Made by a program: the position numbers and the translations under genes. Shown here piece by piece: positions 1 through 64,000 of a stretch of DNA of 64,000 nt. Within the stretch, counting starts at the first letter, position 1, and the number at the start of each line of letters is the position of its first letter. Source of the DNA: Roseimaritima multifibrata (lineage in GTDB: Bacteria; Planctomycetota; Planctomycetia; Pirellulales; Pirellulaceae); contig NZ_CP036262.1 of NCBI RefSeq assembly GCF_007741495.1, forward strand, positions 6,882,001 through 6,946,000. The letters are read 5' to 3'. Below the pieces are notes generated by a model that did no database searches, was not told the origin of the DNA, and saw nothing but the letters and a program-made list of their open reading frames with translations.

Positions 1-883
1 CTTCATCGACCTGCCAATTGCCCTCAGGCGTCCGCCTAATTTCAAATAGTTCGGCCCTGCCGCTGTGCGCCGATGTAAAGATCCGGTCCCCAATCACCAG
101 CGGGGTCAGAATGTTCATTCCACGGAACGCTTCGATCGGTTGCTTCCACATGACGTTGCCCGTTTCACGGTCAACGCCGCACAACTCTTCACGTGTCTGA
201 ACAACCAACTGGCGTTTCTCTGCAATCGTCGCGATCGTGGGACTCGAAAACGCTCCGCTGCTCATCATGCCCGCCGCATTCTCCAAAGCTTTCCAGATCA
301 ATTTGCCATCCGCCAACGACAACTTCACTAGGGCTCCGCCCGTTTGCACGTAAACCGCATCGCCATCGATCAGCGGCGAACAAACGGCTCCGAAAGCCGG
401 TAGAGACGTCCCCATTTCCGCCGGAAAGTCGACACGCCAAAGCTGATCGCCCGACTTCGGATCTAGACAAACCAGAACGTCTCGCATTCCGAGAACCACC
501 AGATGACTATCCGTACAGGCGGGTGTTGAACGAATCCAGTCACCGTTGGAGGCAGCAAAAAAAGGAACAGACATCGACCCGGGCCACTCGGCGTCCCAGG
601 CAACCTCCCCCGAATCCAATCGGTGAGCGGTCACGCGTTCTGTTTCCTTTTCGATCGTCTCTGTCGTGAAAACCAGATCACCGCTGACTACAGGCCCGCT
701 GTAACTGGCCGAGTGCGGCTGTTCCCAGATAAGTTCCAGTCGGTCCTGCAGTGCGTCGGGCCAAACGGCACCCGACAACTGTCCATCTCGTGCAGGCCCA
801 CGCCATTGATTCCAGTCAGGTGATTCAGCCACCACCGAGTAGGACACAGACAAACACAAAAGCAAAAAGAAACCGTATCGCAT
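1..883 (-). CDS. PQQ-like beta-propeller protein, C terminus outside window
   Basis: The minus strand is open from an ATG at 881-883 to the window edge, giving 294 visible residues. A signal peptide covers about residues 1-19, followed by NQWRGPARDG, the usual N-terminal start of planctomycete PQQ-like/quinoprotein propellers. Repeated blades follow with the typical pattern of a hydrophobic strand, a D..SG or D..TG turn and a Trp: CLDPKSGDQLW, LADGKLIW and VDRETGNVMW. The family builds seven- or eight-bladed periplasmic propellers. Many planctomycete members are not shown to bind PQQ, so the role is probably structural or scaffolding. The 295 bases between this gene and the divergent gene at 1179 should hold both promoters. 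Identification as a propeller is firm; the substrate is unknown. Confidence 0.85.
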   Translation of the reverse strand, partial: MRYGFFLLLCLSVSYSVVAESPDWNQWRGPARDGQLSGAVWPDALQDRLELIWEQPHSASYSGPVVSGDLVFTTETIEKETERVTAHRLDSGEVAWDAEWPGSMSVPFFAASNGDWIRSTPACTDSHLVVLGMRDVLVCLDPKSGDQLWRVDFPAEMGTSLPAFGAVCSPLIDGDAVYVQTGGALVKLSLADGKLIWKALENAAGMMSSGAFSSPTIATIAEKRQLVVQTREELCGVDRETGNVMWKQPIEAFRGMNILTPLVIGDRIFTSAHSGRAELFEIRRTPEGNWQVDE

Positions 884-1148
884 TGTGAGGACCCAAGTGA
901 GTGAATGTGCCAACTTCGACCACTGTAGCGGTCCGTCAAGCCCTCACTGCATTTGCCTCACAACAGGCCGCGAAAACAGAGCAGACGCCGGGACCGACAC
1001 AATTGGCTCGCTCAAACCGACGACTCCGATTTGCCTACCAACCTCGTCGAATAGCCCCAAGTAAAACTGCGCAATGCAACACTAAAAGGCTGAAACAGCG
1101 AAGGGACAGCAAATCACGACTAGCCCAAAACCAGCAAAGCGTCCGGGC

Positions 1149-1154
1149 TATAAT
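1149..1154 (+). promoter_or_regulatory. possible -10 box (TATAAT)
   Basis: A perfect TATAAT lies 24 bases before the ATG at 1179, within CGGGCTATAATG. No good -35 hexamer sits 16-18 bases upstream. Similar CGGG(C)TATA(A/C)T strings lie before hflK (8008) and the DUF1501 operon (10954). Assignment is by motif only. Confidence 0.35.
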
Positions 1155-1178
1155 GCGGAGAAAAAGCGAGATTCTTCG

Positions 1179-2303
1179 ATGCGATCTGTCTTCACACTTT
1201 TCCTAATCACGTTCATTCCGCAGATTGCCATGTCGGCGGAAATTACTCGTGTTTGGTTAACCCATCAGACGAACGACCCTAGTAAAATTGTCGTGAACTG
1301 GATGACCGACGAACCGGGGGATTCGGTTGTTCGCTTCGGCTTGACAACGAATTACAGCGAGACGGTGAGAATTGACGAAGCGACGCTCCTGCATCACGTT
1401 GAGATTCCGCTAAAGCACCGCGACACGACCTACCATTACTCCGTTAGCACTGGAGACCAAGCGTCAAAGGACGCCGCATTCAAGTCCTACCCATCCGATG
1501 TACTGCGAGTGGCCGTGGTCGCCGACTGGCAAGGGAAGCCGGACCTTTCGGCGATCGTGAAAGAGGACGTGCATCTGCTGCTGACGGCCGGGGACAACAT
1601 CGCTCGCATTTGGCAAATGTGCGGCGAAGGGCAGAAAGACTGCGTAAAACCCTATGCAGCATTGATCGACGCCTACCCGGAACTATTCCGCACCACGCCG
1701 TTCATGCCGGCCCTGGGAAATCATGACCGAGAAATTCGACCTCGAGGGAGCAAACCGCCTGCAGAGCCCGTCTACGACGTGGACGCCACAGCCTTCCGGC
1801 GATTCTTTCAGCTTCCCGATGACGAATGGAAGTGGCACTTCGATGTGCCTGAGTTCGATCTGCGATTCGTAGCCCTTGATTTCAATCACATCTCCGACTT
1901 CGGTTCAACGTGGCAGACCTGCCATGCGTTCGACGAGAATTCAGAGCAGTTCCGCTGGTATAAAAAAGTGATGACGCCGCCCGCTCGCTTTGTCGTGACG
2001 CTCTACAACGAACGGAACGCGAGCGTCCGCAACCAAGCTCAGAAACAATGGCATGACCTATTCCGAAAAGGGACCTGCTGTATCACTGGTTTCGGATATT
2101 TCGCCGAACGAGCCGAAGTGGATGGTTTCTCTTACTACAACACTTCCCTGAGCGGGAAAGGGAATCAGTACCCCGATCCCCAGTCCACGTTTCTAGCTGG
2201 CGAAGACAGCTACCTTTTGCTGACCGTCAAACGTGGCGGAAATATGACGGTCGAGATGAAGAGCCTAACAAACACGATCCTTGATCGACAGGTTTACGAG
2301 TGA
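1179..2303 (+). CDS. purple acid phosphatase-like metallophosphoesterase, degenerate metal site
   Basis: 374 residues with a signal peptide (about 1-20), a fibronectin-III-like N-terminal domain (about 21-105) and a calcineurin-like phosphoesterase region from about 109. This is the layout of bacterial purple acid phosphatases. Motif positions can be followed: Asp116 in VVADWQG, GDN at 138-140 and GNHD at 180-183 are present. The two histidine motifs are lost: where V-x-x-H is expected there is VTLY followed by NERN (about 273-280), and where GHxH is expected there is TGFGYF (303-308). The fold is probably kept but full dinuclear metal binding is doubtful. It is therefore either a non-catalytic relative or uses other ligands. 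An intact, unrelated metallophosphoesterase lies at 5444. The start follows a TATAAT and has a good signal peptide. Confidence 0.75.
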
Positions 2304-2340
2304 CAGCGTGCTATGAACAGCGTCACCGTCAATCAACCGG

Positions 2341-2409
2341 TCCCAACCCGCTGCGTAAGCGAGGGACTAGTCCCATGCCGATGTCCCTCGCTCACGCGGC
2401 GGGTTGGGA
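2341..2409. repeat. REP-like palindrome, GCGAGGGAC family, copy 1
   Basis: Two 27-base arms (2341-2367 and 2383-2409) are inverted copies with two mismatches. Each arm ends inward in GCGAGGGAC / GTCCCTCGC and outward in TCCCAACCCG / CGGGTTGGGA. The same core recurs at 5293-5345 and 52084-52126, with a half copy near 54619. A cruciform or RNA hairpin is expected. It is non-coding; small open frames across it are artefacts. Confidence 0.85.
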
Positions 2410-2440
2410 TTCGGGCAGCCGGTGCGTCCCTGTTTGTTTT

Positions 2441-2635
2441 CGCCGGGCTCGTCCAGGTCGGTACAACAACTGGCAGCTACCTGAATGCCACCCCCACTCG
2501 ATCCTTCTCTGCCAGGTCCGAATCGCCTAGGCGATTTGGACCTGGCAGAGAACCGCATTTCGGTCGTTCAATAGGGTAGCTGCCAGTTGTGAGCCCGCCG
2601 GGGCAAGCCCGGAAACGGAACTCTTTTAGCAGCAT
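2441..2635. repeat. composite nested inverted repeat downstream of REP copy 1
   Basis: An outer inverted pair, ACAACTGGCAGCTACC at 2466-2481 and its complement at 2575-2590, encloses a 48-base palindrome at 2505-2552. The palindrome is centred on CCTAGG and perfect except one pair (2520/2537). Flanking CCGGGCTCG (2443-2451) and CAAGCCCGG (2604-2612) form a further imperfect pair. A related element with the same CCGGGCTTG, CAACTGGCAGCTACC and CAAGCCCGG order lies at 52168-52265, also directly after a REP-like palindrome. It looks like a MITE-like or REP-associated mobile unit; no transposase is present. Confidence 0.75.
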
Positions 2636-2685
2636 CCGGGCCCGGAGGGTCGACGATGAATAATCTGGACTAGGCGGAGCACGCT

Positions 2686-4110
2686 CTAAGATGTTGCTTC
2701 CAGCAGGACCTCGCTTGTTCCTTTTGGCAAGTCAAAACATGCGACAAGTTTTTGTTCATCGGCGATCCATGTTCCGGCATCCAAACTCGATCGCTGGGGC
2801 GCTTCACGCAGCATCATGCGTTCACTTCCCTGCTGGATACAGACAGGTCCCGCACCACCCTCAATCTGCAACGTGTAGCGTTCTGTGGCAAACGGTGCGT
2901 TGAGCGTTAAACGGTTGCCAGCACGGCTGATCTCCGTCAGCTGCTTGGCGGCCCAGTAGCGGGCAATTTCGCTTACCTTCATCCAGATCGTGTCGTCGGC
3001 GAATCGCGATGCCAACGATTCAACGACTCGCTGAAAGGAACGAAATCCCTCTTCGCTGCCGTTGCTGTACATCCCCGGCCAATGACAGAGCATAACCGCC
3101 GGTTGCCGCCGCTCGATCAGTTCGACCATTCGGCCACTGGTCGCAGTGGCATTGCAATAACGATCCGGTTCGGAGAGGGAATCGCCTTGCCAACCACCAA
3201 ACCAATCGCCCGTTCCAGCCGGAACGTTTACTGTTAACCGGACGTCTTCTGTCCCCACGCCGCGCAAATGCTCCAGCTTCGGTTCGGTGCTCTCATCGCC
3301 AAAGTGAACGTACTTAAAATAGTGCGGCAGTTCGACGCCATACACATCACGGACTGCCTGATCGACGGCGATCGGCAATTCGCTTTTCATCGAATTACCA
3401 AATCCTCCGGGGGTGGTGATTCCTTCGCAAGGCAGATCACAGTTTTTTAAGATCCGAAGGGCATAGGCTAGGTAGGCGGCCAATTCGTCCACGCTTTTCT
3501 TTTCCTGCGGATACGAATTCTCCATGGTTGCCGCGTTGATTTTTTCCATCGGCCTGCCCGTCTTCAGATCGATCACTCGTGTGTGCGTGATCATCTCGGG
3601 ATGGATGTCCCAGTTAGGGAGCATTAATTCGCGGACAAGTTTCAAGCTGGACTGCAAGTCGGCGTGCGACCAACCGGGCAGTTCACGATCCATCCAGCCA
3701 ACGCAGGCAGGATTGGGGACGATGCTGTACTTGCCTTTCACCCCATGATCGGAACACCATTCACCAAACTGGCGGACAAAGTTATCGGGGATCTCACGCG
3801 GCCATGACTTCCACGGTTTTTGATACTCGGCACGACCTGGAAAAGCGGTCGCAAACTGCGGAGTACAAAAATGTCCCATGTTCACCAGGCACGTCGAATC
3901 ATCAATAATGAACGACAGCGGCACTCGGTCCTGTGGCATCAGTACCTTGACGCCCGCTGGCCGGGTCGGCAGGCGAGCAGGCTCAGACGTTTCAGCCACC
4001 GCTAAACGAGACATCCCCATCCCCGCAACGGTCGTTGCGGCGGCGCCCCAAGCCGACGCACGAAGAAACTTGCGCCGATCCTGATTGATTAATACACGGT
4101 GCTGATTCAC
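2686..4110 (-). CDS. Tat-exported polysaccharide-deacetylase-like protein
   Basis: 474 residues beginning with a twin-arginine leader (QDRRKFLRASAWGAAATT), so export in folded form is expected. The mature part starts with LSFIIDDSTCLVN, where the paired aspartates resemble the first metal motif of NodB-like polysaccharide deacetylases. Further conserved-looking segments are HPEMITHTR (around 170), EGITTPGGFG (around 240) and VMLCHWPGMYSNG (around 350), compatible with a (beta/alpha)-barrel hydrolase. The C-terminal ~80 residues look like a small beta domain. The substrate is unknown. It stands alone on the minus strand between repeats and a divergent hypothetical gene. The assignment to the deacetylase superfamily is an inference from the motif pattern; a planctomycete-specific hypothetical family is the alternative. 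Confidence 0.6.
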   Translation of the reverse strand: MNQHRVLINQDRRKFLRASAWGAAATTVAGMGMSRLAVAETSEPARLPTRPAGVKVLMPQDRVPLSFIIDDSTCLVNMGHFCTPQFATAFPGRAEYQKPWKSWPREIPDNFVRQFGEWCSDHGVKGKYSIVPNPACVGWMDRELPGWSHADLQSSLKLVRELMLPNWDIHPEMITHTRVIDLKTGRPMEKINAATMENSYPQEKKSVDELAAYLAYALRILKNCDLPCEGITTPGGFGNSMKSELPIAVDQAVRDVYGVELPHYFKYVHFGDESTEPKLEHLRGVGTEDVRLTVNVPAGTGDWFGGWQGDSLSEPDRYCNATATSGRMVELIERRQPAVMLCHWPGMYSNGSEEGFRSFQRVVESLASRFADDTIWMKVSEIARYWAAKQLTEISRAGNRLTLNAPFATERYTLQIEGGAGPVCIQQGSERMMLREAPQRSSLDAGTWIADEQKLVACFDLPKGTSEVLLEATS

Positions 4111-4399
4111 GCGAAAAACCTCGTGTTGCCATTTGCACGCTTACGACGGGCACAACATGGCTCGCCGGACGGCTCTAGTCTATCAAGCTCCGAGGGACGT
4201 CGCTGCTCAAAAACACTGGACTGCAAGCGACATGCAACAACGTTCGCGAGGTCAACCCTGTGCGATTCCGCGAGTGGTGCGGAATGTTAACTTCAATGCC
4301 TAAAGCGGTTAAAGTGTAACAACAGGGTATCGGCCAACGCGTTCACCGCAGGCCCACCCGGTTCAATCATATTCCTCCGCCTTCACCGGTGATCACAAA

Positions 4400-5275
4400 A
4401 TGGCCTTTCGTTCGCGTCAACCATTATTTGGTAAACAATCACGGCGACCGTCTCTCTCGTTCGTTTTTTTAGTAACGCTGTTAATCGGCTCAACAAACGC
4501 AGCGCCCAAAGAAAACGAAGCGGAAAGCTGGCGTAGGAACCAATTAAAGGACATTGCCCAGAAGATTGAGAAGTCCGATTCGGATGATGAGCGCCTGGAG
4601 TACGGTGCGAGACAAACTTGGCTTCAACGTTGGAAACCAGGGCAAATGCCTCTTGCCCCAACAGACTCACCAATCGAATCGGAACTGGTCGAGGAGCCGT
4701 TGCTTGAACAGTTGAAAAAGCCGAACGGAGTTTCCGCAGAGGTTTGGCAACAGATGATTTCGTCTCAAACGGATTTGCTTGCGATGGATACCGTCGATGA
4801 TCGCAAGGAAAATTTGCGCATCGTCATCAGGTTGGCAGGGCAGCTGGAAAAACGACTGTCTGACCAGCTTCCCTCGAACCTGCAGCAGCTCCCTACCCCA
4901 ACCGCTTGGGTCCTCGCCTACACTCGTTACCGACTTGGGCGAGCCTTGGCGTATCGGGAATTACCAAGCGTCCGAGAACGATGGCCGATTTCAAATCCGA
5001 TGCGTTATGAAGAACAACTTTCAGCCGCCTATGAAAGATTGATCGCCCAAACGAATGAAGTTCGGCCCGAGTTCATTTTGCTTGAGGATCGGATGTTAAG
5101 GCGAGCGGGTAAAAAAGGGCGAGCGTTAGAATTGCTTGAGGCAAATCGAAGATCGATTGAACCGAAGTGGTACCTCAAGAAGAGGCGTGACATGTTGCAG
5201 GAACTTGGCTGGGAACCACCCTACAAAGAAGCGGCCAAACTCTACACAGAAGCAGGCTACAGCACCGATCCGTGA
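4400..5275 (+). CDS. exported hypothetical protein, helical
   Basis: 291 residues. A basic N terminus and a hydrophobic segment (about 20-34, FVFLVTLLIGSTNAA) form a signal peptide. The mature protein is charged, mostly helical in appearance, and has TPR-like spacing of Leu/Ala/Tyr residues in its second half (LAYTRYRLGRALAYREL, then YEERLI-type and LLEDRMLRRAGKKGRALELL segments). No catalytic motif was seen. It is not a family I recognise. It is followed closely by a REP-like palindrome and then by the metallophosphoesterase at 5444. Confidence 0.7.
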   Translation: MAFRSRQPLFGKQSRRPSLSFVFLVTLLIGSTNAAPKENEAESWRRNQLKDIAQKIEKSDSDDERLEYGARQTWLQRWKPGQMPLAPTDSPIESELVEEPLLEQLKKPNGVSAEVWQQMISSQTDLLAMDTVDDRKENLRIVIRLAGQLEKRLSDQLPSNLQQLPTPTAWVLAYTRYRLGRALAYRELPSVRERWPISNPMRYEEQLSAAYERLIAQTNEVRPEFILLEDRMLRRAGKKGRALELLEANRRSIEPKWYLKKRRDMLQELGWEPPYKEAAKLYTEAGYSTDP

Positions 5276-5292
5276 CCAACCAATCTTAACAT

Positions 5293-5345
5293 CGCTGCGT
5301 GAGCGAGGGACCGTGCACAAGCCGAGGTCCCTCGCTCACGCGGCG
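5293..5345. repeat. REP-like palindrome, GCGAGGGAC family, copy 2
   Basis: Inverted 19-base arms at 5293-5311 and 5327-5345 (CGCTGCGTGAGCGAGGGAC type, one mismatch) with a 15-base spacer. Same family as 2341-2409. It lies 18 bases past the stop at 5275 and may also act as a transcript end. Confidence 0.8.
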
Positions 5346-5443
5346 GGCTGGGATTACGGGCGTCAATTGGGGGCATGCGGCTGGTGCGGTGGTTATGATA
5401 TTCTTTCGAAGAAAGTCTCGCCGGCCCCTTAGGAGAAACCAAC

Positions 5444-6355
5444 ATGCCGATACACCTTGCCGCTTTAACTCGTCGCCGTGTCCTGCAAGCTGCGGGTGCG
5501 AGCATTCTGCTGTACGGCCGCCACGCTGCGGCGGCAAAGGCCGCTGAAGTCGATCCCGACTTGATCTATTTGCTGAATGATACGCACATCGGCGAAAAAC
5601 ACCCAACGGATTCCCCGGTCCCTAGTCACCTCCGTCAGGTTGTCACCGAATTAGTTCAAAGGCCAGTAAAGCCAGCGTGCGTGCTGATCAATGGCGACCT
5701 GGCTTTGAAAGACGGACAGCATGGTGACTATCGGCATTTCGCCCAACTGATTCGCCCGCTGCAAGAAGCCGGTATCGACACCCATCTAACTCTGGGCAAT
5801 CACGATAACCGCGAAGCGTTCTACGAAGTAATGAAGACGCAACGCCCGGATCAGCCTCTGGTCGAGTCACGACATATTTCGGTCGTCGAAACAGCTCATG
5901 CCAATTTCTTTCTGCTCGACTCGTTGCAAAAGACAATGGTCACCCAGGGGACTATCGGCAAGCAACAACTTCAGTGGCTGACAGCGGCACTGGATGCTTC
6001 TCAAACCAAGCCTGCAATTATTGTGACCCATCACAATCCTCGGCTGGGTGGAGATCCAGTGCATTTCCCGGGAGGGCTGGTTGATTCCCAAGAACTATGG
6101 AACGTCGTCGGGCCACGCAAGTGGGTCAAAGCGTACATTCATGGGCATATCCATGATCGCACCTACGCACAGCATCAAGGAATTCACATTCTCAACATGC
6201 CTGCCACATCGTACGTTGGCAATCCAACCCAATCGACGACCGGCTGGACAACGGCTCGACTATCACCCGATGGTATCGCCCTCACCACGCACACGACCGA
6301 TGCGGCGCACCCCTGGAACGATGAAATGAAAACGCTGACTTGGCGATCCGCATAG
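5444..6355 (+). CDS. Tat-exported calcineurin-like metallophosphoesterase
   Basis: 303 residues with a twin-arginine leader (LTRRRVLQAAGAS). All five metal-binding motifs are present: D46-T-H48, GD at 84-85, GNHD at 118-121, H196-H197 (THHNP) and GHIH at 234-237. This predicts an active dinuclear metal phosphoesterase in the periplasm, acting on a phosphomonoester or diester; the substrate cannot be told. The start is supported by AGGAG at 5431-5435, eight bases before the ATG. The next gene begins 17 bases after the stop, so the two are probably co-transcribed. Confidence 0.88.
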   Translation: MPIHLAALTRRRVLQAAGASILLYGRHAAAAKAAEVDPDLIYLLNDTHIGEKHPTDSPVPSHLRQVVTELVQRPVKPACVLINGDLALKDGQHGDYRHFAQLIRPLQEAGIDTHLTLGNHDNREAFYEVMKTQRPDQPLVESRHISVVETAHANFFLLDSLQKTMVTQGTIGKQQLQWLTAALDASQTKPAIIVTHHNPRLGGDPVHFPGGLVDSQELWNVVGPRKWVKAYIHGHIHDRTYAQHQGIHILNMPATSYVGNPTQSTTGWTTARLSPDGIALTTHTTDAAHPWNDEMKTLTWRSA

Positions 6356-6372
6356 ATAAAAGACCAAAAGAA

Positions 6373-7893
6373 ATGAGACCGTTCATCAATCACCTACTGG
6401 TCGTGGCAGCGACACTGCTGCCCGTAGCCGTCAGTTATGCAGCCGAAATGCGAGTTGCCGGAATCTTCGCAGATCATATGGTCCTGCAATGTGAACAACC
6501 CGTTCGGATTTGGGGATGGGCAGACGAAGGCGATAGGGTGACGGTTACATTTGCCGACCAAACCGCAGAGGCATCAGCCGATGAGCAGGGAGCGTGGTCG
6601 GTCACTCTTCAGCCTCTTGCAGTCAGCGTCCAAGGGAGGCCGCTGCGTGTTGATAGCGGTCGGCAGTCCGTTGTGATTGACGACATCCTGGTGGGTGAAG
6701 TCTGGCACGCGAGCGGTCAGTCAAACATGGCGATGACCGTCGGCGCAGTGTCGCGTGAACTGGACGCCGCTCAAGCTGACATCGTCGCCGCGAACCTGCC
6801 GGCAATCCGATTCAGCCGGATCCATGCAGCCGAAAGCTCGGAACCGCTGAGCGATTTGGGCCAGCAGGCAACCTGGACGGTCTGCACTCCGGAAACGGTT
6901 TCCCGTTTCTCGGCAGTCGCTTTTTATTTTGCCCAGCGTCTGCATGCGGAGCTTGGCGTACCGATTGGCATTATCGATTCCTCGCGGGGCGGAACGCCTA
7001 TCGAACCCTTTATCCCCAAAACGGCTTTCGATGCGCATCCAACACTAAAACGAGAACTGGAACTAGCGAACCAAGGCGATCTGGACGGAATCTGGAAGCT
7101 TCCGGGCGGCGTACGTGCACGGGACACCAACTGGCTGCCGGGCCGCCTGTTCCATTCTCGAATCGCCCCAATCCGTCTCTTCACCGTACGCGGAGCGATC
7201 TGGTACCAAGGGGAATCGAACTGCGGCGTTCAGGAAGACCCACGCGACTACCAGCACAAGATGCGAGCGTTGATCAAGGGTTGGCGTCAAGCCTTGGAAA
7301 ACGAGGAACTACCGGTTTACTTTGTGCAGCTTCCCGGTAGTGGCGCCGGAGACGGCTGGCCCTACCTCCGTGAACAGCAGCGACTGGCGACCGATCTCCC
7401 AAACTCAGGGATGGTCGTTACCGTCGACATTGATGGGGCGGCAATTCACCCGCCAAACAAAATCGACGTGGGGCAACGTCTCGCAAGCTGGGCATTAGCA
7501 AAGGACTACGGCCATAAGATCGCTTTCAGCGGCCCAATGTTTGATCGTCAAGAGATCGTCGGAGACAGAGCGGTTCTACACTTCCATCATGCCGAGAGTG
7601 GCCTGATGGTGGCAGACAAAGAAGGGCTCGCAGCCCCGCAAGAAACGCCCGACTCCGAACTTGCAAACTTCGAAATGATTGACAAGTCGGGCATGTGGCA
7701 GCCAGCCAAGGCCAAGATCGAGGGGAAGACCATTGTGGTTACCAGTGCGAATGTCTCCTCCCCGCTGGCGGTACGGTACGCCTACTCGGTCACACCGGAC
7801 AACTGCAATCTCTATAACCGCAATGGACTGCCCGCATCTCCATTCTGCACACGACCGGACACATTGACCTACGACCCGAAGCTGCCGAAATGA
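6373..7893 (+). CDS. SASA-family sialate O-acetylesterase-like esterase
   Basis: 506 residues from the ATG at 6373. An upstream in-frame ATG at 6340 overlaps the preceding gene and would put charged residues before the signal peptide, so 6373 is preferred. A signal peptide spans about 1-24. The catalytic block GQSNM is at 115-119 (Ser117), SRGGTPIEPF is at about 204-213, and the C-terminal D-x-D...H block (VDIDGAAIHP, His359) completes an SGNH/SASA hydrolase triad. The N-terminal ~100 residues form a beta-rich domain typical of these esterases. Family members remove O-acetyl groups from sialic acids or from plant and algal polysaccharides. In a marine planctomycete an acetylated polysaccharide is the likelier target (inference). 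Confidence 0.88.
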   Translation: MRPFINHLLVVAATLLPVAVSYAAEMRVAGIFADHMVLQCEQPVRIWGWADEGDRVTVTFADQTAEASADEQGAWSVTLQPLAVSVQGRPLRVDSGRQSVVIDDILVGEVWHASGQSNMAMTVGAVSRELDAAQADIVAANLPAIRFSRIHAAESSEPLSDLGQQATWTVCTPETVSRFSAVAFYFAQRLHAELGVPIGIIDSSRGGTPIEPFIPKTAFDAHPTLKRELELANQGDLDGIWKLPGGVRARDTNWLPGRLFHSRIAPIRLFTVRGAIWYQGESNCGVQEDPRDYQHKMRALIKGWRQALENEELPVYFVQLPGSGAGDGWPYLREQQRLATDLPNSGMVVTVDIDGAAIHPPNKIDVGQRLASWALAKDYGHKIAFSGPMFDRQEIVGDRAVLHFHHAESGLMVADKEGLAAPQETPDSELANFEMIDKSGMWQPAKAKIEGKTIVVTSANVSSPLAVRYAYSVTPDNCNLYNRNGLPASPFCTRPDTLTYDPKLPK

Positions 7894-8007
7894 TGGTGCT
7901 GACCGATTGAAGAAAAAATTTCGGAACCTGCGCAATTGCCGCAAGGGTTGATCCAAAGGGAGGAGAGGATCGATCGCCAAAACTGGGAATGACAGGCCGG
8001 ACCGGGC

Positions 8008-8013
8008 TATACT
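8008..8013 (+). promoter_or_regulatory. possible -10 box (TATACT) upstream of hflKC
   Basis: TATACT inside CGGGCTATACTA, about 150 bases before hflK in a 267-base intergenic region. The -35 region is not convincing. The string resembles those at 1149 and 10954. Confidence 0.3.
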
Positions 8014-8160
8014 AGATCCTGTCACTCCGGCTGATCAGCAGTCGGGGAGTATCATCTACACCATGCCGGGCGTACCATCAGGTCCCCAGTCATCCTTCGA
8101 TGACTTCATGCATCTCGATGCGATGCACCGGCACATCCTTTGTCACGATCGATCAACCAG

Positions 8161-9150
8161 ATGAGTTTTGAACGCGGCGACCTACGCGAAATTGACTGGG
8201 GCAAAATCGAGAATCTCCGCCCTCTTCTCCTATGGGGGGCTCCCGCCATTCTCCTGGCAATTTTCGTATACACCTCCATCTACACGGTCCAGGCGGAATC
8301 CCAGGGCGTCGTCCTGCGGTTTGGCAAATATATCAAAACGGTCGATCCGGGCCTGCGGTTCAAGCTCCCTTTCGGCGTCGACCAAGTGTTCATCGTCCCT
8401 GTAAAGCGTCAGCTAAAACAGGAATTCGGTTTTGGCACCGAGGGCGGACTGGACGCGACGCAGTTTTCGTCAGAGCAGGCAGAAGAACGCAACATCGTCA
8501 CTGGCGATCTGAACGCGGCGACCGTGGAGTGGGTTATCCAGTACCGAATCCGGGAACCGCAGCTGTTTCTATTCGAGGTACGCAACCCCGGCGAGACGCT
8601 GCGCGACATTTCTGAATCGGTCATGCGTTCCGTGGTCGGTGATCGCACCGTGGACGAAGTCATTACCGTGGGACGGCAAGAGATCGAAGTGGACGCGCTG
8701 CTTCAACTGCAAGAAGTAGTGAACAAGTACCGGCTTGGATTGAGTATCGATCAGGTCCAGCTAAAGAATGTCAATCCACCTGTGATGGTCCAACCTTCGT
8801 TCAACGAAGTCAACCAAGCCCAACAGGAACGGGAAAAGATGATCAACGTCGCCAACGGTGAATACAACAAGGTTGTACCTCGCGCCAGCGGCGAAGCCGA
8901 ACAGAAGATTCAAGCCGCCGAGGGATACGCACTCAAACGCGTCAACGAAGCCGAGGGGGATGTGTCCCGCTTCAATGCGGTGTTGACCGAATTCTTGAAA
9001 GCCCCCGAGGTGACCAAACGACGCATCTATATCGAAACGATGCGACAGGTTGTTCCCAACTTAGGTAAAAAAATCATCATCGACGAAGAAGCCAGCCAAA
9101 TCTTGCCATTGCTGCAACTGTCAACGGACTCCCAAGGAGGCCAACGATGA
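8161..9150 (+). CDS. hflK: HflK, SPFH/prohibitin-family membrane protein
   Basis: 329 residues from the ATG at 8161; a TTG at 8140 could add seven residues. One transmembrane segment (about 26-44) is followed by SPFH/Band 7 sequence (QGVVLRFGKYIKTVDPGL, then YRIREPQLFLFEVRNP, SVVGDRTVDEVITVGR) and a long helical region rich in Ala/Glu/Gln (QAQQEREKMINVANGEYNK, then EAEQKIQAAEGYALKR). HflK and HflC form a large periplasm-facing cage around the FtsH protease and limit its access to membrane substrates. It shares a four-base ATGA overlap with hflC, so translation is coupled. It lacks the Gly-rich N-terminal tail of enterobacterial HflK, as in many other phyla. Confidence 0.93.
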   Translation: MSFERGDLREIDWGKIENLRPLLLWGAPAILLAIFVYTSIYTVQAESQGVVLRFGKYIKTVDPGLRFKLPFGVDQVFIVPVKRQLKQEFGFGTEGGLDATQFSSEQAEERNIVTGDLNAATVEWVIQYRIREPQLFLFEVRNPGETLRDISESVMRSVVGDRTVDEVITVGRQEIEVDALLQLQEVVNKYRLGLSIDQVQLKNVNPPVMVQPSFNEVNQAQQEREKMINVANGEYNKVVPRASGEAEQKIQAAEGYALKRVNEAEGDVSRFNAVLTEFLKAPEVTKRRIYIETMRQVVPNLGKKIIIDEEASQILPLLQLSTDSQGGQR

Positions 9151-10127
9151 AAAGTGCTTTCTTCCCCCTCTTGGTCATTGCCCTGGCATTGGCGGCTTTC
9201 CTCGGCTACAGCAGCGCGTACACCGTCTCTGAAACCGAACAAATCATCATCACACAATTCGGCAAACCGGTTGGCGATCCGATCAGCGATGCGGGGCTTC
9301 ATTTCAAAACGCCCTTTATCCAAGAAATAACTCGCATCGAAAAGCGAACCCTGCAGTGGGACGGTCGCCCCAACGAGATGCCAACCAAAGACAAGACCTA
9401 CATCGTAGTCGACACGTTTGGACGATGGCGAATCAACGATGCAAAACAGTTCTTTCTGCGGTTGCGGGATGAGCGTAGTGCCCAGTCTCGCTTGGATGAC
9501 ATCCTTGGCAGCGAAACCCGCAATGCCATCGCCAAACATGAATTGATCGAAATCATCCGCACCACCAAAGATCGCCAACCCGATCTCGATGCGACCCTGG
9601 TCGACGCACCAGGCAACATTGGCATGCTCTATCCGATCACGATGGGCCGTGCAAAGATTGAAGAGGAAATTTTCGCCAAGGCTGCCAGCAAGCTCACCGA
9701 TTTTGGGATCGAATTGCTTGACGTCCGATTCAAACGAATCAACTACAACGAAAGTGTTCGCATGCGTATCTTCGAACGCATGATTAGTGAGCGGCAGCAG
9801 ATCGCGGAACGTTTTCGCAGTGAAGGAGCCGGCGAAGCGGCGAAGATCATGGGCAGGAGCGAACGTGACTTACTGAGAATCGAATCCGAAGCCTACAAAA
9901 CGGTTCAGGAAATTCACGGCGTCGCGGACGCGAAGGCGACCGAAATTTACGCAGCAGCTTACAACCAAAACGACGATTCGGTCGCGTTCTACGAATTCAT
10001 CATGACAATGGAGTCGTACCAAGAGATGCTAGATAAAGACAGCACCCTGATCCTCACCACGGGCAGCGACATCTTTAAATTCCTTAAGAAAGTTGACCAA
10101 CCCAACGACAGCGCGGCTGCCAAGTAG
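9147..10127 (+). CDS. hflC: HflC, SPFH/prohibitin-family membrane protein
   Basis: 326 residues with an N-terminal membrane anchor (about 5-24) directly followed by SPFH sequence: VSETEQIIITQFGKPVG, KTPFIQEITRIEKR, and DGRPNEMPTKDK, which matches the HflC-specific loop. The RFKRINYNESVR segment and a helical tail with RSEGAGEAAKIMGR follow. It partners with HflK to control FtsH. The ATGA overlap with hflK (9147-9150) indicates a two-gene operon. A strong hairpin lies 40 bases after the stop. Confidence 0.93.
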   Translation: MKSAFFPLLVIALALAAFLGYSSAYTVSETEQIIITQFGKPVGDPISDAGLHFKTPFIQEITRIEKRTLQWDGRPNEMPTKDKTYIVVDTFGRWRINDAKQFFLRLRDERSAQSRLDDILGSETRNAIAKHELIEIIRTTKDRQPDLDATLVDAPGNIGMLYPITMGRAKIEEEIFAKAASKLTDFGIELLDVRFKRINYNESVRMRIFERMISERQQIAERFRSEGAGEAAKIMGRSERDLLRIESEAYKTVQEIHGVADAKATEIYAAAYNQNDDSVAFYEFIMTMESYQEMLDKDSTLILTTGSDIFKFLKKVDQPNDSAAAK

Positions 10128-10167
10128 AAAACAGCAGGCAAAGCCGCGGGCGAGAAGAAAGCTGGAT

Positions 10168-10194
10168 CCTTTACCACTCCTGGAGTGGTAAAGG
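10168..10194. terminator. hairpin between convergent genes
   Basis: A perfect 13-base inverted repeat with a single central base (arms 10168-10180 and 10182-10194, core TTACCACTCC). No T-run follows on either strand. The position between hflC and the convergent gene at 10282 suits a bidirectional terminator. Confidence 0.6.
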
Positions 10195-10281
10195 ACGTGA
10201 TCGCGCGGCCGCAAATCTTTCTAAAATGATTCCGCGAAGAGTGCTTTGGCGGACGCAACCAAACCTAATCGGTGAAAATCG

Positions 10282-10581
10282 CTAGGGCCTGCTCTCCGTC
10301 ACACTGTCGATTTTGTCCTGCATCGACTGCTCGCGATCCGTGCGAGTCCCAACTTTGATGGTCGTAGTGATTCGCGGTGCCCCGAGAGCGTGAACGCGTT
10401 CATGGCAGCGTTTAATCGCGGCAAACACATCGTCCCATTCACCCTCGATGTTCGTGCCGTACGCGTGAAGCTGATGCTCCAGCCCAGCGTCCTGCAGCAC
10501 TTTCTGGCACTCAGCGACGTATTTACTTACGGATACACCAACGTCGATCGGGACGACGCACAGATCTACAATGACTTTCAT
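10282..10581 (-). CDS. MTH1187-family thiamine-binding protein
   Basis: 99 residues that match the small MTH1187/YkoF-like (Thiamine_BP, formerly DUF77) family along their full length: DLCVVPIDVGVSVSKYVAEC at the N terminus, the signature HAYGTNIEGEWDDVFAAIK in the middle and GAPRITTTIKVGTRTDR at the end. The family forms small ferredoxin-like-fold oligomers and members bind thiamine or a related pyrimidine; the cellular role is not settled. No TPP riboswitch was seen upstream. It is a single gene, convergent with hflC. Confidence 0.9.
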   Translation of the reverse strand: MKVIVDLCVVPIDVGVSVSKYVAECQKVLQDAGLEHQLHAYGTNIEGEWDDVFAAIKRCHERVHALGAPRITTTIKVGTRTDREQSMQDKIDSVTESRP

Positions 10582-10717
10582 CTCAGATGAAGCCTCTCAG
10601 TTGTCGGCTAGGGACACAGTTCAATGCCCCAGTCTAAACTTTTACATAGAGAAAGGCGAATGAACCAAGGAATCGAAGGAACCGCGCGCTTCAAATAACA
10701 AAGCAAACGAGCGGCTT

Positions 10718-10899
10718 CCATTCTCCATTCTCCATTCTCCATTCTCCATTCTCCATTCTCCATTCTCCATTCTCCATTCTCCATTCTCCATTCTCCATTC
10801 TCCAGCTCCCAGCTCCCAGCTCCCAGCTCCCAGCTCCCAGCTCCCAGCTCCCAACTCCCAACTCCCAACTCCCAACTCCCAACTCCCAACTCCCAACTC
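10718..10899. repeat. tandem heptamer array, 26 units in three blocks
   Basis: An uninterrupted period-7 array: 12 copies of CCATTCT (10718-10801), 7 of CCAGCTC (10802-10850), then 7 of CCAACTC (10851-10899). Each block is internally perfect and switches variant cleanly. It lies between the thiamine-binding-family gene and the promoter of the DUF1501 operon. Because 7 is not a multiple of 3, all frames of the minus strand stay open and produce Trp/Glu/Gly-rich pseudo-proteins that should not be annotated. A second array of a related heptamer is at 43997-44066. Confidence 0.97.
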
Positions 10900-10929
10900 C
10901 CAAAAGGGTTTCCTCTGTTTTAAAAAAGA

Positions 10930-10959
10930 TTGCAGCAACCCCCGTTAAGCGGGTATACT
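10930..10959 (+). promoter_or_regulatory. possible promoter of the DUF1501 operon
   Basis: TTGCAG at 10930-10935 and TATACT at 10954-10959, 18 bases apart, about 85 bases before the ATG at 11044. The -10 box lies in CGGGTATACTGG, like the strings before 1179 and hflK. The heptamer array ends 30 bases upstream, so its length could influence promoter geometry. Confidence 0.45.
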
Positions 10960-11043
10960 GGCGTCAGATTTCACCGCAGGGGCAACCTAACACCACGATT
11001 GCCCTGCCCCACCTCACCCCTCCCCACCTACCTCGGCCTGGTC

Positions 11044-12390
11044 ATGTTAACGATCAAGGGTCCCGCCAGTCGCTATTGCGACGGGCACAACCGTCGCAGC
11101 TTTTTAAAGGTCGGCGCACTTTCATTCGGTGCTGGAGGTCTGTCGCTGGCGGATCTTTACCGCGCCGAAGCGGCTTCCGGATCGACGAAGTCCCATAAGT
11201 CGGTAATCAATATTTTCCTTGCCGGTGGGCCTCCCCACCAAGACATGTGGGACATCAAGACTGAAGCACCAAGCGAGGTTCGTGGCGAATTCCAGCCAAT
11301 CAGCACCAACGTGCCCGGGATTCAGATCTGCGAAGTCTTTCCTAAGCTGGCGACGCTAATGGATAAAGCCGCCGTGATTCGAAGCGTCGTCGGGTGTCGC
11401 GGCGGGCATGATGGCGTGCAATGCTTAACCGGTTGGGACGGCAACTCGTTAAGAAACCTTGGTGGACGGCCTTCGATCGGTTCGGCCGTCGCGCAAATAC
11501 AAGGACCGGTTGATCCATCGGTTCCTCCGTTCGTTGGACTGGCAGCAAAAACTCGCCACGTTCCGTGGTCGGATTCGGGCCAAGCCGGGTTCCTCGGGTC
11601 AGCCTACTCGCCGTTCAAACCTGACGGCCCCGGGATGCAGAACATGACGCTTAAGGGAATTTCCTTTGATCGACTAGCCGATCGTCGAAGCCTGCTCACC
11701 GAACTGGACACGATGCGGCGAGACATCGACATCAGCGGCACGATGGAAGGGATGGATGCGTTTGGTCAGCGGGCTTTGGATGTGTTGACCAGCAGCAAGC
11801 TGGTTGATGCGTTGGACCTGACCAAGGAAGATCCCAAAATCGTCGCACGTTATGGCGATGGGAAACCCTACAAATACCAATACGATGGTGCACCAACCTG
11901 CAACGATCAACTGCTGATGGCACGCCGCTTGGTGGAAGCTGGCGTCCGCGTTGTCAGCCTCAGCTATGGCCGCTGGGACAGCCACAGTGAAAACTTTGAT
12001 ATGGTCCGCGATCATGGCGGCAAACTGGACCAGTGCCTAAGTGCCCTCGTCACAGACTTGGACGAACGGGGAATGTTGGACGATGTGGCGATCGTCGTTT
12101 GGGGCGAATTCGGAAGAACGCCCAAAATCAACGCAAAAGCGGGACGCGATCACTGGAGCAAAGTCAGCTGTGCTTGGATGGCTGGTGGCGGATTGAAAAC
12201 CGGGCAAGCGATTGGCGCCACCAATCGACTTGGCGAAGAAGCCGTTGAGAGGCCGGTCGACATGCAAGAGGTGGTCGCAACGCTTTACCACACTCTGGGC
12301 ATCGACACCCATTCAACAACCATTGCAGACCCCACCGGTCGTCCCCAGTTCTTGGTCGACAGCGATCCAATCGCCGAGCTGATTTCATGA
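11044..12390 (+). CDS. DUF1501 protein, Tat-exported
   Basis: 448 residues from the ATG at 11044, chosen because the twin-arginine leader (NRRSFLKVGALSFGAGGLS, RR at about 17-18) follows it directly; a longer frame to 10930 has no such logic. DUF1501 hallmarks are INIFLAGGPPHQDMWDIK at the start of the mature protein, a mid-protein LVEAGVRVVSLSYGRWDSH block and IVVWGEFGRTPKINAKAGRDHW near the end. The family has an alkaline phosphatase/sulfatase-like fold, but activity is unproven. The stop overlaps the next start by four bases, opening a four-gene operon. Confidence 0.92.
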   Translation: MLTIKGPASRYCDGHNRRSFLKVGALSFGAGGLSLADLYRAEAASGSTKSHKSVINIFLAGGPPHQDMWDIKTEAPSEVRGEFQPISTNVPGIQICEVFPKLATLMDKAAVIRSVVGCRGGHDGVQCLTGWDGNSLRNLGGRPSIGSAVAQIQGPVDPSVPPFVGLAAKTRHVPWSDSGQAGFLGSAYSPFKPDGPGMQNMTLKGISFDRLADRRSLLTELDTMRRDIDISGTMEGMDAFGQRALDVLTSSKLVDALDLTKEDPKIVARYGDGKPYKYQYDGAPTCNDQLLMARRLVEAGVRVVSLSYGRWDSHSENFDMVRDHGGKLDQCLSALVTDLDERGMLDDVAIVVWGEFGRTPKINAKAGRDHWSKVSCAWMAGGGLKTGQAIGATNRLGEEAVERPVDMQEVVATLYHTLGIDTHSTTIADPTGRPQFLVDSDPIAELIS

Positions 12391-14846
12391 TGAATCGTCA
12401 CAAAATGATTCGCTCTGCCATTTACACGCTCGCAATGGCGTTTGCATATTCTGCATCCTTGTTATCGGCCGCAGATCTGCTGCGGATCGAAAACGGTGAA
12501 GCCCAAGGGGCAACCCAACTCATCGGCGAGGATGCTCGGCTGCAACTGATCGTCTCGCGAACACAAGCCAATGGCATCGTCGCCGACTGGACGCGGAATG
12601 TCCGTTACGACGCGACGCCAGCCGGTTTGGTTTCGATCGATGCGACCGGGATGGTCACTCCATTGGCTGACGGAAACGTCACGATCACGGCGAGCGCCGA
12701 CGATGGTGAACAATCCACAACGACACTGACCGTAACGGGAACCGGTCAAACACAGCCGGTCAGCTTCAGTGGCCAAGTCGTGCCCATCTTCACCAAACTG
12801 GGATGCAACGGAGGCGGATGCCACGGAAAAATTGCCGGGCAAAATGGCTTCCGATTGTCGCTGCTCGGCTTCGAACCCGAGGAAGACTATAAACGGTTGG
12901 TCGCCGAATCACGCGGCCGTCGTGTTTCACTGGCCTCGCCCGATCGCAGTTTGCTGTTGCAGAAAACGGTCAACGCGATGCCGCACGGCGGAGGTGCCCG
13001 CACCACTACCGATTCCCATGAATATCGCTTGCTCCGACGCTGGATCGCGCAAGGCATGCCGTTTGAATCGGGCAGCGCTGTCAGCGTCACTTCGATTCGA
13101 GCGTATCCAAATGTCAAACGAATGCTGGGCGACAGCGCCCAGCAACTGGCGGTCATCGCTACGTACAGCGACGGATCGGTGGAAGACGTCACACGTGCAG
13201 CGGTTTACGAATCCAACGATACCCAGATGGCCGAAGTCTCCGACACGGGCTTGGTCCAGACCGCAAAATTGGTCGGAGACGTTGCCGTCATGGCTCGGTA
13301 TCAGGGCCATGTCACGGTGTTCCGTGCGGAAGTCCCACTAAACATCGATGCGGCGTATGAATTTGCCAGTGAAGCAACCAACGTGGTCGATCAATTCGTC
13401 GGCAAGAAATTGGATTCCCTTGGAATCCCCTTCTCTGCGCAATGTGACGATCCGACGTTTCTGCGTCGCGTCACCCTGGATCTAGCGGGCAGGATTCCGA
13501 CGCTTGCTGAAACCAACGAATTTTTAGCCGACCCATCGGCGGAAAAACGCGAGACGCTAGTCGAACGTCTGCTAGCCAGTGACGACTACGCAACCCTGTT
13601 TGCACGGAAGTGGGGCGTGATCCTGAGGAATCGCCGTAGTGGCGGTTCGCTGCAAGTATCCAATGTGCTGTTTCACCACTGGCTGAGCGAGTCATTCCGA
13701 AACAACAAGCCCTATGACCAAATCGTTGACGAAATGCTGACCGCCAGCGGAACCGTCTTCAGCAATCCCGCGACCGCATGGCTGGACCAAGTCACGGACC
13801 AAAACGAACGAGTCGAAGACATCAGCCAATTGTTCTTAGGGCAACGGATCCAGTGTGCACGATGCCACCACCATCCCTACGAAAAATGGACCCAGGAAGA
13901 TTACGCTCGTATGTCCGCGTTCTTTTCAACCATCTCGAAAAAGACGCAAGGGACCGATGCTACTTTTGTCACCCTTATCGCGGCGCCTTCGGCCAAGCAT
14001 CCCAAGACTGGGCAGGCGGTCCAACCGGCTGGGCTAGATGCCGAAGCAATTGCGATCGACACCGCGATGGACCCCAGGAAAGAACTTAGCGATTGGGTCA
14101 CATCACCAGAGAATCCATTTTTCGCCAAAGCTTTTGTCAACCGATACTGGAAACACTTCATGGGTCGCGGCTTGGTGGAACCAGAAGACGACATGCGTGT
14201 AACCAATCCTCCATCGAATCCGGAATTGATGGATGCGATGGCGGAATCATTTGTCGCGTCGGGGTATGACATCAAGGCCTTGGTTCGATTAATCTGCCTT
14301 TCACGAACCTATTCGGCATCCTCGAATGCAACCGAAGAGAACGTGATCGATCGCCGCAGTCATTCGCGATTTTACCCCAAGCGACTGCAAGCTGAAACGC
14401 TTCTCGATTCGATTGATGCGGTGACAGGATCGACCACGACGTTCGCGGGAATGCCGACAGGCACCCGCGCCGTCCAGCTTCCCGACACCGGTTTCGATTC
14501 GTATTTCTTGACGGTCTTTGGACAACCCGATTCAAAAACGGCTTGTGAATGCGAGCGGTCATCGGAGGCCAATTTGGCGCAGAGCTTGCACTTGCTGAAC
14601 TCCGAAGAAATGCAAAAAAAACTGACCACGGATAACGGTCGGGCGGCCTCCTTTGCAGCCGACAACACACGACCGGTCGAAGCAAAAGTTCGCGAGCTGT
14701 ACAAGCTTGCGCTCAGTCGTGAACCCGCCGACCGGGAGCTGAAGTCGGCGATTGGCTATTTAGGGGAACGTCACAATCAAAAAGAGCCCTGGGAAGATTT
14801 AATTTGGGCCTTAGTGAACTCTAAAGAATTTCTGTTCAACCACTAA
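12387..14846 (+). CDS. DUF1549/DUF1553 protein with Big2-like domain and heme motifs
   Basis: 819 residues with a signal peptide (about 1-29). A bacterial Ig-like (Big_2) domain with WTRNVRYDATPAGLVSID and GNVTITASADDG lies at about 35-118. Next comes a cytochrome-like segment with CNGGGCH (140-146), a CX4CH variant typical of these proteins. A second Ig-like stretch (about 225-320), DUF1549 (DPTFLRRVTLDLAGRIPT onward), a classical CARCH (490-494) and a C-terminal DUF1553 (FFAKAFVNRYWKHFMGRGL, RLICLSRTY) follow. It is predicted periplasmic; a redox or electron-transfer role is inferred from the heme motifs. It overlaps its neighbours by four bases and one base, so co-translation is likely. 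Confidence 0.9.
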   Translation: MMNRHKMIRSAIYTLAMAFAYSASLLSAADLLRIENGEAQGATQLIGEDARLQLIVSRTQANGIVADWTRNVRYDATPAGLVSIDATGMVTPLADGNVTITASADDGEQSTTTLTVTGTGQTQPVSFSGQVVPIFTKLGCNGGGCHGKIAGQNGFRLSLLGFEPEEDYKRLVAESRGRRVSLASPDRSLLLQKTVNAMPHGGGARTTTDSHEYRLLRRWIAQGMPFESGSAVSVTSIRAYPNVKRMLGDSAQQLAVIATYSDGSVEDVTRAAVYESNDTQMAEVSDTGLVQTAKLVGDVAVMARYQGHVTVFRAEVPLNIDAAYEFASEATNVVDQFVGKKLDSLGIPFSAQCDDPTFLRRVTLDLAGRIPTLAETNEFLADPSAEKRETLVERLLASDDYATLFARKWGVILRNRRSGGSLQVSNVLFHHWLSESFRNNKPYDQIVDEMLTASGTVFSNPATAWLDQVTDQNERVEDISQLFLGQRIQCARCHHHPYEKWTQEDYARMSAFFSTISKKTQGTDATFVTLIAAPSAKHPKTGQAVQPAGLDAEAIAIDTAMDPRKELSDWVTSPENPFFAKAFVNRYWKHFMGRGLVEPEDDMRVTNPPSNPELMDAMAESFVASGYDIKALVRLICLSRTYSASSNATEENVIDRRSHSRFYPKRLQAETLLDSIDAVTGSTTTFAGMPTGTRAVQLPDTGFDSYFLTVFGQPDSKTACECERSSEANLAQSLHLLNSEEMQKKLTTDNGRAASFAADNTRPVEAKVRELYKLALSREPADRELKSAIGYLGERHNQKEPWEDLIWALVNSKEFLFNH

Positions 14847-17050
14847 TGCGACACATTCCCTTCCCGACAATTGCGTGGCCTCGGCTTGCGCGGTTCGCGC
14901 TCTGTTTATGTTTGGCCAACCTGTTCCTCCCGAACCGGTCCGCATCTGCGCAGTTGCCCGTTATCGAACTACGTTCGCTTTCACAATCCATTTTCGCCCC
15001 CGGCGGCGAGTATGAGGTTGCCGTTGCAGCGGGAAGCCATACCGACGAATCCGAACAACTGGAATTCTCCCATCCTGGAATCGTCGCAACCGTTCTGATG
15101 GCGGCACCTCAGCCGTTGACAAATGCGGAGACCAAACGTTACGGAAATTTTCGCGTGACGCTTTCGCCCGACGTCCCCGAGGGTCGATACGAAGTCCGCG
15201 CGATCGGACGATTTGGCATATCCAACCCACGATCGATTCTAGTCGACAAGGGCGCACAGCCCATCCGCCCTGTGCAGTCCGATCCGTCCTCGGCAAGCCC
15301 GTTGGCTCTGGACGCGGTCTATTTTAATCACGCGACGTCACAATCCCGCAACTTCTATTCATTGCCCGTCGTCGCGGGAAAGGAGTACCTCGTCCGATTG
15401 ATGACGCACTCTATCGATTCGCGAATGCTTGCTTCCGCTTCGCTAATCAATCGCAAGGCGCAGACGATTCGCAGTGTCATCGGTACGGATTATTCCGATT
15501 TAGAGTTTGCCTTTATCGCGGAAGAAACCGCGCCACTTACGATCATGATTCATGACGCACTCTATCGTGGTGGCCCCGATTATTCCTACGGATTGCAAGT
15601 GACCGAGTCAACCGATTCGGATTCGCCACCTTCGTCTATCGCCCAGCATCCGCTTGTGATCAGCGCACCGGCACTGCAACCTATTCGAGTCGCTGAATCG
15701 GATACGACGGTCAACCTGCAGGTTCCCGGCGCGGTGGAGTCTGATTTTGATTCCCCGACGGACCAGGACCAGTTCATTTGCAAACTCCAAAAAGCGTCTC
15801 CGGTAACCATCGAAGTGGTTTCGCAGCGACTTGGCGAGCCAACGGATGTACGAATGGTTGTCGAACGTGCAATCGACGACGCAGCGGGTGTGCGAACCTG
15901 GCAACGTGTGGCGACCGCAGAGGACAGCCACAATGTGACGGACGCCGTTATTCGGCTTGCGACCAACGACCCGATCCTGAATTTCACGCCCCCTGAAGAC
16001 GGCGACTACCGGATCACTCTGACGGATTTGGACACGGGCTTATCCTTGGGATCGGTTCAACGATACCAACTGTCGGTTGCACCGCCGAACGATTCCTGGG
16101 AACTCGCTGCCTATCACGTTTACCCAAACAAAGACGCCAATGTCTCCCGACCAACTGGAGCGCATTTAGCCCGTGGCGGCGCATTGACGATTCGAGTGTT
16201 CGCCATTCGCAACCAGATGACCGCCCCCATTAAAGTTACGATCCCTGATCTTCCGCCAGGTCTTTCTTGCCCGCCTGCGTGGATTGCGTCCAATCAGAAT
16301 CAAACGGATTTAATTGTCACGGCATCCGCAGAAGCGCCGATTCAGCAAGCTGAATTTCAGGTTCAAGGAATCGCCATGGATGGTACCGGCATTGAAGCGG
16401 CGGGTGATAAAGAAGCCTCCGATCCCGCCAGTTCAGCCCCTGCAAATCCCGCCCCCGCGAAACGGATTGCAAAATCCGTGACGGTCGTCTGGGAGAAAGA
16501 TGGATATCGACCAACCGCACACACACGATTGACCGACAGTTTGGCAATCGCGTCGTCGGAATTGGACGTTTATCCCGTTAGCATTGATCCGGCCAGCACC
16601 GAACCGATCACGACCGCCAAAGGAACGAAGCCAAAGGTTTTAATCAAGGTTCAACGTCAGGAAGGCAGCAAGGACGCGATCGTGTTGCGCGGCAAAAATC
16701 TGCCGGCCGGCGTCGCTGCCGGTGACCTAACCATCCCCGCCGATAAGTCCGAAGCCGAATGGACAATCGACGTGACTGCAAATGCAAAACCGGGGACCTA
16801 TACCTTTTGGGGACAAGGTGAAACCAAGGTCAAGTTTGCGGTCAATCCGCAATCGTTGACAAGGGCGACGAAGCTTCGCGATGACCTGAAAACCATGCGA
16901 GCTGACGAGAGCCGCGCGGATGAACACGCGGCGATCGACAAAGCGATCGCCGAAGCTGAAAAACAGATCGAATCCATTACAAAACAGACAGCTGTCAAAG
17001 ATTTCACCGTCTATGTGCCGTCGTCCCTGATCACACTGGTGGTGCAGTAA
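14846..17050 (+). CDS. exported PPC-domain-like protein
   Basis: 734 residues, signal peptide about 1-36. The sequence is beta-rich, with several segments resembling pre-peptidase C-terminal (PPC) domains: YFNHATSQSRNFYSLPVVAGK at about 170, and DQDQFICKLQKASPVTIEV / GDYRITLTDLDTG at about 305-400. A helical, charged stretch precedes the C terminus (about 675-720, with the repeated ADE/AIDKAIAEAEKQIES pattern). The start codon shares one base with the previous stop. PPC domains are secreted adhesion or folding modules. In planctomycetes such proteins regularly follow DUF1501/DUF1549 genes, which suggests an extracytoplasmic partner. No enzyme motif was seen. Confidence 0.75.
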   Translation: MRHIPFPTIAWPRLARFALCLCLANLFLPNRSASAQLPVIELRSLSQSIFAPGGEYEVAVAAGSHTDESEQLEFSHPGIVATVLMAAPQPLTNAETKRYGNFRVTLSPDVPEGRYEVRAIGRFGISNPRSILVDKGAQPIRPVQSDPSSASPLALDAVYFNHATSQSRNFYSLPVVAGKEYLVRLMTHSIDSRMLASASLINRKAQTIRSVIGTDYSDLEFAFIAEETAPLTIMIHDALYRGGPDYSYGLQVTESTDSDSPPSSIAQHPLVISAPALQPIRVAESDTTVNLQVPGAVESDFDSPTDQDQFICKLQKASPVTIEVVSQRLGEPTDVRMVVERAIDDAAGVRTWQRVATAEDSHNVTDAVIRLATNDPILNFTPPEDGDYRITLTDLDTGLSLGSVQRYQLSVAPPNDSWELAAYHVYPNKDANVSRPTGAHLARGGALTIRVFAIRNQMTAPIKVTIPDLPPGLSCPPAWIASNQNQTDLIVTASAEAPIQQAEFQVQGIAMDGTGIEAAGDKEASDPASSAPANPAPAKRIAKSVTVVWEKDGYRPTAHTRLTDSLAIASSELDVYPVSIDPASTEPITTAKGTKPKVLIKVQRQEGSKDAIVLRGKNLPAGVAAGDLTIPADKSEAEWTIDVTANAKPGTYTFWGQGETKVKFAVNPQSLTRATKLRDDLKTMRADESRADEHAAIDKAIAEAEKQIESITKQTAVKDFTVYVPSSLITLVVQ

Positions 17051-17053
17051 CCG

Positions 17054-20000
17054 ATGTATCGATTCATTCCCTCTAAAACCGTTCAAATGATACGTTTTTC
17101 GTCGCTGCTGACATGCGTTTGTATCGCTGGCATGATTGCGATGACCGCAAACGCCGAATCAACGACGCCAGACGGTGCGGTCAGTTACGCACGAGAAATC
17201 CTGCCAATACTGCAGCAAAACTGTGTCGCCTGCCACCGCGCCAAACAAGCCGAAGGGGGCCTGTCACTTGAAACGGTCAAGGCATTGCTGGTCGGTGGCG
17301 ATAGTGGCGTGCTGTGGGAAAGTACTGACCCGGCCGCCAGCCTGCTGTACACCAGACTCACCGACGACAACGACCCGATGCCGCCGGAGGAGAATACCGT
17401 CGGCGCGAAAAGATTGACCGAGAATCAGCTGACGCGGATCCGCAATTGGATCGCACAAGGTGCAACGATCGATCAGCATTCGGGCGCCGATATCGATTGG
17501 CAACCGGTTCCCGAGACCATTCGCAGCAGTTATTCGCTCGCGGTTTCGCCCGACGATCAATTCGTTGCGGTTGGGCATGCCAATCGAGTCGAACTGCTGG
17601 ATTCCCGAACGGGAAAAGTTGCCGACACTCTGGTGGATGATCAACTGTCACAATCAGGCGTTGCGGATGTCGATGTCATTCAGGCGATCGCATTTTCTCC
17701 GCTCGGAGATCGGATCGCCACCGGAGGATATCGCACGGTGCGAATCTGGCAAAGACTACCGAACACCGCCGAGGTACCGCCCGCACTGCAGCGAGCAAGC
17801 GGGCCGGTCGCCTTCAATCCCGATCATACGGCCGTGGCAATCGTCAACGCGATCGGTGATGTGGAAGTCTGGGATTTAGAGTCCCGCGAAAAGCGAATTT
17901 CGGTTCCTGCGTCGGCCTCTGTTGCAGACGTGGCCTGGGGGCATCAGGATTCTTTCGTGATCGGTTACGAAACGGGTGACCTGGCCATTCACGCAGCGAC
18001 AGACGGATCGCCCACTGCGGTCCTGCAGTTAGATCACTCCATTGCCTCCGTCGCACAAAGTCCCGACGGGCATACAATTGCTTCACTCGGTACGGAGGGG
18101 CAAATCCGTCTGTTCGAATCGCAACAACCAAAACCAATCCCTTCGCTTGATGCAGTCAAAGACGCAACGTCGATCGTCTTTACGTCAAAGAATCAATTGG
18201 TCGTTGGATCTGCATCCGGGATCGCGACGGTCATCGATCACACATCGGGCAAAGCCCTTCACCAATTCAATCACGAATCGCCAATCGTCGCGCTAGCAAC
18301 CAGTCACACGAATAACCGAATCGCGACCGGTGGCAGCGATGGCCAATCCAAGGTCTGGAATCTTGATGACGGAAAACTGCTTTTAACTCTCTCGGGTGAT
18401 CGAAAGTCACGGCTAAGAATCCAGTCACTTGATGATGACCTGCGGCGAGAAGAAGCGTGGCTTCAGACGTTGGAAAAGCAATCCGAAGTGTTAAAGAAGT
18501 CGCTGGAAACCGAAGACGCCGCGCTTGCGAAAGTAAAAGAAGCGCGCGAGAACGCCAGCAAAGCCCTGGCAGAAAAGACGAAACTACGCGACGAAACAGC
18601 CAAACAAATCGCCGCGACCAAGGTCAAAATTGCCGAAGCGAAGTCGCAGATTGAACAAGCAAATCAAACAGCGACGAAAACAGAAGGCTTGATCGCAACA
18701 AACAAAACGCAACTGGAGAAAACCACCGCGGAGTTACAACTGCTGGAGAAACAGGCCGCAATGACCACGGAAGAGCCGGCTGCGAAAGAACTTGCCAATC
18801 GTGTGGCCGAAAAGAAAACGCAAATACTGGCCGAACAAAAAACGAAGACACAGTCGACCGAACAACTTGCCGCGGCAAAGAAACTTGCTGCCGAGGCGAA
18901 TGCGAGGGTGACCGCAGAAACGGCTGCATTGGAAAAGCAAAACGCCGCGTTGGTGGCGGCCGAGAAAGAGGTTCAAGCAAAACAGGCCGATCTGACGGAA
19001 CGTGACCAAGCATTGGTTACCACCACTAAAACGCGTGATCTTGCGTCGCTAAAGATCCCTGAACATCAAAACATCATTCGGCTGCGCAAAAACGAACTTG
19101 GCGAGCTAAAGTACCGGCACACGCAACTAACAGCAAACGCTGCCCTTTGGCCTAGCGTGACGTCGATCGCATTTTCACCTGACGATTTGAGCATCGCGGT
19201 AGTCGATGCAAAAGGTGGCGTCCGAACCTTTGATGGACAGACGGGAGCACCGATTGACCGAGACCAGCTGAGCGATTCAAGATCAGCGACGTTTTCATCG
19301 GGGGCGCAGTGGGTCGACGGAGATCGATTGGTGGTCCATGATCCATTTGGTCCACCGCAGGTAATCGCGTTACAGCACCGGTGGAAACTGATTCAGTCGA
19401 TCGGAGGAATCGATTCTGAACTGATTGCGGACCGAGTCACCGCATTAGATTTTCGCGGCGATGGTGAATCCATCGCAATCGGCAGTGGTACCCCCAGTCG
19501 TGACGGACAAGTGATCATCGTCGCAACGGCGACCGGTGAAGTGCTGCGGCGGTTCGACAACGTTCACAGCGACTCCGTACTGGCAGTCCGGTTTTCACCA
19601 GATGATCGCGTCTTGGCAACCGCGTCGGCCGATAAGACGATTCGATTGCTGGACGTTCAATCCGAAAAGGTAATCGGTGCGTTAGATGGGCATACGCACC
19701 ATGTTCTATCGATTTCATGGAAGAATGACGGACGGATACTTGCCAGCGGCAGCGCCGACCAGACAATCAAAACTTGGGACGTCGGAACGATGCAACGGAT
19801 TCGAACCATCGGCGGGTTTCCTGACGAAGTCACTTCGATTGCCTTTATCGGAGACGGCACACGAGTGGTCAGTTCCACTGCGAATGGCCAGGTTCGCGTT
19901 CACGAGTCGAGTACCGGGGCGCAGGTGTCGGCAACCGCGGCGCCGGGTGATTTTCTGTTTGCAACAGGCATCACCGCCGATGGAACGCGAGTTTTTTCCG

Positions 20001-20065
20001 CCGGACAGAAAGGGAGCGTCAACGTCTGGGAAACCGAAGGCTTGAAAAGCATCGGCACCTGGTAG
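17054..20065 (+). CDS. cytochrome c-type/WD40 protein split by a coiled coil
   Basis: 1003 residues; an in-frame ATG at 17087 is an alternative start giving a cleaner signal peptide. A planctomycete cytochrome domain (PSCyt1) carries CVACH at 57-61 and DNDPMPPEE near 105-115 (possible axial Met). WD40-like blades run from about 155 to 450 (KVWNLDDGKLLLTLSG). A long uninterrupted Ala/Glu/Lys/Gln coiled coil occupies about 450-690. Further WD40 blades run from about 700 to the end (SVLAVRFSPDDRVLATASAD, HVLSISWKNDGRILASGSAD). Its place three bases after the preceding gene makes it the last gene of the DUF1501 operon. The heme motif and propeller suggest a redox scaffold; this is inference. Confidence 0.88.
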   Translation: MYRFIPSKTVQMIRFSSLLTCVCIAGMIAMTANAESTTPDGAVSYAREILPILQQNCVACHRAKQAEGGLSLETVKALLVGGDSGVLWESTDPAASLLYTRLTDDNDPMPPEENTVGAKRLTENQLTRIRNWIAQGATIDQHSGADIDWQPVPETIRSSYSLAVSPDDQFVAVGHANRVELLDSRTGKVADTLVDDQLSQSGVADVDVIQAIAFSPLGDRIATGGYRTVRIWQRLPNTAEVPPALQRASGPVAFNPDHTAVAIVNAIGDVEVWDLESREKRISVPASASVADVAWGHQDSFVIGYETGDLAIHAATDGSPTAVLQLDHSIASVAQSPDGHTIASLGTEGQIRLFESQQPKPIPSLDAVKDATSIVFTSKNQLVVGSASGIATVIDHTSGKALHQFNHESPIVALATSHTNNRIATGGSDGQSKVWNLDDGKLLLTLSGDRKSRLRIQSLDDDLRREEAWLQTLEKQSEVLKKSLETEDAALAKVKEARENASKALAEKTKLRDETAKQIAATKVKIAEAKSQIEQANQTATKTEGLIATNKTQLEKTTAELQLLEKQAAMTTEEPAAKELANRVAEKKTQILAEQKTKTQSTEQLAAAKKLAAEANARVTAETAALEKQNAALVAAEKEVQAKQADLTERDQALVTTTKTRDLASLKIPEHQNIIRLRKNELGELKYRHTQLTANAALWPSVTSIAFSPDDLSIAVVDAKGGVRTFDGQTGAPIDRDQLSDSRSATFSSGAQWVDGDRLVVHDPFGPPQVIALQHRWKLIQSIGGIDSELIADRVTALDFRGDGESIAIGSGTPSRDGQVIIVATATGEVLRRFDNVHSDSVLAVRFSPDDRVLATASADKTIRLLDVQSEKVIGALDGHTHHVLSISWKNDGRILASGSADQTIKTWDVGTMQRIRTIGGFPDEVTSIAFIGDGTRVVSSTANGQVRVHESSTGAQVSATAAPGDFLFATGITADGTRVFSAGQKGSVNVWETEGLKSIGTW

Positions 20066-20727
20066 CCGCCCCCCCCAACGGATCAAACAATTGGGGTAAA
20101 AAATTTCGGCCAATAAAGAGCGCAGTTGCGCTGGCAGGCAACGCGAATCGCATCCATCTTCAATCAGCGACGCAGGTGAGATCTATCCAGACGGATCAAT
20201 CGAGAACCTGAAACCTTGACGCCATGAAATAGGCCCAAGACAAGTGGGGGACACGGCACAACAAGGGAAAGCGGTTGGCCTAAAAGAGGTATTGTCGCTA
20301 TTGAGACTGCCCTGAAATAGCAGTATTCGGCAACGGGCATCGCAAACGTCTCCTTCCGGCTGCTCAAGCGGTCGACAAGTATCTGTCGCCCGCTGAGCCA
20401 GTGAATTTATATTGATCGGCTTGGTTGGTGTCCCTTTTCGTGGGTGACGTGAAATTTATTGCTGGCGTATTGCCAGTCAGTCCACGCTTTGGCGAGCGTT
20501 AGCTATGTGGCTGCCGTACCTACCGTCGCCAGACAATGGATCCCACTCGGAATCCACTACTTATAGATTTTGCGTCCGGAGCGAAAGGCGACACTTTAAG
20601 ATTCACTGGCTAGTCGAGAAATGCAGCGGCAGCCGTCGATTTGGGTCAGCATGCCAGAGACGTTTGGCATGCGTCCAACAGGGCGGAATATCACAACGGA
20701 GTCCCCGGGGACTTAAAAGGACACAAA
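20066..20727. other. intergenic region with dispersed repeats
   Basis: No supportable gene. It contains a repeat at 20467-20540 matching 55364-55440, and the string GGAGCGAAAGGCGACA at 20578-20593, which recurs at 54597-54612. Short open frames here (for example 20164-20367 minus) have no signal of coding. The stretch 20066-20460 shows nothing else recognisable. Confidence 0.6.
20467..20540. repeat. dispersed repeat family C, copy 1
   Basis: The block with GTCCACGCT, GGCGAGCGT, CTGCCGTA and CGTCGCCAGAC resembles 55364-55440 in order and spacing, including the run CTGCCGTA-x-x-TA-x-CGTCGCCAGAC. Divergence is about one base in five. It is non-coding. Confidence 0.65.
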
Positions 20728-21174
20728 ATGAACTTTTGGCACGGAATGACGACTAGTTGGCAGTTCTGGGCAATGTTGTCTGCGCTAGCCGCTGCGCTGA
20801 CGGCGATTTTTGCCAAACTTGGGGTCAAAGGGATTCCGCCAGACGTGGCGACCTTCATAAGAACACTTGTCATTCTCGCATTCGTTTCGACCTTGCTGTG
20901 CATTAGCGGACAGTTTGCACTCGTGAAATCGATACCGCGGCGAGGCGTGGCATTTCTAATACTGTCGGGCCTGGCCACTGGCGGGAGTTGGATCTGCTAT
21001 TTCCGAGCCCTAGATATCGGCAAGGCGGGGCAAGTCGCCAGCATCGACAAATTGAGTGTCGTCCTGGTCGCGATCATTGCATTTCTGTTTCTACATGAAC
21101 GGCTTTCTCTGACAGCTACTATCGGAGTTGCTCTCATCACCATCGGGGCGATCTGTGTTGCAGTGGCCGACTAA
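20728..21174 (+). CDS. half-size EamA-family transporter
   Basis: 148 residues from the ATG at 20728, preceded by AAAAGGACACAAA; the upstream in-frame ATG at 20641 adds a polar tail without a signal. Four or five hydrophobic segments and the EamA hallmarks are present: WAMLSALAAALTAIFAKLGV at the N terminus, ATFIRTLVILAF, and SWICYFRALDIGKAGQVAS followed by LSVVLVAIIAFLFLHERLS. Full-length EamA (DMT) transporters have ten segments made of two such halves; single-half proteins must act as dimers. The substrate is unknown. It stands alone between repeats and the rhomboid-like gene. Confidence 0.85.
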   Translation: MNFWHGMTTSWQFWAMLSALAAALTAIFAKLGVKGIPPDVATFIRTLVILAFVSTLLCISGQFALVKSIPRRGVAFLILSGLATGGSWICYFRALDIGKAGQVASIDKLSVVLVAIIAFLFLHERLSLTATIGVALITIGAICVAVAD

Positions 21175-21400
21175 GAATGACGATCCCGAACGCCGCAACG
21201 ACACGAACCGTCGACGCGATCAAACGGTTCGTCAATCGATTCGCGTCGGTTGTAACATCCGAATATTTGACGTGCGGTAACATCGGCGATGGTACGCGGT
21301 ATGATTTTATGTTTTCGTCCGGCACTAACTTTTCCGTCCGCCAAAAAATCTTCCGCGATGAAAAGCATGATAACGAAAGGCAACGTCCTCCGGCTAAGAA

Positions 21401-22021
21401 ATGGAAACCATGAACACCCTGCTACGACTGCCCTTCACCCTTACGATGCTGTCGGTCCTGATTGCAGCCGGTATCTACGGGCGAAGCCACGTCGGTTTAC
21501 TTGACCAGACCATTCAAGACCGTGCTGGTTACTCCATGCGACTGATTGTTGAAGGGCAAGTGCATCGCGCTATCACTTCGCTGCTGTTTACCGCCGGGGG
21601 ATGGCGATTTTACAGTTCGATCGCAATGTTCGGACTGGGGGTCGGGTACGTTGAATGGAACTATGGAACGACACGATCCCTTGCGACGTTCTTCGGCATT
21701 CACATCACGACGCTCGCCTTGATGACGATCGGTGTACTGGCCGTCAATGCGATGGCTTCTACCCATCGCGGTCAGCTGCTATGGCATGTCCAGGATGTTG
21801 GCCCATCCGCGGGTTACTACGGATGCATTGGATTGGCGCTCGCTGGACTGGCGTCACCGATTCGCTGGCCCATCATCGCATTGATCCTGCTGGTTCTAAT
21901 CGCCCGTGCAACGTGGTCCTTCATCCATCTCCCCGAAGACGGCCAAATGCTATCCGCTGACTTCGCCCATTTGATTGCGTTCCCCCTGGGAATGCTATGC
22001 ACTTCTCTAGTGGCAGATTAA
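21401..22021 (+). CDS. rhomboid-like intramembrane protein
   Basis: 206 residues (or 203 from the ATG at 21410) with about six hydrophobic segments. Two features fit a rhomboid serine protease core: GPSAG at 134-138 (Ser136), in the position of the GxSG motif, and DFAHLIAFPLG near the end (His190), in the position of the catalytic His helix. An earlier QVHRAITSLLF (about 53-63) resembles the W.R..T..F.H region preceding TM2. The overall sequence is divergent, so it could be an inactive relative. It is distinct from the rhombosortase-like protein at 57959. Neighbours give no substrate. Confidence 0.6.
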   Translation: METMNTLLRLPFTLTMLSVLIAAGIYGRSHVGLLDQTIQDRAGYSMRLIVEGQVHRAITSLLFTAGGWRFYSSIAMFGLGVGYVEWNYGTTRSLATFFGIHITTLALMTIGVLAVNAMASTHRGQLLWHVQDVGPSAGYYGCIGLALAGLASPIRWPIIALILLVLIARATWSFIHLPEDGQMLSADFAHLIAFPLGMLCTSLVAD

Positions 22022-22311
22022 GACAGTATCCAGACGCATGAAGCATCCGCCGTAGCAAGCGAAGCTCTATGCCATCTACTTTCTTAGCGCAACGGCGCGA
22101 ACCGTCCGGCAATCGCATTGAAAACAGAATGAATTTGCCCGTCGGCTTACGCCGATCCGCCAGGAATACCGCCCGTAGATGGCATTGGGCTAGCGCGGCC
22201 GCAACTGGACGGGCTGTCTGAAGGTTCGTCCCAGCAGTAACCAGGTCGCATCTTTCTTCATCGACAGGACTTTGCCGCCCGAGATTCGATACGGTCGATC
22301 CCGCACGAAAG

Positions 22312-22470
22312 CTATTGCGACGCTCGATTATCAAAAAAGCTGAACGCAAAATTCAACCCAAGCGTTAACAACAAACTACCGATAATCGAGATGTGCCACT
22401 GGAACAGAAAATTCAAGGCAATCAAGATGACAACAAAGATTACAAGGTGCCGGGCGTATGTAGCATTCAT
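22312..22470 (-). CDS. small membrane protein, hypothetical
   Basis: 52 residues from an ATG at 22468-22470 (a TTG 60 bases upstream keeps the frame open). Two hydrophobic stretches, HLVIFVVILIALNFLF and ISIIGSLLLTLGLNFAF, suggest a hairpin of two membrane helices with a short charged end. No family was recognised and no strong ribosome binding site precedes it. The composition is clearly membrane-like rather than random. Confidence 0.45.
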   Translation of the reverse strand: MNATYARHLVIFVVILIALNFLFQWHISIIGSLLLTLGLNFAFSFFDNRASQ

Positions 22471-22820
22471 AGAGTTGGCTGCGTTCCGCAGATAAGAGAG
22501 TACTTTAATGGCTATTAAGATGCGGCCCAACTTTACACGAGCACATGAATCGCGAACATCCGGTTGATTCCGGTGTGGCCATCACCTGCCGCGAAGGACG
22601 CCGTCGAACGACGATATCCGCTCGGGCTTATTATACATTGATCGAGATATCGCTAAGCGGCTCCTCCACCATTTCTAAACCGTTGCTCGGAAACCGAGAC
22701 ATAAGCAACCTTCATCGTTCCTCACTGCCAACGGCTCACTTTTCCCACCACCGCCCGTCGCGTTAAGAACACCGACGGCACTAGCGATAGCCCACGACGG
22801 GTGGACTCCCAAATGTGAAT
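22471..22820. other. intergenic region, nothing recognised
   Basis: Lies between the small membrane protein start and the end of the Bat operon. No open frame with coding character, no clear hairpin terminator and no repeat shared with the rest of the window were seen. Confidence 0.5.
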
Positions 22821-25703
22821 TCAGACAGCGGGACTTCCTTCATCAAGCGATGCGATGTCCTTGCGCAATATCCAGCCGATATGACCGTCGGCGGTCTTGA
22901 CCTGTGCCCAATCCCCTCGCGTAGCCAGCCTCTCAACGCGATGGCCCTGGGCTTCCTCGATCGTGGTGACCGGATCAAACCCCGCTCCGTCCCCTGAACG
23001 CAGGCTGACGTTACCGGCCACGATGATGGCATTAAACGATGGTTGCGTTTGGGCTGGCGACCAGAATAGTGCCCCACCGCAAAGGAGAAGAAGAGCGAGC
23101 GGCACGACTGCATACTTCCAAACCGGGAATTGAAGATATACCAGTCGCAAGATCAACAGCCCCCAAAAGGCTACGGAACTGATCCCAAGCACCCACCTTG
23201 CGACAGAACGCAGGTTTTCCGGCAACGTCAACATCGACTCGGCGTGCGGTTGATCGGATGTCGTTGTTCCGCTTACCAGTTTGTCGGCAAATGCCAGATT
23301 CTTGCGGGCTTGTTTGTTGCCGGGATCAAGCTGCAACGCTTTTTCGTAGTTGGCGATCGCCAGCCCCAGCTTGCCGGATTGCATGGAAGCATTGCCAAGA
23401 TTGATGAATAGGTCCGCGTTGCGTACATCGCTGTCGACCAACAGTTGGTACTTCGTCATCGCCGTTGCAAACAATTCTTTGGCGTCGGCAGAATCGGTTT
23501 CTGCTATCTCCAACCCCTCCGTATACGCTGCGTCCGCTTCAGCGAGAATGGTAGTTTTTTGGGTACTGGACAATGCAACGGCGGCGGATGCTTCGCTCGC
23601 CCATCCGATCACCGAGAAGGCCAATAGCATCGCGGCGGTTTGCGTTAATGCTCGTTTTTTAAACCGTCGCGGAGTTGAACGACGCACATTCATCACCTGC
23701 CGTGCAGATCGAGCTGCGTCGATACGGTCGACCAATTCCAAAGCGGATTGGCGTAGGGCATCCTCCCGAACCGTCGTGTCCGACATGCTGCCCGAAGGCT
23801 TGCGTGCAACCGCCAAAAACGATTCGACTTCACCCGCTAGGTCGTACAACCCAGCAGTTCGCAGATGGCCGACCGCTTCGATCTCTCTTGCAGCACGACG
23901 CGAATCACCGGCCTGTGCATCGATCGTGGTCCTGGAGTATTTACGCCCTTCCGCTAGGACATAGGCTACAACGGCGTCGGCAATCGCGTCCACATCCCGC
24001 CCCCTTTCGATCGCCGCCATACAGCGATTCTTCGCCGACCGGAAGCTTGGAAAACGACGGACTATCAGGTCGCGATACTTTAGGATAGCAAGTGTTAACC
24101 AAACCACTGGCGGCGCGATCAGGAACAGCGACAACCAATTCCAAGGCTTTACTGGAGCGTGTGAAACAACCACCGTAGCGTCGTTATGATTGGCGAAGTC
24201 CGGCTGTTCAGGATCTACCACCGGCCCCGTTGTGCCGGATTTAGTCTTCCGGCCGTTACCGACGATCGCATCGAGCGCTAACATTTCAGACTTATTCACG
24301 GTAATCGAAATCGGATCGCTCATTACTGTTTGAAAGGATTCCGTATCAGGATCAAAGAAGCTAAACCGAATCGGTGGGATTTCCTGGATGCCCTCGCGTC
24401 GCGGACGAATCGTGGTCGAGAACACCTTGGTGTCATCTTGCACGAATCCCGCCAACGACTCATCGGCGACTTTGAAGTCCGCGGTTAGTTCGGGCAACTC
24501 GTAGAGTGGCGGTGCTTGCACCAACTCCATAGGCCCGGTGCCCAAGATGCCGATATTTAGAGTGATCGGGTCACCCGCATCAACGGTCGTCGGAGTCGCG
24601 TGCGAAACGATTTCGTAGCGTCCCACTGCACCGCGGTAGTCCGCAGGCCGGCCTTCGGTCGGTATTGGAAGGACCTCCGTCGCGTCCACGCTGACTTCAC
24701 CCACGATCGGCCGCGAAGCGGTCACGGCCAGACGGTTTCCGAACGCAGAGCCAAAAAATTCGTCGTTCATCATACGTGACATCGGCGAATTACCCGCAAA
24801 GGCATCGTCACCAAACAGGCTGCCAAAGGAAGAACGCGATTTCCCGATTGCGGTCGGATAGTTGACAACAATCTGCACATCCGCCGCGTCGATTTCCCCC
24901 GCACGTTTGGGGTACACGGTAGCATCGATTTCGTAGAGGTAGTAAGCATGCTCGACCGCTTCATTATCTCCCGTCTTTGCGGAAGAACGCTGGTCTTCGG
25001 TCTCGGCCCTCGAATTCGACCGAGTAGCATGCGTGCTTTTTCCTTGAGGAACCATCCTTAACACTTCGCGTCCGCCGGGGCGTTGGCTGTTTTCCGCTAA
25101 TTCCTTCATTTTGGCTGTGAACCCGCCCCACGATGTCGAATCCGAAATCATGTTCCACATATCACCTTCGCTGAGCGTATGCCCCGATTTTGGATCACGG
25201 AATGGGCGAAGCCAGATTTTCAATTTCAAATCGAGCGGTTGTCCGACAAATACCTTTTGCTTTCCCCCTTCGATTTCAACAAACATCAAATCGCCGGTTT
25301 CACTTCTCGTCGCAATGAACCGTTCTGGCTGAGTCGTCACCGGTTTGCCGTCGACGCTGAAGGTCATCGCGGGGATCGTGAACGTCCCTTCACGCCGTGG
25401 TGTGATCAGATACTGCATCGTGACGCTACGGGTTTCGCTGCGGCGACCGTTGATGATCGTGATCCGCGAGCTCTGCGAAGGCGAACCGGCCGAACGGACA
25501 TCACAACCGTCGATAGCCGGAGGAGTTGGCTGTTCGAAATCGGACGCGTCGGAGATCGAGATTTGCAACGCCACGGGTGAACCGACAAAGGCTTCGCGAG
25601 TCGACAATCGCGTATCAACGTTCGCCGCAGTTGCGGTCGCGGTCAACAGGGCAGTCAGTGCGAGTGCAGGTAGAAGAGGTTTCATGGATAGAGTTGCCTT
25701 CAT
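22821..25703 (-). CDS. batD: BatD-BatE fusion (oxygen-tolerance protein with TPR and SH3)
   Basis: 960 residues. Signal peptide about 1-27; BatD-type beta domains (VDTRLSTREAFVGSPVALQI, VGRYEIVSHATPTTVDAGDP) to about 510; a transmembrane segment at about 521-540; a cytoplasmic-type helical part; then, at Met671, MNVRRSTPRRFKKRAL leads into a second signal-peptide-like segment ending ASEASA (about 705). This is followed by TPR repeats (LFINLGNASMQSGKLGLAIA, about 757-800), two more membrane helices and an SH3-like domain (NVSLRSGDGAGFD, GDWAQVKTADGHIGWI). The second half is a complete BatE including its export signal, so two genes appear merged without a stop. CAGGTG immediately before the Met671 codon (23693) could allow internal initiation. 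It is the last gene of the MoxR-Bat operon. Confidence 0.85.
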   Translation of the reverse strand: MKATLSMKPLLPALALTALLTATATAANVDTRLSTREAFVGSPVALQISISDASDFEQPTPPAIDGCDVRSAGSPSQSSRITIINGRRSETRSVTMQYLITPRREGTFTIPAMTFSVDGKPVTTQPERFIATRSETGDLMFVEIEGGKQKVFVGQPLDLKLKIWLRPFRDPKSGHTLSEGDMWNMISDSTSWGGFTAKMKELAENSQRPGGREVLRMVPQGKSTHATRSNSRAETEDQRSSAKTGDNEAVEHAYYLYEIDATVYPKRAGEIDAADVQIVVNYPTAIGKSRSSFGSLFGDDAFAGNSPMSRMMNDEFFGSAFGNRLAVTASRPIVGEVSVDATEVLPIPTEGRPADYRGAVGRYEIVSHATPTTVDAGDPITLNIGILGTGPMELVQAPPLYELPELTADFKVADESLAGFVQDDTKVFSTTIRPRREGIQEIPPIRFSFFDPDTESFQTVMSDPISITVNKSEMLALDAIVGNGRKTKSGTTGPVVDPEQPDFANHNDATVVVSHAPVKPWNWLSLFLIAPPVVWLTLAILKYRDLIVRRFPSFRSAKNRCMAAIERGRDVDAIADAVVAYVLAEGRKYSRTTIDAQAGDSRRAAREIEAVGHLRTAGLYDLAGEVESFLAVARKPSGSMSDTTVREDALRQSALELVDRIDAARSARQVMNVRRSTPRRFKKRALTQTAAMLLAFSVIGWASEASAAVALSSTQKTTILAEADAAYTEGLEIAETDSADAKELFATAMTKYQLLVDSDVRNADLFINLGNASMQSGKLGLAIANYEKALQLDPGNKQARKNLAFADKLVSGTTTSDQPHAESMLTLPENLRSVARWVLGISSVAFWGLLILRLVYLQFPVWKYAVVPLALLLLCGGALFWSPAQTQPSFNAIIVAGNVSLRSGDGAGFDPVTTIEEAQGHRVERLATRGDWAQVKTADGHIGWILRKDIASLDEGSPAV

Positions 25704-25804
25704 TTCTTAGCGGAACGGATCAAGCCGTTTAGCAGCGGGTGTGATTTCAATAAGTTTGCTGGTATGCGGTACTAGAGGGTCTGCGGTTTTGCAGCCTGAT
25801 GCCA

Positions 25805-26998
25805 CTACCAATCGCGGTCAGTGGGAACGTGTCTTCTGCGTTCAATCTGCTCGGCCCTTAGTCGCCGCAGCATGTCGCGGTCGCGGACGGCTTGCAGCAT
25901 TTTCAGGGCTTCTTCTTTCGACATCGGCGTCTCCTCTGCATTCAGGTCCTCCATCGCAACACTGCCCGTTGGTTTTTGATTTTCGTCTAGTTCACCAACC
26001 GGTTTTAGATCACCACTAGGAATCTCTTGTTGCTCAGCTTCCTCCTCATTCTCTTCGCCTAGCGTGGCATCCTCCGAGGGTTTTGCATCGTCACTAGCCG
26101 ATTCATTCGGTTTCGCATGTTCTTGCTTTGATGGCTTCCCGTCGGAAGCTTGATCTTCTTGGGATTGCTGCTCGGCATCGGCTTGCTCCTGTTCGCTCTG
26201 CTGACCTTTTTGATCTTGTTTCGATTGGTCCTGTTCGGAAGGTTGACCTTCGTTCTTCTGTTGATCCTGCTGTTGTTGGTCCTGCTTGTCTTGCTGTCCT
26301 TGCTGTTGCTGGTCCTGTTGTTCCTGCTTGCTTTGCTCTTGCTTCTGTTGCTGATCCTGCTGTTGCTGGTCCTGCTTATCTTGCTCCTGCTGGTCTTGTT
26401 GTTGCTCGTCTTGTTGTTGCTGGTCTTGCTTATCTTGCTCCTGCTTGTCTTGCTGTTGCTCGTCTTGCTGCTGTTCTTGTTGCGGTTGCTGCTGCTCTTG
26501 CTGTTGTTGTTCCTCTTGCAACTTCTTTAGCAATTGCCCGGCCAATTCGATGTTGGCGCGTGCGTCGGTATGATTCGGATCGCCGGATAACGAGCCCCGG
26601 TAGTGATCGATGGCCTGCGTCAAGGCTTCGATTGCGGCAGGTTTGTCCTGTTCTGCTGACGCGACAGCATCGGCGTAAAAGCAATTACCGAGGTTGTAGC
26701 GAGCGGCCGCGGCCAGCGGCGTGTCGGAGGAAGCCGACGCTTGCATGAACTGTTCTTTCGCCGCTGCAATCTCACCCTTACGGTACTGGGCAACGCCAAG
26801 GTTGTAGTCAAGCCTATACTTCAAATCTCCCGAGGCCGCCGTTGCAGATTGATATTCAGCGATCGCGTTGTCAAAGTCACCTTCTCGCACAAGCGTGTTG
26901 GCAGCGTTGATCTGTCGAGCGGTGTCCTCTTCCGATGCGAATACCGGCGACGCGGTCGCGGCGATCAGGAGTGCAAGCTTGATTCGTTTGATGTTCAT
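25805..26998 (-). CDS. batC: BatC-like TPR protein with Gln/Asp/Lys-rich region
   Basis: 397 residues: signal peptide about 1-21, TPR repeats at about 28-155 (YRLDYNLGVAQYRKGEIAAA, AARYNLGNCFYADA), then a low-complexity segment (about 158-280) made almost only of Gln, Asp, Glu and Lys, and a charged C-terminal tail. BatC proteins are periplasmic TPR partners of the vWA proteins BatA and BatB. The low-complexity stretch is much longer than in most BatC proteins and is encoded by imperfect CAG/CAA-rich repeats. The gene is 100 bases upstream of the BatD-BatE fusion and about 135 bases after batB. Confidence 0.85.
   Translation of the reverse strand: MNIKRIKLALLIAATASPVFASEEDTARQINAANTLVREGDFDNAIAEYQSATAASGDLKYRLDYNLGVAQYRKGEIAAAKEQFMQASASSDTPLAAAARYNLGNCFYADAVASAEQDKPAAIEALTQAIDHYRGSLSGDPNHTDARANIELAGQLLKKLQEEQQQQEQQQPQQEQQQDEQQQDKQEQDKQDQQQQDEQQQDQQEQDKQDQQQQDQQQKQEQSKQEQQDQQQQGQQDKQDQQQQDQQKNEGQPSEQDQSKQDQKGQQSEQEQADAEQQSQEDQASDGKPSKQEHAKPNESASDDAKPSEDATLGEENEEEAEQQEIPSGDLKPVGELDENQKPTGSVAMEDLNAEETPMSKEEALKMLQAVRDRDMLRRLRAEQIERRRHVPTDRDW
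26160..26525. repeat. Gln-codon-rich low-complexity tract in batC
   Basis: Imperfect in-frame repeats of Gln, Asp, Lys and Glu codons (units such as DKQDQQQQDQQ). Length change by slippage in multiples of three is likely. The opposite strand reads as an artificial Leu-rich frame. Confidence 0.85.
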
Positions 26999-27133
26999 GA
27001 TTTGGTTTTCTCTTCTTAACAGAACGGCTTAAACCGACCGGAGTCTTTTATTGGCGGAACGGCGTCATTCTTCCGGCCCCAGACGTGGAATTCCGTACGG
27101 TTCCGGAGGGCCTGCACCCTACCGCGATATTGG

Positions 27134-28213
27134 CTAGGCGGCGTTGCGTATGGATTCCATCTTCTTCGTGACTTCGGCAACAGGATGTTTGGTTGTCATC
27201 TGGTTGCGATTAGCGGCCGTGGCAATAAACACCTCAAGCAACAACAGTGCCAAAGCGGGTACAGCGAACCACTGGAAGCGTGGAATGTACGCATTGATCG
27301 TTGCAGACTCGAATTCGCCTTGCGGAACATTTGCAACGTAGCTGTGATAGACGTCGGCCATATTGACCCTTTGTGTCCCAGCGGGGATATATGCCCCATC
27401 GGTTTCCTCCGCGATCTGTTGCAATATCGCCCCGTTCATCTTCGACCAAACTTGCTGGCCGTTGTATTGCACGTAACTGCCCTGCCCCCCTTCCGGTTCA
27501 GGCACACGAGCACCTTGGTCCGTATCGCCTAAACCAACGGTGAAAAGACGGATACCTTGATCGGCATACAATTTTTTTGCGACGCCAACCGGATCGCTTT
27601 CTTGATCTTCGCCGTCCGTGAAGATCACAATCGCTTTATGTTCGTTGGTTTTACTGAGGAAACCGTTTGCCGCTGCGGTGATCGCATCCCCCAAGCGTGA
27701 ACCGCCACTGCGAACCGTATGTGGGCCAACGGAATCAAGCGTCTGCTTAAAATCTTCGTAGTGACTGGTTAGCGGCACCGATTGCCGAGCGTCACCGGCG
27801 AACGACACCAGGCCGACTCGGTCGCCAGCCATCTCATCGACCATGTCTTTGATTTGCGTCTTCGCCCGGTCAAGTCGATTCGGTGAAGCGTCTTCGGCCA
27901 ACATTGAACGCGAAACGTCAAGCACGAACATGACCTCAATACCTTTCTGCGGAACCTCGCGTTCCTCCTTACCCCAACGAATGTCGGTCAAGGCAATCGC
28001 GAACAAAGCGAGACTGCTGCAAACCAAGATCGCGGAGGTCCAATGTTTCACCGACATCTTGGAAGGACGTCCACTCGATCGTTGTCTATCCGTCATGAAC
28101 TGCGATGCGGCCCGACGACGCGAAATCGCCGCCCAAGCGGTGATTCCGATCCCAAGCACGACAACCGCAAGCAAGTAAATACTGGTGGGGTTTCCGAATT
28201 GCAAATCATTCAT
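27134..28213 (-). CDS. batB: BatB-like vWA membrane protein
   Basis: 359 residues with two N-terminal membrane helices (about 10-30 and 57-76), a von Willebrand A domain starting at VMFVLDVSRSML (MIDAS D99-x-S-x-S103, with TDGED further on) and a C-terminal membrane helix (FAVPALALLLLEVFIA). This is the BatB topology: a periplasmic vWA domain between membrane anchors. AGGA lies seven bases before the ATG. It is transcribed after batA, with about 100 bases between. In Bacteroides, Bat proteins support oxygen tolerance; in other bacteria they belong to MoxR-vWA systems thought to assist envelope protein assembly. Confidence 0.9.
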   Translation of the reverse strand: MNDLQFGNPTSIYLLAVVVLGIGITAWAAISRRRAASQFMTDRQRSSGRPSKMSVKHWTSAILVCSSLALFAIALTDIRWGKEEREVPQKGIEVMFVLDVSRSMLAEDASPNRLDRAKTQIKDMVDEMAGDRVGLVSFAGDARQSVPLTSHYEDFKQTLDSVGPHTVRSGGSRLGDAITAAANGFLSKTNEHKAIVIFTDGEDQESDPVGVAKKLYADQGIRLFTVGLGDTDQGARVPEPEGGQGSYVQYNGQQVWSKMNGAILQQIAEETDGAYIPAGTQRVNMADVYHSYVANVPQGEFESATINAYIPRFQWFAVPALALLLLEVFIATAANRNQMTTKHPVAEVTKKMESIRNAA

Positions 28214-28316
28214 GTTCGATTCCTGTGGTAGCCGAACTTGCCAAAGTCTGGAGGTTGGAACGCGTCCAAAGCCAGGCGACCTCGGCTACGTAATTCTGAT
28301 AGTGTTCTTGTTTAGG

Positions 28317-29405
28317 TCAGTTCAATTCACGCAGCCATGTTTGCTGAAGCACCAAACGTGCCGCAAGCAACACGAAAACGATCATCAGCAGCGGCGGGAA
28401 GTGAACCACGCCCGAAAACGATTGCACGGCCAGTTCCCGGTAATCCACATAATGTTTCGCTTCGACCTTTGTCTTTTCCAGTTTGTCGATCTCGGCATAG
28501 ATCTTCGCCAGCGAATCGGTGTCGGTCGCCCGGAAGTACTTCCCACCAGTCGCCTCGGCAACCTTGGTTAAGGTCGCTTCGTCGATGTTCACCTGCATGT
28601 ACCGAACTCGTTGACGCCCGAACGCATCGGTGACCGGCACGGGGGCTTCCCCCTTGGTCCCAACGCCAATCGTGTAGACCTTGATACCCATCGTCGCTGC
28701 AAGCTCAGCGGCCTGGATCGGTTCCAACTGACCGGCGTTGTTCTCGCCGTCGGTTAACAAGATCACGACCTTACTTTTGACTTTCTCTTTCTGACGAGCG
28801 TCCAAAGCGTTCAGTTTTTCAACGGCCAGCGAGATCGCGTCGCCTATCGCGGTACCGTCTTCGCTACGGTTGGTGACAATCTGGACGTTCTTTAGTTGTG
28901 AAACTAGGAACATGTGATCGAGCGTTGGTGGTGTTTGCCCGTCGGCGTAACCGGCGAAGGTAATCAATCCGACCAGGTCGCTGAATCGCCCCGCGAGCTC
29001 TTCGTTTTCCTTCCTTTCCACGGTTTCTTCACCCATTACGAACTCGCCGGCAACTTTCTTAATGGCCGTCAGTCGATCGACCGGTTGCCCATCGATCTGA
29101 AAGTCCATTGCCTGCATACTACCGCTGCGGTCGACGACCATTTCAATGGCGATCCCTTCGCTGTCCACAACCGTCTGTTCACGCCCTTCGCGAGGGCGAG
29201 CAACGGCCACGATTGCGACGGTGATTGCGGCCAACGTCAAAGCTGAAGGCAGCCAGATCAAACGCTGGCGGAGTGTAGGCGTCATCGCATGAGCAAGCTT
29301 CAAACTGCTGAACCGAATTGCATCGCGACGACGAGGAGCGAACAATCGCCACGCCAACAACGGTATGAACAGCAGAAGTAGGAAGTACCAGGGGGAATCG
29401 AACAT
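28317..29405 (-). CDS. batA: BatA-like vWA membrane protein
   Basis: 362 residues. Two N-terminal hydrophobic segments (about 5-22 and 50-69) flank the BatA signature FAPRRRDAIRFSSL. A vWA domain begins at MVVDRSGSMQAMDF (MIDAS D92-x-S-G-S96), contains LLTDGENNAG, and is followed by a C-terminal helix (PPLLMIVFVLLAARLVL). It is adjacent to batB, which has the same topology, so a BatA-BatB pair is expected. It lies downstream of the DUF4381-like gene in the MoxR operon. Confidence 0.9.
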   Translation of the reverse strand: MFDSPWYFLLLLFIPLLAWRLFAPRRRDAIRFSSLKLAHAMTPTLRQRLIWLPSALTLAAITVAIVAVARPREGREQTVVDSEGIAIEMVVDRSGSMQAMDFQIDGQPVDRLTAIKKVAGEFVMGEETVERKENEELAGRFSDLVGLITFAGYADGQTPPTLDHMFLVSQLKNVQIVTNRSEDGTAIGDAISLAVEKLNALDARQKEKVKSKVVILLTDGENNAGQLEPIQAAELAATMGIKVYTIGVGTKGEAPVPVTDAFGRQRVRYMQVNIDEATLTKVAEATGGKYFRATDTDSLAKIYAEIDKLEKTKVEAKHYVDYRELAVQSFSGVVHFPPLLMIVFVLLAARLVLQQTWLRELN

Positions 29406-29488
29406 CAGTTTTCCTTCGTTGGATTGTCGTAGCCGATCTCGTCAGAGATTTGATCGTCAGCCTTCATTTCGTCCAAAGCCTGACGACT

Positions 29489-30478
29489 TCAGTTACGGTC
29501 TAAATCGTTTGCTAATTGCTCAATCAATGTTCGCGAATCACCGATAGCTCTTGCCGATTCATCAGGCGACAGCTGCAATCCAGCGAACTTCGATTTATCA
29601 GCAAGATCAAAAAGTTCGTTAAATCGATCGCAAGTTTTCGCATCAATCTGCGATTCAGTGAGCAAGCGTGCGGTGATCTCCTGCGGGGTGCTGCCGGTTT
29701 CAGGCATCTCGAACTGCATCACCAGGAATTCACGAGCAACATGAGACAATTTGGCGAGAACGAACTCGTCAGCGGGGTCTAGCGCATCGAACTGTTCCCT
29801 TGCCCACGCCAAAGGAGTCGTCCATCGACGCCTCCGCTGAACCGCAACGCCCACCAACAACGCTAACGCTGCCAGCCCGGCGATTCCGGTCCCCCATGAG
29901 ACCATCGAATTCCTATTGTTTTCAGGAATGGAAACATCGACGACCGATTCGATATCGCGAAATTGTGTGGGGTCAGCCCGATCTTCGAGGACACTTGCGA
30001 CGCGGACGCGGACCGGCTGAGTAGCCAACAACGCTACCTTTCCATTCTCACCGACTTGAATGTTCATAGGAGGGATTTGCAGTTCGCCGGCAGCGAGCGA
30101 TTCCAGCTTCAATACTCGAGTCCATGTTCGCTTCCCAGGATCGTCCGCCGACGGGATGTCGAAAGCATCCGATGTGTCACGAACGTCAAAGTCACCAAGA
30201 GCGGTCTGCCCCTCAGGGAACGTGACTTTACTGCCTTGGTTGGCTTCAACAGTTATCTCCAGCGTGAACGGTTCTGCGACCTGGACTTGATCGGCGGATG
30301 CGACCGCCGTGACGGTCGGATCGCTGGCGAAGGTGGTGCTCGCAAAACAGAGGACTGCGGTCGCCGCAAGCAACGCGATCACGTTAGGACGCGACCTCTC
30401 CGGCAAAGCCGTGACGGCATTCCGCCTAGCACGGACACCATCCGCCATTCTGCTTTGAAGTTGTTGACATTGATTCAT
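29489..30478 (-). CDS. DUF4381/BatD-like single-pass protein
   Basis: 329 residues. A hydrophobic signal segment lies at about 33-51. A beta-rich BatD-like domain (AVASADQVQVAEPFTLEITV, about 53-185) follows, then one membrane helix (about 197-216) and a cytoplasmic helical domain starting WTTPLAWAREQFDALDP. This arrangement matches the small fourth component found between DUF58 and batA in MoxR operons. Its ATG shares four bases (ATGA at 30475-30478) with the stop of the DUF58 gene, so the two are translationally coupled. Family assignment is inferred from order and topology. Confidence 0.7.
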   Translation of the reverse strand: MNQCQQLQSRMADGVRARRNAVTALPERSRPNVIALLAATAVLCFASTTFASDPTVTAVASADQVQVAEPFTLEITVEANQGSKVTFPEGQTALGDFDVRDTSDAFDIPSADDPGKRTWTRVLKLESLAAGELQIPPMNIQVGENGKVALLATQPVRVRVASVLEDRADPTQFRDIESVVDVSIPENNRNSMVSWGTGIAGLAALALLVGVAVQRRRRWTTPLAWAREQFDALDPADEFVLAKLSHVAREFLVMQFEMPETGSTPQEITARLLTESQIDAKTCDRFNELFDLADKSKFAGLQLSPDESARAIGDSRTLIEQLANDLDRN

Positions 30479-31350
30479 GATCGTCGCTCTCGAGCGTGAA
30501 AGTATTGGTGTAAAGGATCGACGATGTCTCGGCCGGTTTCCAAATGAATCGGTGTGAGTCGCAAACGACGAAACAATTGATCACGGGCGTCGGCGTGTTT
30601 AAAGTATCGCCGCGAGTACTTCTCGCGATTTTTCCGACTGGCCGTATCCAACGTGATCGTTTCCCCAGTTTCCTCATCGCGCAATCGAACCAAGCCGACG
30701 TTAGGCATTTCATGTTCGCACGGGTCCGCGACGATAACGGGAATAATGTCGTGTTTACGGCTGGCGACTTTAAGCGATCTTTCGTAGCCTGAATCTTGAA
30801 AGTCGCTAATGAGAAACACGACCGTCCGGCGTTTGGAGACTCGATTCAAGTGCTCAAGTGCACCTTGCAGGTTTGTCCCGGTCCCAACGGGCTGGCAGTA
30901 CAGTAGTTCGCGAATCAATCGCAACACGTGCCGCGATCCTTTGCGAGCGGGAATGCTCTTCTCGATAGCATCGGTGAACAACGTCAACCCGACTCTGTCA
31001 TCATTCCGGATGGCCGACATCGAAAGCAACGCTCCCAGTTCGGCCACCAATTCTCGCTTGGTTTGCGTGGTTGTGCCAAAGTTTAGCGAACCGCTCAGAT
31101 CGACAAGCAAGTGAACTGCAAGCTCCCGTTCTTCGCGAAAAAGCTTAATAAACGGTTCTCCGCTACGAGCGGTAACGTTCCAGTCGATTGCGCGCACGTC
31201 GTCGCCGATCTGATAGGGTCGCACCTCTTCAAATTCGATACCGCGTCCCTTAAAGGCCGAATGCCAGTTGCCCGCAAGCAATTCATCGACCTTGTGCGAT
31301 GTCCGAATTTGAATCGCGCGAATCTTCCGCAACATTTCTCGTGGAATCAT
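30475..31350 (-). CDS. DUF58 (vWA-like) protein
   Basis: 291 residues from the ATG at 31348-31350, which has GAGG eight bases upstream; a longer open frame to 31473 lacks such a site. The DUF58 signature is clear: GRGIEFEEVRPYQIGDDVRAIDW followed by a vWA-like core with HLLVDLSGSL (D84-x-S-G-S) and VFLISDFQDSG. DUF58 proteins are cytosolic partners of MoxR AAA+ ATPases. It follows moxR after 130 bases. Confidence 0.92.
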   Translation of the reverse strand: MIPREMLRKIRAIQIRTSHKVDELLAGNWHSAFKGRGIEFEEVRPYQIGDDVRAIDWNVTARSGEPFIKLFREERELAVHLLVDLSGSLNFGTTTQTKRELVAELGALLSMSAIRNDDRVGLTLFTDAIEKSIPARKGSRHVLRLIRELLYCQPVGTGTNLQGALEHLNRVSKRRTVVFLISDFQDSGYERSLKVASRKHDIIPVIVADPCEHEMPNVGLVRLRDEETGETITLDTASRKNREKYSRRYFKHADARDQLFRRLRLTPIHLETGRDIVDPLHQYFHARERRS

Positions 31351-31480
31351 AAAATTGTCCTCGTGCCGATCTCGCCAGTTTGAATAGTGCTTAGATACCT
31401 CTGCAACCAATCTCACCAAAGACTGGTAGGCCGGAATGCGTCGCAATGCAAACTCTGGCGACGTCGACTGCAAGCATCGA

Positions 31481-32488
31481 TCACGGAGCCTGCACGTGAT
31501 TCAAAATTTCCATTACGATCGACTCACTGGTCCGTTCTTCCGCTTCCGCTTCGTAGGTGACCATCACACGATGGCGAAGCACATCGAGCGCGATCTCTTT
31601 AACATCCGCGGGTGTCACATAGCCTCGACCCGCCAGAAAAGCATTCGCCTTCGCTGCCAAAGTCAAATTGATCGTCGCACGAGGCGAACCGCCGAACTGA
31701 ATGAATTCGCTCAAATTCATTCCGTAAGACTCGGGATTACGAGTTGCCATCACCAAATCGACGACGTAGTTCTTCACTTTGGAATCGACGTAGATCTGGT
31801 CTACCAACTCACGTGCCGCCAAAATTTCCGCAGGCGATGTCACCGGCTGGACATCAAACTTCGCCGCCGTTTTGCTCATTCGTTCAAGGATCTGCAACTC
31901 TTCGTCGCGGTTGGGATAGTCCACGATCACCTTCAACATGAACCGGTCTGTTTGAGCTTCGGGCAATCGATAGGTCCCTTCTTGCTCGACAGGGTTTTGT
32001 GTTGCCATGACCAAAAACGGATTATCGAGGGGAAACGTTTCGCCACCGATCGTGACCTGTCGTTCCTGCATCGCTTCCAACAATGCACTCTGCACCTTCG
32101 CCGGAGCTCGGTTAATTTCGTCCGCCAAAATCAAGTTCGAAAAGATCGGACCTTTCTGAACGACAAACGTTTGATCCTGAGGTCGATATACCTGAGTTCC
32201 GACTAAGTCAGCTGGCAACAAGTCGGGTGTAAACTGCAATCGCTGAAACCCTGTGTTGATCGCTTTCGCAAGACTCGCCACGGCAGTGGTCTTTGCCAAA
32301 CCCGGTACGCCTTCAATCAGCAAGTGTCCGTTAGCCAACAGCCCCACCAACATTCGATGGACAAGTTTTTCCTGCCCCACAAGAACCTGGCTCACCTGAT
32401 CAACGATTCGGCGGAACGGTTCGCTGTGACTCTTAATCTCGTGGGTAAGTTGGGTGACTCGTTCGCGAGTCGTGGTCTGTTTGAGCAT
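31481..32488 (-). CDS. MoxR-family AAA+ ATPase
   Basis: 335 residues. Walker A GVPGLAKT (60-67), Walker B LILADEINRAP (about 117-127) and sensor-type ATQNPVEQEGTYRLPEAQTDRF are all typical of MoxR. MoxR ATPases act as chaperone-like motors with DUF58 and vWA partners. This is the first gene of a seven-gene minus-strand operon that continues through DUF58, the DUF4381-like protein, BatA, BatB, BatC and the BatD-BatE fusion. AAGG lies about ten bases before the ATG. Confidence 0.95.
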   Translation of the reverse strand: MLKQTTTRERVTQLTHEIKSHSEPFRRIVDQVSQVLVGQEKLVHRMLVGLLANGHLLIEGVPGLAKTTAVASLAKAINTGFQRLQFTPDLLPADLVGTQVYRPQDQTFVVQKGPIFSNLILADEINRAPAKVQSALLEAMQERQVTIGGETFPLDNPFLVMATQNPVEQEGTYRLPEAQTDRFMLKVIVDYPNRDEELQILERMSKTAAKFDVQPVTSPAEILAARELVDQIYVDSKVKNYVVDLVMATRNPESYGMNLSEFIQFGGSPRATINLTLAAKANAFLAGRGYVTPADVKEIALDVLRHRVMVTYEAEAEERTSESIVMEILNHVQAP

Positions 32489-32920
32489 GATTGATGCCTT
32501 GTTGTGATAGTGATCTGGTCGCGGAATTCGCGAAGCCCTTCATTCCCATCGACGAACGAACGCTGCGTGGCTTCCGCGACGCCGGGGGGTTACCATCCCT
32601 AAAGCACGACTCATGCCAGAACCTAAAAAACACAAAAAACCCAACGTTTTGCAGGGTTTATCAAATACTCACCCACTGGGAAGTTGCGACTTTTTTTCCC
32701 GCTGGGGCAATTTGCCCCAATCGCCAACGGAACAAAACAACCATCCCAAGGCATCGGGGAAATCCGCCTTGGCGACTTTCACTGCGTCCCTTGGTACCGG
32801 TCTTTCCACTCCCCCCGAGCAGGATGGGAATAAGTGAAGAAAATCGAGTGATCGGCACGTTTCGCCCACACTGCTCTTAGACAACCCCCGCACGACGACT
32901 ATGATTCACACTAAAAAATC
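32489..32920. other. intergenic region upstream of the MoxR operon
   Basis: No gene supported. A small inverted repeat, GGGGCAA/TTGCCCC, is at 32704-32718 next to a T-run. The promoter of the MoxR operon must lie in the left part, but no convincing boxes were seen. Confidence 0.5.
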
Positions 32921-33270
32921 ATGAACCATTCCAATCCAGCACAGCAACCTCACGTTGTCATCATTGGTGGAGGATTTGGTGGTCTGGAAACAGCCCCGCG
33001 ACTTCGCAAGTCGAACGTCCGCGTCACGTTAGTCGATCGGCATAACGACCACCTCTTCCAGCCACTCCTCTACCAAGTCGCCACCGGTGGGCTTTCGCCC
33101 GCGAACATTGCGACCCCGCTAAGCTCGATCGTTCGCAAGCATGCAAGCAAGCAAAAAACGGCGAAGTGATACTGGCCGAAGTTACCGATTTCGATCCCCC
33201 CAATCAGCGTCTGATCCTGGCCGACGGAGAACTGACCTATGACGACTTCTCTTGCCGTCAATAGCGAATT
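32921..33270 (+). pseudogene. ndh: type II NADH dehydrogenase remnant
   Basis: The first 82 codons encode a clear Ndh N terminus: [15 protein letters not shown] (FAD-binding GxGxxG) and [20 protein letters not shown]. The frame is lost near an A-run at about 33155. In the next frame the family sequence continues as [13 protein letters not shown] and RLILADGELTYDDF up to a TAG near 33263. The remaining ~330 residues expected for Ndh (NADH-binding domain, C-terminal anchor) are missing. The remnant therefore has at least one frameshift and a large deletion. A DUF1003 gene follows from 33397. Confidence 0.8.
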
Positions 33271-33396
33271 CAAACCGTTCGTTTACACCGACTGCGAGTG
33301 CTCCGTCCCCAAAGCGACCGAACCGCGAATGCCGTCCGCCCAAAACGCACCTAAGTCGAAGCGGGACCGCCCTCACCTGACCATCAAACCGATTCC

Positions 33397-34095
33397 ATGA
33401 TGAACCATAAGAAAACCAAATGCACCGTCTGCGGAAAACTGTTTTCGCTGTCAGAGCTGACTCCCGGGCGTTTCATGCGTCCCAATGTTGCCGAGCGCAT
33501 CGTCGCCGAGCATCCAGAATGGAATGACGATTCTTACATCTGCCATAGCGATCTAAATCGCTATCGCAGCCTGTACATCCAAAACGTACTCGAACAGGAA
33601 CGTGGCGAATTAACGACGCTAGAGCATGATGTCATCAACAGTTTGCGCGAACATGACATCGTCTCTCAAAACCTAAATGATGCGATTGAAAGTCAGTCCA
33701 CCGTCGGGCAGCGACTTGCCGACAAGGTTGCCAGCTTTGGTGGAAGCTGGACGTTTATTCTCCTTTTTGCGGGAATCTTGATTGTTTGGGTTTCGATCAA
33801 TTCTGTCGCCATTTTCATTCGACCGTTTGATCCCTTCCCGTTCATTTTCTTGAACCTGGTCCTATCCTGCTTAGCTGCGATCCAGGCCCCCATCATCATG
33901 ATGAGCCAAAACCGGCAAGGCGACAAAGATCGAATGCAATCGGAGAACGACTATCGAATCAATTTGAAAGCTGAGCTAGAAATTCGCCACCTACATTCTA
34001 AAATGGACTTATTACTGACGCACCAGTGGCAACGACTGCTTGAAATTCAACAAGTTCAAACCGACTTGCTGGAAGAATTGAGTAACAAGCGGTAA
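33397..34095 (+). CDS. DUF1003 membrane protein with N-terminal Cys motif
   Basis: 232 residues. An N-terminal zinc-ribbon-like part (CTVCGKLFSLSELTPG, with a later ICHSDLN) occupies about 1-60. The DUF1003 core is plain: ADKVASFGGSWTFILLFAG, two membrane helices (about 113-133 and 145-165) and LAAIQAPIIMMSQNRQ, then KDRMQSENDYRINLKAELEI and a helical tail. The function of DUF1003 is unknown; members are cytoplasmic-membrane proteins. It is followed after 98 bases by mprF on the same strand. Confidence 0.9.
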   Translation: MMNHKKTKCTVCGKLFSLSELTPGRFMRPNVAERIVAEHPEWNDDSYICHSDLNRYRSLYIQNVLEQERGELTTLEHDVINSLREHDIVSQNLNDAIESQSTVGQRLADKVASFGGSWTFILLFAGILIVWVSINSVAIFIRPFDPFPFIFLNLVLSCLAAIQAPIIMMSQNRQGDKDRMQSENDYRINLKAELEIRHLHSKMDLLLTHQWQRLLEIQQVQTDLLEELSNKR

Positions 34096-34193
34096 CCTAC
34101 GTCGCAATACGCGATGGCGTCCATTTTTCACGAACCATTACGCTTGACAGGACCGTGGGCAAACGACCGGCGGATGATGTGAAGACAAGGGCT

Positions 34194-36854
34194 ATGAAAC
34201 AATACTCTCACATCCTCAAACCGCTTGTCACGATCGCATTCTTTGCGATCGCGATGTATTTGCTGCACCACGAATTCAAGCAGTACAACGTCCATGAAAT
34301 TGCGACCAGTTTCCATGCAATCCCAATCACTGCGGCAATTGCGGCACTGTTCTTAACGGCCTGCAATTACACCGTCATGATCGGTTATGACTGGTTCGGC
34401 GTGAAATTGGTCAAACATCCGCTCAGTCTGAAACAGATCAGCATTGCAGCACTGCTCTATTACGCGATGAGTAATTCGTTAGGCATTTTGTTTGGCGGAG
34501 CACCGGTCCGCGCGCGTCTGTATTCAGGCTGGGGCATGTCTTCCGCGGAAATCATGCGACTGATCCTGTTCATTGGGGTGGCCTTTTGGATCGGGCTGTT
34601 TTGTCTTGGTGGCTTGCTGTTTGTCGTCACGCCATTCGACATTCCCGACCGGTTTCATTTGCCACTGGCCAACAGTCAACCGCTCGGTTTTATCATGCTG
34701 GCTCTGGCCGGATCGTACTTTGCTTGGTGTATGTTGCGTCGCAATCCGATCCACCTTCGAGGTGTGAATTTTCAGCCACCACCACTTCGCATCGCGTTAG
34801 CACAATCGGGTGTGGCAATGCTGGACTTCCTGTTTGCATCGGCTGCACTTTTCGTGTTGCTTCCAGAAGATGCGGGAATCAGCTTCCTGCCGTTTACCGC
34901 AATTTTTTTGCTCGCGATCATTGTTTCGTTGCTTAGCCATGTTCCCGGTGGGCTGGGCATTCTGGAATTGGTACTAGTCACGATGTTACCGGAATCATCG
35001 CATGGGCTGGTTGCCTCGCTACTCGTCTATCGGGTCATTTACTATCTGATACCTTTACTGCTCGCGCTGACGTCCATTTCGGCGGTATCGCTTGTCAATC
35101 TTCGTCGTCGAAATCAGCAGGGAACGGGAACGACAGCCGCGAAACTCCAGACTCTGGCAAGTTCGGCGACGACGGCCGCCAACGTTGTAGCTCCGCGTCT
35201 GATCACCGGTGCCATTTTTGTCGCCGGTTTGGTCCTTCTTTTCTCAGGCTCTCTGCCCGCTACCGATGGCCGCATGAAATTGCTTCGCCAAGCGATGCCT
35301 TTGCCACTGGTCGAAATTTCGCACCTAGCAGGCAGCATTATCGGTGCATTGTTGTTGATTTTGGCTCGCGCACTTCAGCGGAGAATCGACGCCGCATGGA
35401 CAATGACGGTCGGACTACTGGGAATCAGCGTCATCACGTCACTCGCCAAAGGTTTTGACTACGAAGAAGCCATCGTGCTATCGATTCTTTTGATTGCAAT
35501 CCTGCCGTGCCGAAGCTACTTCTATCGCAAAGGCAACTTACTTGCGCCGTCGATCAGTGTTGGGTGGCTCGCTTCCGTTGCGATCGCGTTGGGGCTTTCA
35601 TTTTGGCTGGTTTTGTTTGCGTTTCGCCACGTGGAATACTCCAATCAACTGTGGTGGGAATTTGCTTACCGAGGGGACGCGCCGCGATCGCTGCGAGCCC
35701 TACTTGCCGCTGCCGTTGTATTCGCACTGGTGGCCGTCGCCAAATTACTTCGCTCCCGTCCTGCCGTTCCCCCATTGCCAACCGAAGCAGAGATGGCGGA
35801 AGTCGAATCGATTGTCAAGGATTCCGAATCAACCGTGGCAAACCTGGCACTGCTAGGAGACAAACGCTTTATTTTCAGCGACGATCGTAAAGCGGTGGCA
35901 ATGTTCGGTTGCGAAGGCAATAGCTGGATCACGATGAGCGATCCGATCGGCCCTGAGAAATCGGCGGACAATGCAGCGTGGAAGTTCCGCGAAGCCTGTG
36001 ATGCAATCGGAGTCGTACCGGTTTTCTACCAGATCGCTGAGCAGCATTTGGCTCGCTACATCGAAATGGGAATGACGATGCTGAAATTGGGCGAAGAGGG
36101 ACGTGTGCCGTTGGAGAATTTTTCTCTAGAAGGCAGTCACCGCAAAGACCTCCGCCGCACGAAAAAGAAATCTAACGAAGCGGGACTGAAATTTAAAATC
36201 ATCCCACAAGCCGAAGTGGCGACGGTGATGCCGCGATTAAAGGAAATTTCAGATGCTTGGTTGGGGGACAAGTCGGCGGGCGAGAAAGGATTTTCGCTAG
36301 GATTCTTCGACCAGGACTACATCGCCCGCTACGACATCGCAGTGATTGTCCGCCCCAACCCGACAGCCACGCTTGCCCCAAACGTGGAACCTGACGATCC
36401 AAAGGCTGAAGAGGTTCCTAACACAAGCCTGGATCCAGCCGACCAGATCATCGCGTTCGCGAACATTTGGCGGGGCGCAAACCAAGTCGAACTTTCTATC
36501 GACCTGATGCGTTACATCCCGGATGCGCCTCATGGAGTGATGGAGCTGCTTTTCCTGGAACTGATGCTGTATGGCCGGAGCGAGGGTTTTGGTTATTTCA
36601 GTCTCGGCATGGCTCCGCTCTCTGGCGTCGACCCTCACCCACTTGGACCACGTTGGAACCGGCTTTCAAATCTGATATTTCGACACGGCGAACACTTCTA
36701 TAACTTCCAGGGTTTGCGAGCTTACAAAAACAAATTCGCACCCGAATGGAGTCCTAAATACCTCGCGGCCCCCGGCGGCCTTGCCACCGCCCGGGCCCTA
36801 ACGGATGTGGTCACATTGATCGGTGGTGGGCTACGAAAGATTCTGCACCGGTAG
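34194..36854 (+). CDS. mprF: MprF-like lysylphosphatidylglycerol synthase/flippase
   Basis: 886 residues from the ATG at 34194, which has AAGG five bases upstream; a GTG at 34155 is less likely. The first ~530 residues hold about 12-14 membrane helices, including the flippase-type MSNSLGILFGGAPVRARLY and SHVPGGLGILELVLV. The C-terminal cytoplasmic part is the GNAT-like aminoacyl-phosphatidylglycerol transferase domain (VANLALLGDKRFIFSDD, MGMTMLKLGEEGRVPLENFS, FGYFSLGMAPLSG, YNFQGLRAYKNKFAPEW). The enzyme transfers Lys (or Ala) from tRNA to phosphatidylglycerol and flips the product, lowering negative surface charge. The length equals that of full bifunctional MprF. Which amino acid is used cannot be told. 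Confidence 0.92.
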   Translation: MKQYSHILKPLVTIAFFAIAMYLLHHEFKQYNVHEIATSFHAIPITAAIAALFLTACNYTVMIGYDWFGVKLVKHPLSLKQISIAALLYYAMSNSLGILFGGAPVRARLYSGWGMSSAEIMRLILFIGVAFWIGLFCLGGLLFVVTPFDIPDRFHLPLANSQPLGFIMLALAGSYFAWCMLRRNPIHLRGVNFQPPPLRIALAQSGVAMLDFLFASAALFVLLPEDAGISFLPFTAIFLLAIIVSLLSHVPGGLGILELVLVTMLPESSHGLVASLLVYRVIYYLIPLLLALTSISAVSLVNLRRRNQQGTGTTAAKLQTLASSATTAANVVAPRLITGAIFVAGLVLLFSGSLPATDGRMKLLRQAMPLPLVEISHLAGSIIGALLLILARALQRRIDAAWTMTVGLLGISVITSLAKGFDYEEAIVLSILLIAILPCRSYFYRKGNLLAPSISVGWLASVAIALGLSFWLVLFAFRHVEYSNQLWWEFAYRGDAPRSLRALLAAAVVFALVAVAKLLRSRPAVPPLPTEAEMAEVESIVKDSESTVANLALLGDKRFIFSDDRKAVAMFGCEGNSWITMSDPIGPEKSADNAAWKFREACDAIGVVPVFYQIAEQHLARYIEMGMTMLKLGEEGRVPLENFSLEGSHRKDLRRTKKKSNEAGLKFKIIPQAEVATVMPRLKEISDAWLGDKSAGEKGFSLGFFDQDYIARYDIAVIVRPNPTATLAPNVEPDDPKAEEVPNTSLDPADQIIAFANIWRGANQVELSIDLMRYIPDAPHGVMELLFLELMLYGRSEGFGYFSLGMAPLSGVDPHPLGPRWNRLSNLIFRHGEHFYNFQGLRAYKNKFAPEWSPKYLAAPGGLATARALTDVVTLIGGGLRKILHR

Positions 36855-36883
36855 CGCCGTGGGACGACGCATCGATAACTAGC

Positions 36884-36938
36884 GTAGTGGACGAGGTAAT
36901 GAGCCCCGTTTTCCAGGACTCGTTGCCTCGTCCACTAC
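36884..36938. terminator. hairpin between convergent mprF and EEP gene
   Basis: Perfect 13-base arms GTAGTGGACGAGG (36884-36896) and its complement (36926-36938), extended inward by partial pairing. No clear T-run. It sits just past mprF and at the end of the convergent gene, so a bidirectional terminator is likely. Confidence 0.7.
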
Positions 36939-36943
36939 ACCAC

Positions 36944-37687
36944 TCAAATCGATGCCGTCCCCTGCGGTGACACCACTTCAAAGTCGGCGATGACGGGAAG
37001 GTGGTCCGACGCTTTGCGAGCAAGTTGGATACGCCCGGAAAAGCTATCCAACCTTTGCAAATTTCCGCGATAATAGATAGCGTCCAGACTGCGAATTGGC
37101 AGGGCAGCTGGAAACGTTTTCGCTCGATCGACCGCACATTGAAACCCAAGCGGAAACATCAACTTCCGTCCATGTTCCGCCCATACGTCGTTGAAGTCAC
37201 CGCCGACGACGAAGGGGAGCGACCGGTCACTAAAATGATCGAGCGCCAGAATTCGTTTGATCTGCACGCTCCGCTCGAACCCCGATAACCCCAGGTGCGT
37301 GTTGCACAGCAGGAGCGACTGTGTTTGGTCGCCGCAAGAAATTTCAGCCGACGCAATCAGCGCACGGCGAGGCTTTTTGATCGAAACCTGTAAGTCAACG
37401 TCCAGTTTCTGCCCCAAGGGAAACCGACTGAGGATTCCGTTTCCGTAGTGTCCACCCTTTACGGCAACATTGTTCTGGTACGCTTGAAAAGGCATTTCCA
37501 ACGCATCCGCTAAACGCTGAATCTGCCGCTCATGCCCTGAACGCTTGACACCATCGTCAACTTCTTGCAGGAAAACAACATCTGGTTGATAGTGGGCAAT
37601 CACATCGACAATGCGCTGCAGGCGATAACGACGATCAACGCCACCGATCCCCTTGTGGATGTTGTAAGTCATCAACCGAAATTGCAT
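36944..37687 (-). CDS. endonuclease/exonuclease/phosphatase (EEP) family protein
   Basis: 247 residues from the ATG at 37685-37687 with GGAG eight bases upstream; a GTG nine bases earlier is possible. EEP motifs: FRLMTYNIHKGIGG (catalytic Asn), VVFLQEVDDGV (metal Glu), LLLCNTHLGL, FVVGGDFNDVW and the C-terminal KASDHLPVIADF (Asp-His). No signal peptide, so cytoplasmic. Small stand-alone members like this are often found beside phospholipid genes and may act on lipids or nucleotides; here the neighbour is mprF, but convergent rather than in operon. The substrate is unknown. Confidence 0.88.
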   Translation of the reverse strand: MQFRLMTYNIHKGIGGVDRRYRLQRIVDVIAHYQPDVVFLQEVDDGVKRSGHERQIQRLADALEMPFQAYQNNVAVKGGHYGNGILSRFPLGQKLDVDLQVSIKKPRRALIASAEISCGDQTQSLLLCNTHLGLSGFERSVQIKRILALDHFSDRSLPFVVGGDFNDVWAEHGRKLMFPLGFQCAVDRAKTFPAALPIRSLDAIYYRGNLQRLDSFSGRIQLARKASDHLPVIADFEVVSPQGTASI

Positions 37688-38283
37688 ATTTCGCACTCCA
37701 CATCACGTCGCACGGTGGTCCTCATCGTGAACGGCGGCTTCAAAAGGTGACGCAAGCTTCCTGCTTGCGAATTTCGTCAAGCGTGAACCGTAAGCTTTGA
37801 GTCCAGTTCTACGCACTCTCGGCGGGGACCACCGGACTACGTTTTATCACTTACCGACGGGACTGCCCATTGTCCATTCTCTAAAGCATCACCACCGCCC
37901 CCCCAGTTATCGCGTTAGCTTCTCCGCTGCGATCCCGACTTTGCGACAATTTGCCGCCTACGAATCATCAAATGGTCGACGTCTGCCCTCTTTGTCAGGG
38001 AACGGCATCACACCCGACCAAGGGAATTCCTGCCAGTTCCCTGCAAATACGTTACCAACGGCTGAGAGAGGTAGCGAGACGTGCGAAAACGCCACAGCGA
38101 CGAACTATCCCAGCCCAAAAAACGAACACAAGCAACACAGCGCATTGGGATTGCAATCTGTTTCCTCTGCCTTAACGGCTGGTTGATTTAATCGAAAGCG
38201 GAGAAAGATTGTAGCCTTCCGCTCCGTGAAAGCGGCTTTAAAGGAGCGTTCTTTCGTGGAGCGAAAAATCCAGCGAGCTGCGG
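37688..38283. other. intergenic region with dispersed repeat
   Basis: No supportable gene. A small hairpin CGCAAGC/GCTTGCG is at 37751-37769. The right part carries repeat family B (38177-38266). Otherwise nothing recognised. Confidence 0.55.
38177..38266 (+). repeat. dispersed repeat family B, copy 1
   Basis: GGCTGGTTGATTTAATCGAA at 38177 followed by GCGGAGAAAGA, then GTTCTTTCGTGGAGCGAAA at 38248-38266. The same two modules occur at 54549-54612, closer together, and the first module is inverted at 52050-52084. It is non-coding and of unknown origin. Confidence 0.75.
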
Positions 38284-39150
38284 CTATTGCTTAGGTTGCC
38301 GTGCCAAGAAGTCTCCGACGTAAATCAGGTATTCAAACGGCAAGTCATCCGACGCCACTTCCTCTAAGGCACTACCTAGTGTACTGCGAATGATTTTCTC
38401 ACCTGCTGCGTGCCCCGCCTGCTGAACAATGGCGATGGGTGTTTCGGCAGGATAGTTGATCGACAATTTTTCAATAAAATCTTGAAACTCCGCTCGCATT
38501 GTAAACAGGACCATCGTGTTGCGATGAACCGACAACTTTTCAATTGTGTCTTCGGTTTTAATCCAATCACCTGCGGTCAATGTCACGCTTTTCGTGCGAC
38601 CACCTGAGGTGATTCCGGTTCCGAGAGCGGCATTGGCTGCATTAAATGAACTCAGTCCGGGAACCACCTGCGGCTTCAGGTCTGCAAACTCTTCAAGCAT
38701 CCAAGTCGACGGACCAAAAATCATCGGATCACCGTTATCAAGCACTGCGACCGTCCGGCCAGCTTTCGCCGCACCACGCACGAGATGGATCAGCTTCAAA
38801 CGTTTCGCCTGGTACTGTTCCGCTCGCTTCCGCTCTTCTCCCTCGTACAGCGAAGGATCGCGACTATAAAACGGAATCATCCCAGAAAATTCGTGGTGTA
38901 CCTCTTTACCCTGCAGGTAATCACGGAACGTTTCCGAGTGATTTTTGCGACAGATAATGATGTCGGCATTTTCGATAACCCTTGCAGCTCGCAAGGTCAT
39001 CAAGTCCGCATCTCCTGGGCCAACGCCGACGAGATGAAACGGCGTCGAGAAAACATCTGCCCCCTGGCACTCAGGTGACAATGGTTGGCCCCCAATCGAA
39101 ATGGCGATCGAGAGCAGAAAGTAGCACGCGGATTGAATGGATTGAGTCAT
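38284..39150 (-). CDS. tetrapyrrole methylase-family protein with signal-like N terminus
   Basis: 288 residues. From residue 39 it matches the tetrapyrrole (corrin/porphyrin) methylase family: HLVGVGPGDADLMTLRAARVI (SAM-binding loop), VLDNGDPMIFGPSTWM and VVPGLSSFNAANAALG. Family members methylate precorrins or uroporphyrinogen in the cytoplasm using SAM. The first ~31 residues (ACYFLLSIAISIGG, then ECQGADVF) look like a signal peptide or membrane anchor, and no in-frame start codon lies between them and the domain. A periplasmic SAM enzyme would be unexpected. It begins 41 bases after the DUF1559 gene, so they may be co-transcribed; no cobalamin genes are near. Confidence 0.8.
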   Translation of the reverse strand: MTQSIQSACYFLLSIAISIGGQPLSPECQGADVFSTPFHLVGVGPGDADLMTLRAARVIENADIIICRKNHSETFRDYLQGKEVHHEFSGMIPFYSRDPSLYEGEERKRAEQYQAKRLKLIHLVRGAAKAGRTVAVLDNGDPMIFGPSTWMLEEFADLKPQVVPGLSSFNAANAALGTGITSGGRTKSVTLTAGDWIKTEDTIEKLSVHRNTMVLFTMRAEFQDFIEKLSINYPAETPIAIVQQAGHAAGEKIIRSTLGSALEEVASDDLPFEYLIYVGDFLARQPKQ

Positions 39151-39191
39151 GATTAAATGGAGACCGATCGAGTTAACGGATTGTTATAGAA

Positions 39192-40247
39192 CTAAGGAAG
39201 CGAAACGACTTCGCGACCACTGCGAGTGGACATCCCTCGCCACGTCTTCATGTCCACACTATCGGAAATGAAGTGGACGCTGCCGTCACCGCAAGCGACA
39301 TTGACTCCAGCGGGATGAAGACTGCGTGCTGCAAAGAAGCCCAAGCTGTTTTTTGCGACGTCCGCCGTTGGTGCGTTTGGAGATGCGTAAGCGTTGAAGC
39401 CGGTGTCAATATCTTTGCCATGAATCCAAGCGTTACATCTTGCCCCGGACCATGAGGCGGCTCCCGCTACCGCAACTTCTAAAACGGGGTTGTCGCCTGG
39501 AGCGCCGTTGAACCCCATCCCGGATCCATACATGCTCCCCGGGCCACCTGCGTAGGTCGCGATATAGCGAAAATAGGGCATCGCCGGGGCCGGGGGCGGT
39601 GTCGGATATGAAGCTCCGCCGCCGATGAGGGCTTCCGCCAGCAGAAGCGTATTGGATGAACCATCGGTCATGTCGCGAAATCCAGTGTGCGAACCACGCC
39701 AAAACATGCCATCGGTTTGGGCTCGCGAATCATAGTTTTTACCGGTCCCCGACCCCGCGCAGACGACATAATTCAAGCCAGCAAATGTATCCGTCCCGCT
39801 AACATTAATTGGATTTTGCGGATCCGACGGACAGAGAAACGCTGGCACGACGGTCCTAGCTGCCACCGCATGGACGGCATTGAATTGCTGATAGTTCAAA
39901 GCCCCCAGATAAAGCGGTTCACGATAGTCAATAAGTGCTTCCAGATTTGCGTTTTCGATAAACGGCAAGACCTGAGCCTGAACCGAAAATCCAAACACCA
40001 TACTGGCGGTTGAAGTCGAGTATTCAGGCCCTGGAAAGACCTTGTGCGTTGATTCGTAGTTGTGCAGCGCTAGTCCAATCTGTTTCAGGTTATTACTGCA
40101 CTGCATGCGCCGAGCAGCTTCCCGAGCCGCTTGAACCGCGGGGAGCAGCAAACCGACAAGCACGCCGATAATCGCGATGACGACAAGCAATTCCACAAGA
40201 GTGAATCCGCGTCTTACTTGAGAGCGTAAGGTTCGATGGAAAGTCAT
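39192..40247 (-). CDS. DUF1559 pseudopilin-like protein
   Basis: 351 residues. The N terminus is a type IV pilin/pseudopilin signal (RRGFTLVELLVVIAIIGVL, cleavage after Gly). It is followed by the DUF1559 signature VQAAREAARRMQCSNNLKQI and LHNYESTHKVFP. The C terminus has the H-X9-DG motif (HPAGVNVACGDG). DUF1559 proteins are highly multiplied in planctomycetes and are assumed to be exported by a type II/IV-like machinery; their role is unknown. It lies between a Cys-rich protein gene and the methylase-like gene, all on the minus strand. A second member starts at the right window edge. Confidence 0.95.
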   Translation of the reverse strand: MTFHRTLRSQVRRGFTLVELLVVIAIIGVLVGLLLPAVQAAREAARRMQCSNNLKQIGLALHNYESTHKVFPGPEYSTSTASMVFGFSVQAQVLPFIENANLEALIDYREPLYLGALNYQQFNAVHAVAARTVVPAFLCPSDPQNPINVSGTDTFAGLNYVVCAGSGTGKNYDSRAQTDGMFWRGSHTGFRDMTDGSSNTLLLAEALIGGGASYPTPPPAPAMPYFRYIATYAGGPGSMYGSGMGFNGAPGDNPVLEVAVAGAASWSGARCNAWIHGKDIDTGFNAYASPNAPTADVAKNSLGFFAARSLHPAGVNVACGDGSVHFISDSVDMKTWRGMSTRSGREVVSLP

Positions 40248-40386
40248 AATTTAAAATATTTTGTAACAATGAAAAAAGTTGGCAGGAGACTGCTCGGCAC
40301 CAGCGCAGCGGCGAACGACAAACAGCTTCATACGCGTTTGAAAATGCAAACTAATCAAGCATGATCAGCGGTTAAGAAACGATGCG

Positions 40387-41040
40387 TTAGGGCACCGGGG
40401 TGTCGGGCATGTCCGAGCGAGAGTCCGCTTGATCATCATGGATAAGCAAACTGAATAGATAATGCGGTTCAATCGGCAATCCCGTGACTCGCACTGGATC
40501 AATGATGGCAGAGGAAAAAGACGACCACAACCACTGGAGCCCTCGACACTTTGCAGCATCCTCTAAACGAACGAGGCAAATTCTCTGCGAGGCTGCATCG
40601 TCGGTTCGCGAGGCGTCTTCTGCAATCGAACGATCGCAAGTCGCCGCACGATTCGTTTTCCCGCATCCACAACAAGTCTCCGCAGATGAATCGACCAGGC
40701 CGACAACCGTCGCGGTCACACCCTTGACGCGGGCAACCAAGAAAGCGGGTGGCGTGACCCCGTTGTCGTCCGCCCAACGCAGCTTTTCGGTATCGCTATG
40801 GCAACAACATTTATCCCAGCAAAACTCAACCGAAGGACAACCACAGCCACAGTTTTCGCATGGATACCGGGCTTCAATAAGAGGAGACGGCTTCGTAATG
40901 GGCAGTCCCGTCAGTCCAGCGGCGAACACAGCGAGCAGTAAGAAACTGACGCAGCGATGAAGGCGTCGAAACGCTAACGGCTGAAGAAAAAAAGCAAACA
41001 ACACTGGCAATATGCCAAAAACGAACCGCTTTGGGCTCAC
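40387..41040 (-). CDS. Cys-rich exported protein, hypothetical
   Basis: 217 residues from a GTG at 41038-41040; the exact start is uncertain, because GAGGA directly precedes that GTG and other start codons follow. A hydrophobic N-terminal region (about 8-48) can serve as a signal or anchor. It is followed by a dense cysteine block: CENCGCGCPSVEFCWDKCCC (61-80 approx.), then CCGCG near 122-126 and three scattered cysteines. The segment WADDNGVTPPAFLVARVK follows the cluster. Such clusters suggest metal binding (zinc, copper or Fe-S). I recall similar cysteine blocks in planctomycete hypothetical proteins but cannot name a family. Confidence 0.7.
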   Translation of the reverse strand: MSPKRFVFGILPVLFAFFLQPLAFRRLHRCVSFLLLAVFAAGLTGLPITKPSPLIEARYPCENCGCGCPSVEFCWDKCCCHSDTEKLRWADDNGVTPPAFLVARVKGVTATVVGLVDSSAETCCGCGKTNRAATCDRSIAEDASRTDDAASQRICLVRLEDAAKCRGLQWLWSSFSSAIIDPVRVTGLPIEPHYLFSLLIHDDQADSRSDMPDTPVP

Positions 41041-41380
41041 TCCTCACACTTAATATTCTAACTCTGCGATACCAAACGCCAAGGGATTAGCAGAGAGATC
41101 CAATGCGGCGTGGTGTCGCATTGTGCAGTGAATCTGGCATCGAACGTTGGACAGGGGATCTGAAAACGGTGGCTCGAGACGCCATCCGCTAGACCATCCA
41201 ACCAGCGACAAAACCCGGTCAAGAAAATTTAGCGCTGGACTAATCAGCGAGAAATACGGTGCCGCCGAAATACCAGCTTTCAAGCAGTCCATTCGGTTTA
41301 TCATGAGCGACATCCTTGATGGCATCGATTTTTCTCCACTCAGATCTTGAATCTAGATCTACAACTTCGAAAGTCAAGAA
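41041..41380. other. intergenic region between divergent genes
   Basis: Nothing recognised apart from presumed promoters for the Cys-rich gene and the GDPD gene. The open frame at 41050-41325 minus has no coding character that I can support. Confidence 0.5.
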
Positions 41381-42217
41381 ATGATACGTTTCGTCCGAGT
41401 CTTCACTCTGCTTTTGCTGACCAATTGCCTTAGTTTGTTGATTGCTGCGGATCAGGGGCCACATGCTTCCTCGTTCTTGAGCAATGGCGTGACCGCTCAT
41501 CGGGGAGATTCCGGTCGGTTTCCCGAAAACACGCTTCCGGCGTTCGAAGGTGGAATCGACGTGGGTGCCGACTGGATCGAACTGGACATTCTTCGCTCTA
41601 AGGATGGCACGTTAGTTGTGATCCATGATCGAACAACCCAGCGGGTGGGCGACAAGGACCTCGATGTAGCGGACTCCAGCTACGAAGTATTACGGACGGT
41701 GGATGTCGCTACGGACTTCCGCCGACGGATGGGGAAATCGATAGAGGAATGTCCTGCACAAAGGATTCCAACACTGGAAAATGTGCTCCGGCTAGTGATG
41801 AAACAGAACCGAACTCGAGTTTCGATTCAGCCCAAGATGGACTGCGTAGGCGAAGCTATCCAAATGATAAAGCGATTGAAAGCGGAACGATGGGTGGGCT
41901 TTAACGACGGCAACCTGAAATACATGGCGGAAGTAAAATCGCTCGCACCACAAATTCCCGTCTTCTGGGATCGTGGCGAAAACACGAACATCGACGAAGA
42001 CATCCGTATCGCCAAACAGCACGGCTTTGAGGGCCTCGTGTTACATCACAATGCCGTCACGCCCGAGAAATCTCAAAAGGTAAAGGCTGCTGGACTGGAA
42101 ATTGGAGCATGGACCGTCAATGACCAACCCACGATGGAAACGTTACTGGGCATGGGAGTCCAACGAATCTACACCGATCACCCCAGTCTGCTGCTAACCC
42201 TTAAAGAGGAGCTCTAG
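41381..42217 (+). CDS. exported glycerophosphodiester phosphodiesterase
   Basis: 278 residues with a signal peptide (about 1-23). The GDPD catalytic set is complete: TAHRG (His40, Arg41), PENT (47-50), WIELDI (Glu67, Asp69) and VIHD (His82), followed by TIM-barrel sequence ending AWTVNDQPTMETLLGMGVQRIYTDHP. It hydrolyses glycerophosphodiesters to glycerol-3-phosphate and an alcohol, in the periplasm. It is monocistronic and convergent with the HD-domain operon; the gap to that operon's end is 92 bases. Confidence 0.92.
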   Translation: MIRFVRVFTLLLLTNCLSLLIAADQGPHASSFLSNGVTAHRGDSGRFPENTLPAFEGGIDVGADWIELDILRSKDGTLVVIHDRTTQRVGDKDLDVADSSYEVLRTVDVATDFRRRMGKSIEECPAQRIPTLENVLRLVMKQNRTRVSIQPKMDCVGEAIQMIKRLKAERWVGFNDGNLKYMAEVKSLAPQIPVFWDRGENTNIDEDIRIAKQHGFEGLVLHHNAVTPEKSQKVKAAGLEIGAWTVNDQPTMETLLGMGVQRIYTDHPSLLLTLKEEL

Positions 42218-42309
42218 TTTCGCTGTCGCGGCGTGCGCGAATCCGAATCGCTTGCTGCGAACATGACTGGAAGAGAGCAATGAAACCTCCGGGACCAGCA
42301 CGTACGACC

Positions 42310-42834
42310 TTACCTACCTGCCTCCAAATCGATTTCCCATTCGTCCACGACAAATCCCGGAACGAATTGAAATCTCGCTCGGCCGTCCGCCCACCTGATC
42401 GTCTCGGGTCGCTTGGCAGCCTCGGTGCAAAGGCGACTAGGATGCGGCATGATACCGACGCGACCAAGGTCAAGTCGATCCGAATCCCAGCAAGTCTGAA
42501 TGGTTGCGTCCGGATGATTTCGTTCGTGCGTGTGCCCCTCGCAGGCTCGATACAGCAACCGAAACTTTTGATCATCCAAATCAAAAACGGTGCCTCGCAG
42601 TTCCGTTGCAAATTCCGCAGCGCGAGGCCCATGCTGAGGGTCGGCAACTTCACTAATTCGGCGTGAGTCGTGCAGGACGGCGAACAGCGAAACGACTGCG
42701 ACATTCGCACCCGTCTCTTCGGCCAGTCGCAATCCGTTTTCCAAGACTCGAGCCCAGTGCGCTACACCATGGTCGCCGTTGAGCGGCAGGGCATAGTCTT
42801 TCAGAATGACTTTCAGGAGTGGGTGAAGGTTCAT
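42310..42834 (-). CDS. HD-domain-like hydrolase
   Basis: 174 residues from the ATG at 42832-42834, which overlaps the stop of the DoxX gene by four bases. The sequence GDHGVAHWARVLENGLRLAE and LFAVLHDSRR has the H...HD pattern of HD-superfamily phosphohydrolases, and CEGHTH further on adds possible metal ligands. No signal peptide. HD proteins hydrolyse nucleotides or phosphodiesters; the substrate is unknown. It is the last gene of a three-gene operon with a DsbA-like protein and a DoxX protein. Confidence 0.8.
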   Translation of the reverse strand: MNLHPLLKVILKDYALPLNGDHGVAHWARVLENGLRLAEETGANVAVVSLFAVLHDSRRISEVADPQHGPRAAEFATELRGTVFDLDDQKFRLLYRACEGHTHERNHPDATIQTCWDSDRLDLGRVGIMPHPSRLCTEAAKRPETIRWADGRARFQFVPGFVVDEWEIDLEAGR

Positions 42835-43208
42835 GACTTCTTCCCTAGCGGTCGCGTGTGCCAAAACGCCCACAATATCAACGCTCCCTGCAACGGCAGA
42901 CGCAATAAGTGAATGATCGGTGATGCTGGCAGAATATCCTGATGCTGATAGAGGTAAAGGTTGGCTGGAAACACGGCAATCAGTAAAGCGATAATTCCCC
43001 ACGCAGCCAGCCGTGAACTCCGTGGAACCAACAGCAGGACGCCCAGCAGAACTTCAAAGGCCCCGCTAACCAAAACCAGTTCTTTGTGCAGCGGAAGATA
43101 GGGTGGCATGATCTTCATAAAAAAATCGGTATTCACGAAGTGCATCGTTCCGGCACCAATCATAAAAACCGCCAACAGGCCCCTTGATGTCGATTTGATC
43201 CAGGTCAT
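42831..43208 (-). CDS. DoxX-family membrane protein
   Basis: 125 residues with four hydrophobic segments. Family features: LLAVFMIGAGTMHFVNTDFF, MPPYLPLHKELVLVSGAFEV and LLGVLLLVPRSSRLAAW. DoxX-like proteins are small inner-membrane proteins often linked to thiol or quinone redox. It overlaps the DsbA/FrnE-like gene upstream (43205-43208) and the HD gene downstream (42831-42834) by ATGA each, so all three are translationally coupled. Confidence 0.88.
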   Translation of the reverse strand: MTWIKSTSRGLLAVFMIGAGTMHFVNTDFFMKIMPPYLPLHKELVLVSGAFEVLLGVLLLVPRSSRLAAWGIIALLIAVFPANLYLYQHQDILPASPIIHLLRLPLQGALILWAFWHTRPLGKKS

Positions 43209-43837
43209 GCGATTGCTTGCTTCAATGCAGCTACAAAGGTGTCGGGTGCCTGAGCCCCTGACAAGGCAATCGCGTTGTTGACCAGGAAGTACGGAACTCC
43301 TGTTACGCCATGCTGCTGGGAGAGTTCCCGGCCCTTTGTGATAACATCCATCCCTTGATCGCTGCTGAGCATGATTTCCACGGCTTGCTGATCCAGCCCT
43401 GATTCAGCAGCTAGTTCCAGCAGCGTCTGTTGGCTGCCGATGTCTCTACCTTCGCTGAAGTAAGCTCGAAAAAGCGCTTCAACGAGCGCATCCTGACAAC
43501 CATGTTGGCCGGCCAGCCAAATCAGCCGGTGGGCATCGACAGTGTTTGGAGTTCGCTCCATTTTTTCAAAAGCAAAATGAAGGCCTTCGGATTTTCCGGC
43601 AACAGAGACCTGAGCATCCAGTTCCTTCGATCGCTCCCAACTGCCAAACTTTTGAGTGCGATAGTCTCGGCGGCTGATTCCTGCTTTCGGCATCGATGGA
43701 TTGAGCTGAAACGGATGCCAGCGAACAGCAATAGCATGTTCTCCATCGAAGGCAGCGATCGCTTTTTCAAGCCGTCGTTTGCCGATGTAACACCACGGGC
43801 AAATAACGTCAGAAATTACGTCAACAGCAAGATCCAT
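43205..43837 (-). CDS. DsbA/FrnE-family thiol oxidoreductase, cytoplasmic
   Basis: 210 residues from the ATG at 43835-43837. The thioredoxin-fold start VDVISDVICPWCYIGKRRLE has CPWC at 13-16, as in FrnE/2-hydroxychromene-2-carboxylate isomerase-like DsbA proteins, and GVTGVPYFLVNN contains the cis-Pro loop. No signal peptide, so it acts in the cytoplasm. An open frame continues upstream to 44233 but runs through the heptamer array and is not coding. First gene of the operon with DoxX and HD genes. Disulfide isomerase or glutathione-linked activity are both possible. Confidence 0.9.
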   Translation of the reverse strand: MDLAVDVISDVICPWCYIGKRRLEKAIAAFDGEHAIAVRWHPFQLNPSMPKAGISRRDYRTQKFGSWERSKELDAQVSVAGKSEGLHFAFEKMERTPNTVDAHRLIWLAGQHGCQDALVEALFRAYFSEGRDIGSQQTLLELAAESGLDQQAVEIMLSSDQGMDVITKGRELSQQHGVTGVPYFLVNNAIALSGAQAPDTFVAALKQAIA

Positions 43838-44477
43838 TGCAATTCTACAAGACGAGGAAAGACCTATTTGATCGGCGAAACACAATCGATTCAGCTTAAC
43901 ACAAAGACCAGAGGGCGATTCACAGACCGTTTTTCCAAAGTTTTCTTTGCGGAGCAGCGCCAGTTTGATTGACAACACGGAAACCAAATGGAACTCCCAT
44001 CTCCCTTCTCCCTTCTCCCTTCTCCCTTCTCCCTTCTCCCTTCTCCCTTCTCCCTTCTCCCTTCTCTTGGGATCACTTCGATCCGCACATCGTGTATTGA
44101 TTCTGCAAAATCGCTCCCGCTTGAAGTTCAAGTCGAGCACGCTCGCTGTTGTCCAAGGACAGTGATTGGAATTTGAAACTGTCGCTTTCCTCCAGCCCAA
44201 ACCAACTCTAAAAGCGGGACGCCAAGCGACCAATCTTCCAAATCACCTGACCCACTGCGGACGCGGTTGCCTGCAAGCGTGATGCATTGGAAGGCCATTC
44301 CAGCGATTCAGAACCAGCTTGCTTAACTGCGGCCGTGCTTGATTATTGACAGACGAAACCGTGCCCCTTTTTGCGGTTCCTCGACCGGTCCAATAAACAC
44401 ACACAGTGATACAAAGAACTTTGTCGCTTCAACGAATAGAATGGTACCTAACCGCCCCCCCCAAAAAGGCAGACCAC
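43838..44477. other. intergenic region between divergent operons
   Basis: Contains the heptamer array at 43997-44066. Outside it no gene, terminator or shared repeat was recognised. Promoters for both flanking operons are presumed. Confidence 0.55.
43997..44066. repeat. tandem heptamer array 2, ten units
   Basis: One CCATCTC followed by nine perfect CCTTCTC units. Related in sequence and period to the array at 10718-10899. It lies about 160 bases upstream of the DsbA/FrnE start, in the likely 5' region of that operon. Confidence 0.95.
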
Positions 44478-46271
44478 ATGAGACAACGACCGAACCTCTC
44501 GACACACATATTGGGTGGGTTGCTAGTCTTCTCCGGCTACCTAGCCCTGCCAACGGAAGCCTTCGCTGAACCGCCTCGTGGAGTCGATTGTGGAGCGTCC
44601 GAGTTACTGCCAAGTTCGATCGTCGCCTACGCGGAGGTCTCCGACTTGGACGGCGTGTTGCAGACCGTTTTGGCCCATCCGCTGCGAGCAAAGCTGGAAG
44701 CGATGCCTGCCTACGATTCTTTCCTGCAGTCGAACGGCCCAGAAAAGTTGCAAGTAGGCATTCAAGCTTTTCAAGCGAGCATGGGCAAACCTTGGGACGC
44801 GGCCCTCGACAAACTAACCGATCGCGGGATCACGATCGCACTCGACGCATCCGACGGCGGCGTGGCGATTTTGCTGCATTCATCCGATCCGGCTCTCTTA
44901 GAACGCCTTCGCAGTTTCGTCCTGACCCTAAGACAGATGCAAGGTGCAACCAACAAACAAGGCGAGTACCGCGGGTTCGTAACCGATGCGGTAAGCGATC
45001 AATTGAAGATGGTGCGGATGCACGATTGGATGCTACTGACCAATAACTCGGAACTCGGCAAGGCAATTGTTGACCAGTATCTCGATCGCGACGGCGAAAC
45101 ACTGGCATCGAACGAATCCTATCGTGCCGCGTCGCAGGAACTTGCCTCAGGTGATTTAGAGGACCGCGTTGCATCGGCATTCTTGGATATCAAAACCTTA
45201 CGCGATAAAGGATTCGCGAAAAATCTATTTAATGAGAAGGTCGACAACATTCCAGCCGAAGCGGTCCTGGGCGGCCTACTGGCTAACCTTCGCCAAACTC
45301 CCTACGCAACCGGTCGGTTGCACATCAACAGTTCTGGGGCGAGATTGCATATCGCCACGCCACATCAGCGAAACTGGGAAGCGCCGCGAGAATACTTCTT
45401 TGGGGAAACCGAACTTGCTGACGCACCTCCGCTACTGGAAGTACCGAACCGATTATTCGCATTGTCGGCGCATCGCGATCTGTCCCAGATGTGGCTTCGC
45501 TCTGGTGATTTGCTCTCGGATCGAGCAAACGATCAATTGGCGGTTGCAGACACAACACTGACAACATTCTTTTCAGGCCGCGACTTTGGCGAAGACATTC
45601 TTGGTTCGTTCGCAAGCGATGTTCAAATCGTAGGCATGGAACAGGATTTCACCGAAGTCCTCCCGCAACCAGCAATCAAATTGCCGGCATTCGCGTTTCA
45701 GTTTCAGATGAAAAATCCGGAAGAGACTCAACCGGAACTACGTCGAATATTCCAAAGTTTTATTGGTTTCCTAAATGTCACGGGGGCTCAGAACGGACAA
45801 CCACAGCTAGACCTTGGGATGGAAATGTTTGACGACGCACAGCTGATCACCGCCACTTACGTGCCTGACCGAGACAAGCGAGAGAGCCGTGACGCAAAAA
45901 TTCAATTCAATTTTTCGCCGACGATGGCCTTTTCCAACGAACGAATCATTCTTTCAAGTTCGACACCGCTCGCTCGTGCGTTGGTTCAGTCGCCCCGCAG
46001 CGATGGTTCGAAGACCGACGATTCAAACACCAACGGAAAACTAGAGGCGACAACATTACGTCGCATTTTGCAAACGAATCGCCCGCAATTGGTTGCCAAC
46101 AACATGCTGGAAAAAGGGCACAGCAAAGAATCTGCTGAAGGCGAAATCGACCTGCTACTAGAACTGCTCGGTTTCGTTCAGAACGTCCACCTGAATTTGG
46201 ATATCACGCCGGCGCAGATGGCATTGGGTTTGATCGTGGATGTCAACGAAAGTGCAGAGGAACAACCATGA
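44478..46271 (+). CDS. exported hypothetical protein, DUF3352-like
   Basis: 597 residues from the ATG at 44478, preceded by AAAAAGGC; an ATG at 44406 adds residues before the signal peptide (about 10-30 of the chosen form). The sequence is a long alternating alpha/beta protein with SIVAYAEVSDLDGVLQTVLA, DRGITIALDASDGGVAILLH and KMVRMHDWMLLTNN, which resembles planctomycete DUF3352-type proteins. No catalytic motif was found. It overlaps the next start by four bases, so it works with or is made with DUF1800 and DUF1501 proteins. Confidence 0.7.
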   Translation: MRQRPNLSTHILGGLLVFSGYLALPTEAFAEPPRGVDCGASELLPSSIVAYAEVSDLDGVLQTVLAHPLRAKLEAMPAYDSFLQSNGPEKLQVGIQAFQASMGKPWDAALDKLTDRGITIALDASDGGVAILLHSSDPALLERLRSFVLTLRQMQGATNKQGEYRGFVTDAVSDQLKMVRMHDWMLLTNNSELGKAIVDQYLDRDGETLASNESYRAASQELASGDLEDRVASAFLDIKTLRDKGFAKNLFNEKVDNIPAEAVLGGLLANLRQTPYATGRLHINSSGARLHIATPHQRNWEAPREYFFGETELADAPPLLEVPNRLFALSAHRDLSQMWLRSGDLLSDRANDQLAVADTTLTTFFSGRDFGEDILGSFASDVQIVGMEQDFTEVLPQPAIKLPAFAFQFQMKNPEETQPELRRIFQSFIGFLNVTGAQNGQPQLDLGMEMFDDAQLITATYVPDRDKRESRDAKIQFNFSPTMAFSNERIILSSSTPLARALVQSPRSDGSKTDDSNTNGKLEATTLRRILQTNRPQLVANNMLEKGHSKESAEGEIDLLLELLGFVQNVHLNLDITPAQMALGLIVDVNESAEEQP

Positions 46272-47635
46272 ATGACATGAAATTCGCAGACCCAACCTGG
46301 GCATGGCAACCTTTTGAACCGACTGCAGATCGTCCGTGGGACCGATCTTTAGTCTCACACTTGTATCGGCGTGCCGGATTCGGAGCCGACTTGCCCAGCA
46401 TCGAAAAAGCGATCGATCGGAGTCCGGCAGACGTGGTCAACGAACTGGTCGCAAGCAACCGCGAACAGTCCGATTTCCGGGCGACCGCCGACGCCCTTGC
46501 AAATGCAACTTTGGCAGGTGGTGACCCTGCAAAATTGTCGGCGGCCTGGGTCTATCGCCTGCTTTACACACCGAACCAAGTGCTTGAAAAATTGACGCTA
46601 TTCTGGCATGGGCACTTCGCCACCGGTGCCGAGAAGGTCAAAGATGCGAGGATGATGTGGAACCAAAATCAGCTTTTACGTGAGCATGCATTGGGCAATT
46701 TTGGAGATTTGGCGATGAAGATTTCGCACGACCCCGCGATGTTGATTTATCTCGATTCAGCGATCAATCGCAAAGCGCATCCGAACGAAAACTTCGCCCG
46801 TGAATTGATGGAACTGTTCTGCCTGGGCGAAGGAAACTACAGCGAAAAGGACGTACTAGAACTGGCTCGCTGCTTCACGGGCTGGGAGATCAAGAACAAA
46901 AAGTTTCGCAAAAATCGCTACCAGCACGATTCCAAAGAGAAATCGGTGCTTGGGCAAAGTGGCAACTTTGATGGCGAAGATGGCGTGCGAATCGTACTGG
47001 AGCAGCCTGCGGCACCAAAGTTCATCGCCCGCAAGCTGTATCGATTCTTTGTTTGTGATGAACCCAGACCGACGGATGCGATGCTGCAACCATTGGCAGA
47101 TTTATTGCGAGAACACGATTTTGAGGTTGCTCCAGTAATCGCAAGAATCTTGGGAAGTAATATTTTTTACTCGACCAACTCGGTTGGTCGAAAAATCAAA
47201 TCACCTGTCGAATTAGTGATTGGAACGCTGCGATGCTTGAATGCGACAACCAACACGCAACGGGTCGCGAAAGGCCTTAGGAACATCGGGCAAGGCTTGT
47301 TCTATCCGCCCAACGTCAAAGGCTGGGATGGTGGGCGGGCGTGGATCAATTCGTCGACCTTGCTGGGACGTGCGAATCTTGTCGCTGACATCCTGGATAG
47401 CAACACGACTCGCTTTGACGGCAAAAGTCTTTCCGAGTACTTGCACACCCAGAATGTGCGAACGACCGATCAAGCCATCGAGCATTTCGAGGTTTGTTTA
47501 CTTGCTGTGCGATTGGATGAGGCGACGAAAGCACAACTCCGCAAAACCACGGCAGCACATACAGGTGACAAAGAGCGACAGATGCGTTCGCTATTGCATG
47601 CAGTGACTTCCCTTCCCGTTTGTCAACTCGCGTAA
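46268..47635 (+). CDS. DUF1800 protein
   Basis: 455 residues. DUF1800 hallmarks in order: SHLYRRAGFGADLPSIEKAI, LTLFWHGHFATG, MLIYLDSAINRKAHPNENFA, RELMELFCLGEGNYSEKDV, ARCFTGW and NVKGWDGGRAWINSSTLLGR. No export signal is visible, as in other members. The function is unknown; the family is almost always paired with DUF1501, as here. The ATG overlaps the preceding stop; the DUF1501 gene starts 44 bases after the stop. Confidence 0.93.
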   Translation: MNDMKFADPTWAWQPFEPTADRPWDRSLVSHLYRRAGFGADLPSIEKAIDRSPADVVNELVASNREQSDFRATADALANATLAGGDPAKLSAAWVYRLLYTPNQVLEKLTLFWHGHFATGAEKVKDARMMWNQNQLLREHALGNFGDLAMKISHDPAMLIYLDSAINRKAHPNENFARELMELFCLGEGNYSEKDVLELARCFTGWEIKNKKFRKNRYQHDSKEKSVLGQSGNFDGEDGVRIVLEQPAAPKFIARKLYRFFVCDEPRPTDAMLQPLADLLREHDFEVAPVIARILGSNIFYSTNSVGRKIKSPVELVIGTLRCLNATTNTQRVAKGLRNIGQGLFYPPNVKGWDGGRAWINSSTLLGRANLVADILDSNTTRFDGKSLSEYLHTQNVRTTDQAIEHFEVCLLAVRLDEATKAQLRKTTAAHTGDKERQMRSLLHAVTSLPVCQLA

Positions 47636-47679
47636 ATTCTTGTTCTTCCCGAATCGCCTCATCCCATCCGGCGCAAACC

Positions 47680-48915
47680 ATGCACATTGCTACCAATCAA
47701 AATCGACGAAATTTCTTGGGGTCCTCGATTAGCGGTGCGACCGCATTGGGTATCGGCGCCGCCCTACCAGCGTGCTTTGCCGAGGCGGCATCGGCTGCCC
47801 CAAAGGCGAATGAACGAATACTCGTCGTCGTTCAAATGTCGGGCGGAAATGATGGTCTAAACACCATCGTTCCATTCGCCGACGACCACTACCGATCCGC
47901 TAGACCTAAACTTGCGATTCCCAAAAATGAATTACGGAAGATTAGTGATGAGGACGGCCTGCACCCTTCGATGACCGGCATCGAAGAACTATTACAAAAC
48001 GGCCAATTCGCCGCGATCCGGAATGTTGGCTACGAGAAACCGAATCGATCGCACTTCGAATCGATGGACATCTGGCATACCTGTCGTCGCAAAGACGAAC
48101 CGCGCGGCGACGGCTGGCTTGGGCGTTACTTAGACCAACAACCCGCGACCAGCGGAGGCGATGTCCCGGCACTCCACCTGGGCCAAGAACAACAGCCGGT
48201 CGCCGTCGCGTCTTCGACCGTTCGTGTCCCTACGGTAAAAGATTTGGCGGAGTTTCAATTACGTGGCAGCGACAAACAATCGCTGCGTGATTTGTTAGAA
48301 AACCGTCCGCCTACCAACCCTTCCAGCGACAATGATCTTCTGAATTTCCTGCAATCAAGCACCACTTCGGCAATCGCGGCTAGCCAGCGTGTCACGGATG
48401 CAGCGCAAGGCTATAAAAGCAAAGTGAAGTATCCCGAGACGGAACTGGGGAACAAACTGCGAGTGGTGGCCCAGTTGATCGATGCAGGTCTTACCACGCG
48501 GATTTACTATGTCCAACATGATGGTTTTGATACGCATGCCCAACAGGCAGAAACGCACAGTGTTCTGCTTCGACAATGGAGCGATGCCGTCAGTGCATTG
48601 ATTCGCGATCTGAATGCTCACGACCATGGACAACGCGTCTGTGTGATGACGTTTAGCGAGTTCGGTCGACGGGTATCCGAGAACGCCAGCGAGGGAACCG
48701 ACCACGGCGCTGCGGGGCCAATGTTCTTGTGCGGCGGCGGTGTCAAAGCGGGCATCATCGGCAAGCGTCCGAACTTGACCGATTTACAGCAAGGCGATTT
48801 GAAACACGAGTACGATTTCCGGCAAGTCTACGCATCCGTGCTGAAAGATTGGCTTGGCACCGACCCCACCCCCATCCTAGGCAAAGAATATCAGTCGCTG
48901 CCATTGTTTGCCTGA
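47680..48915 (+). CDS. DUF1501 protein, Tat-exported
   Basis: 411 residues from the ATG at 47680, which places the twin-arginine leader (QNRRNFLGSSISGATAL) at the N terminus; the longer frame from 47620 does not. DUF1501 features: ILVVVQMSGGNDGLNTIVP, YYVQHDGFDTHAQQ, VMTFSEFGRRVSENAS and GTDHGAAGPMFLCGG. This is the branch of the family that accompanies DUF1800, distinct from the two branches at 11044 and 58557. Third gene of the operon. Confidence 0.93.
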   Translation: MHIATNQNRRNFLGSSISGATALGIGAALPACFAEAASAAPKANERILVVVQMSGGNDGLNTIVPFADDHYRSARPKLAIPKNELRKISDEDGLHPSMTGIEELLQNGQFAAIRNVGYEKPNRSHFESMDIWHTCRRKDEPRGDGWLGRYLDQQPATSGGDVPALHLGQEQQPVAVASSTVRVPTVKDLAEFQLRGSDKQSLRDLLENRPPTNPSSDNDLLNFLQSSTTSAIAASQRVTDAAQGYKSKVKYPETELGNKLRVVAQLIDAGLTTRIYYVQHDGFDTHAQQAETHSVLLRQWSDAVSALIRDLNAHDHGQRVCVMTFSEFGRRVSENASEGTDHGAAGPMFLCGGGVKAGIIGKRPNLTDLQQGDLKHEYDFRQVYASVLKDWLGTDPTPILGKEYQSLPLFA

Positions 48916-49286
48916 CTGTCCCATTAAGATGTGGCTAAGGTTCCCAGTCGACCGAATCCGAAAGAACATCCAATTGCAGCCGAGGAACTAAGAAACCGCT
49001 TACTGCCTATATCCAGGACTCCCAACCAGTCTTCTCTGTTTTTAGGCTTACAGGTGATCTGCCGAAAAATCCTCACTCATGAGTCACACGAACTGCCGTT
49101 CCCGGCTTCAGATCATCACTCGGGTATTCGATAACTTGATCGCTCGCAGCAACGCCCTGAAGGAATTAAGTCTGCTGATCATTTTGCAATTTGCAAAACG
49201 ACGTTCGACCGCGCGAACGCATCCCGCACACGCCGGTCACTTGCCGATGCAAAAATCACAGTGAAGGTGGCTAAATGGATGGTGCT
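48916..49286. other. intergenic region, nothing recognised
   Basis: No gene is supported. A short palindrome TTTTGCAATTTGCAAAA is near 49183-49199, and might be part of a terminator between the convergent genes. No shared repeat. Confidence 0.5.
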
Positions 49287-49919
49287 TTACTTGGCTTTGG
49301 CAACTTCCAACGATCGCCAGCAGTACCAACTTGCGATCGTTGCAAACGGACTCCAATTTGCAGCGATCGCGATGCTTGTTTCTTGGTCGGGAAGTTCCTC
49401 AAGATCATAGCGGTCGCGAATGGCTGCTCGGACTCCTAGGTCCCCATGCGGGAAGACGTCTGGACGGCCCAATGCGAAAATCAGAAACATCTGCGCGGTC
49501 CAATGTCCGATCCCTTTTACAACCGTTAGTTGCTGGATGATTTTGTCATCTGAGTAACGACCAATATTCTGAAGGTTGACCTCGGATTGGTTCACTTTGT
49601 CGGCTAGATCAAGCAAGTATTTTGCCTTCTGCGGCGAAACCCCTGCGGTACGCAGTTCCTCTGGCGAAAACCGAGCGAGATGAACGGGTGTTAGACCAGC
49701 GGAACCGAGCAGTTCGTCAAGTTTCTTCTTGATTGACCGAGCGGCCCCCGTTGAAATCTGCTGTGAAATGATGGAACTTGCCAACATTTTAAAGCGATCC
49801 CGTTGAGGCCGTAACGTACATGGACCGACTTCTGCGATGATCCTCTTCATGACCGGGTCGGCAGATCGGAGGTGAGCGATCGCTTGGGCGTGCGGGCCCG
49901 CCTGAGATTTATTTTCCAT
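49287..49919 (-). CDS. AlkA-like DNA-3-methyladenine glycosylase
   Basis: 210 residues from the ATG at 49917-49919 with AGGA four bases upstream. It is an HhH-GPD base-excision enzyme: SSIISQQISTGAARSI, the helix-hairpin-helix KGIGHWTA (135-142), and catalytic Asp160 in FPHGDLGVR. It removes alkylated purines such as 3-methyladenine. It lacks the N-terminal domain of E. coli AlkA, as the short Mag/AlkA type does. The small membrane-protein gene upstream ends 17 bases before this start. Confidence 0.92.
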   Translation of the reverse strand: MENKSQAGPHAQAIAHLRSADPVMKRIIAEVGPCTLRPQRDRFKMLASSIISQQISTGAARSIKKKLDELLGSAGLTPVHLARFSPEELRTAGVSPQKAKYLLDLADKVNQSEVNLQNIGRYSDDKIIQQLTVVKGIGHWTAQMFLIFALGRPDVFPHGDLGVRAAIRDRYDLEELPDQETSIAIAANWSPFATIASWYCWRSLEVAKAK

Positions 49920-49936
49920 ATTCCTGCAATTCGATC

Positions 49937-50209
49937 CTACAAAGACTTTCGCAGCATCAGTTTGATGGATAGCCAGGGGATAAAGAAGAATGTCAAAACC
50001 CCGATCTTTACCAAGCCCATGCCGCAATAAAAAATCACATCCAGTTCATGATCGCTTACCCCAAACAGCGAACCGTGTAGGTAGTGCACGAAGGTTCGCA
50101 TCCCTTGAAGGACGAAAAACCAAAAGAGCAGCAATGCAAATCCGAACATCCAACATCGCAGCAGGATACCAGAAAGCGTGTTCAAAAAATCTTTGGTTTG
50201 TTCGTTCAT
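49937..50209 (-). CDS. small membrane protein, possibly DUF6868-like
   Basis: 90 residues with two hydrophobic segments (about 16-36, GILLRCWMFGFALLLFWFFV, and 61-83). The loop MRTFVHYLHGSLFGVSDHEL between them is conserved in a group of small proteins of unknown function that I associate, without certainty, with DUF6868. It lies 17 bases upstream of the glycosylase gene on the same strand, so the two may be co-transcribed by proximity only. Confidence 0.6.
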   Translation of the reverse strand: MNEQTKDFLNTLSGILLRCWMFGFALLLFWFFVLQGMRTFVHYLHGSLFGVSDHELDVIFYCGMGLVKIGVLTFFFIPWLSIKLMLRKSL

Positions 50210-50471
50210 TTAGGTCCCAGCCCATTGAATTGAATCACCATGCAAACCTGAATTAACTTTCTGCCAACGCCCCCAGCATAACCTTCGCGACAGGTCAGTG
50301 GCCAACGGGATTACTTGCCAAGGGTCTGGAAGCCAGATCACAGCGACAAAAAATATTACCGATAGGAAAATGAATCGAGACCGAGTAATCAATCGCCGCA
50401 GGCAACCGAACGAGACTAGAATAGATCCTCCAGCAAGCGTTCGTATGCCACTACTAGGAGTCTTCGATTCG

Positions 50472-51956
50472 ATGAAGTCATGTTGCGGATTGATTCAGTT
50501 GTTCGTGTCCAGTTTACTGATTGTCCTTGGGATGGCCCCTGGATCACTTCATGCGGAGCGTCCCAACGTACTGTTCATCGCGATCGATGATCTCAATGAC
50601 TACATTTCACCGCTGGCCAACCACCCTCACATCCAGACTCCCAATTTCGAGCGACTTGCCAAACGATCGGTCACTTTCACGAACGCTCATTGCGCAGCGC
50701 CAGCGTGCCATCCGTCGCGAGTCTCCGTACTGACGGGGGTTCATCCTACACGGTCTGGGTTGTACCGAAATCTGTTTGGGGCTCACGGTCCACGATGGCG
50801 TGAGGAATCGCCGGTACTGAAGGATGCGGTCGTTCTCTCACAACACTTCCGTGACCACGGCTATCGCGCCGTCGGTGGAGGCAAAATCTTTCATACTTTG
50901 CAGTGGACCCCGGGGGATTCTCAAAATGATCCAGCTGCATGGGACGATTACCGCGGAGACCCTTTGGATCCAATTTCAGCCGACTGGCCGCGTCCTTCGT
51001 TTGTGGGGAAAAAGGGACAGAATGCGGGCTTTACCGGTAAACGTCCGCTCAGTCACTTTTTGTTCGGAGCCAATCCGATTCAGTTGACCGCCGACCAGGG
51101 GGATGGAGCGGTCGTCGACTGGGCGATCGAAAACATGCACGCCCCAACCGAACAACCTCTCTTCTTGGCAGTCGGTCTCTTTCGCCCGCACATTCCTTGG
51201 GAAGTACCTCAAGAATGGTTTGACTTGTATCCCGAATCAAGACTTGAATTACCCGCGCATCTGGTTGATGACTTAGCCGATGCCCATTCGCATGGCCGCG
51301 AACACTGGCACAAATGGGTAACCGATAACAAACAGTGGAAAACGATGCTGCGAGGCTATTTGGCTTCGATCAGCTATGTGGATCATCAACTTGGCCGCCT
51401 GCTTGATGGTCTGGATGAATCTCCTTTAGCAGAGAATACGGTGGTAGTGCTCTGGTCGGACCATGGATTTAACATCGGTGAAAAGGAGAACTGGGAGAAA
51501 TTTGCACTCTGGCAGCAAACCACACGGACGCCATTGTTCATCCATGCCCCTGGGATCTCGCAGGACGGAAAACGAACCAATCAACCGACAACACTGACGG
51601 ACATCTACCCTACCCTCTGCGAGTTGGCGGGACTGCCAGTTCCTAAACAATGCACCGGTATTTCGTTAGTCCCACAGCTAGAACATCCCGACCAGACTGA
51701 TCGCCGAACCTCTTTAACCTCTTATGTGTTTACGGCTAATGGCCAGCCTGCCCACGGGATCAGCGATACGCGATACCGCTACATCCAATATCCCGACGGT
51801 TTTGAAGAATTGTACGACCTTCAAACGGACCCTCACGAATTCCACAACCTGGCAGACAAACCCGATTTTCAAGAGATCAAAAAGAGACTGTCTAAAGGCG
51901 TGCCAGCCGATGTGGCGGAGGACGTCGGAGCATTGCAAGGGAAGGGAAAAGACTAA
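50472..51956 (+). CDS. exported sulfatase
   Basis: 494 residues from the ATG at 50472, chosen for its signal peptide (about 1-28) and AGGAG 11 bases upstream; earlier in-frame starts at 50298 and 50445 are less likely. Sulfatase family S1 motifs: NVLFIAIDDLND (Asp39, Asp40), and CHPSRVSVLTG, the C-x-P-S-R signature (Cys79) that is converted to formylglycine. LWSDHGFNIGEKENW gives later metal ligands. The sequence resembles iduronate-2-sulfatase-like planctomycete enzymes acting on sulfated polysaccharides. It needs a formylglycine-generating enzyme, not found here. A hairpin follows 25 bases past the stop. Confidence 0.92.
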   Translation: MKSCCGLIQLFVSSLLIVLGMAPGSLHAERPNVLFIAIDDLNDYISPLANHPHIQTPNFERLAKRSVTFTNAHCAAPACHPSRVSVLTGVHPTRSGLYRNLFGAHGPRWREESPVLKDAVVLSQHFRDHGYRAVGGGKIFHTLQWTPGDSQNDPAAWDDYRGDPLDPISADWPRPSFVGKKGQNAGFTGKRPLSHFLFGANPIQLTADQGDGAVVDWAIENMHAPTEQPLFLAVGLFRPHIPWEVPQEWFDLYPESRLELPAHLVDDLADAHSHGREHWHKWVTDNKQWKTMLRGYLASISYVDHQLGRLLDGLDESPLAENTVVVLWSDHGFNIGEKENWEKFALWQQTTRTPLFIHAPGISQDGKRTNQPTTLTDIYPTLCELAGLPVPKQCTGISLVPQLEHPDQTDRRTSLTSYVFTANGQPAHGISDTRYRYIQYPDGFEELYDLQTDPHEFHNLADKPDFQEIKKRLSKGVPADVAEDVGALQGKGKD

Positions 51957-51981
51957 GCCTGATCAGCCAGTAGCCGCATAC

Positions 51982-52008
51982 GGACAAGAACGTTTTTCGC
52001 TCTTGTCC
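51982..52008 (+). terminator. hairpin after the sulfatase gene
   Basis: GGACAAGA (51982-51989) pairs with TCTTGTCC (52001-52008); the loop contains TTTTT. No T-run follows. Likely the end of the sulfatase transcript. Confidence 0.5.
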
Positions 52009-52049
52009 CTGCATCTATCGTCTTCCAGCGGGCTGTCGATTTACTGTTT

Positions 52050-52084
52050 GTCGCCTTCCGATTTCGATTAAATCAACAAGCCGG
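52050..52084 (-). repeat. dispersed repeat family B, inverted partial copy
   Basis: Read on the minus strand it gives GGCTTGTTGATTTAATCGAA followed by ATCGGAAGGCGAC, matching the first module at 38177 and 54549 and the GGCGACA end at 54612. It abuts REP-like copy 3. Confidence 0.7.
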
Positions 52085-52126
52085 TAAGCGAGGGATAGCG
52101 GCATGCTCTTTCGGTCCCTCGCTTAC
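52084..52126. repeat. REP-like palindrome, GCGAGGGA family, copy 3
   Basis: GTAAGCGAGGGA (52084-52095) and TCCCTCGCTTAC (52115-52126) are perfect inverted arms. Shorter than copies 1 and 2. Confidence 0.75.
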
Positions 52127-52167
52127 GCATTTTGAAATTGCGTTTTTTGGAGTTGGCTATTTTGCTT

Positions 52168-52265
52168 CCGCCGGGCTTGTCCCGGTCCGGGGCACCAACT
52201 GGCAGCTACCCCCATGCCTCTTTGCTATTTCATCCTTTTCCGCCAGGGCAAGCCCGGAAAGGGAC
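52168..52265. repeat. composite repeat, second copy
   Basis: CCGGGCTTG (52171-52179), CAACTGGCAGCTACC (52196-52210) and CAAGCCCGG (52249-52257) occur in the same order as in 2441-2635, but the 48-base palindrome is absent. Like the first copy it directly follows a REP-like palindrome. The rest of 51957-52374 holds nothing else recognisable. Confidence 0.65.
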
Positions 52266-52374
52266 TCTCGATACTTGGAGATAAAAAGGTGCTGGAATAG
52301 CCGAATGATTTAAGGCATCCACCCCCGCGAAAGGCGACAATTGCACCGTGCGGTCTGGACACTCCCGTCGATGA

Positions 52375-53169
52375 TCAGGATTCATATCGTACTAAATACC
52401 AGCCATCGCCGATGGAACTGGCGACGTTTAGCTGGTGTGCATCCGCCAGACCGCCGACAAACGATTTTGGATGGCTGCCTTGCGGATGCCACTCCGCCCA
52501 GTCACCTCCATCAGTACCAGTCAACTGAAGCTTAATCGCTCCGTCATCGCAGCGTTCCACCGCACTTACGAAAATACGTTGGCTTGCAAGTTGCGGGGCC
52601 TGCAGCAGAACCAGCGTGGATGGCCTCCCAAACGGATAAGCCATGAATGGGCCGATCTGAGGCAAGTCCCCATCCCGCGCAGGCCAATCGTTGCGGAGCG
52701 GACTAGCGATCGATTCCAGTTCCGCAATTCTGAATGCGAACCTAGCTCGCTTGCCATGCCAAGCAACCAATTCATGCTGAACGCACAACGCCGACCACAA
52801 TGCAACGACCGTGGTCGCCGCCAACAAACGACGCAACGATCGTGAACTTCCCGGCTCTGGCAAACGCGTGCAAGCCCTTCGTTCTTTACAGCGAGATACT
52901 TCGGACGCACAAATACCCATAGCAGGAACCGTCCGCGAAAGACGCAGGCGGCCTCCCCACATGAACTGCCAACCCAACGACAGAAAACTGCCGACAGCGA
53001 TTGCCAGCAACAGCAAAATCCCCCAGCACCGTACGCCTCCCGATGAGGCTTTGAGGGATCCGCTGGACACTTCCTGGAGGGCGGGCCAAAACAAAGGATC
53101 TGCGGCTAGCCAGACCGCAAACGCGGCCAAACTAAGTAGATGCAATACCCATATTCGAATACCGGGCAT
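52375..53169 (-). CDS. membrane-anchored hypothetical protein
   Basis: 264 residues with hydrophobic segments at about 5-23, 48-72 and 114-130. The C-terminal half (about 140-264) is a soluble domain with PFMAYPFGRPSTLVLLQAPQ and DGGDWAEWHPQGSHPKSFVG. No family was recognised. It starts 10 bases after the stop of the prenyltransferase-like gene and is its downstream operon partner; this pairing is the only functional clue. Confidence 0.6.
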   Translation of the reverse strand: MPGIRIWVLHLLSLAAFAVWLAADPLFWPALQEVSSGSLKASSGGVRCWGILLLLAIAVGSFLSLGWQFMWGGRLRLSRTVPAMGICASEVSRCKERRACTRLPEPGSSRSLRRLLAATTVVALWSALCVQHELVAWHGKRARFAFRIAELESIASPLRNDWPARDGDLPQIGPFMAYPFGRPSTLVLLQAPQLASQRIFVSAVERCDDGAIKLQLTGTDGGDWAEWHPQGSHPKSFVGGLADAHQLNVASSIGDGWYLVRYES

Positions 53170-53179
53170 GATGACAAAC

Positions 53180-54349
53180 TTAAGGTTTGCAGTGGGCTAA
53201 AGCCATCAACGCAAAACTGGTCGCTAAATTTTTGTCGTTTTCAAACCAGCGTTGATTTTCATTGCTCCAGGATCCGTCTTCGTTTTGGCGTGAGGCGAGT
53301 TCCTTGATCAGATCGGCCTTCCAGTCATGCTTGTTACCGTCGGCATCGACCATTTCACTCAAACCCGCAGCGTTTAAACCTGCAGCAAACGTGTGGTAGT
53401 AGTAATACAGACCGGCCGACCCTAAGCCTGGATTTTGTTCCACGCTGTAATGCTCCTTAATCCACTGCAATGCAGCCACGACTCGAGGGTCATCTTTCGA
53501 AAGCCCGGCAAAGATCATGCTCTTCAGGCCGGTATATCCCATCGACCCATAACTTCGCAGGCCGCCATTGGGTGTGTAACGTTCTTCCGAGGTGCTTGGG
53601 TCGATCACCGTGGTAGGGATCTCGTAGTAAAATCCACCATCATCGACCTTGGCTGCGAACAGCGTATCGTTGTGCGAGCTGTCCAGATTCTGGCACCGTG
53701 AAACGAAAGCTAAAGCCCGTTGGATCGCAGGATCACTTGGCCCCGATTCGGTCGCTCGGAGAGCTTCGATCATGTAGCCGGTGTTGGAAAGATCAGGACG
53801 CCCTGCTCCGCCATATCCGACGCCTCCGTACCATGGATCATCGGGCGATCGATTACCCTCGCCGTACTGCAGGCCGGTGACAAACGCTTTGGCTTGTTTC
53901 AGCAATTCGTTGTACTGCCCCGATTTATTGGCCTCCGCAAAACAGACCATCGCCACACAGGTTTCATAATTCTTTAAGCGTCCATTGCCGTAGATCCCAC
54001 CGTCGGGCTTCGCAAAACCTTCCAGTGCCTTCAAACCTTCGGCGACCATCGGTTCGGTCAACGCTTGACCGTTTCTCAGCGCGGAAGTCACAGCCAGCGC
54101 CGTAACCCCAGGGCCAACTTGATCGGAGAAAGTGCCTGAATCGGCTTGCCCTTCTTGTGCCAAAAATGCCAGCCCCTTCTGGACAACCTGAAGACGCAAT
54201 TTTTCACTTTCCGACACCGCTGCTTTTTCGGGAGAAGTTTTTTTGGCGGTTCCAGAATCTTGAGCCCAAACGCTACTGACCAGCACCCCCGAAACTAGGG
54301 AGGTAACAAAAATCCGTCGCGCGTGGCGGAATTTCCATCGCTGATTCAT
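53180..54349 (-). CDS. exported prenyltransferase/squalene-oxidase repeat protein
   Basis: 389 residues from the ATG at 54347-54349, with GGAG before it; the upstream open frame to 54613 runs into repeat family B. Signal peptide about 1-30. The mature protein is made of alpha-alpha barrel repeats of the terpene cyclase/prenyltransferase type: GVTALAVTSALRNGQALT, FAKPDGGIYGNGRLKNYETC, GRPDLSNTGYMIEAL and RQNEDGSWSNENQRWFEND. The DxDD motif of hopene cyclases was not seen and the protein is too short to be one, so it is more likely a non-catalytic or unknown barrel protein in the periplasm. Confidence 0.8.
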   Translation of the reverse strand: MNQRWKFRHARRIFVTSLVSGVLVSSVWAQDSGTAKKTSPEKAAVSESEKLRLQVVQKGLAFLAQEGQADSGTFSDQVGPGVTALAVTSALRNGQALTEPMVAEGLKALEGFAKPDGGIYGNGRLKNYETCVAMVCFAEANKSGQYNELLKQAKAFVTGLQYGEGNRSPDDPWYGGVGYGGAGRPDLSNTGYMIEALRATESGPSDPAIQRALAFVSRCQNLDSSHNDTLFAAKVDDGGFYYEIPTTVIDPSTSEERYTPNGGLRSYGSMGYTGLKSMIFAGLSKDDPRVVAALQWIKEHYSVEQNPGLGSAGLYYYYHTFAAGLNAAGLSEMVDADGNKHDWKADLIKELASRQNEDGSWSNENQRWFENDKNLATSFALMALAHCKP

Positions 54350-54548
54350 AAGGGTTTCTCCAATTTTTGAATACTCAAGACGTAAAGTGGCGATCCACCA
54401 AAGACCATCACACTGAAGTAGCAAAAAGAGGGCCAGTAAGCCTGGCGGCCGATCAAAGCGGTGCCTTGGAACCAGATCCGTGGGAGCGTGCGATGGATCA
54501 GTTGCCGGTAAAGCCGCAGACAGCCGAGCCCCGAATCCGCGGCTCAAG

Positions 54549-54650
54549 CGGCTTGTTGATTTAATCGAAACCGGAGAAAGAATAGCGTTCTTTCGCGGAG
54601 CGAAAGGCGACATTCTGCGATCCCTCGCTTACGCAGCGGGCTGGGATTTT
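54549..54650 (+). repeat. dispersed repeat family B copy plus half REP
   Basis: CGGCTTGTTGATTTAATCGA at 54549, GTTCTTTCGCGGAGCGAAAG at 54587, GGCGACA to 54612, then TCCCTCGCTTACGCAGCGGG (about 54620-54639), one arm of the REP-like palindrome. It shows that families B and REP are physically linked, as also at 52050-52126. Confidence 0.75.
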
Positions 54651-54776
54651 GGTCTCTTGCCACGCCACTGCAATCCGCTTGGAAACCGCCAACTTATGAA
54701 TCGTACGTCCCGCCGAATTTACAACGTCCGCTCCAAATTAAGTGAGAGCCTGCACGTTCCATAAGGTCGTGTTGCA

Positions 54777-55190
54777 TTAGAAGGTCGGCAGGGTCAGCGG
54801 TCGGGGGAATCCCCATTCGGCTGCCAGCGCGTCGGCGGCCTGCTCTGGATCGGTTATCGATTTCCAGCCGCCATTGCGAAGAAAGGCGTGCGCGAATTCG
54901 TGGGCGATAATGTACAGCGAGAAGGATTCTTCGGCCGCAGCCAATTTCGTTCGCAGCACCACGCAGCGACTGGTTGCCTGACCATTTACCGGCAAATCAA
55001 TAAACATGCGCCAGCCGCGACCTGGAACGAAGTCTTCCAAAGTCACACGAAACCGATCATCCGATGCGAAATCGACTTGAACCAATTTCGGTAACGCCTG
55101 CAAGACGTGCAAGACGCGGACATCTAAGGGAGGACATTCCTGAAACGGGGCAATGTACTCGGCAAGCTTTTGCTGCAAATGTTGATCCAC
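54777..55190 (-). CDS. HEFAH-motif protein, putative zinc protease
   Basis: 137 residues. The segment LYIIAHEFAHAFLRNGG contains HExxH (HEFAH, about 96-100), followed 17-23 residues later by EQAADALAAEWGF, which can provide a third ligand. This is the gluzincin-like arrangement seen in short cytoplasmic metalloproteases such as ImmA/IrrE-type domains. No signal peptide. No helix-turn-helix partner is adjacent, so a toxin-antitoxin or regulatory role is not indicated. Family name unknown. Confidence 0.65.
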   Translation of the reverse strand: MDQHLQQKLAEYIAPFQECPPLDVRVLHVLQALPKLVQVDFASDDRFRVTLEDFVPGRGWRMFIDLPVNGQATSRCVVLRTKLAAAEESFSLYIIAHEFAHAFLRNGGWKSITDPEQAADALAAEWGFPRPLTLPTF

Positions 55191-55363
55191 CCGTTCCCTC
55201 TTCGTCTATCGAATGCAGCCTTGGTTGACGCCCTATTTTACCGTTCTAAGGCATTTAATAACAGCTGGTACAAAGACAGCGTGGCACGGCTGGCCACAGG
55301 TGCCGCCATTCGAATCCCCAGCAAACGTGTTTCCGCGTCCGCAGGGACGTAAAATCGATTTGC

Positions 55364-55440
55364 GATGTATTTGCCGGGCTGTCCACGCTCTGTCGAGCGT
55401 AGATATGTCACTGCCGTAGGTAGCGTCGCCAGACGTTGGT
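55364..55440. repeat. dispersed repeat family C, copy 2
   Basis: Matches 20467-20540: GTCCACGCT, GTCGAGCGTAG, CTGCCGTAGGTAGCGTCGCC and AGACGTTGG. Non-coding. The remainder of 55191-55593 holds only the leader of the VIT/VWA gene. Confidence 0.65.
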
Positions 55441-55593
55441 TTTTGCTAGCCATGACTTCCCGTATCAAAAATCGATTTTCTCTGCGCACCCTGATTTTTC
55501 TCTTGGGCTCTGGATGTTTAACGCCGTTGTTGGCCTCACCTAGGTGAAAGCTTGAACCCGGCAACCACCTTCCATCCTGCTTTGGAGACGATC

Positions 55594-57783
55594 ATGAAAT
55601 CCTTGACGACCCTGCCCTGCTCTACCCGGAGCTTTCTTCCCAGCTGGGGAACGGGCCTTCTACTGTTAGCCGTTGCGTGCGGCGGAAACTGGCTTGGGAA
55701 TCCCGCTCAGGGAGCCGGCATGCTGGTGGCCGAAGGAGGCGCAGGGGGGGTGCTGGAAATCAAAAACCAAGACGTGCGTGTCACGATTAATAACTCCATT
55801 GCCGTGACTCAGATCGACCAAACCTTCGTGAACACTGAAAACCGGATCGTCGAAGCACTCTACACGTTCCCTGTTCCTCGCGGAGCCAGCGTGTCGAATT
55901 TCAGCATGTGGATCAACGGCAAAGAAATGATCGGCGAAGTGGTCGAAAAGGAACGTGCCCGCAAAATCTACAACAGCTACAAACGCGTCAAACGTGACCC
56001 CGGTCTGCTGGAACAAGTCGACTTTAAACAATTTGAAATGCGAATTTTCCCGATCCTTGCCGGTGCCGAACAACGGGTACGAATCGAATACTACCAAGAA
56101 CTGCAATTGGACCATGACTGGGGAACCTACGTGTATCCGCTCGCCACCCAGACCGCCGGCCGCCCCATCGACACGAAAGTCCAGGGACGGTTTTCGATGA
56201 ACCTGGAAGTGCTAAGCGAAGTTCCGATTCAAGAACTGCGTAGCGAATCACACACCGATGATTTCGTTGTCGCAAAACATACCGACAAATACGCTCAAGC
56301 CAGCATGGAATTGACCGAAGGCGATCTGTCTCGCGACATTGTGCTGGCTTTCCAAACCAAGCGTCCACGGACCGGGATCGACGTCATCACCAGTCAACCC
56401 AAAGGGGAAGCCGGCTACTTCATGATGACCGTGACTCCTGGCGAAGACCTTAGCAGCACGATGGAAGCGATGGATTATGTCTTCTTATTGGACATCAGCG
56501 GATCGATGGCTCGCGACGAAAAACTCGCTCTCAGCCGCCGCAGCGTCGCTGCTTTCATCGAATCGCTCAGCCCCGAGGATCGGTTTGAATGCCTGGCCTT
56601 TAACCTGCAACCGACTCCGCTATTCCAAGGACTGCAAACAGCCAATCAAGAGAACTTAGACAAAGCTTCCCAGTTCTTCGCTCAGCAACGGGCACGCGGC
56701 GGCACGGTTTTGGCACCTGCATTGCAAGCGGCCTACGGCTATCGCGATTCCGACCGGCCTCTCAATGTGGTTCTACTAAGCGATGGAATGACCGAACCAG
56801 GCGAGCAAGCCGAATTACTGAAACTGATTCAATCACGCCCTGATGGAGTACGCGTCTTCTGCGTCGGAGTTGGGAACGAAGTCAATCGGCCGCTGTTGAA
56901 TCAACTTGCCACTCAAGCGGGCGGTTTAGCCGCGTTCGTTTCGACCGAAGACAGCTTTCGTCGTCAAGCTCATCTGATGCGTCAAAAACTGATTCGACCA
57001 GCGATCGCCAATCTATCCGTCAACTTCTCGGACTCGCAGATTCATGACGTCGAACCGCAGCAGCTTGGCAATCTGTTTTATGGAACTCCGCTGCGGCTGC
57101 TGGGCCGATTCAAATCCGGAGGACCGGTTGAAGTAATGATGAAAGGCCAGATCCAAGGGGCTCCCTGGGAACAGACCGTCACCGTCACCCTGCCGACCAC
57201 AGCCGAAAAGGACAATAGCCCGATCGAACGGATGTGGGCGTTTCGCAATGTATCACGTCTACTGGACGAAGAACGGAGCGGTGTCGCGGCCCACAAAGAC
57301 GAGATCGTTCGGCTGTGCGAGGGATATTCGATTGTTTCGCCTTACGCATCGATGCTGGTTCTTGAAAACGACCAGGAATACAAACGCTGGAAAATCGAAC
57401 AACGCAATGCCACTCGCATCGAGCGGGATCGAGCTTCACGTCAGCGGGTAGCCAACCAACTGGCGGCTTTGCGGGATAGCAACCGGTCCTTCGTGACGGC
57501 ATCCGACGACAAGCCTTCGGCGACCAAAACGGCTCCGGCAAACCCATCCAACACGGCTTCACCTAAAACAGACGCACCAGCCGCCTCCCCTGCTCAACCC
57601 GCCAGCCAACCGTCGCCCAGCAACGTCGACCTTAACATCCAACGTCCAGAAAGCCGTAGTGGTGGCGGCGGAGCTATCGATCCAATCACCGCGATGCTGG
57701 CGATCTCTTCGGCGGGTGCAGCCGCTCTGGCCGGTCGGCGTCGGAAGCGGAACGAAAAAGAGGCTGCCAATAGCAAGGACTGA
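55594..57783 (+). CDS. VIT/VWA protein with Gly-hydrophobic-Arg C-terminal tail
   Basis: 729 residues from the ATG at 55594 with GGAG eight bases upstream. Signal peptide about 1-42. A VIT domain (about 50-175) has TQIDQTFVNTENRIVEALYT, FPVPRGASVSNF and EKERARKIYNSYK. The vWA domain starts at FLLDISGSMARDEK (MIDAS D300-x-S-G-S304). A Pro/Ala/Ser-rich linker (about 640-688) leads to SGGGG (690-693), a 21-residue hydrophobic segment ending in Gly and RRRKR at 715-719, with ten residues after. That three-part tail resembles the GlyGly-CTERM sorting signal cut by rhombosortase, and a rhombosortase-like gene is next. In marine proteobacteria, related VIT/VWA proteins are targets of dedicated sortases. 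Cell-surface attachment is inferred. Confidence 0.9.
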   Translation: MKSLTTLPCSTRSFLPSWGTGLLLLAVACGGNWLGNPAQGAGMLVAEGGAGGVLEIKNQDVRVTINNSIAVTQIDQTFVNTENRIVEALYTFPVPRGASVSNFSMWINGKEMIGEVVEKERARKIYNSYKRVKRDPGLLEQVDFKQFEMRIFPILAGAEQRVRIEYYQELQLDHDWGTYVYPLATQTAGRPIDTKVQGRFSMNLEVLSEVPIQELRSESHTDDFVVAKHTDKYAQASMELTEGDLSRDIVLAFQTKRPRTGIDVITSQPKGEAGYFMMTVTPGEDLSSTMEAMDYVFLLDISGSMARDEKLALSRRSVAAFIESLSPEDRFECLAFNLQPTPLFQGLQTANQENLDKASQFFAQQRARGGTVLAPALQAAYGYRDSDRPLNVVLLSDGMTEPGEQAELLKLIQSRPDGVRVFCVGVGNEVNRPLLNQLATQAGGLAAFVSTEDSFRRQAHLMRQKLIRPAIANLSVNFSDSQIHDVEPQQLGNLFYGTPLRLLGRFKSGGPVEVMMKGQIQGAPWEQTVTVTLPTTAEKDNSPIERMWAFRNVSRLLDEERSGVAAHKDEIVRLCEGYSIVSPYASMLVLENDQEYKRWKIEQRNATRIERDRASRQRVANQLAALRDSNRSFVTASDDKPSATKTAPANPSNTASPKTDAPAASPAQPASQPSPSNVDLNIQRPESRSGGGGAIDPITAMLAISSAGAAALAGRRRKRNEKEAANSKD

Positions 57784-57804
57784 TCGCATCCAATCACAAA
57801 CGCC

Positions 57805-57827
57805 AAGCCCTCCTCAACGGAGGGCTT
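57805..57827 (+). terminator. hairpin after the VIT/VWA gene
   Basis: AAGCCCTCC (57805-57813) and GGAGGGCTT (57819-57827) form a GC-rich nine-base stem with a five-base loop. No T-run. It could terminate the VIT/VWA transcript or weaken read-through into the next gene. Confidence 0.65.
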
Positions 57828-57958
57828 GTAAGGTAGTTGGTCCTACCGACGGCTCGACAAATCGCAACGACTTTCGGATGACTTTGGTTCGACCCTGCTT
57901 CACAGTGGCGGGTGACAGGACCATTCCTAAAAGAGCAATTAACACACCTGGAACCATC

Positions 57959-58672
57959 ATGTTTCGCCGCTACCCCATAACCATTTTGATCGTTGCTCTA
58001 TCGGTTTTCAGTGCCGCATCGCCAGCGATCACAGAATGGTTTCAGCTTGATTTCAGCAAAGCTGTCGAAGGCGAATGGTGGCGATGGTTCAGCGGCCACG
58101 TGACTCACTTTGATCTTTCCCATTTGATCTGGGATTGCGGAATGTTCGCCGTGCTGTCAGTGATTTGCGAATCGAGATATCGCAAATGGTACCCAGCGAT
58201 CCTGCTAGCCAGCCTGCCCCTTATTTCGGCGGGGATTGTCATTAGCTGTCCGGAAATCGCTTCTTATCGAGGCCTTTCAGGGATCGACACGATGCTCTTT
58301 ACCTGGCTTGGAATCGCCGCGATCAAAAACAACCTGCGAAGGGGAGATCGAATTTTCGCCACTGCCGCAGCGGTGGGAGTGGCGTGCATGCTGGGCAAAC
58401 TGGCCTACGAAGGGATTACAGGAGAGATCCTGTTTGTGAATAGCGACAGCTTTCAACCGTTGGTCGAAGCTCACATAGCCGGCGCAATCTGCGGTGCAGC
58501 CGCCGCCTGCTTTGATTGGCAAAAAACACCAAAGCCGCTTCTTATTTTCAGCAAGGCTATGCAAATAAGTCGTGAACGACTTTGCCGCCTTCCGGGCCGG
58601 TTAACCGATGTGTCCGCCCGTCATGGAAATAATCAAGGCTCTCATGCTTCAGCCCCAGCAGATGCAGAATAG
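57959..58672 (+). CDS. rhombosortase-like rhomboid protease
   Basis: 237 residues from the ATG at 57959; the frame is open further upstream but lacks a signal there. The rhomboid core is complete: [19 protein letters not shown] (His47, His50, His55) in the L1/TM2 region, [10 protein letters not shown] with the catalytic GLSG (Ser107), and [10 protein letters not shown] with the catalytic His172. The short six-helix form and the W..f.GH..H...H pattern fit rhombosortase, which processes GlyGly-CTERM tails, better than GlpG. The last ~35 residues lie antisense to the convergent DUF1501 gene (116-base overlap). It begins 175 bases after the VIT/VWA gene, its likely substrate. Confidence 0.8.
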
Positions 58673-59885
58673 TGGCATGAAGGTCGCGGAAGTGAACTTT
58701 TCCTTCCACAGCCTGCGACCCCGTGTCATTCGTTTTGCCATGGACGTATCCGCCCTTAACGCCACCTCCGGCCAGCCAGTAAGTGAACCCTCGGTAGTTA
58801 TGTCCCGTTTGGTCTTTGCCTTCGGGAACCAAGCCCGGCCGCCCGAACTCGCCGCCCCAGACGACAAGCGTATCATCCAGCAGTCCACGCGTCGCCAAAT
58901 CGTCCAGCAAGGCTGCGATCGGGGCATCCACCGTTTCACAGTTGGCCTTCAAATCACGTCGATGGTTTGTGTGCTGATCCCAGCCGCCATGATTCAATTC
59001 AATAAAGCGAACTCCGGCTTCCGCGAAGCGTCGTGCCAACAGGCATTGACGCCCAAAATCGGTTGGGCGACAGGTTCCCACCGAAAGTTTCTTACCAACT
59101 CGATAGCGTTCCAACGTGGCGGCTGACTCGTTGGAAAGATCCAACAATTCAGGAGCACTTGCCTGCATCCGAAAGGCCAACTCCATCGATTCGATCACAC
59201 CTTCCAAGCGAGCATCATCCTTTCGCCCAACCAAGTGCTGCCGATTTAACGATTGCAAAAAATCAACTTGCTGGCGTTTCGCAGCCAATGGCAAATGATC
59301 ACTTTTCACATTTTGAATGACCGCTTTTGACATGTCCTCCCCATTGGTGCCGATCGGGGTTCCGGCAAACGCCGTCGGCAAAAACTCACTCGAGTAAACC
59401 GACGGCTTGGCGGCATTCAGGCTGATGAATGCGGGCAGGTTTTCATTTTCGGTTCCCAGGCCGTAGGTAATCCACGATCCCATGCTTGGACGTTTCCTCA
59501 GTTTTTCACCCGTATGCATCTGCAAGAAAGACTGAGCATGATTTCCTGTATCGGCGTGCATCCCGTTGATCACACACAACCGATCCACATGCTTGGCGGT
59601 TTCGGGCATCAGTTCGGAAACCTGGATACCACTTTCGCCATGCTTCTGAAATGCAAACCCCGACCCAGGGTGCTTTTTGTTGGTCGTTTGAGGCTTGTAA
59701 TCAAACGTATCCATCTGAGCGGGACCACCGCTCATGCAAAGAAAAATAACGCGTTTGGCTCGAGCGGGAACGAAGTCGGCCGTATCCGTCGCCGCTGAAG
59801 CGGACCGCTGTTGCAGCGATTGCAGTGCAAGGTAGCCAAACCCACATGAAGTGGACTGCAGCAGTTGACGTCGTGAGGCGAACAT
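58557..59885 (-). CDS. DUF1501 protein, Tat-exported
   Basis: 442 residues with a leader [18 protein letters not shown]1501 hallmarks: [20 protein letters not shown], a Gly-rich [54 protein letters not shown] and the C-terminal [20 protein letters not shown]. This is the sulfatase-like branch that is usually paired with DUF1549/DUF1553 cytochromes; that partner lies 30 bases upstream at 59916-62912. The C terminus overlaps the convergent rhombosortase-like gene. Confidence 0.92.
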
Positions 59886-59915
59886 GGAACTTAACCTGTG
59901 GTCTATGACTTCGAT

Positions 59916-62912
59916 TTAATCGACGAAACGGAATTCATTCGATGCGAACAACGCCTGTGCCAAACCGGCCCAGCCCTGCTGCTGGGCAGAAGATTCCGAA
60001 TGCCCCGGAACGGTTAGCATTTCGATCGTTTTTTGGACATATTGAACCGTTTGCTCCCGTTCAACGGGTGATGGTTCTCGTAATAGGATGCGGCGGAAGA
60101 ACGTTTCGACCCGCTGATCTGGCGACGACGTTTGGTCCTGCAATGATCGTTCGGCGAACCGCTGCGACTGCTCGACCACCAAGCGATTATTCAGCAGGAA
60201 CAAGTCCTGTGTGGGGAGCGTCGTTTCTTCTCGCTGACCAACCACTTCAACGCCAGTCGGAAGATCAAAGGCGGCCAGTTCCGGTGGCGGAGCATGCCGC
60301 AAGCGACAGAGATACAGACTGCGATGCGCACTGGGGAAATGGTGGTTCGTAGCATTCCCCGGAGGCCAATTGATTAGTGCGACCACTTTCTCGATGGCCG
60401 ACCCGCTAGCGGGTCGATGGTCTAGATTCTCGCAGACCGCCAAGATTCCATCACGGAGCGATTCGGCATCCAGACGCTTGCGAGAATGCCTGGCGAACCA
60501 TTGATTGTTTGGATCTAACGCATTCTGCGAACGGGGCGAGGAACTATCAAGCTGATAGGTTCGACTGAGAACCAGCGCGCGGATCAGGCGTTTGATCGAC
60601 CAATTTCCTGCAACAAATCGCTCTGCCAAGTGATCTAGCAATTCAGGATGCGAAGGCTTGGCTCCGTAAACTCCAAAGTCGTTGGGCGTTTGCACGATCC
60701 CATGCCCAAATAGATGCATCCAGATTCGGTTGACCATCACGCGGGCAGTCTGCGGATGGCGAGGGTCGGTTAACCACTTCGCCAATTCCCTTCGGCCGCT
60801 TCCTTCGCCTGGGCTCTCAAAATGAAAACTCGCGTCCGCGGTTTTGTCGGTGAAAACCTGATCGTAGACGGTCAAGACTCCGCGCGGGACAACCGGCCCT
60901 TTCTTGTTGGATTCTCCACCGATGCGAATCGCACAATCTACCGGTTTTGCCTTGTCGCGAACCCCCATCGCCCAACCGAGCGTTGCAACGCCCTTGGGCT
61001 GCCCACTGGCCGTGTGCAACTGAAGAGCTTGTTCTTCGGTCAGTGCTCGCTCGAACAGAGCGATTTCGGCCAGTTGACCATCCAATGGTGCAAAGTCGTC
61101 CGTCCGACTTGCGAAGTTGTATTCGAGGGAATCTTTGAATGTGGATGGCAACGAATCATCGATCTCCAACCGACCATTCAAATACAATTTGACGGACGCT
61201 TCGTTTCGCACCAAAGCGACATGGTTCCAAGTATTCGGAGCAATCACCGTTGTCCCAACAACGGACTTCTTATCACCATTTCCACTGAAGACAAACAACT
61301 TGCCAGCACGTGCAAGGTTGTACTTACCACCAATTCCAATGTGATCTCCCGGCACCGCTTTATTCCCCCAAGGCCCCCGAGAAAAGAGGTAGGCGGTGAT
61401 CGGACGCACTTTGTTTCCGATGTGGTTCTTAAACCAGAAACTAACGGAGTAATCATTCGCAGCTGCGGAAACCTTGCCACGGAGCTGCGTCTCCTTGACC
61501 TCGACCCAAGCTTTGGGCGAGAACTTCACCTTGGAATCGAACTGGAGTGTTTTTGGCGGTTCGTTGCCGACAACATGCAGGTCGGGGGCCAGCTGATCGA
61601 TTGCTTGCGAGTAGCCTTCTGGAAAGGCAGCCGGCGTCGCCGCCGGAGGGACGGGATCATCGGTCCCACCCGCTGCGGAACGCAGTGGATGCAGATCGGT
61701 CGGAGGAGCGGTTAATTTTTCGTCGCCAGCCCGCCCGTAAAGCGATTCGGTACTGGTAAAGATGCCCGCCAAAGCGTAATAGTCGCTTGTTGGGATCGGA
61801 TCATGTTTATGGTCATGACATCGGGCACATGCGATGCTTAACCCCATAATCCCCGAGCCCACAACATTGATCTGATCGTCGACCACATCCATTGCGAAGT
61901 TCGCGTTCATCGCGACCGCAGGCTTACTGCCGATCGCCAGGAATCCTGTCGCAATCAATTGCCGATGCCGCTGATCGGCCGTTTCTGCGGGCAATAGATC
62001 GCCAGCGATCTGTTCGGTCAAAAATTGATCGTAGGGCGTATCACGATTCAGTGCATCGACGACGTAATCCCGGTACCGCCAAGCGTGCGGGAAGGTCGGA
62101 TTGCGTCCCAGCCCGTCGTCTCCGTTCGATTCGCCAAAGCGGGCGACATCCAACCAGTGCTGTCCCCATCGCTCTCCGAACTGAGGAAGGTCCAACAAAG
62201 AATCGACCAATTTTTCGATCGCCAACTGCCGATTGGTTTGGATGTCCGCCGCAAAGGATTCGATCTGCGCCAACGTAGGCGGCAATCCGATCAGGTCGTG
62301 ATACAAACGACGCGCCAACACGGCGGGAGGTGCGTCCGAGGTCGGTTGCAGCTTGGCCGTTTCTATCCTGGACAGAATAAACGCATCGAGGGGATCCAAA
62401 GGCCAATCCGCCTGGACCACCGAGGGGACCGGAGGATCCTGTCGCGGCATCATCGACCACAAATTCGTCTCAGCGAGCGAATCGGGTTTGATCGCTGCCG
62501 GTTTGGCGATGCGTGGATCGATCGCTCCTGCGGCGACCCAACTGGCAAAATCGTTGGCAATTTGAGGTGGCAGCGGTTCTGCTGGCGGCATCTCAATATG
62601 CTCATACTTCAATGCTTGAACGAGCAGACTGCGTTGGGCGTCCCCCGCAACTAAAGCGGGTCCCGATTGCCCACCTGCCAAGATGCCTTCGCGTGAATCA
62701 AGCAGCAGATTTCCGCCCACGTCATCGGATTCACTGGAATGACATTCATAGCAGTGGTTCACCAGGACAGGACGAATCTTCTTCTCGAAAAAAGCAACCT
62801 CTTTCGCGGCTGGGTCAGCACCAAGCGATACCGCCGGCACCATTAAGATCGCCAGCACCATCAAGACGGCAGCGACGCAGAGAAGGGAATGCAGCGATTG
62901 AAGCTTGCACAT
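59916..62912 (-). CDS. PSCyt1/DUF1549/LamG/DUF1553 protein
   Basis: 998 residues, signal peptide about 1-31. Domain order: planctomycete cytochrome domain with CYECH (54-58) and EMPPAEPLP; DUF1549 (WPLDPLDAFILSRIE, RRLYHDLIGLPPT, RWGQHWLDVARF, then CARCHDHKHDP at about 356-366); a LamG/concanavalin-like insert of about 180 residues (YSVSFWFKNHIGNKVRPITA, NHVALVRNEASVKLYLNGRL); and DUF1553 (RRELAKWLTDPRHPQTARVM, RNRIWMHLFG-type and LSRTYQLDSS). Two heme-binding motifs suggest electron transfer; the LamG insert suggests carbohydrate or protein contact. First gene of a two-gene operon with a DUF1501 protein. Confidence 0.93.
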   Translation of the reverse strand: MCKLQSLHSLLCVAAVLMVLAILMVPAVSLGADPAAKEVAFFEKKIRPVLVNHCYECHSSESDDVGGNLLLDSREGILAGGQSGPALVAGDAQRSLLVQALKYEHIEMPPAEPLPPQIANDFASWVAAGAIDPRIAKPAAIKPDSLAETNLWSMMPRQDPPVPSVVQADWPLDPLDAFILSRIETAKLQPTSDAPPAVLARRLYHDLIGLPPTLAQIESFAADIQTNRQLAIEKLVDSLLDLPQFGERWGQHWLDVARFGESNGDDGLGRNPTFPHAWRYRDYVVDALNRDTPYDQFLTEQIAGDLLPAETADQRHRQLIATGFLAIGSKPAVAMNANFAMDVVDDQINVVGSGIMGLSIACARCHDHKHDPIPTSDYYALAGIFTSTESLYGRAGDEKLTAPPTDLHPLRSAAGGTDDPVPPAATPAAFPEGYSQAIDQLAPDLHVVGNEPPKTLQFDSKVKFSPKAWVEVKETQLRGKVSAAANDYSVSFWFKNHIGNKVRPITAYLFSRGPWGNKAVPGDHIGIGGKYNLARAGKLFVFSGNGDKKSVVGTTVIAPNTWNHVALVRNEASVKLYLNGRLEIDDSLPSTFKDSLEYNFASRTDDFAPLDGQLAEIALFERALTEEQALQLHTASGQPKGVATLGWAMGVRDKAKPVDCAIRIGGESNKKGPVVPRGVLTVYDQVFTDKTADASFHFESPGEGSGRRELAKWLTDPRHPQTARVMVNRIWMHLFGHGIVQTPNDFGVYGAKPSHPELLDHLAERFVAGNWSIKRLIRALVLSRTYQLDSSSPRSQNALDPNNQWFARHSRKRLDAESLRDGILAVCENLDHRPASGSAIEKVVALINWPPGNATNHHFPSAHRSLYLCRLRHAPPPELAAFDLPTGVEVVGQREETTLPTQDLFLLNNRLVVEQSQRFAERSLQDQTSSPDQRVETFFRRILLREPSPVEREQTVQYVQKTIEMLTVPGHSESSAQQQGWAGLAQALFASNEFRFVD

Positions 62913-63134
62913 TGCACGCCAGCGAGATTGGTAGGGAATTTCATTTCTGAGGAAGGGCCCTCATTATGACCTATCCACCACCGCAATGCAAAAACGGCAG
63001 CCCTCGCTGCGACTAGCCCTCTTCGCTCACCTGGGAAACGGCCATGCATCGTCCACGAAAACAGCGGCAACAAAACCCAAGATTCTGCTGCCGCTGGACG
63101 ATCCGCGGTCGTATTATTTTGATTGCCCCAGTGA

Positions 63135-63629
63135 CTAAGGAGCCATCTCCAGCAAGATATGGTTTTCCCCCTCTGCGGTGACGACTGCGGTCAAGCCTTT
63201 GACTTCGCCTGGGCCTCCGCCGCGAGTTCGTGAACCTCCATCCATCTGGACAGGTGCAAGGGTCCCCTCGGCGGCTTCTTCGCCAACGGCTGCCGGGGCA
63301 GCGGGCTCGCTAGTCCCTTTGCCTTTCACGTGGCCTCCGATGACGGTCACCTTATGGGTGCCGATCGCTGCACCGAGCGGTCCGGTCGAATAGGCCAGAC
63401 TGAAATTGCCATCTTCGTCGGTCAGCCCGTACGATGCGGCACCTTCGGAGTCCGGATAAAATTCCACCTGTGCACCGACCATCGGTTCACCTTTTTTGGT
63501 TAGGGTTCCGGTGACCTCTGCCAATTCTGGCATGTCTCCGCCGCCGCAACCAACCGTCACGACAATCGCCATCCCGGTGAACAGGGTTAGCAGTAACGAT
63601 ATTCGATTGCTCAAAGTTTGTTGTTTCAT
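63135..63629 (-). CDS. lipoprotein with carboxypeptidase-regulatory-like domain
   Basis: 164 residues from the ATG at 63627-63629; an open frame to 63887 lacks a signal. A lipoprotein signal ends at VTVGC (Cys28). The mature part is a small beta domain: LAEVTGTLTKKGEPMVGAQV, FYPDSEGAASYGLTDEDGNF and GTHKVTVIGG, the carboxypeptidase-regulatory/transthyretin-like pattern often found after DUF1559 genes in planctomycetes. A Gly/Arg-rich segment precedes the end. The DUF1559 gene upstream on the same strand supports an operon. Confidence 0.85.
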   Translation of the reverse strand: MKQQTLSNRISLLLTLFTGMAIVVTVGCGGGDMPELAEVTGTLTKKGEPMVGAQVEFYPDSEGAASYGLTDEDGNFSLAYSTGPLGAAIGTHKVTVIGGHVKGKGTSEPAAPAAVGEEAAEGTLAPVQMDGGSRTRGGGPGEVKGLTAVVTAEGENHILLEMAP

Positions 63630-63729
63630 TTGAATAACCCTTAGGGTTCCAGTTGGGAATCTTGAAGCAAGCCGACTCGGTTTGCGACCTACCCCGCCTA
63701 TCATTGGGAACTTGCGAATAATCTCTTTA

Positions 63730-63753
63730 GCGGAGCGGCGTGAACCGCTCCGC
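63730..63753. other. hairpin between DUF1559 and lipoprotein genes
   Basis: GCGGAGCGG (63730-63738) and CCGCTCCGC (63745-63753) form a nine-base stem with a six-base loop. The A-run lies on the wrong side for a minus-strand terminator, so it may be an attenuator, RNA-stability element or repeat remnant. Confidence 0.5.
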
Positions 63754-63855
63754 CAAAAAAGATGAAGCATTAAAGGAAGGTGGCCTCGCAGATTCCGCTG
63801 TGCTGTTAGGCAACAAGGAACGAGGCTGGCACCACTTCGGCACTTCCTTTGATCA

Positions 63856-64000
63856 TTAGATACTGTCGCCGGGGACAACCTGGCCATCAGCTCGGTTGGT
63901 CAGCAACGAGAAAATTTCGAACCGCATGTTCTCCGAAAGGAAGCGGACCGAACCGTCCCCCAAAGTGAACTGCGCCCCGCCGGGATGAGCCGAGGTGAAA
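63856..64000 (-). CDS. DUF1559 protein, C-terminal part only
   Basis: The last 47 codons are visible on the minus strand, ending at a TAA at 63856-63858. They contain [20 protein letters not shown], which is the H-X9-DG signature closing DUF1559 pseudopilin-like proteins. The N terminus is outside the window. The lipoprotein gene at 63629 follows on the same strand. Confidence 0.88.

What the first reader, a model, noticed from the sequence alone, without database searches (positions are those of the whole stretch)
55594..58672. Candidate dedicated sorting pair: VIT/VWA protein with GGGG-hydrophobic-RRRKR tail next to a rhombosortase-like protease
The VIT/VWA protein ends in SGGGG (690-693), 21 mainly hydrophobic residues and RRRKR (715-719). 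This is the tripartite form of GlyGly-CTERM signals, whose known processing enzyme is rhombosortase. The next gene, 175 bases on, has the rhomboid core GLSG (Ser107) and His172 plus a W.WF.GH..H...H block typical of rhombosortases. VIT/VWA proteins in marine proteobacteria are served by dedicated sortases, so a rhomboid serving one in a planctomycete would be a parallel solution. Caveats: a hairpin separates the genes and ten residues follow the basic cluster.
Basis: partly seen in the sequence, partly recalled or inferred. Interest (0 to 1): 0.78.

Follow-up and report, generated by a model that had tools for sequence, protein, structure and literature searches.

The report
Dedicated rhombosortase for a surface protein
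Two neighbouring genes in a planctomycete encode a probable surface protein with a removable membrane tail and the membrane protease that most likely cuts that tail, and this two-gene set recurs in several bacterial phyla, with the protease's active-site motif matching the kind of protein it sits next to.

Summary
The VIT/VWA protein (55594-57783) ends SGGGG-21 residues-RRRKR; the next gene (57959-58672) is a rhombosortase: 115 bits against TIGR03902 (cut-off 84), GlpG models far below cut-off. The pair behaves as a dedicated system. The tail has one strong hit in each of 11 genomes, on this protein. In 10 of 10 related genomes with the enzyme, a VIT/VWA gene lies just upstream. Of 157 distinct rhombosortase-like ORFs from Planctomycetota, Verrucomicrobiota and others, those with Ser-Gly-x-Asp-[Ser/Thr/Cys] have a VIT/VWA neighbour in 94 of the 94 that could be judged (9 more end at contig edges); none of the 33 judged to lack that neighbour has this motif. 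The motif differs from the published SGMLH; the tail is not matched by the GlyGly-CTERM model TIGR03501. The concept is not new: Haft and Varghese (2011) list an adjacent pair in Rhodopirellula baltica and vault-like proteins with GlyGly-CTERM tails. New here, as far as I could search: breadth, one-to-one pairing, enzyme-motif/target correspondence and two natural partner swaps. The correspondence is clade-level, with few independent origins. Cleavage is inferred, not shown.

The parts
55594..57783 (+). VIT/VWA protein (P0001, 729 aa), inferred substrate
   Evidence: Pfam VIT residues 57-166, VWA_3 residues 296-448; ITIH4 homology residues 60-596
55594..55716 (+). probable Sec signal peptide, residues 1-41 (...AQGA|GMLVAEGG)
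   Evidence: read from sequence; several orthologues show the same ..A|G[LM]L[VI]A[DE]GG junction; no signal-peptide program was available
57661..57672 (+). GGGG signature, residues 690-693; predicted cleavage between G693 and A694
   Evidence: site inferred by alignment with VesB SGG|SIGW
57673..57735 (+). AIDP plus hydrophobic segment, residues 694-714
   Evidence: G-x-G-A-[ILF]-[DE]-P in 23 of 23 tails that I chose for alignment A1, GGGA in 22 of 23
57736..57750 (+). basic cluster RRRKR, residues 715-719
57804..57828 (+). intergenic stem-loop (10-bp stem), no T-run after it
57959..58672 (+). rhombosortase (P0002, 237 aa), inferred sorting protease
   Evidence: TIGR03902 115.1 bits, cut-off 84; AlphaFold2 model pLDDT 88.8; all 31 PDB matches at E <=0.001 are GlpG
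58277..58291 (+). catalytic Ser107 followed by Gly-Ile-Asp110-Thr111: the D[STC] class motif
58472..58474 (+). catalytic His172 in AHxxGxxxG
   Evidence: His in 113 of 113 VIT-paired enzymes

Best explanation
A dedicated, one-substrate protein-sorting cassette. The VIT/VWA protein is exported through Sec and held in the inner membrane by its C-terminal tail, with the basic cluster in the cytoplasm. The neighbouring rhombosortase recognises the GGG-A-[ILF]-[DE]-P + transmembrane + Arg tail and cuts, most likely between Gly693 and Ala694. As reported for VesB in Vibrio cholerae, the new C-terminus is then probably joined to an ethanolamine-containing lipid and the protein is displayed on the outer surface. 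Shown here: presence, family, conservation, exclusivity of the tail, adjacency, correspondence between enzyme class and neighbour family. Inferred: topology, cleavage, cut site, lipid transfer, route across the outer membrane.
For: Enzyme over the rhombosortase cut-off, GlpG fold. Of 60 genomes searched (own included) 11 have the enzyme at E <=1e-5; in the 10 others a VIT/VWA ORF lies upstream on the same strand, 4-573 bp by ORF ends, and no other window neighbour (47-64 kb) has a homologue in the fetched flanks except DUF1501/DUF1553 genes at L020. VIT orthologues at E <1e-200 occur in 10 of the same 60 genomes, all among those 11; the 11th, G012, has a divergent VIT/VWA neighbour (24%). Five VIT paralogues of about 30% identity have no such tail and no rhombosortase in the fetched flanks (5 of 5). 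Tail HMM: one strong hit in 11 of 11 genomes. In 392 Planctomycetota genomes it matched 21 at E <=1e-4; the 17 at E <=4e-7 all lie in the 51 genomes with a TIGR03902 match at E <=1e-15 (the 14 control genomes gave no such TIGR03902 match). Of 157 distinct enzymes 113 have a VIT/VWA neighbour, 33 do not, 11 are at contig edges; D[STC] is in 94 of 113 and 0 of 33; counting only loci with 2.3 kb or more upstream, 86 of 86 D[STC] enzymes have it. In 110 pairs (first-possible starts) the genes overlap by 4 bases in 22 and lie within 200 bp, or overlap, in 99. Precedent: Gadwal 2018, Roberts 2024.
Against: No proteomic or biochemical data. TIGR03501 does not hit the tail; the window tail reaches 15.5 bits against TIGR03867 (cut-off 19.7), although relative L017 passes it. 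The enzyme lacks the His said to be nearly universal in rhombosortases. In V. cholerae VesB, Ala at P1' (S384A) almost abolishes activity, yet Ala is the rule at that position here, so the cut site or specificity may differ. In the window a hairpin and 175 bp separate the genes. The motif-target link is clade-level: 6 changes of motif and 3 of neighbour on the tree, only 2 independent contrasts on supported branches. Only 17 of the 51 enzyme genomes gave a strong tail hit, partly because the tail model covers one tail class and at most 19 candidates per genome were scored. In one search candidates were capped at 150 in 7 of 11 genomes. Enzyme presence is sporadic (11 of 60).
Confidence: 0.82

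Rival explanations
1. The rhomboid cuts the tail but does not anchor the protein: cleavage simply releases the VIT/VWA protein from the membrane (shedding).
For: V. cholerae GlpG cleavage of VesB yields soluble secreted protein (abstract); I saw no test of anchoring chemistry in a planctomycete in what I read.
Against: The studied rhombosortase RssP leaves VesB surface-bound with a glycerophosphoethanolamine-containing group (passages), and the enzyme here is in that family.
Confidence: 0.1
2. The tail is an ordinary stop-transfer anchor and the rhomboid acts on other membrane proteins; adjacency is historical.
For: Gly-rich linker + TM + Arg is a common anchor architecture; in the window a hairpin separates the genes.
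Against: One strong tail hit per genome in 11 of 11; VIT/VWA neighbour for 94 of 94 judged D[STC] enzymes; tail class differs with enzyme class on similar bodies.
Confidence: 0.05
3. Housekeeping GlpG-type rhomboid.
For: Same fold as GlpG; weak GlpG model scores.
Against: 115 bits rhombosortase against 25.9 and 19.7 bits for the GlpG models; only one of five TIGR03902-matching places in the genome passes the cut-off, so others are free to be GlpG.
Confidence: 0.01
4. ITIH-like self-processing: animal inter-alpha-trypsin heavy chains, also VIT/VWA proteins, are cut at an Asp-Pro bond and esterified to glycan (recalled, not looked up); the Asp-Pro in this tail might be cut the same way.
For: Homology to ITIH4 over residues 60-596; Asp or Glu at the third and Pro at the fourth position after the glycines in most D-class tails.
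Against: The Rhodopirellula lineage (12 of 12) and the His-class pairs (9 of 9 scored) have Gly there; the Asp-Pro lies outside the region aligned with ITIH4.
Confidence: 0.02

Closest known systems
Rhombosortase / GlyGly-CTERM (Haft and Varghese 2011, PMC3237569), including the adjacent pair of Rhodopirellula baltica SH 1
   Same: TIGR03902 enzyme over cut-off; Gly motif + TM + Arg tail near the C-terminus of a probably exported protein; target gene next to enzyme gene; vault-type targets already shown in their Figure 3C (legend read).
   Different: Motif SGID-T here instead of SGMLH; tail G-x-G-A-[ILF]-[DE]-P, not detected by TIGR03501; 15 residues after the hydrophobic segment (Haft: zero to five past the TM helix). 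The Rhodopirellula lineage seen here carries a different VIT/VWA body (about 25% identical) and mostly GGGPIGP tails.
Vibrio cholerae RssP and VesB (Gadwal 2018; Roberts 2024)
   Same: Rhombosortase, Gly-Gly before the cut, TM and basic residues.
   Different: Six GlyGly-CTERM proteins there (VesB plus five, abstract), one tail per genome in the 11 genomes tested here; VesB has Ser at P1' and hardly tolerates Ala, while Ala is at P1' in 80 of 82 D-class tails outside the Rhodopirellula lineage.
Marine proteobacterial sortase and its VIT/VWA target (TIGR03784 / TIGR03788)
   Same: Dedicated sorting enzyme beside a VIT/VWA protein; two Rhodopirellula targets score 533 bits against TIGR03788 (cut-off 551.65), the window protein 242.
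   Different: Enzyme is a rhomboid, not a sortase; tail is Gly-rich, not LPXTG.
Rhombotarget lipoprotein (TIGR04179)
   Same: Neighbour of a rhombosortase; 4 of 4 tested proteins pass the cut-off.
   Different: Unrelated target; its enzymes have other motifs and none is D[STC].
MprA protease tail, TIGR03867 (GlyGly-CTERM form)
   Same: The relative L017 matches over cut-off (tail alone 32.4 bits, whole protein 24.1, cut-off 19.7).
   Different: Different protein family; the window's own tail stays below cut-off (15.5 bits).

Membership tests
Rhombosortase (TIGR03902) | Score over curated cut-off | tested here: met
   115.1 bits against 84
Rhombosortase (TIGR03902) | Catalytic Ser and His, AHxxGxxxG, WRxxS/T | tested here: met
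   Ser107, His172, [14 protein letters not shown]; motifs as given in PMC3237569 section 17
Rhombosortase (TIGR03902) | His in place of GlpG Tyr205 (SGMLH), reported in virtually all members | tested here: not met
   Thr111 in the window; His in 10 of 113 VIT-paired and 0 of 33 other enzymes. So I file it under the family by its curated model, as a class without this signature residue
Rhombosortase (TIGR03902) | Cleaves a C-terminal tripartite tail | not testable with these tools
   no biochemical data
GlyGly-CTERM (TIGR03501) | Match to the model | tested here: not met
   not listed for the whole protein at E <=1 or the tail alone at E <=10 (HMMER filters drop most weak matches); own-genome search found two other places, not this tail
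GlyGly-CTERM (TIGR03501) | Tripartite layout: Gly motif, TM, basic cluster near the C-terminus | tested here: met
   seen in the relatives
GlyGly-CTERM (TIGR03501) | Zero to five residues past the TM helix (PMC3237569 section 17) | tested here: not met
   15 in the window. A related count, residues after the first basic run: median 7, at most 5 in 45 of 124 VIT tails scored, loci not deduplicated
GlpG | Match to TIGR04239 / NF008155 | tested here: not met
   25.9 and 19.7 bits against cut-offs 250 and 335
Marine proteobacterial sortase target (TIGR03788) | Score over cut-off and LPXTG tail | tested here: not met
   242 bits against 551.65; no LPXTG in the sequence

The most novel reading that the evidence does not exclude
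Rhombosortases carry a readable specificity code just after the catalytic serine. Asp-[Ser/Thr/Cys] at +3/+4 marks enzymes dedicated to VIT/VWA proteins, mostly with GGG-A-x-[DE]-P tails; Ala-His marks those with GPVGP tails; other motifs go with the rhombotarget lipoprotein or a metalloprotease with GGGAPS tails. The D class would be a separate specificity class that accepts Ala at P1', a residue V. cholerae RssP hardly tolerates, and enzyme and tail would be exchanged together in evolution.
Probability: 0.38. Interest if true: 0.72.

Novelty: new variant of a known kind. Interest (0 to 1): 0.55.

Why it matters
How a rhomboid protease picks its substrate is a long-standing question, usually confused by many substrates and no clear motif. 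Here one enzyme appears to serve one protein, enzyme and tail can be read from adjacent genes, and bodies and enzymes have been exchanged in a few lineages. That gives a ready panel for testing which residues set specificity. It also adds to the view of Haft and Varghese that VIT/VWA proteins recurrently acquire sorting enzymes of unrelated chemistry, and points to a probable surface protein worth looking for in planctomycetes.

Tried and rejected
Rejected: GlpG identity. Rejected as a strict rule: my idea that Asp in the enzyme goes with Asp in the tail. The Rhodopirellula lineage has the Asp enzyme but mostly GGGPIGP tails, and the 9 VIT-paired enzymes of neither D nor His class also have P1' Ala in 7 of 9 and P3' Asp or Glu in 7 of 9. 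Because that last count tells against the code, its odds were lowered from 0.40 to 0.38 on re-check. Weakened: partial Mantel tests over 98 pairs gave tail-enzyme given body 0.433 (0 of 2000 permutations) against tail-body given enzyme 0.128 (24 of 2000), but inside the D class without the Rhodopirellula lineage the tail follows the body (0.403, 0 of 1000) and not the enzyme (0.046, 281 of 1000). So the coupling lies between classes and rests on few events. Independent-pairs tests were too small: 2 pairs on supported branches in each. VIT and enzyme trees share 27 of 94 splits (null maximum 1 in 200), which shared species history alone could give. Asp-Pro self-cleavage as in ITIH was considered and set low. 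The plasmid collection held one weak relative, in Shewanella. Gammaproteobacterial genomes could not be sampled as an outgroup.

Rows dropped and limits: of the 157 enzymes, 11 at contig edges without a VIT/VWA ORF were left out of the neighbour counts, while 8 D-class loci with under 2.3 kb upstream but a visible VIT/VWA ORF were kept. Two of the 33 enzymes without the neighbour have Asp at +3 but Leu at +4 and are not counted as D[STC]. Enzyme ORFs had to reach E <1e-9 against my own HMM. For the tree 1 of 157 was dropped and 156 thinned to 146. One search used 97 pairs plus the window. In one search the tail had to show Gly, then a non-Gly residue, then [ILVFM]; one His-class locus (L332) gave none. 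The motif caller returned no motif for some of its 110 pairs; one search replaced it. 80 loci were fetched by the pattern YRGLSG[LI]D[TS], so they are biased to the D motif though not to the neighbour; without them the table is D/VIT 37, other/VIT 19, D/none 0, other/none 33 (not deduplicated). One search scored at most 19 candidates per genome, so its absences are weak.
Full report
What is there. The window lies in a 7.2 Mb single-contig genome. A relative labelled same genus (G001) has a contig of the same length, 31,091 bases, as the named Roseimaritima sediminicola locus L172, with the same pair and tail, so the genus is probably Roseimaritima (inference). Two plus-strand genes stand 175 bp apart: a 729-aa VIT/VWA protein (55594-57783) and a 237-aa rhomboid (57959-58672). 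The coordinates and residue numbers in the finding check out.

Family of each part. P0002 scores 115.1 bits against TIGR03902 rhombosortase (cut-off 84) and far under the cut-offs of two GlpG models. Of five places in the genome that match TIGR03902 at E <=10, it alone passes the cut-off; the 14 control genomes all match at that loose E-value but none passes. An AlphaFold2 model from 55 sequences has mean pLDDT 88.8, and all 31 solved structures matched at E <=0.001 are GlpG. P0001 has VIT and VWA domains and aligns with ITIH4 over residues 60-596. Its best NCBIfam match is TIGR03788, the marine proteobacterial sortase target, at 242 bits, under the cut-off of 551.65.

The tail. SGGGG-AIDPITAMLAISSAGAAALAG-RRRKR-10 residues. 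In 23 tails that I chose for alignment A1 (the window's included), G-x-G-A-[ILF]-[DE]-P is in all 23 and GGGA in 22. A model of them finds one strong hit in each of 11 genomes (E 2.8e-16 to 6.4e-10), each at the VIT/VWA gene; the next best over all 11 is E 0.005 and covers positions 11-37 (candidates capped at 150 in 7 of 11 genomes). TIGR03501 does not list the window tail.

Co-conservation. Of 60 genomes searched (own included) 11 have the enzyme. In the other 10 a VIT/VWA ORF precedes it on the same strand, and no other window neighbour has a homologue in the fetched flanks, except DUF1501/DUF1553 genes at L020. VIT/VWA orthologues (E <1e-200) were found in 10 of the same 60, all with the enzyme; the eleventh enzyme genome has a divergent VIT/VWA neighbour. 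Five VIT paralogues have no such tail (5 of 5). In 392 Planctomycetota genomes TIGR03902 matched in 51 at E <=1e-15 and in 31 over cut-off. The tail matched in 21 at E <=1e-4; the 17 best (E <=4e-7) all lie in the 51; of the four weaker ones G203 and G237 are not in the 51, and in G240 and G380 the match is on another contig than the enzyme. Verrucomicrobiota: 26 of 288 genomes over cut-off; Desulfobacterota: 6 of 297; these phylum names are inferred from the record titles of the loci used as centres.

Motif and target. From these searches and 80 named loci I collected 157 distinct enzymes. With Asp-[Ser/Thr/Cys] at +3/+4 after the serine: 94 with a VIT/VWA ORF just upstream, 0 without, 9 at contig edges. 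Without that motif: 19 with, 33 without, 2 at edges. With 2.3 kb or more upstream, the D count is 86 of 86. Leaving out the pattern-selected loci: D 37 with and 0 without, others 19 with and 33 without (Fisher p 3e-11, which ignores kinship). Of the 33, 15 have a relative of the rhombotarget lipoprotein in the fetched locus, adjacent to the enzyme by coordinates; 10 have a metalloprotease-family gene there, of which two (L305, L309) lie on the opposite strand and two (L301) are two enzymes sharing one neighbourhood; 8 have neither. TIGR04179 itself was tested on 4 lipoproteins and passed in all 4; the two metalloproteases tested matched metalloprotease models only below cut-off. The published signature His is present in 10 of 113 VIT-paired enzymes.

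Positions around the expected cut. With VesB SGG|SIGW as guide, D-class tails outside the Rhodopirellula lineage have P1' Ala in 80 of 82, P3' Asp or Glu in 78 of 82, P4' Pro in 71 of 82. The Rhodopirellula lineage has P1' Pro in 11 of 12 and P3' Gly in 12 of 12. His-class tails have P1' Pro in 7 of 9 scored (of 10) and P3' Gly in 9 of 9. The 9 tails of other enzymes have P1' Ala in 7 and P3' Asp or Glu in 7, so P1' Ala and P3' acid are not exclusive to the D motif. In the VesB table S384A is printed as '>1' percent activity, evidently meaning below 1.

Two natural swaps. In seven Rhodopirellula-lineage loci compared, the enzyme is 51-61% identical to that of L018 (own genus), but the VIT/VWA body is only 25-27% identical (68-81% between the window protein and five close relatives compared) and in the two tested resembles the sortase target TIGR03788 (533 bits). 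Conversely L100 and L098 keep a body 49-50% identical to the window's but have an enzyme of another lineage (about 24%) and GPVGP or GPVNP tails, as in Verrucomicrobiota and Desulfobacterota pairs. On the body tree the Ala-His enzyme needs 4 changes; 5 of 6 such enzymes have a GPV[GN]P tail against 1 of 91 others, and that one, L098, groups with the Ala-His enzymes. Independent contrasts are too few for a test, and within the D class the tail follows the body.

Mechanism. Sec export, tail in the inner membrane, cut by the neighbour, probable transfer of the new C-terminal Gly to an ethanolamine lipid, surface display. The last steps rest on V. cholerae VesB/RssP. The genome has six secretin matches, five of them strong, so a type II-like exit is possible, but I did not identify a type II system.

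What was known. Haft and Varghese 2011 (abstract, sections 8, 10, 12, 14, 15, 17 and passages read) defined the system, listed R. baltica with one target beside its rhombosortase, and showed vault-type proteins with GlyGly-CTERM, LPXTG or PEP-CTERM tails. I did not read the R. baltica genes; R. rubra and R. europaea have the VIT/VWA-rhombosortase pair, so the listed target is very probably this kind of protein (inference). Of the others I saw: Gadwal 2018, passages; Myxosortase 2025, passages; Roberts 2024, abstract and sections 6-8; Roberts 2026, abstract. In the open-access library 'rhombosortase' occurs in 21 papers and together with 'planctomycet' in one. Further searches (and, of whose 33 papers 15 were listed) showed no paper on the phylum-wide pair or the D motif in their listings. 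Most subscription papers are not held; Haft 2024 on myxosortases was seen only as a reference.

Verdict. An expected kind of system, well supported, in a variant with its own enzyme and tail signatures. The motif-target correspondence and the swaps are the part a specialist would want to test.

Noticed in passing
58557-58672: The 3' end of the rhombosortase gene (116 bases) overlaps, on the opposite strand, the 3' end of a DUF1501 gene (58557-59885, PF07394 E 1.4e-130), which is followed by a DUF1553/DUF1549/planctomycete cytochrome gene (59916-62912).
   Followed up: partly
L301 (G515, 5067-6379): A Verrucomicrobiota genome has two rhombosortases side by side (motifs SGVATG and SAVDLA) near two metalloprotease-like genes with GGGGGAPS tails.
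   Followed up: partly
G577, G543, G621, G633, G535, G530, G607, G725, G515: Nine Verrucomicrobiota genomes have two or three rhombosortase places over cut-off, in several of the fetched cases with different neighbour families.
   Followed up: partly
L185, L216: Loci from bins labelled Nealsonbacteria and Paceibacterota carry a planctomycete-like pair; probably misbinned contigs.
   Followed up: no
L105 (G377, 1-3604): A 962-aa upstream ORF ends in a Gly run, PVDPFLVVVLAGAAAARR and some further residues, beside a rhomboid with motif SGVLYG; my VIT model does not match it.
   Followed up: no
G000:C1:3175775-3175822: A TIGR03501 match just over cut-off (16.2 bits, E 0.24) in the own genome, in a 139-aa open frame; likely chance.
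   Followed up: no
53180-54613 (-): Protein with a squalene-hopene-cyclase-like C-terminal domain (PF13243 E 7e-11), upstream of the pair on the other strand.
   Followed up: no
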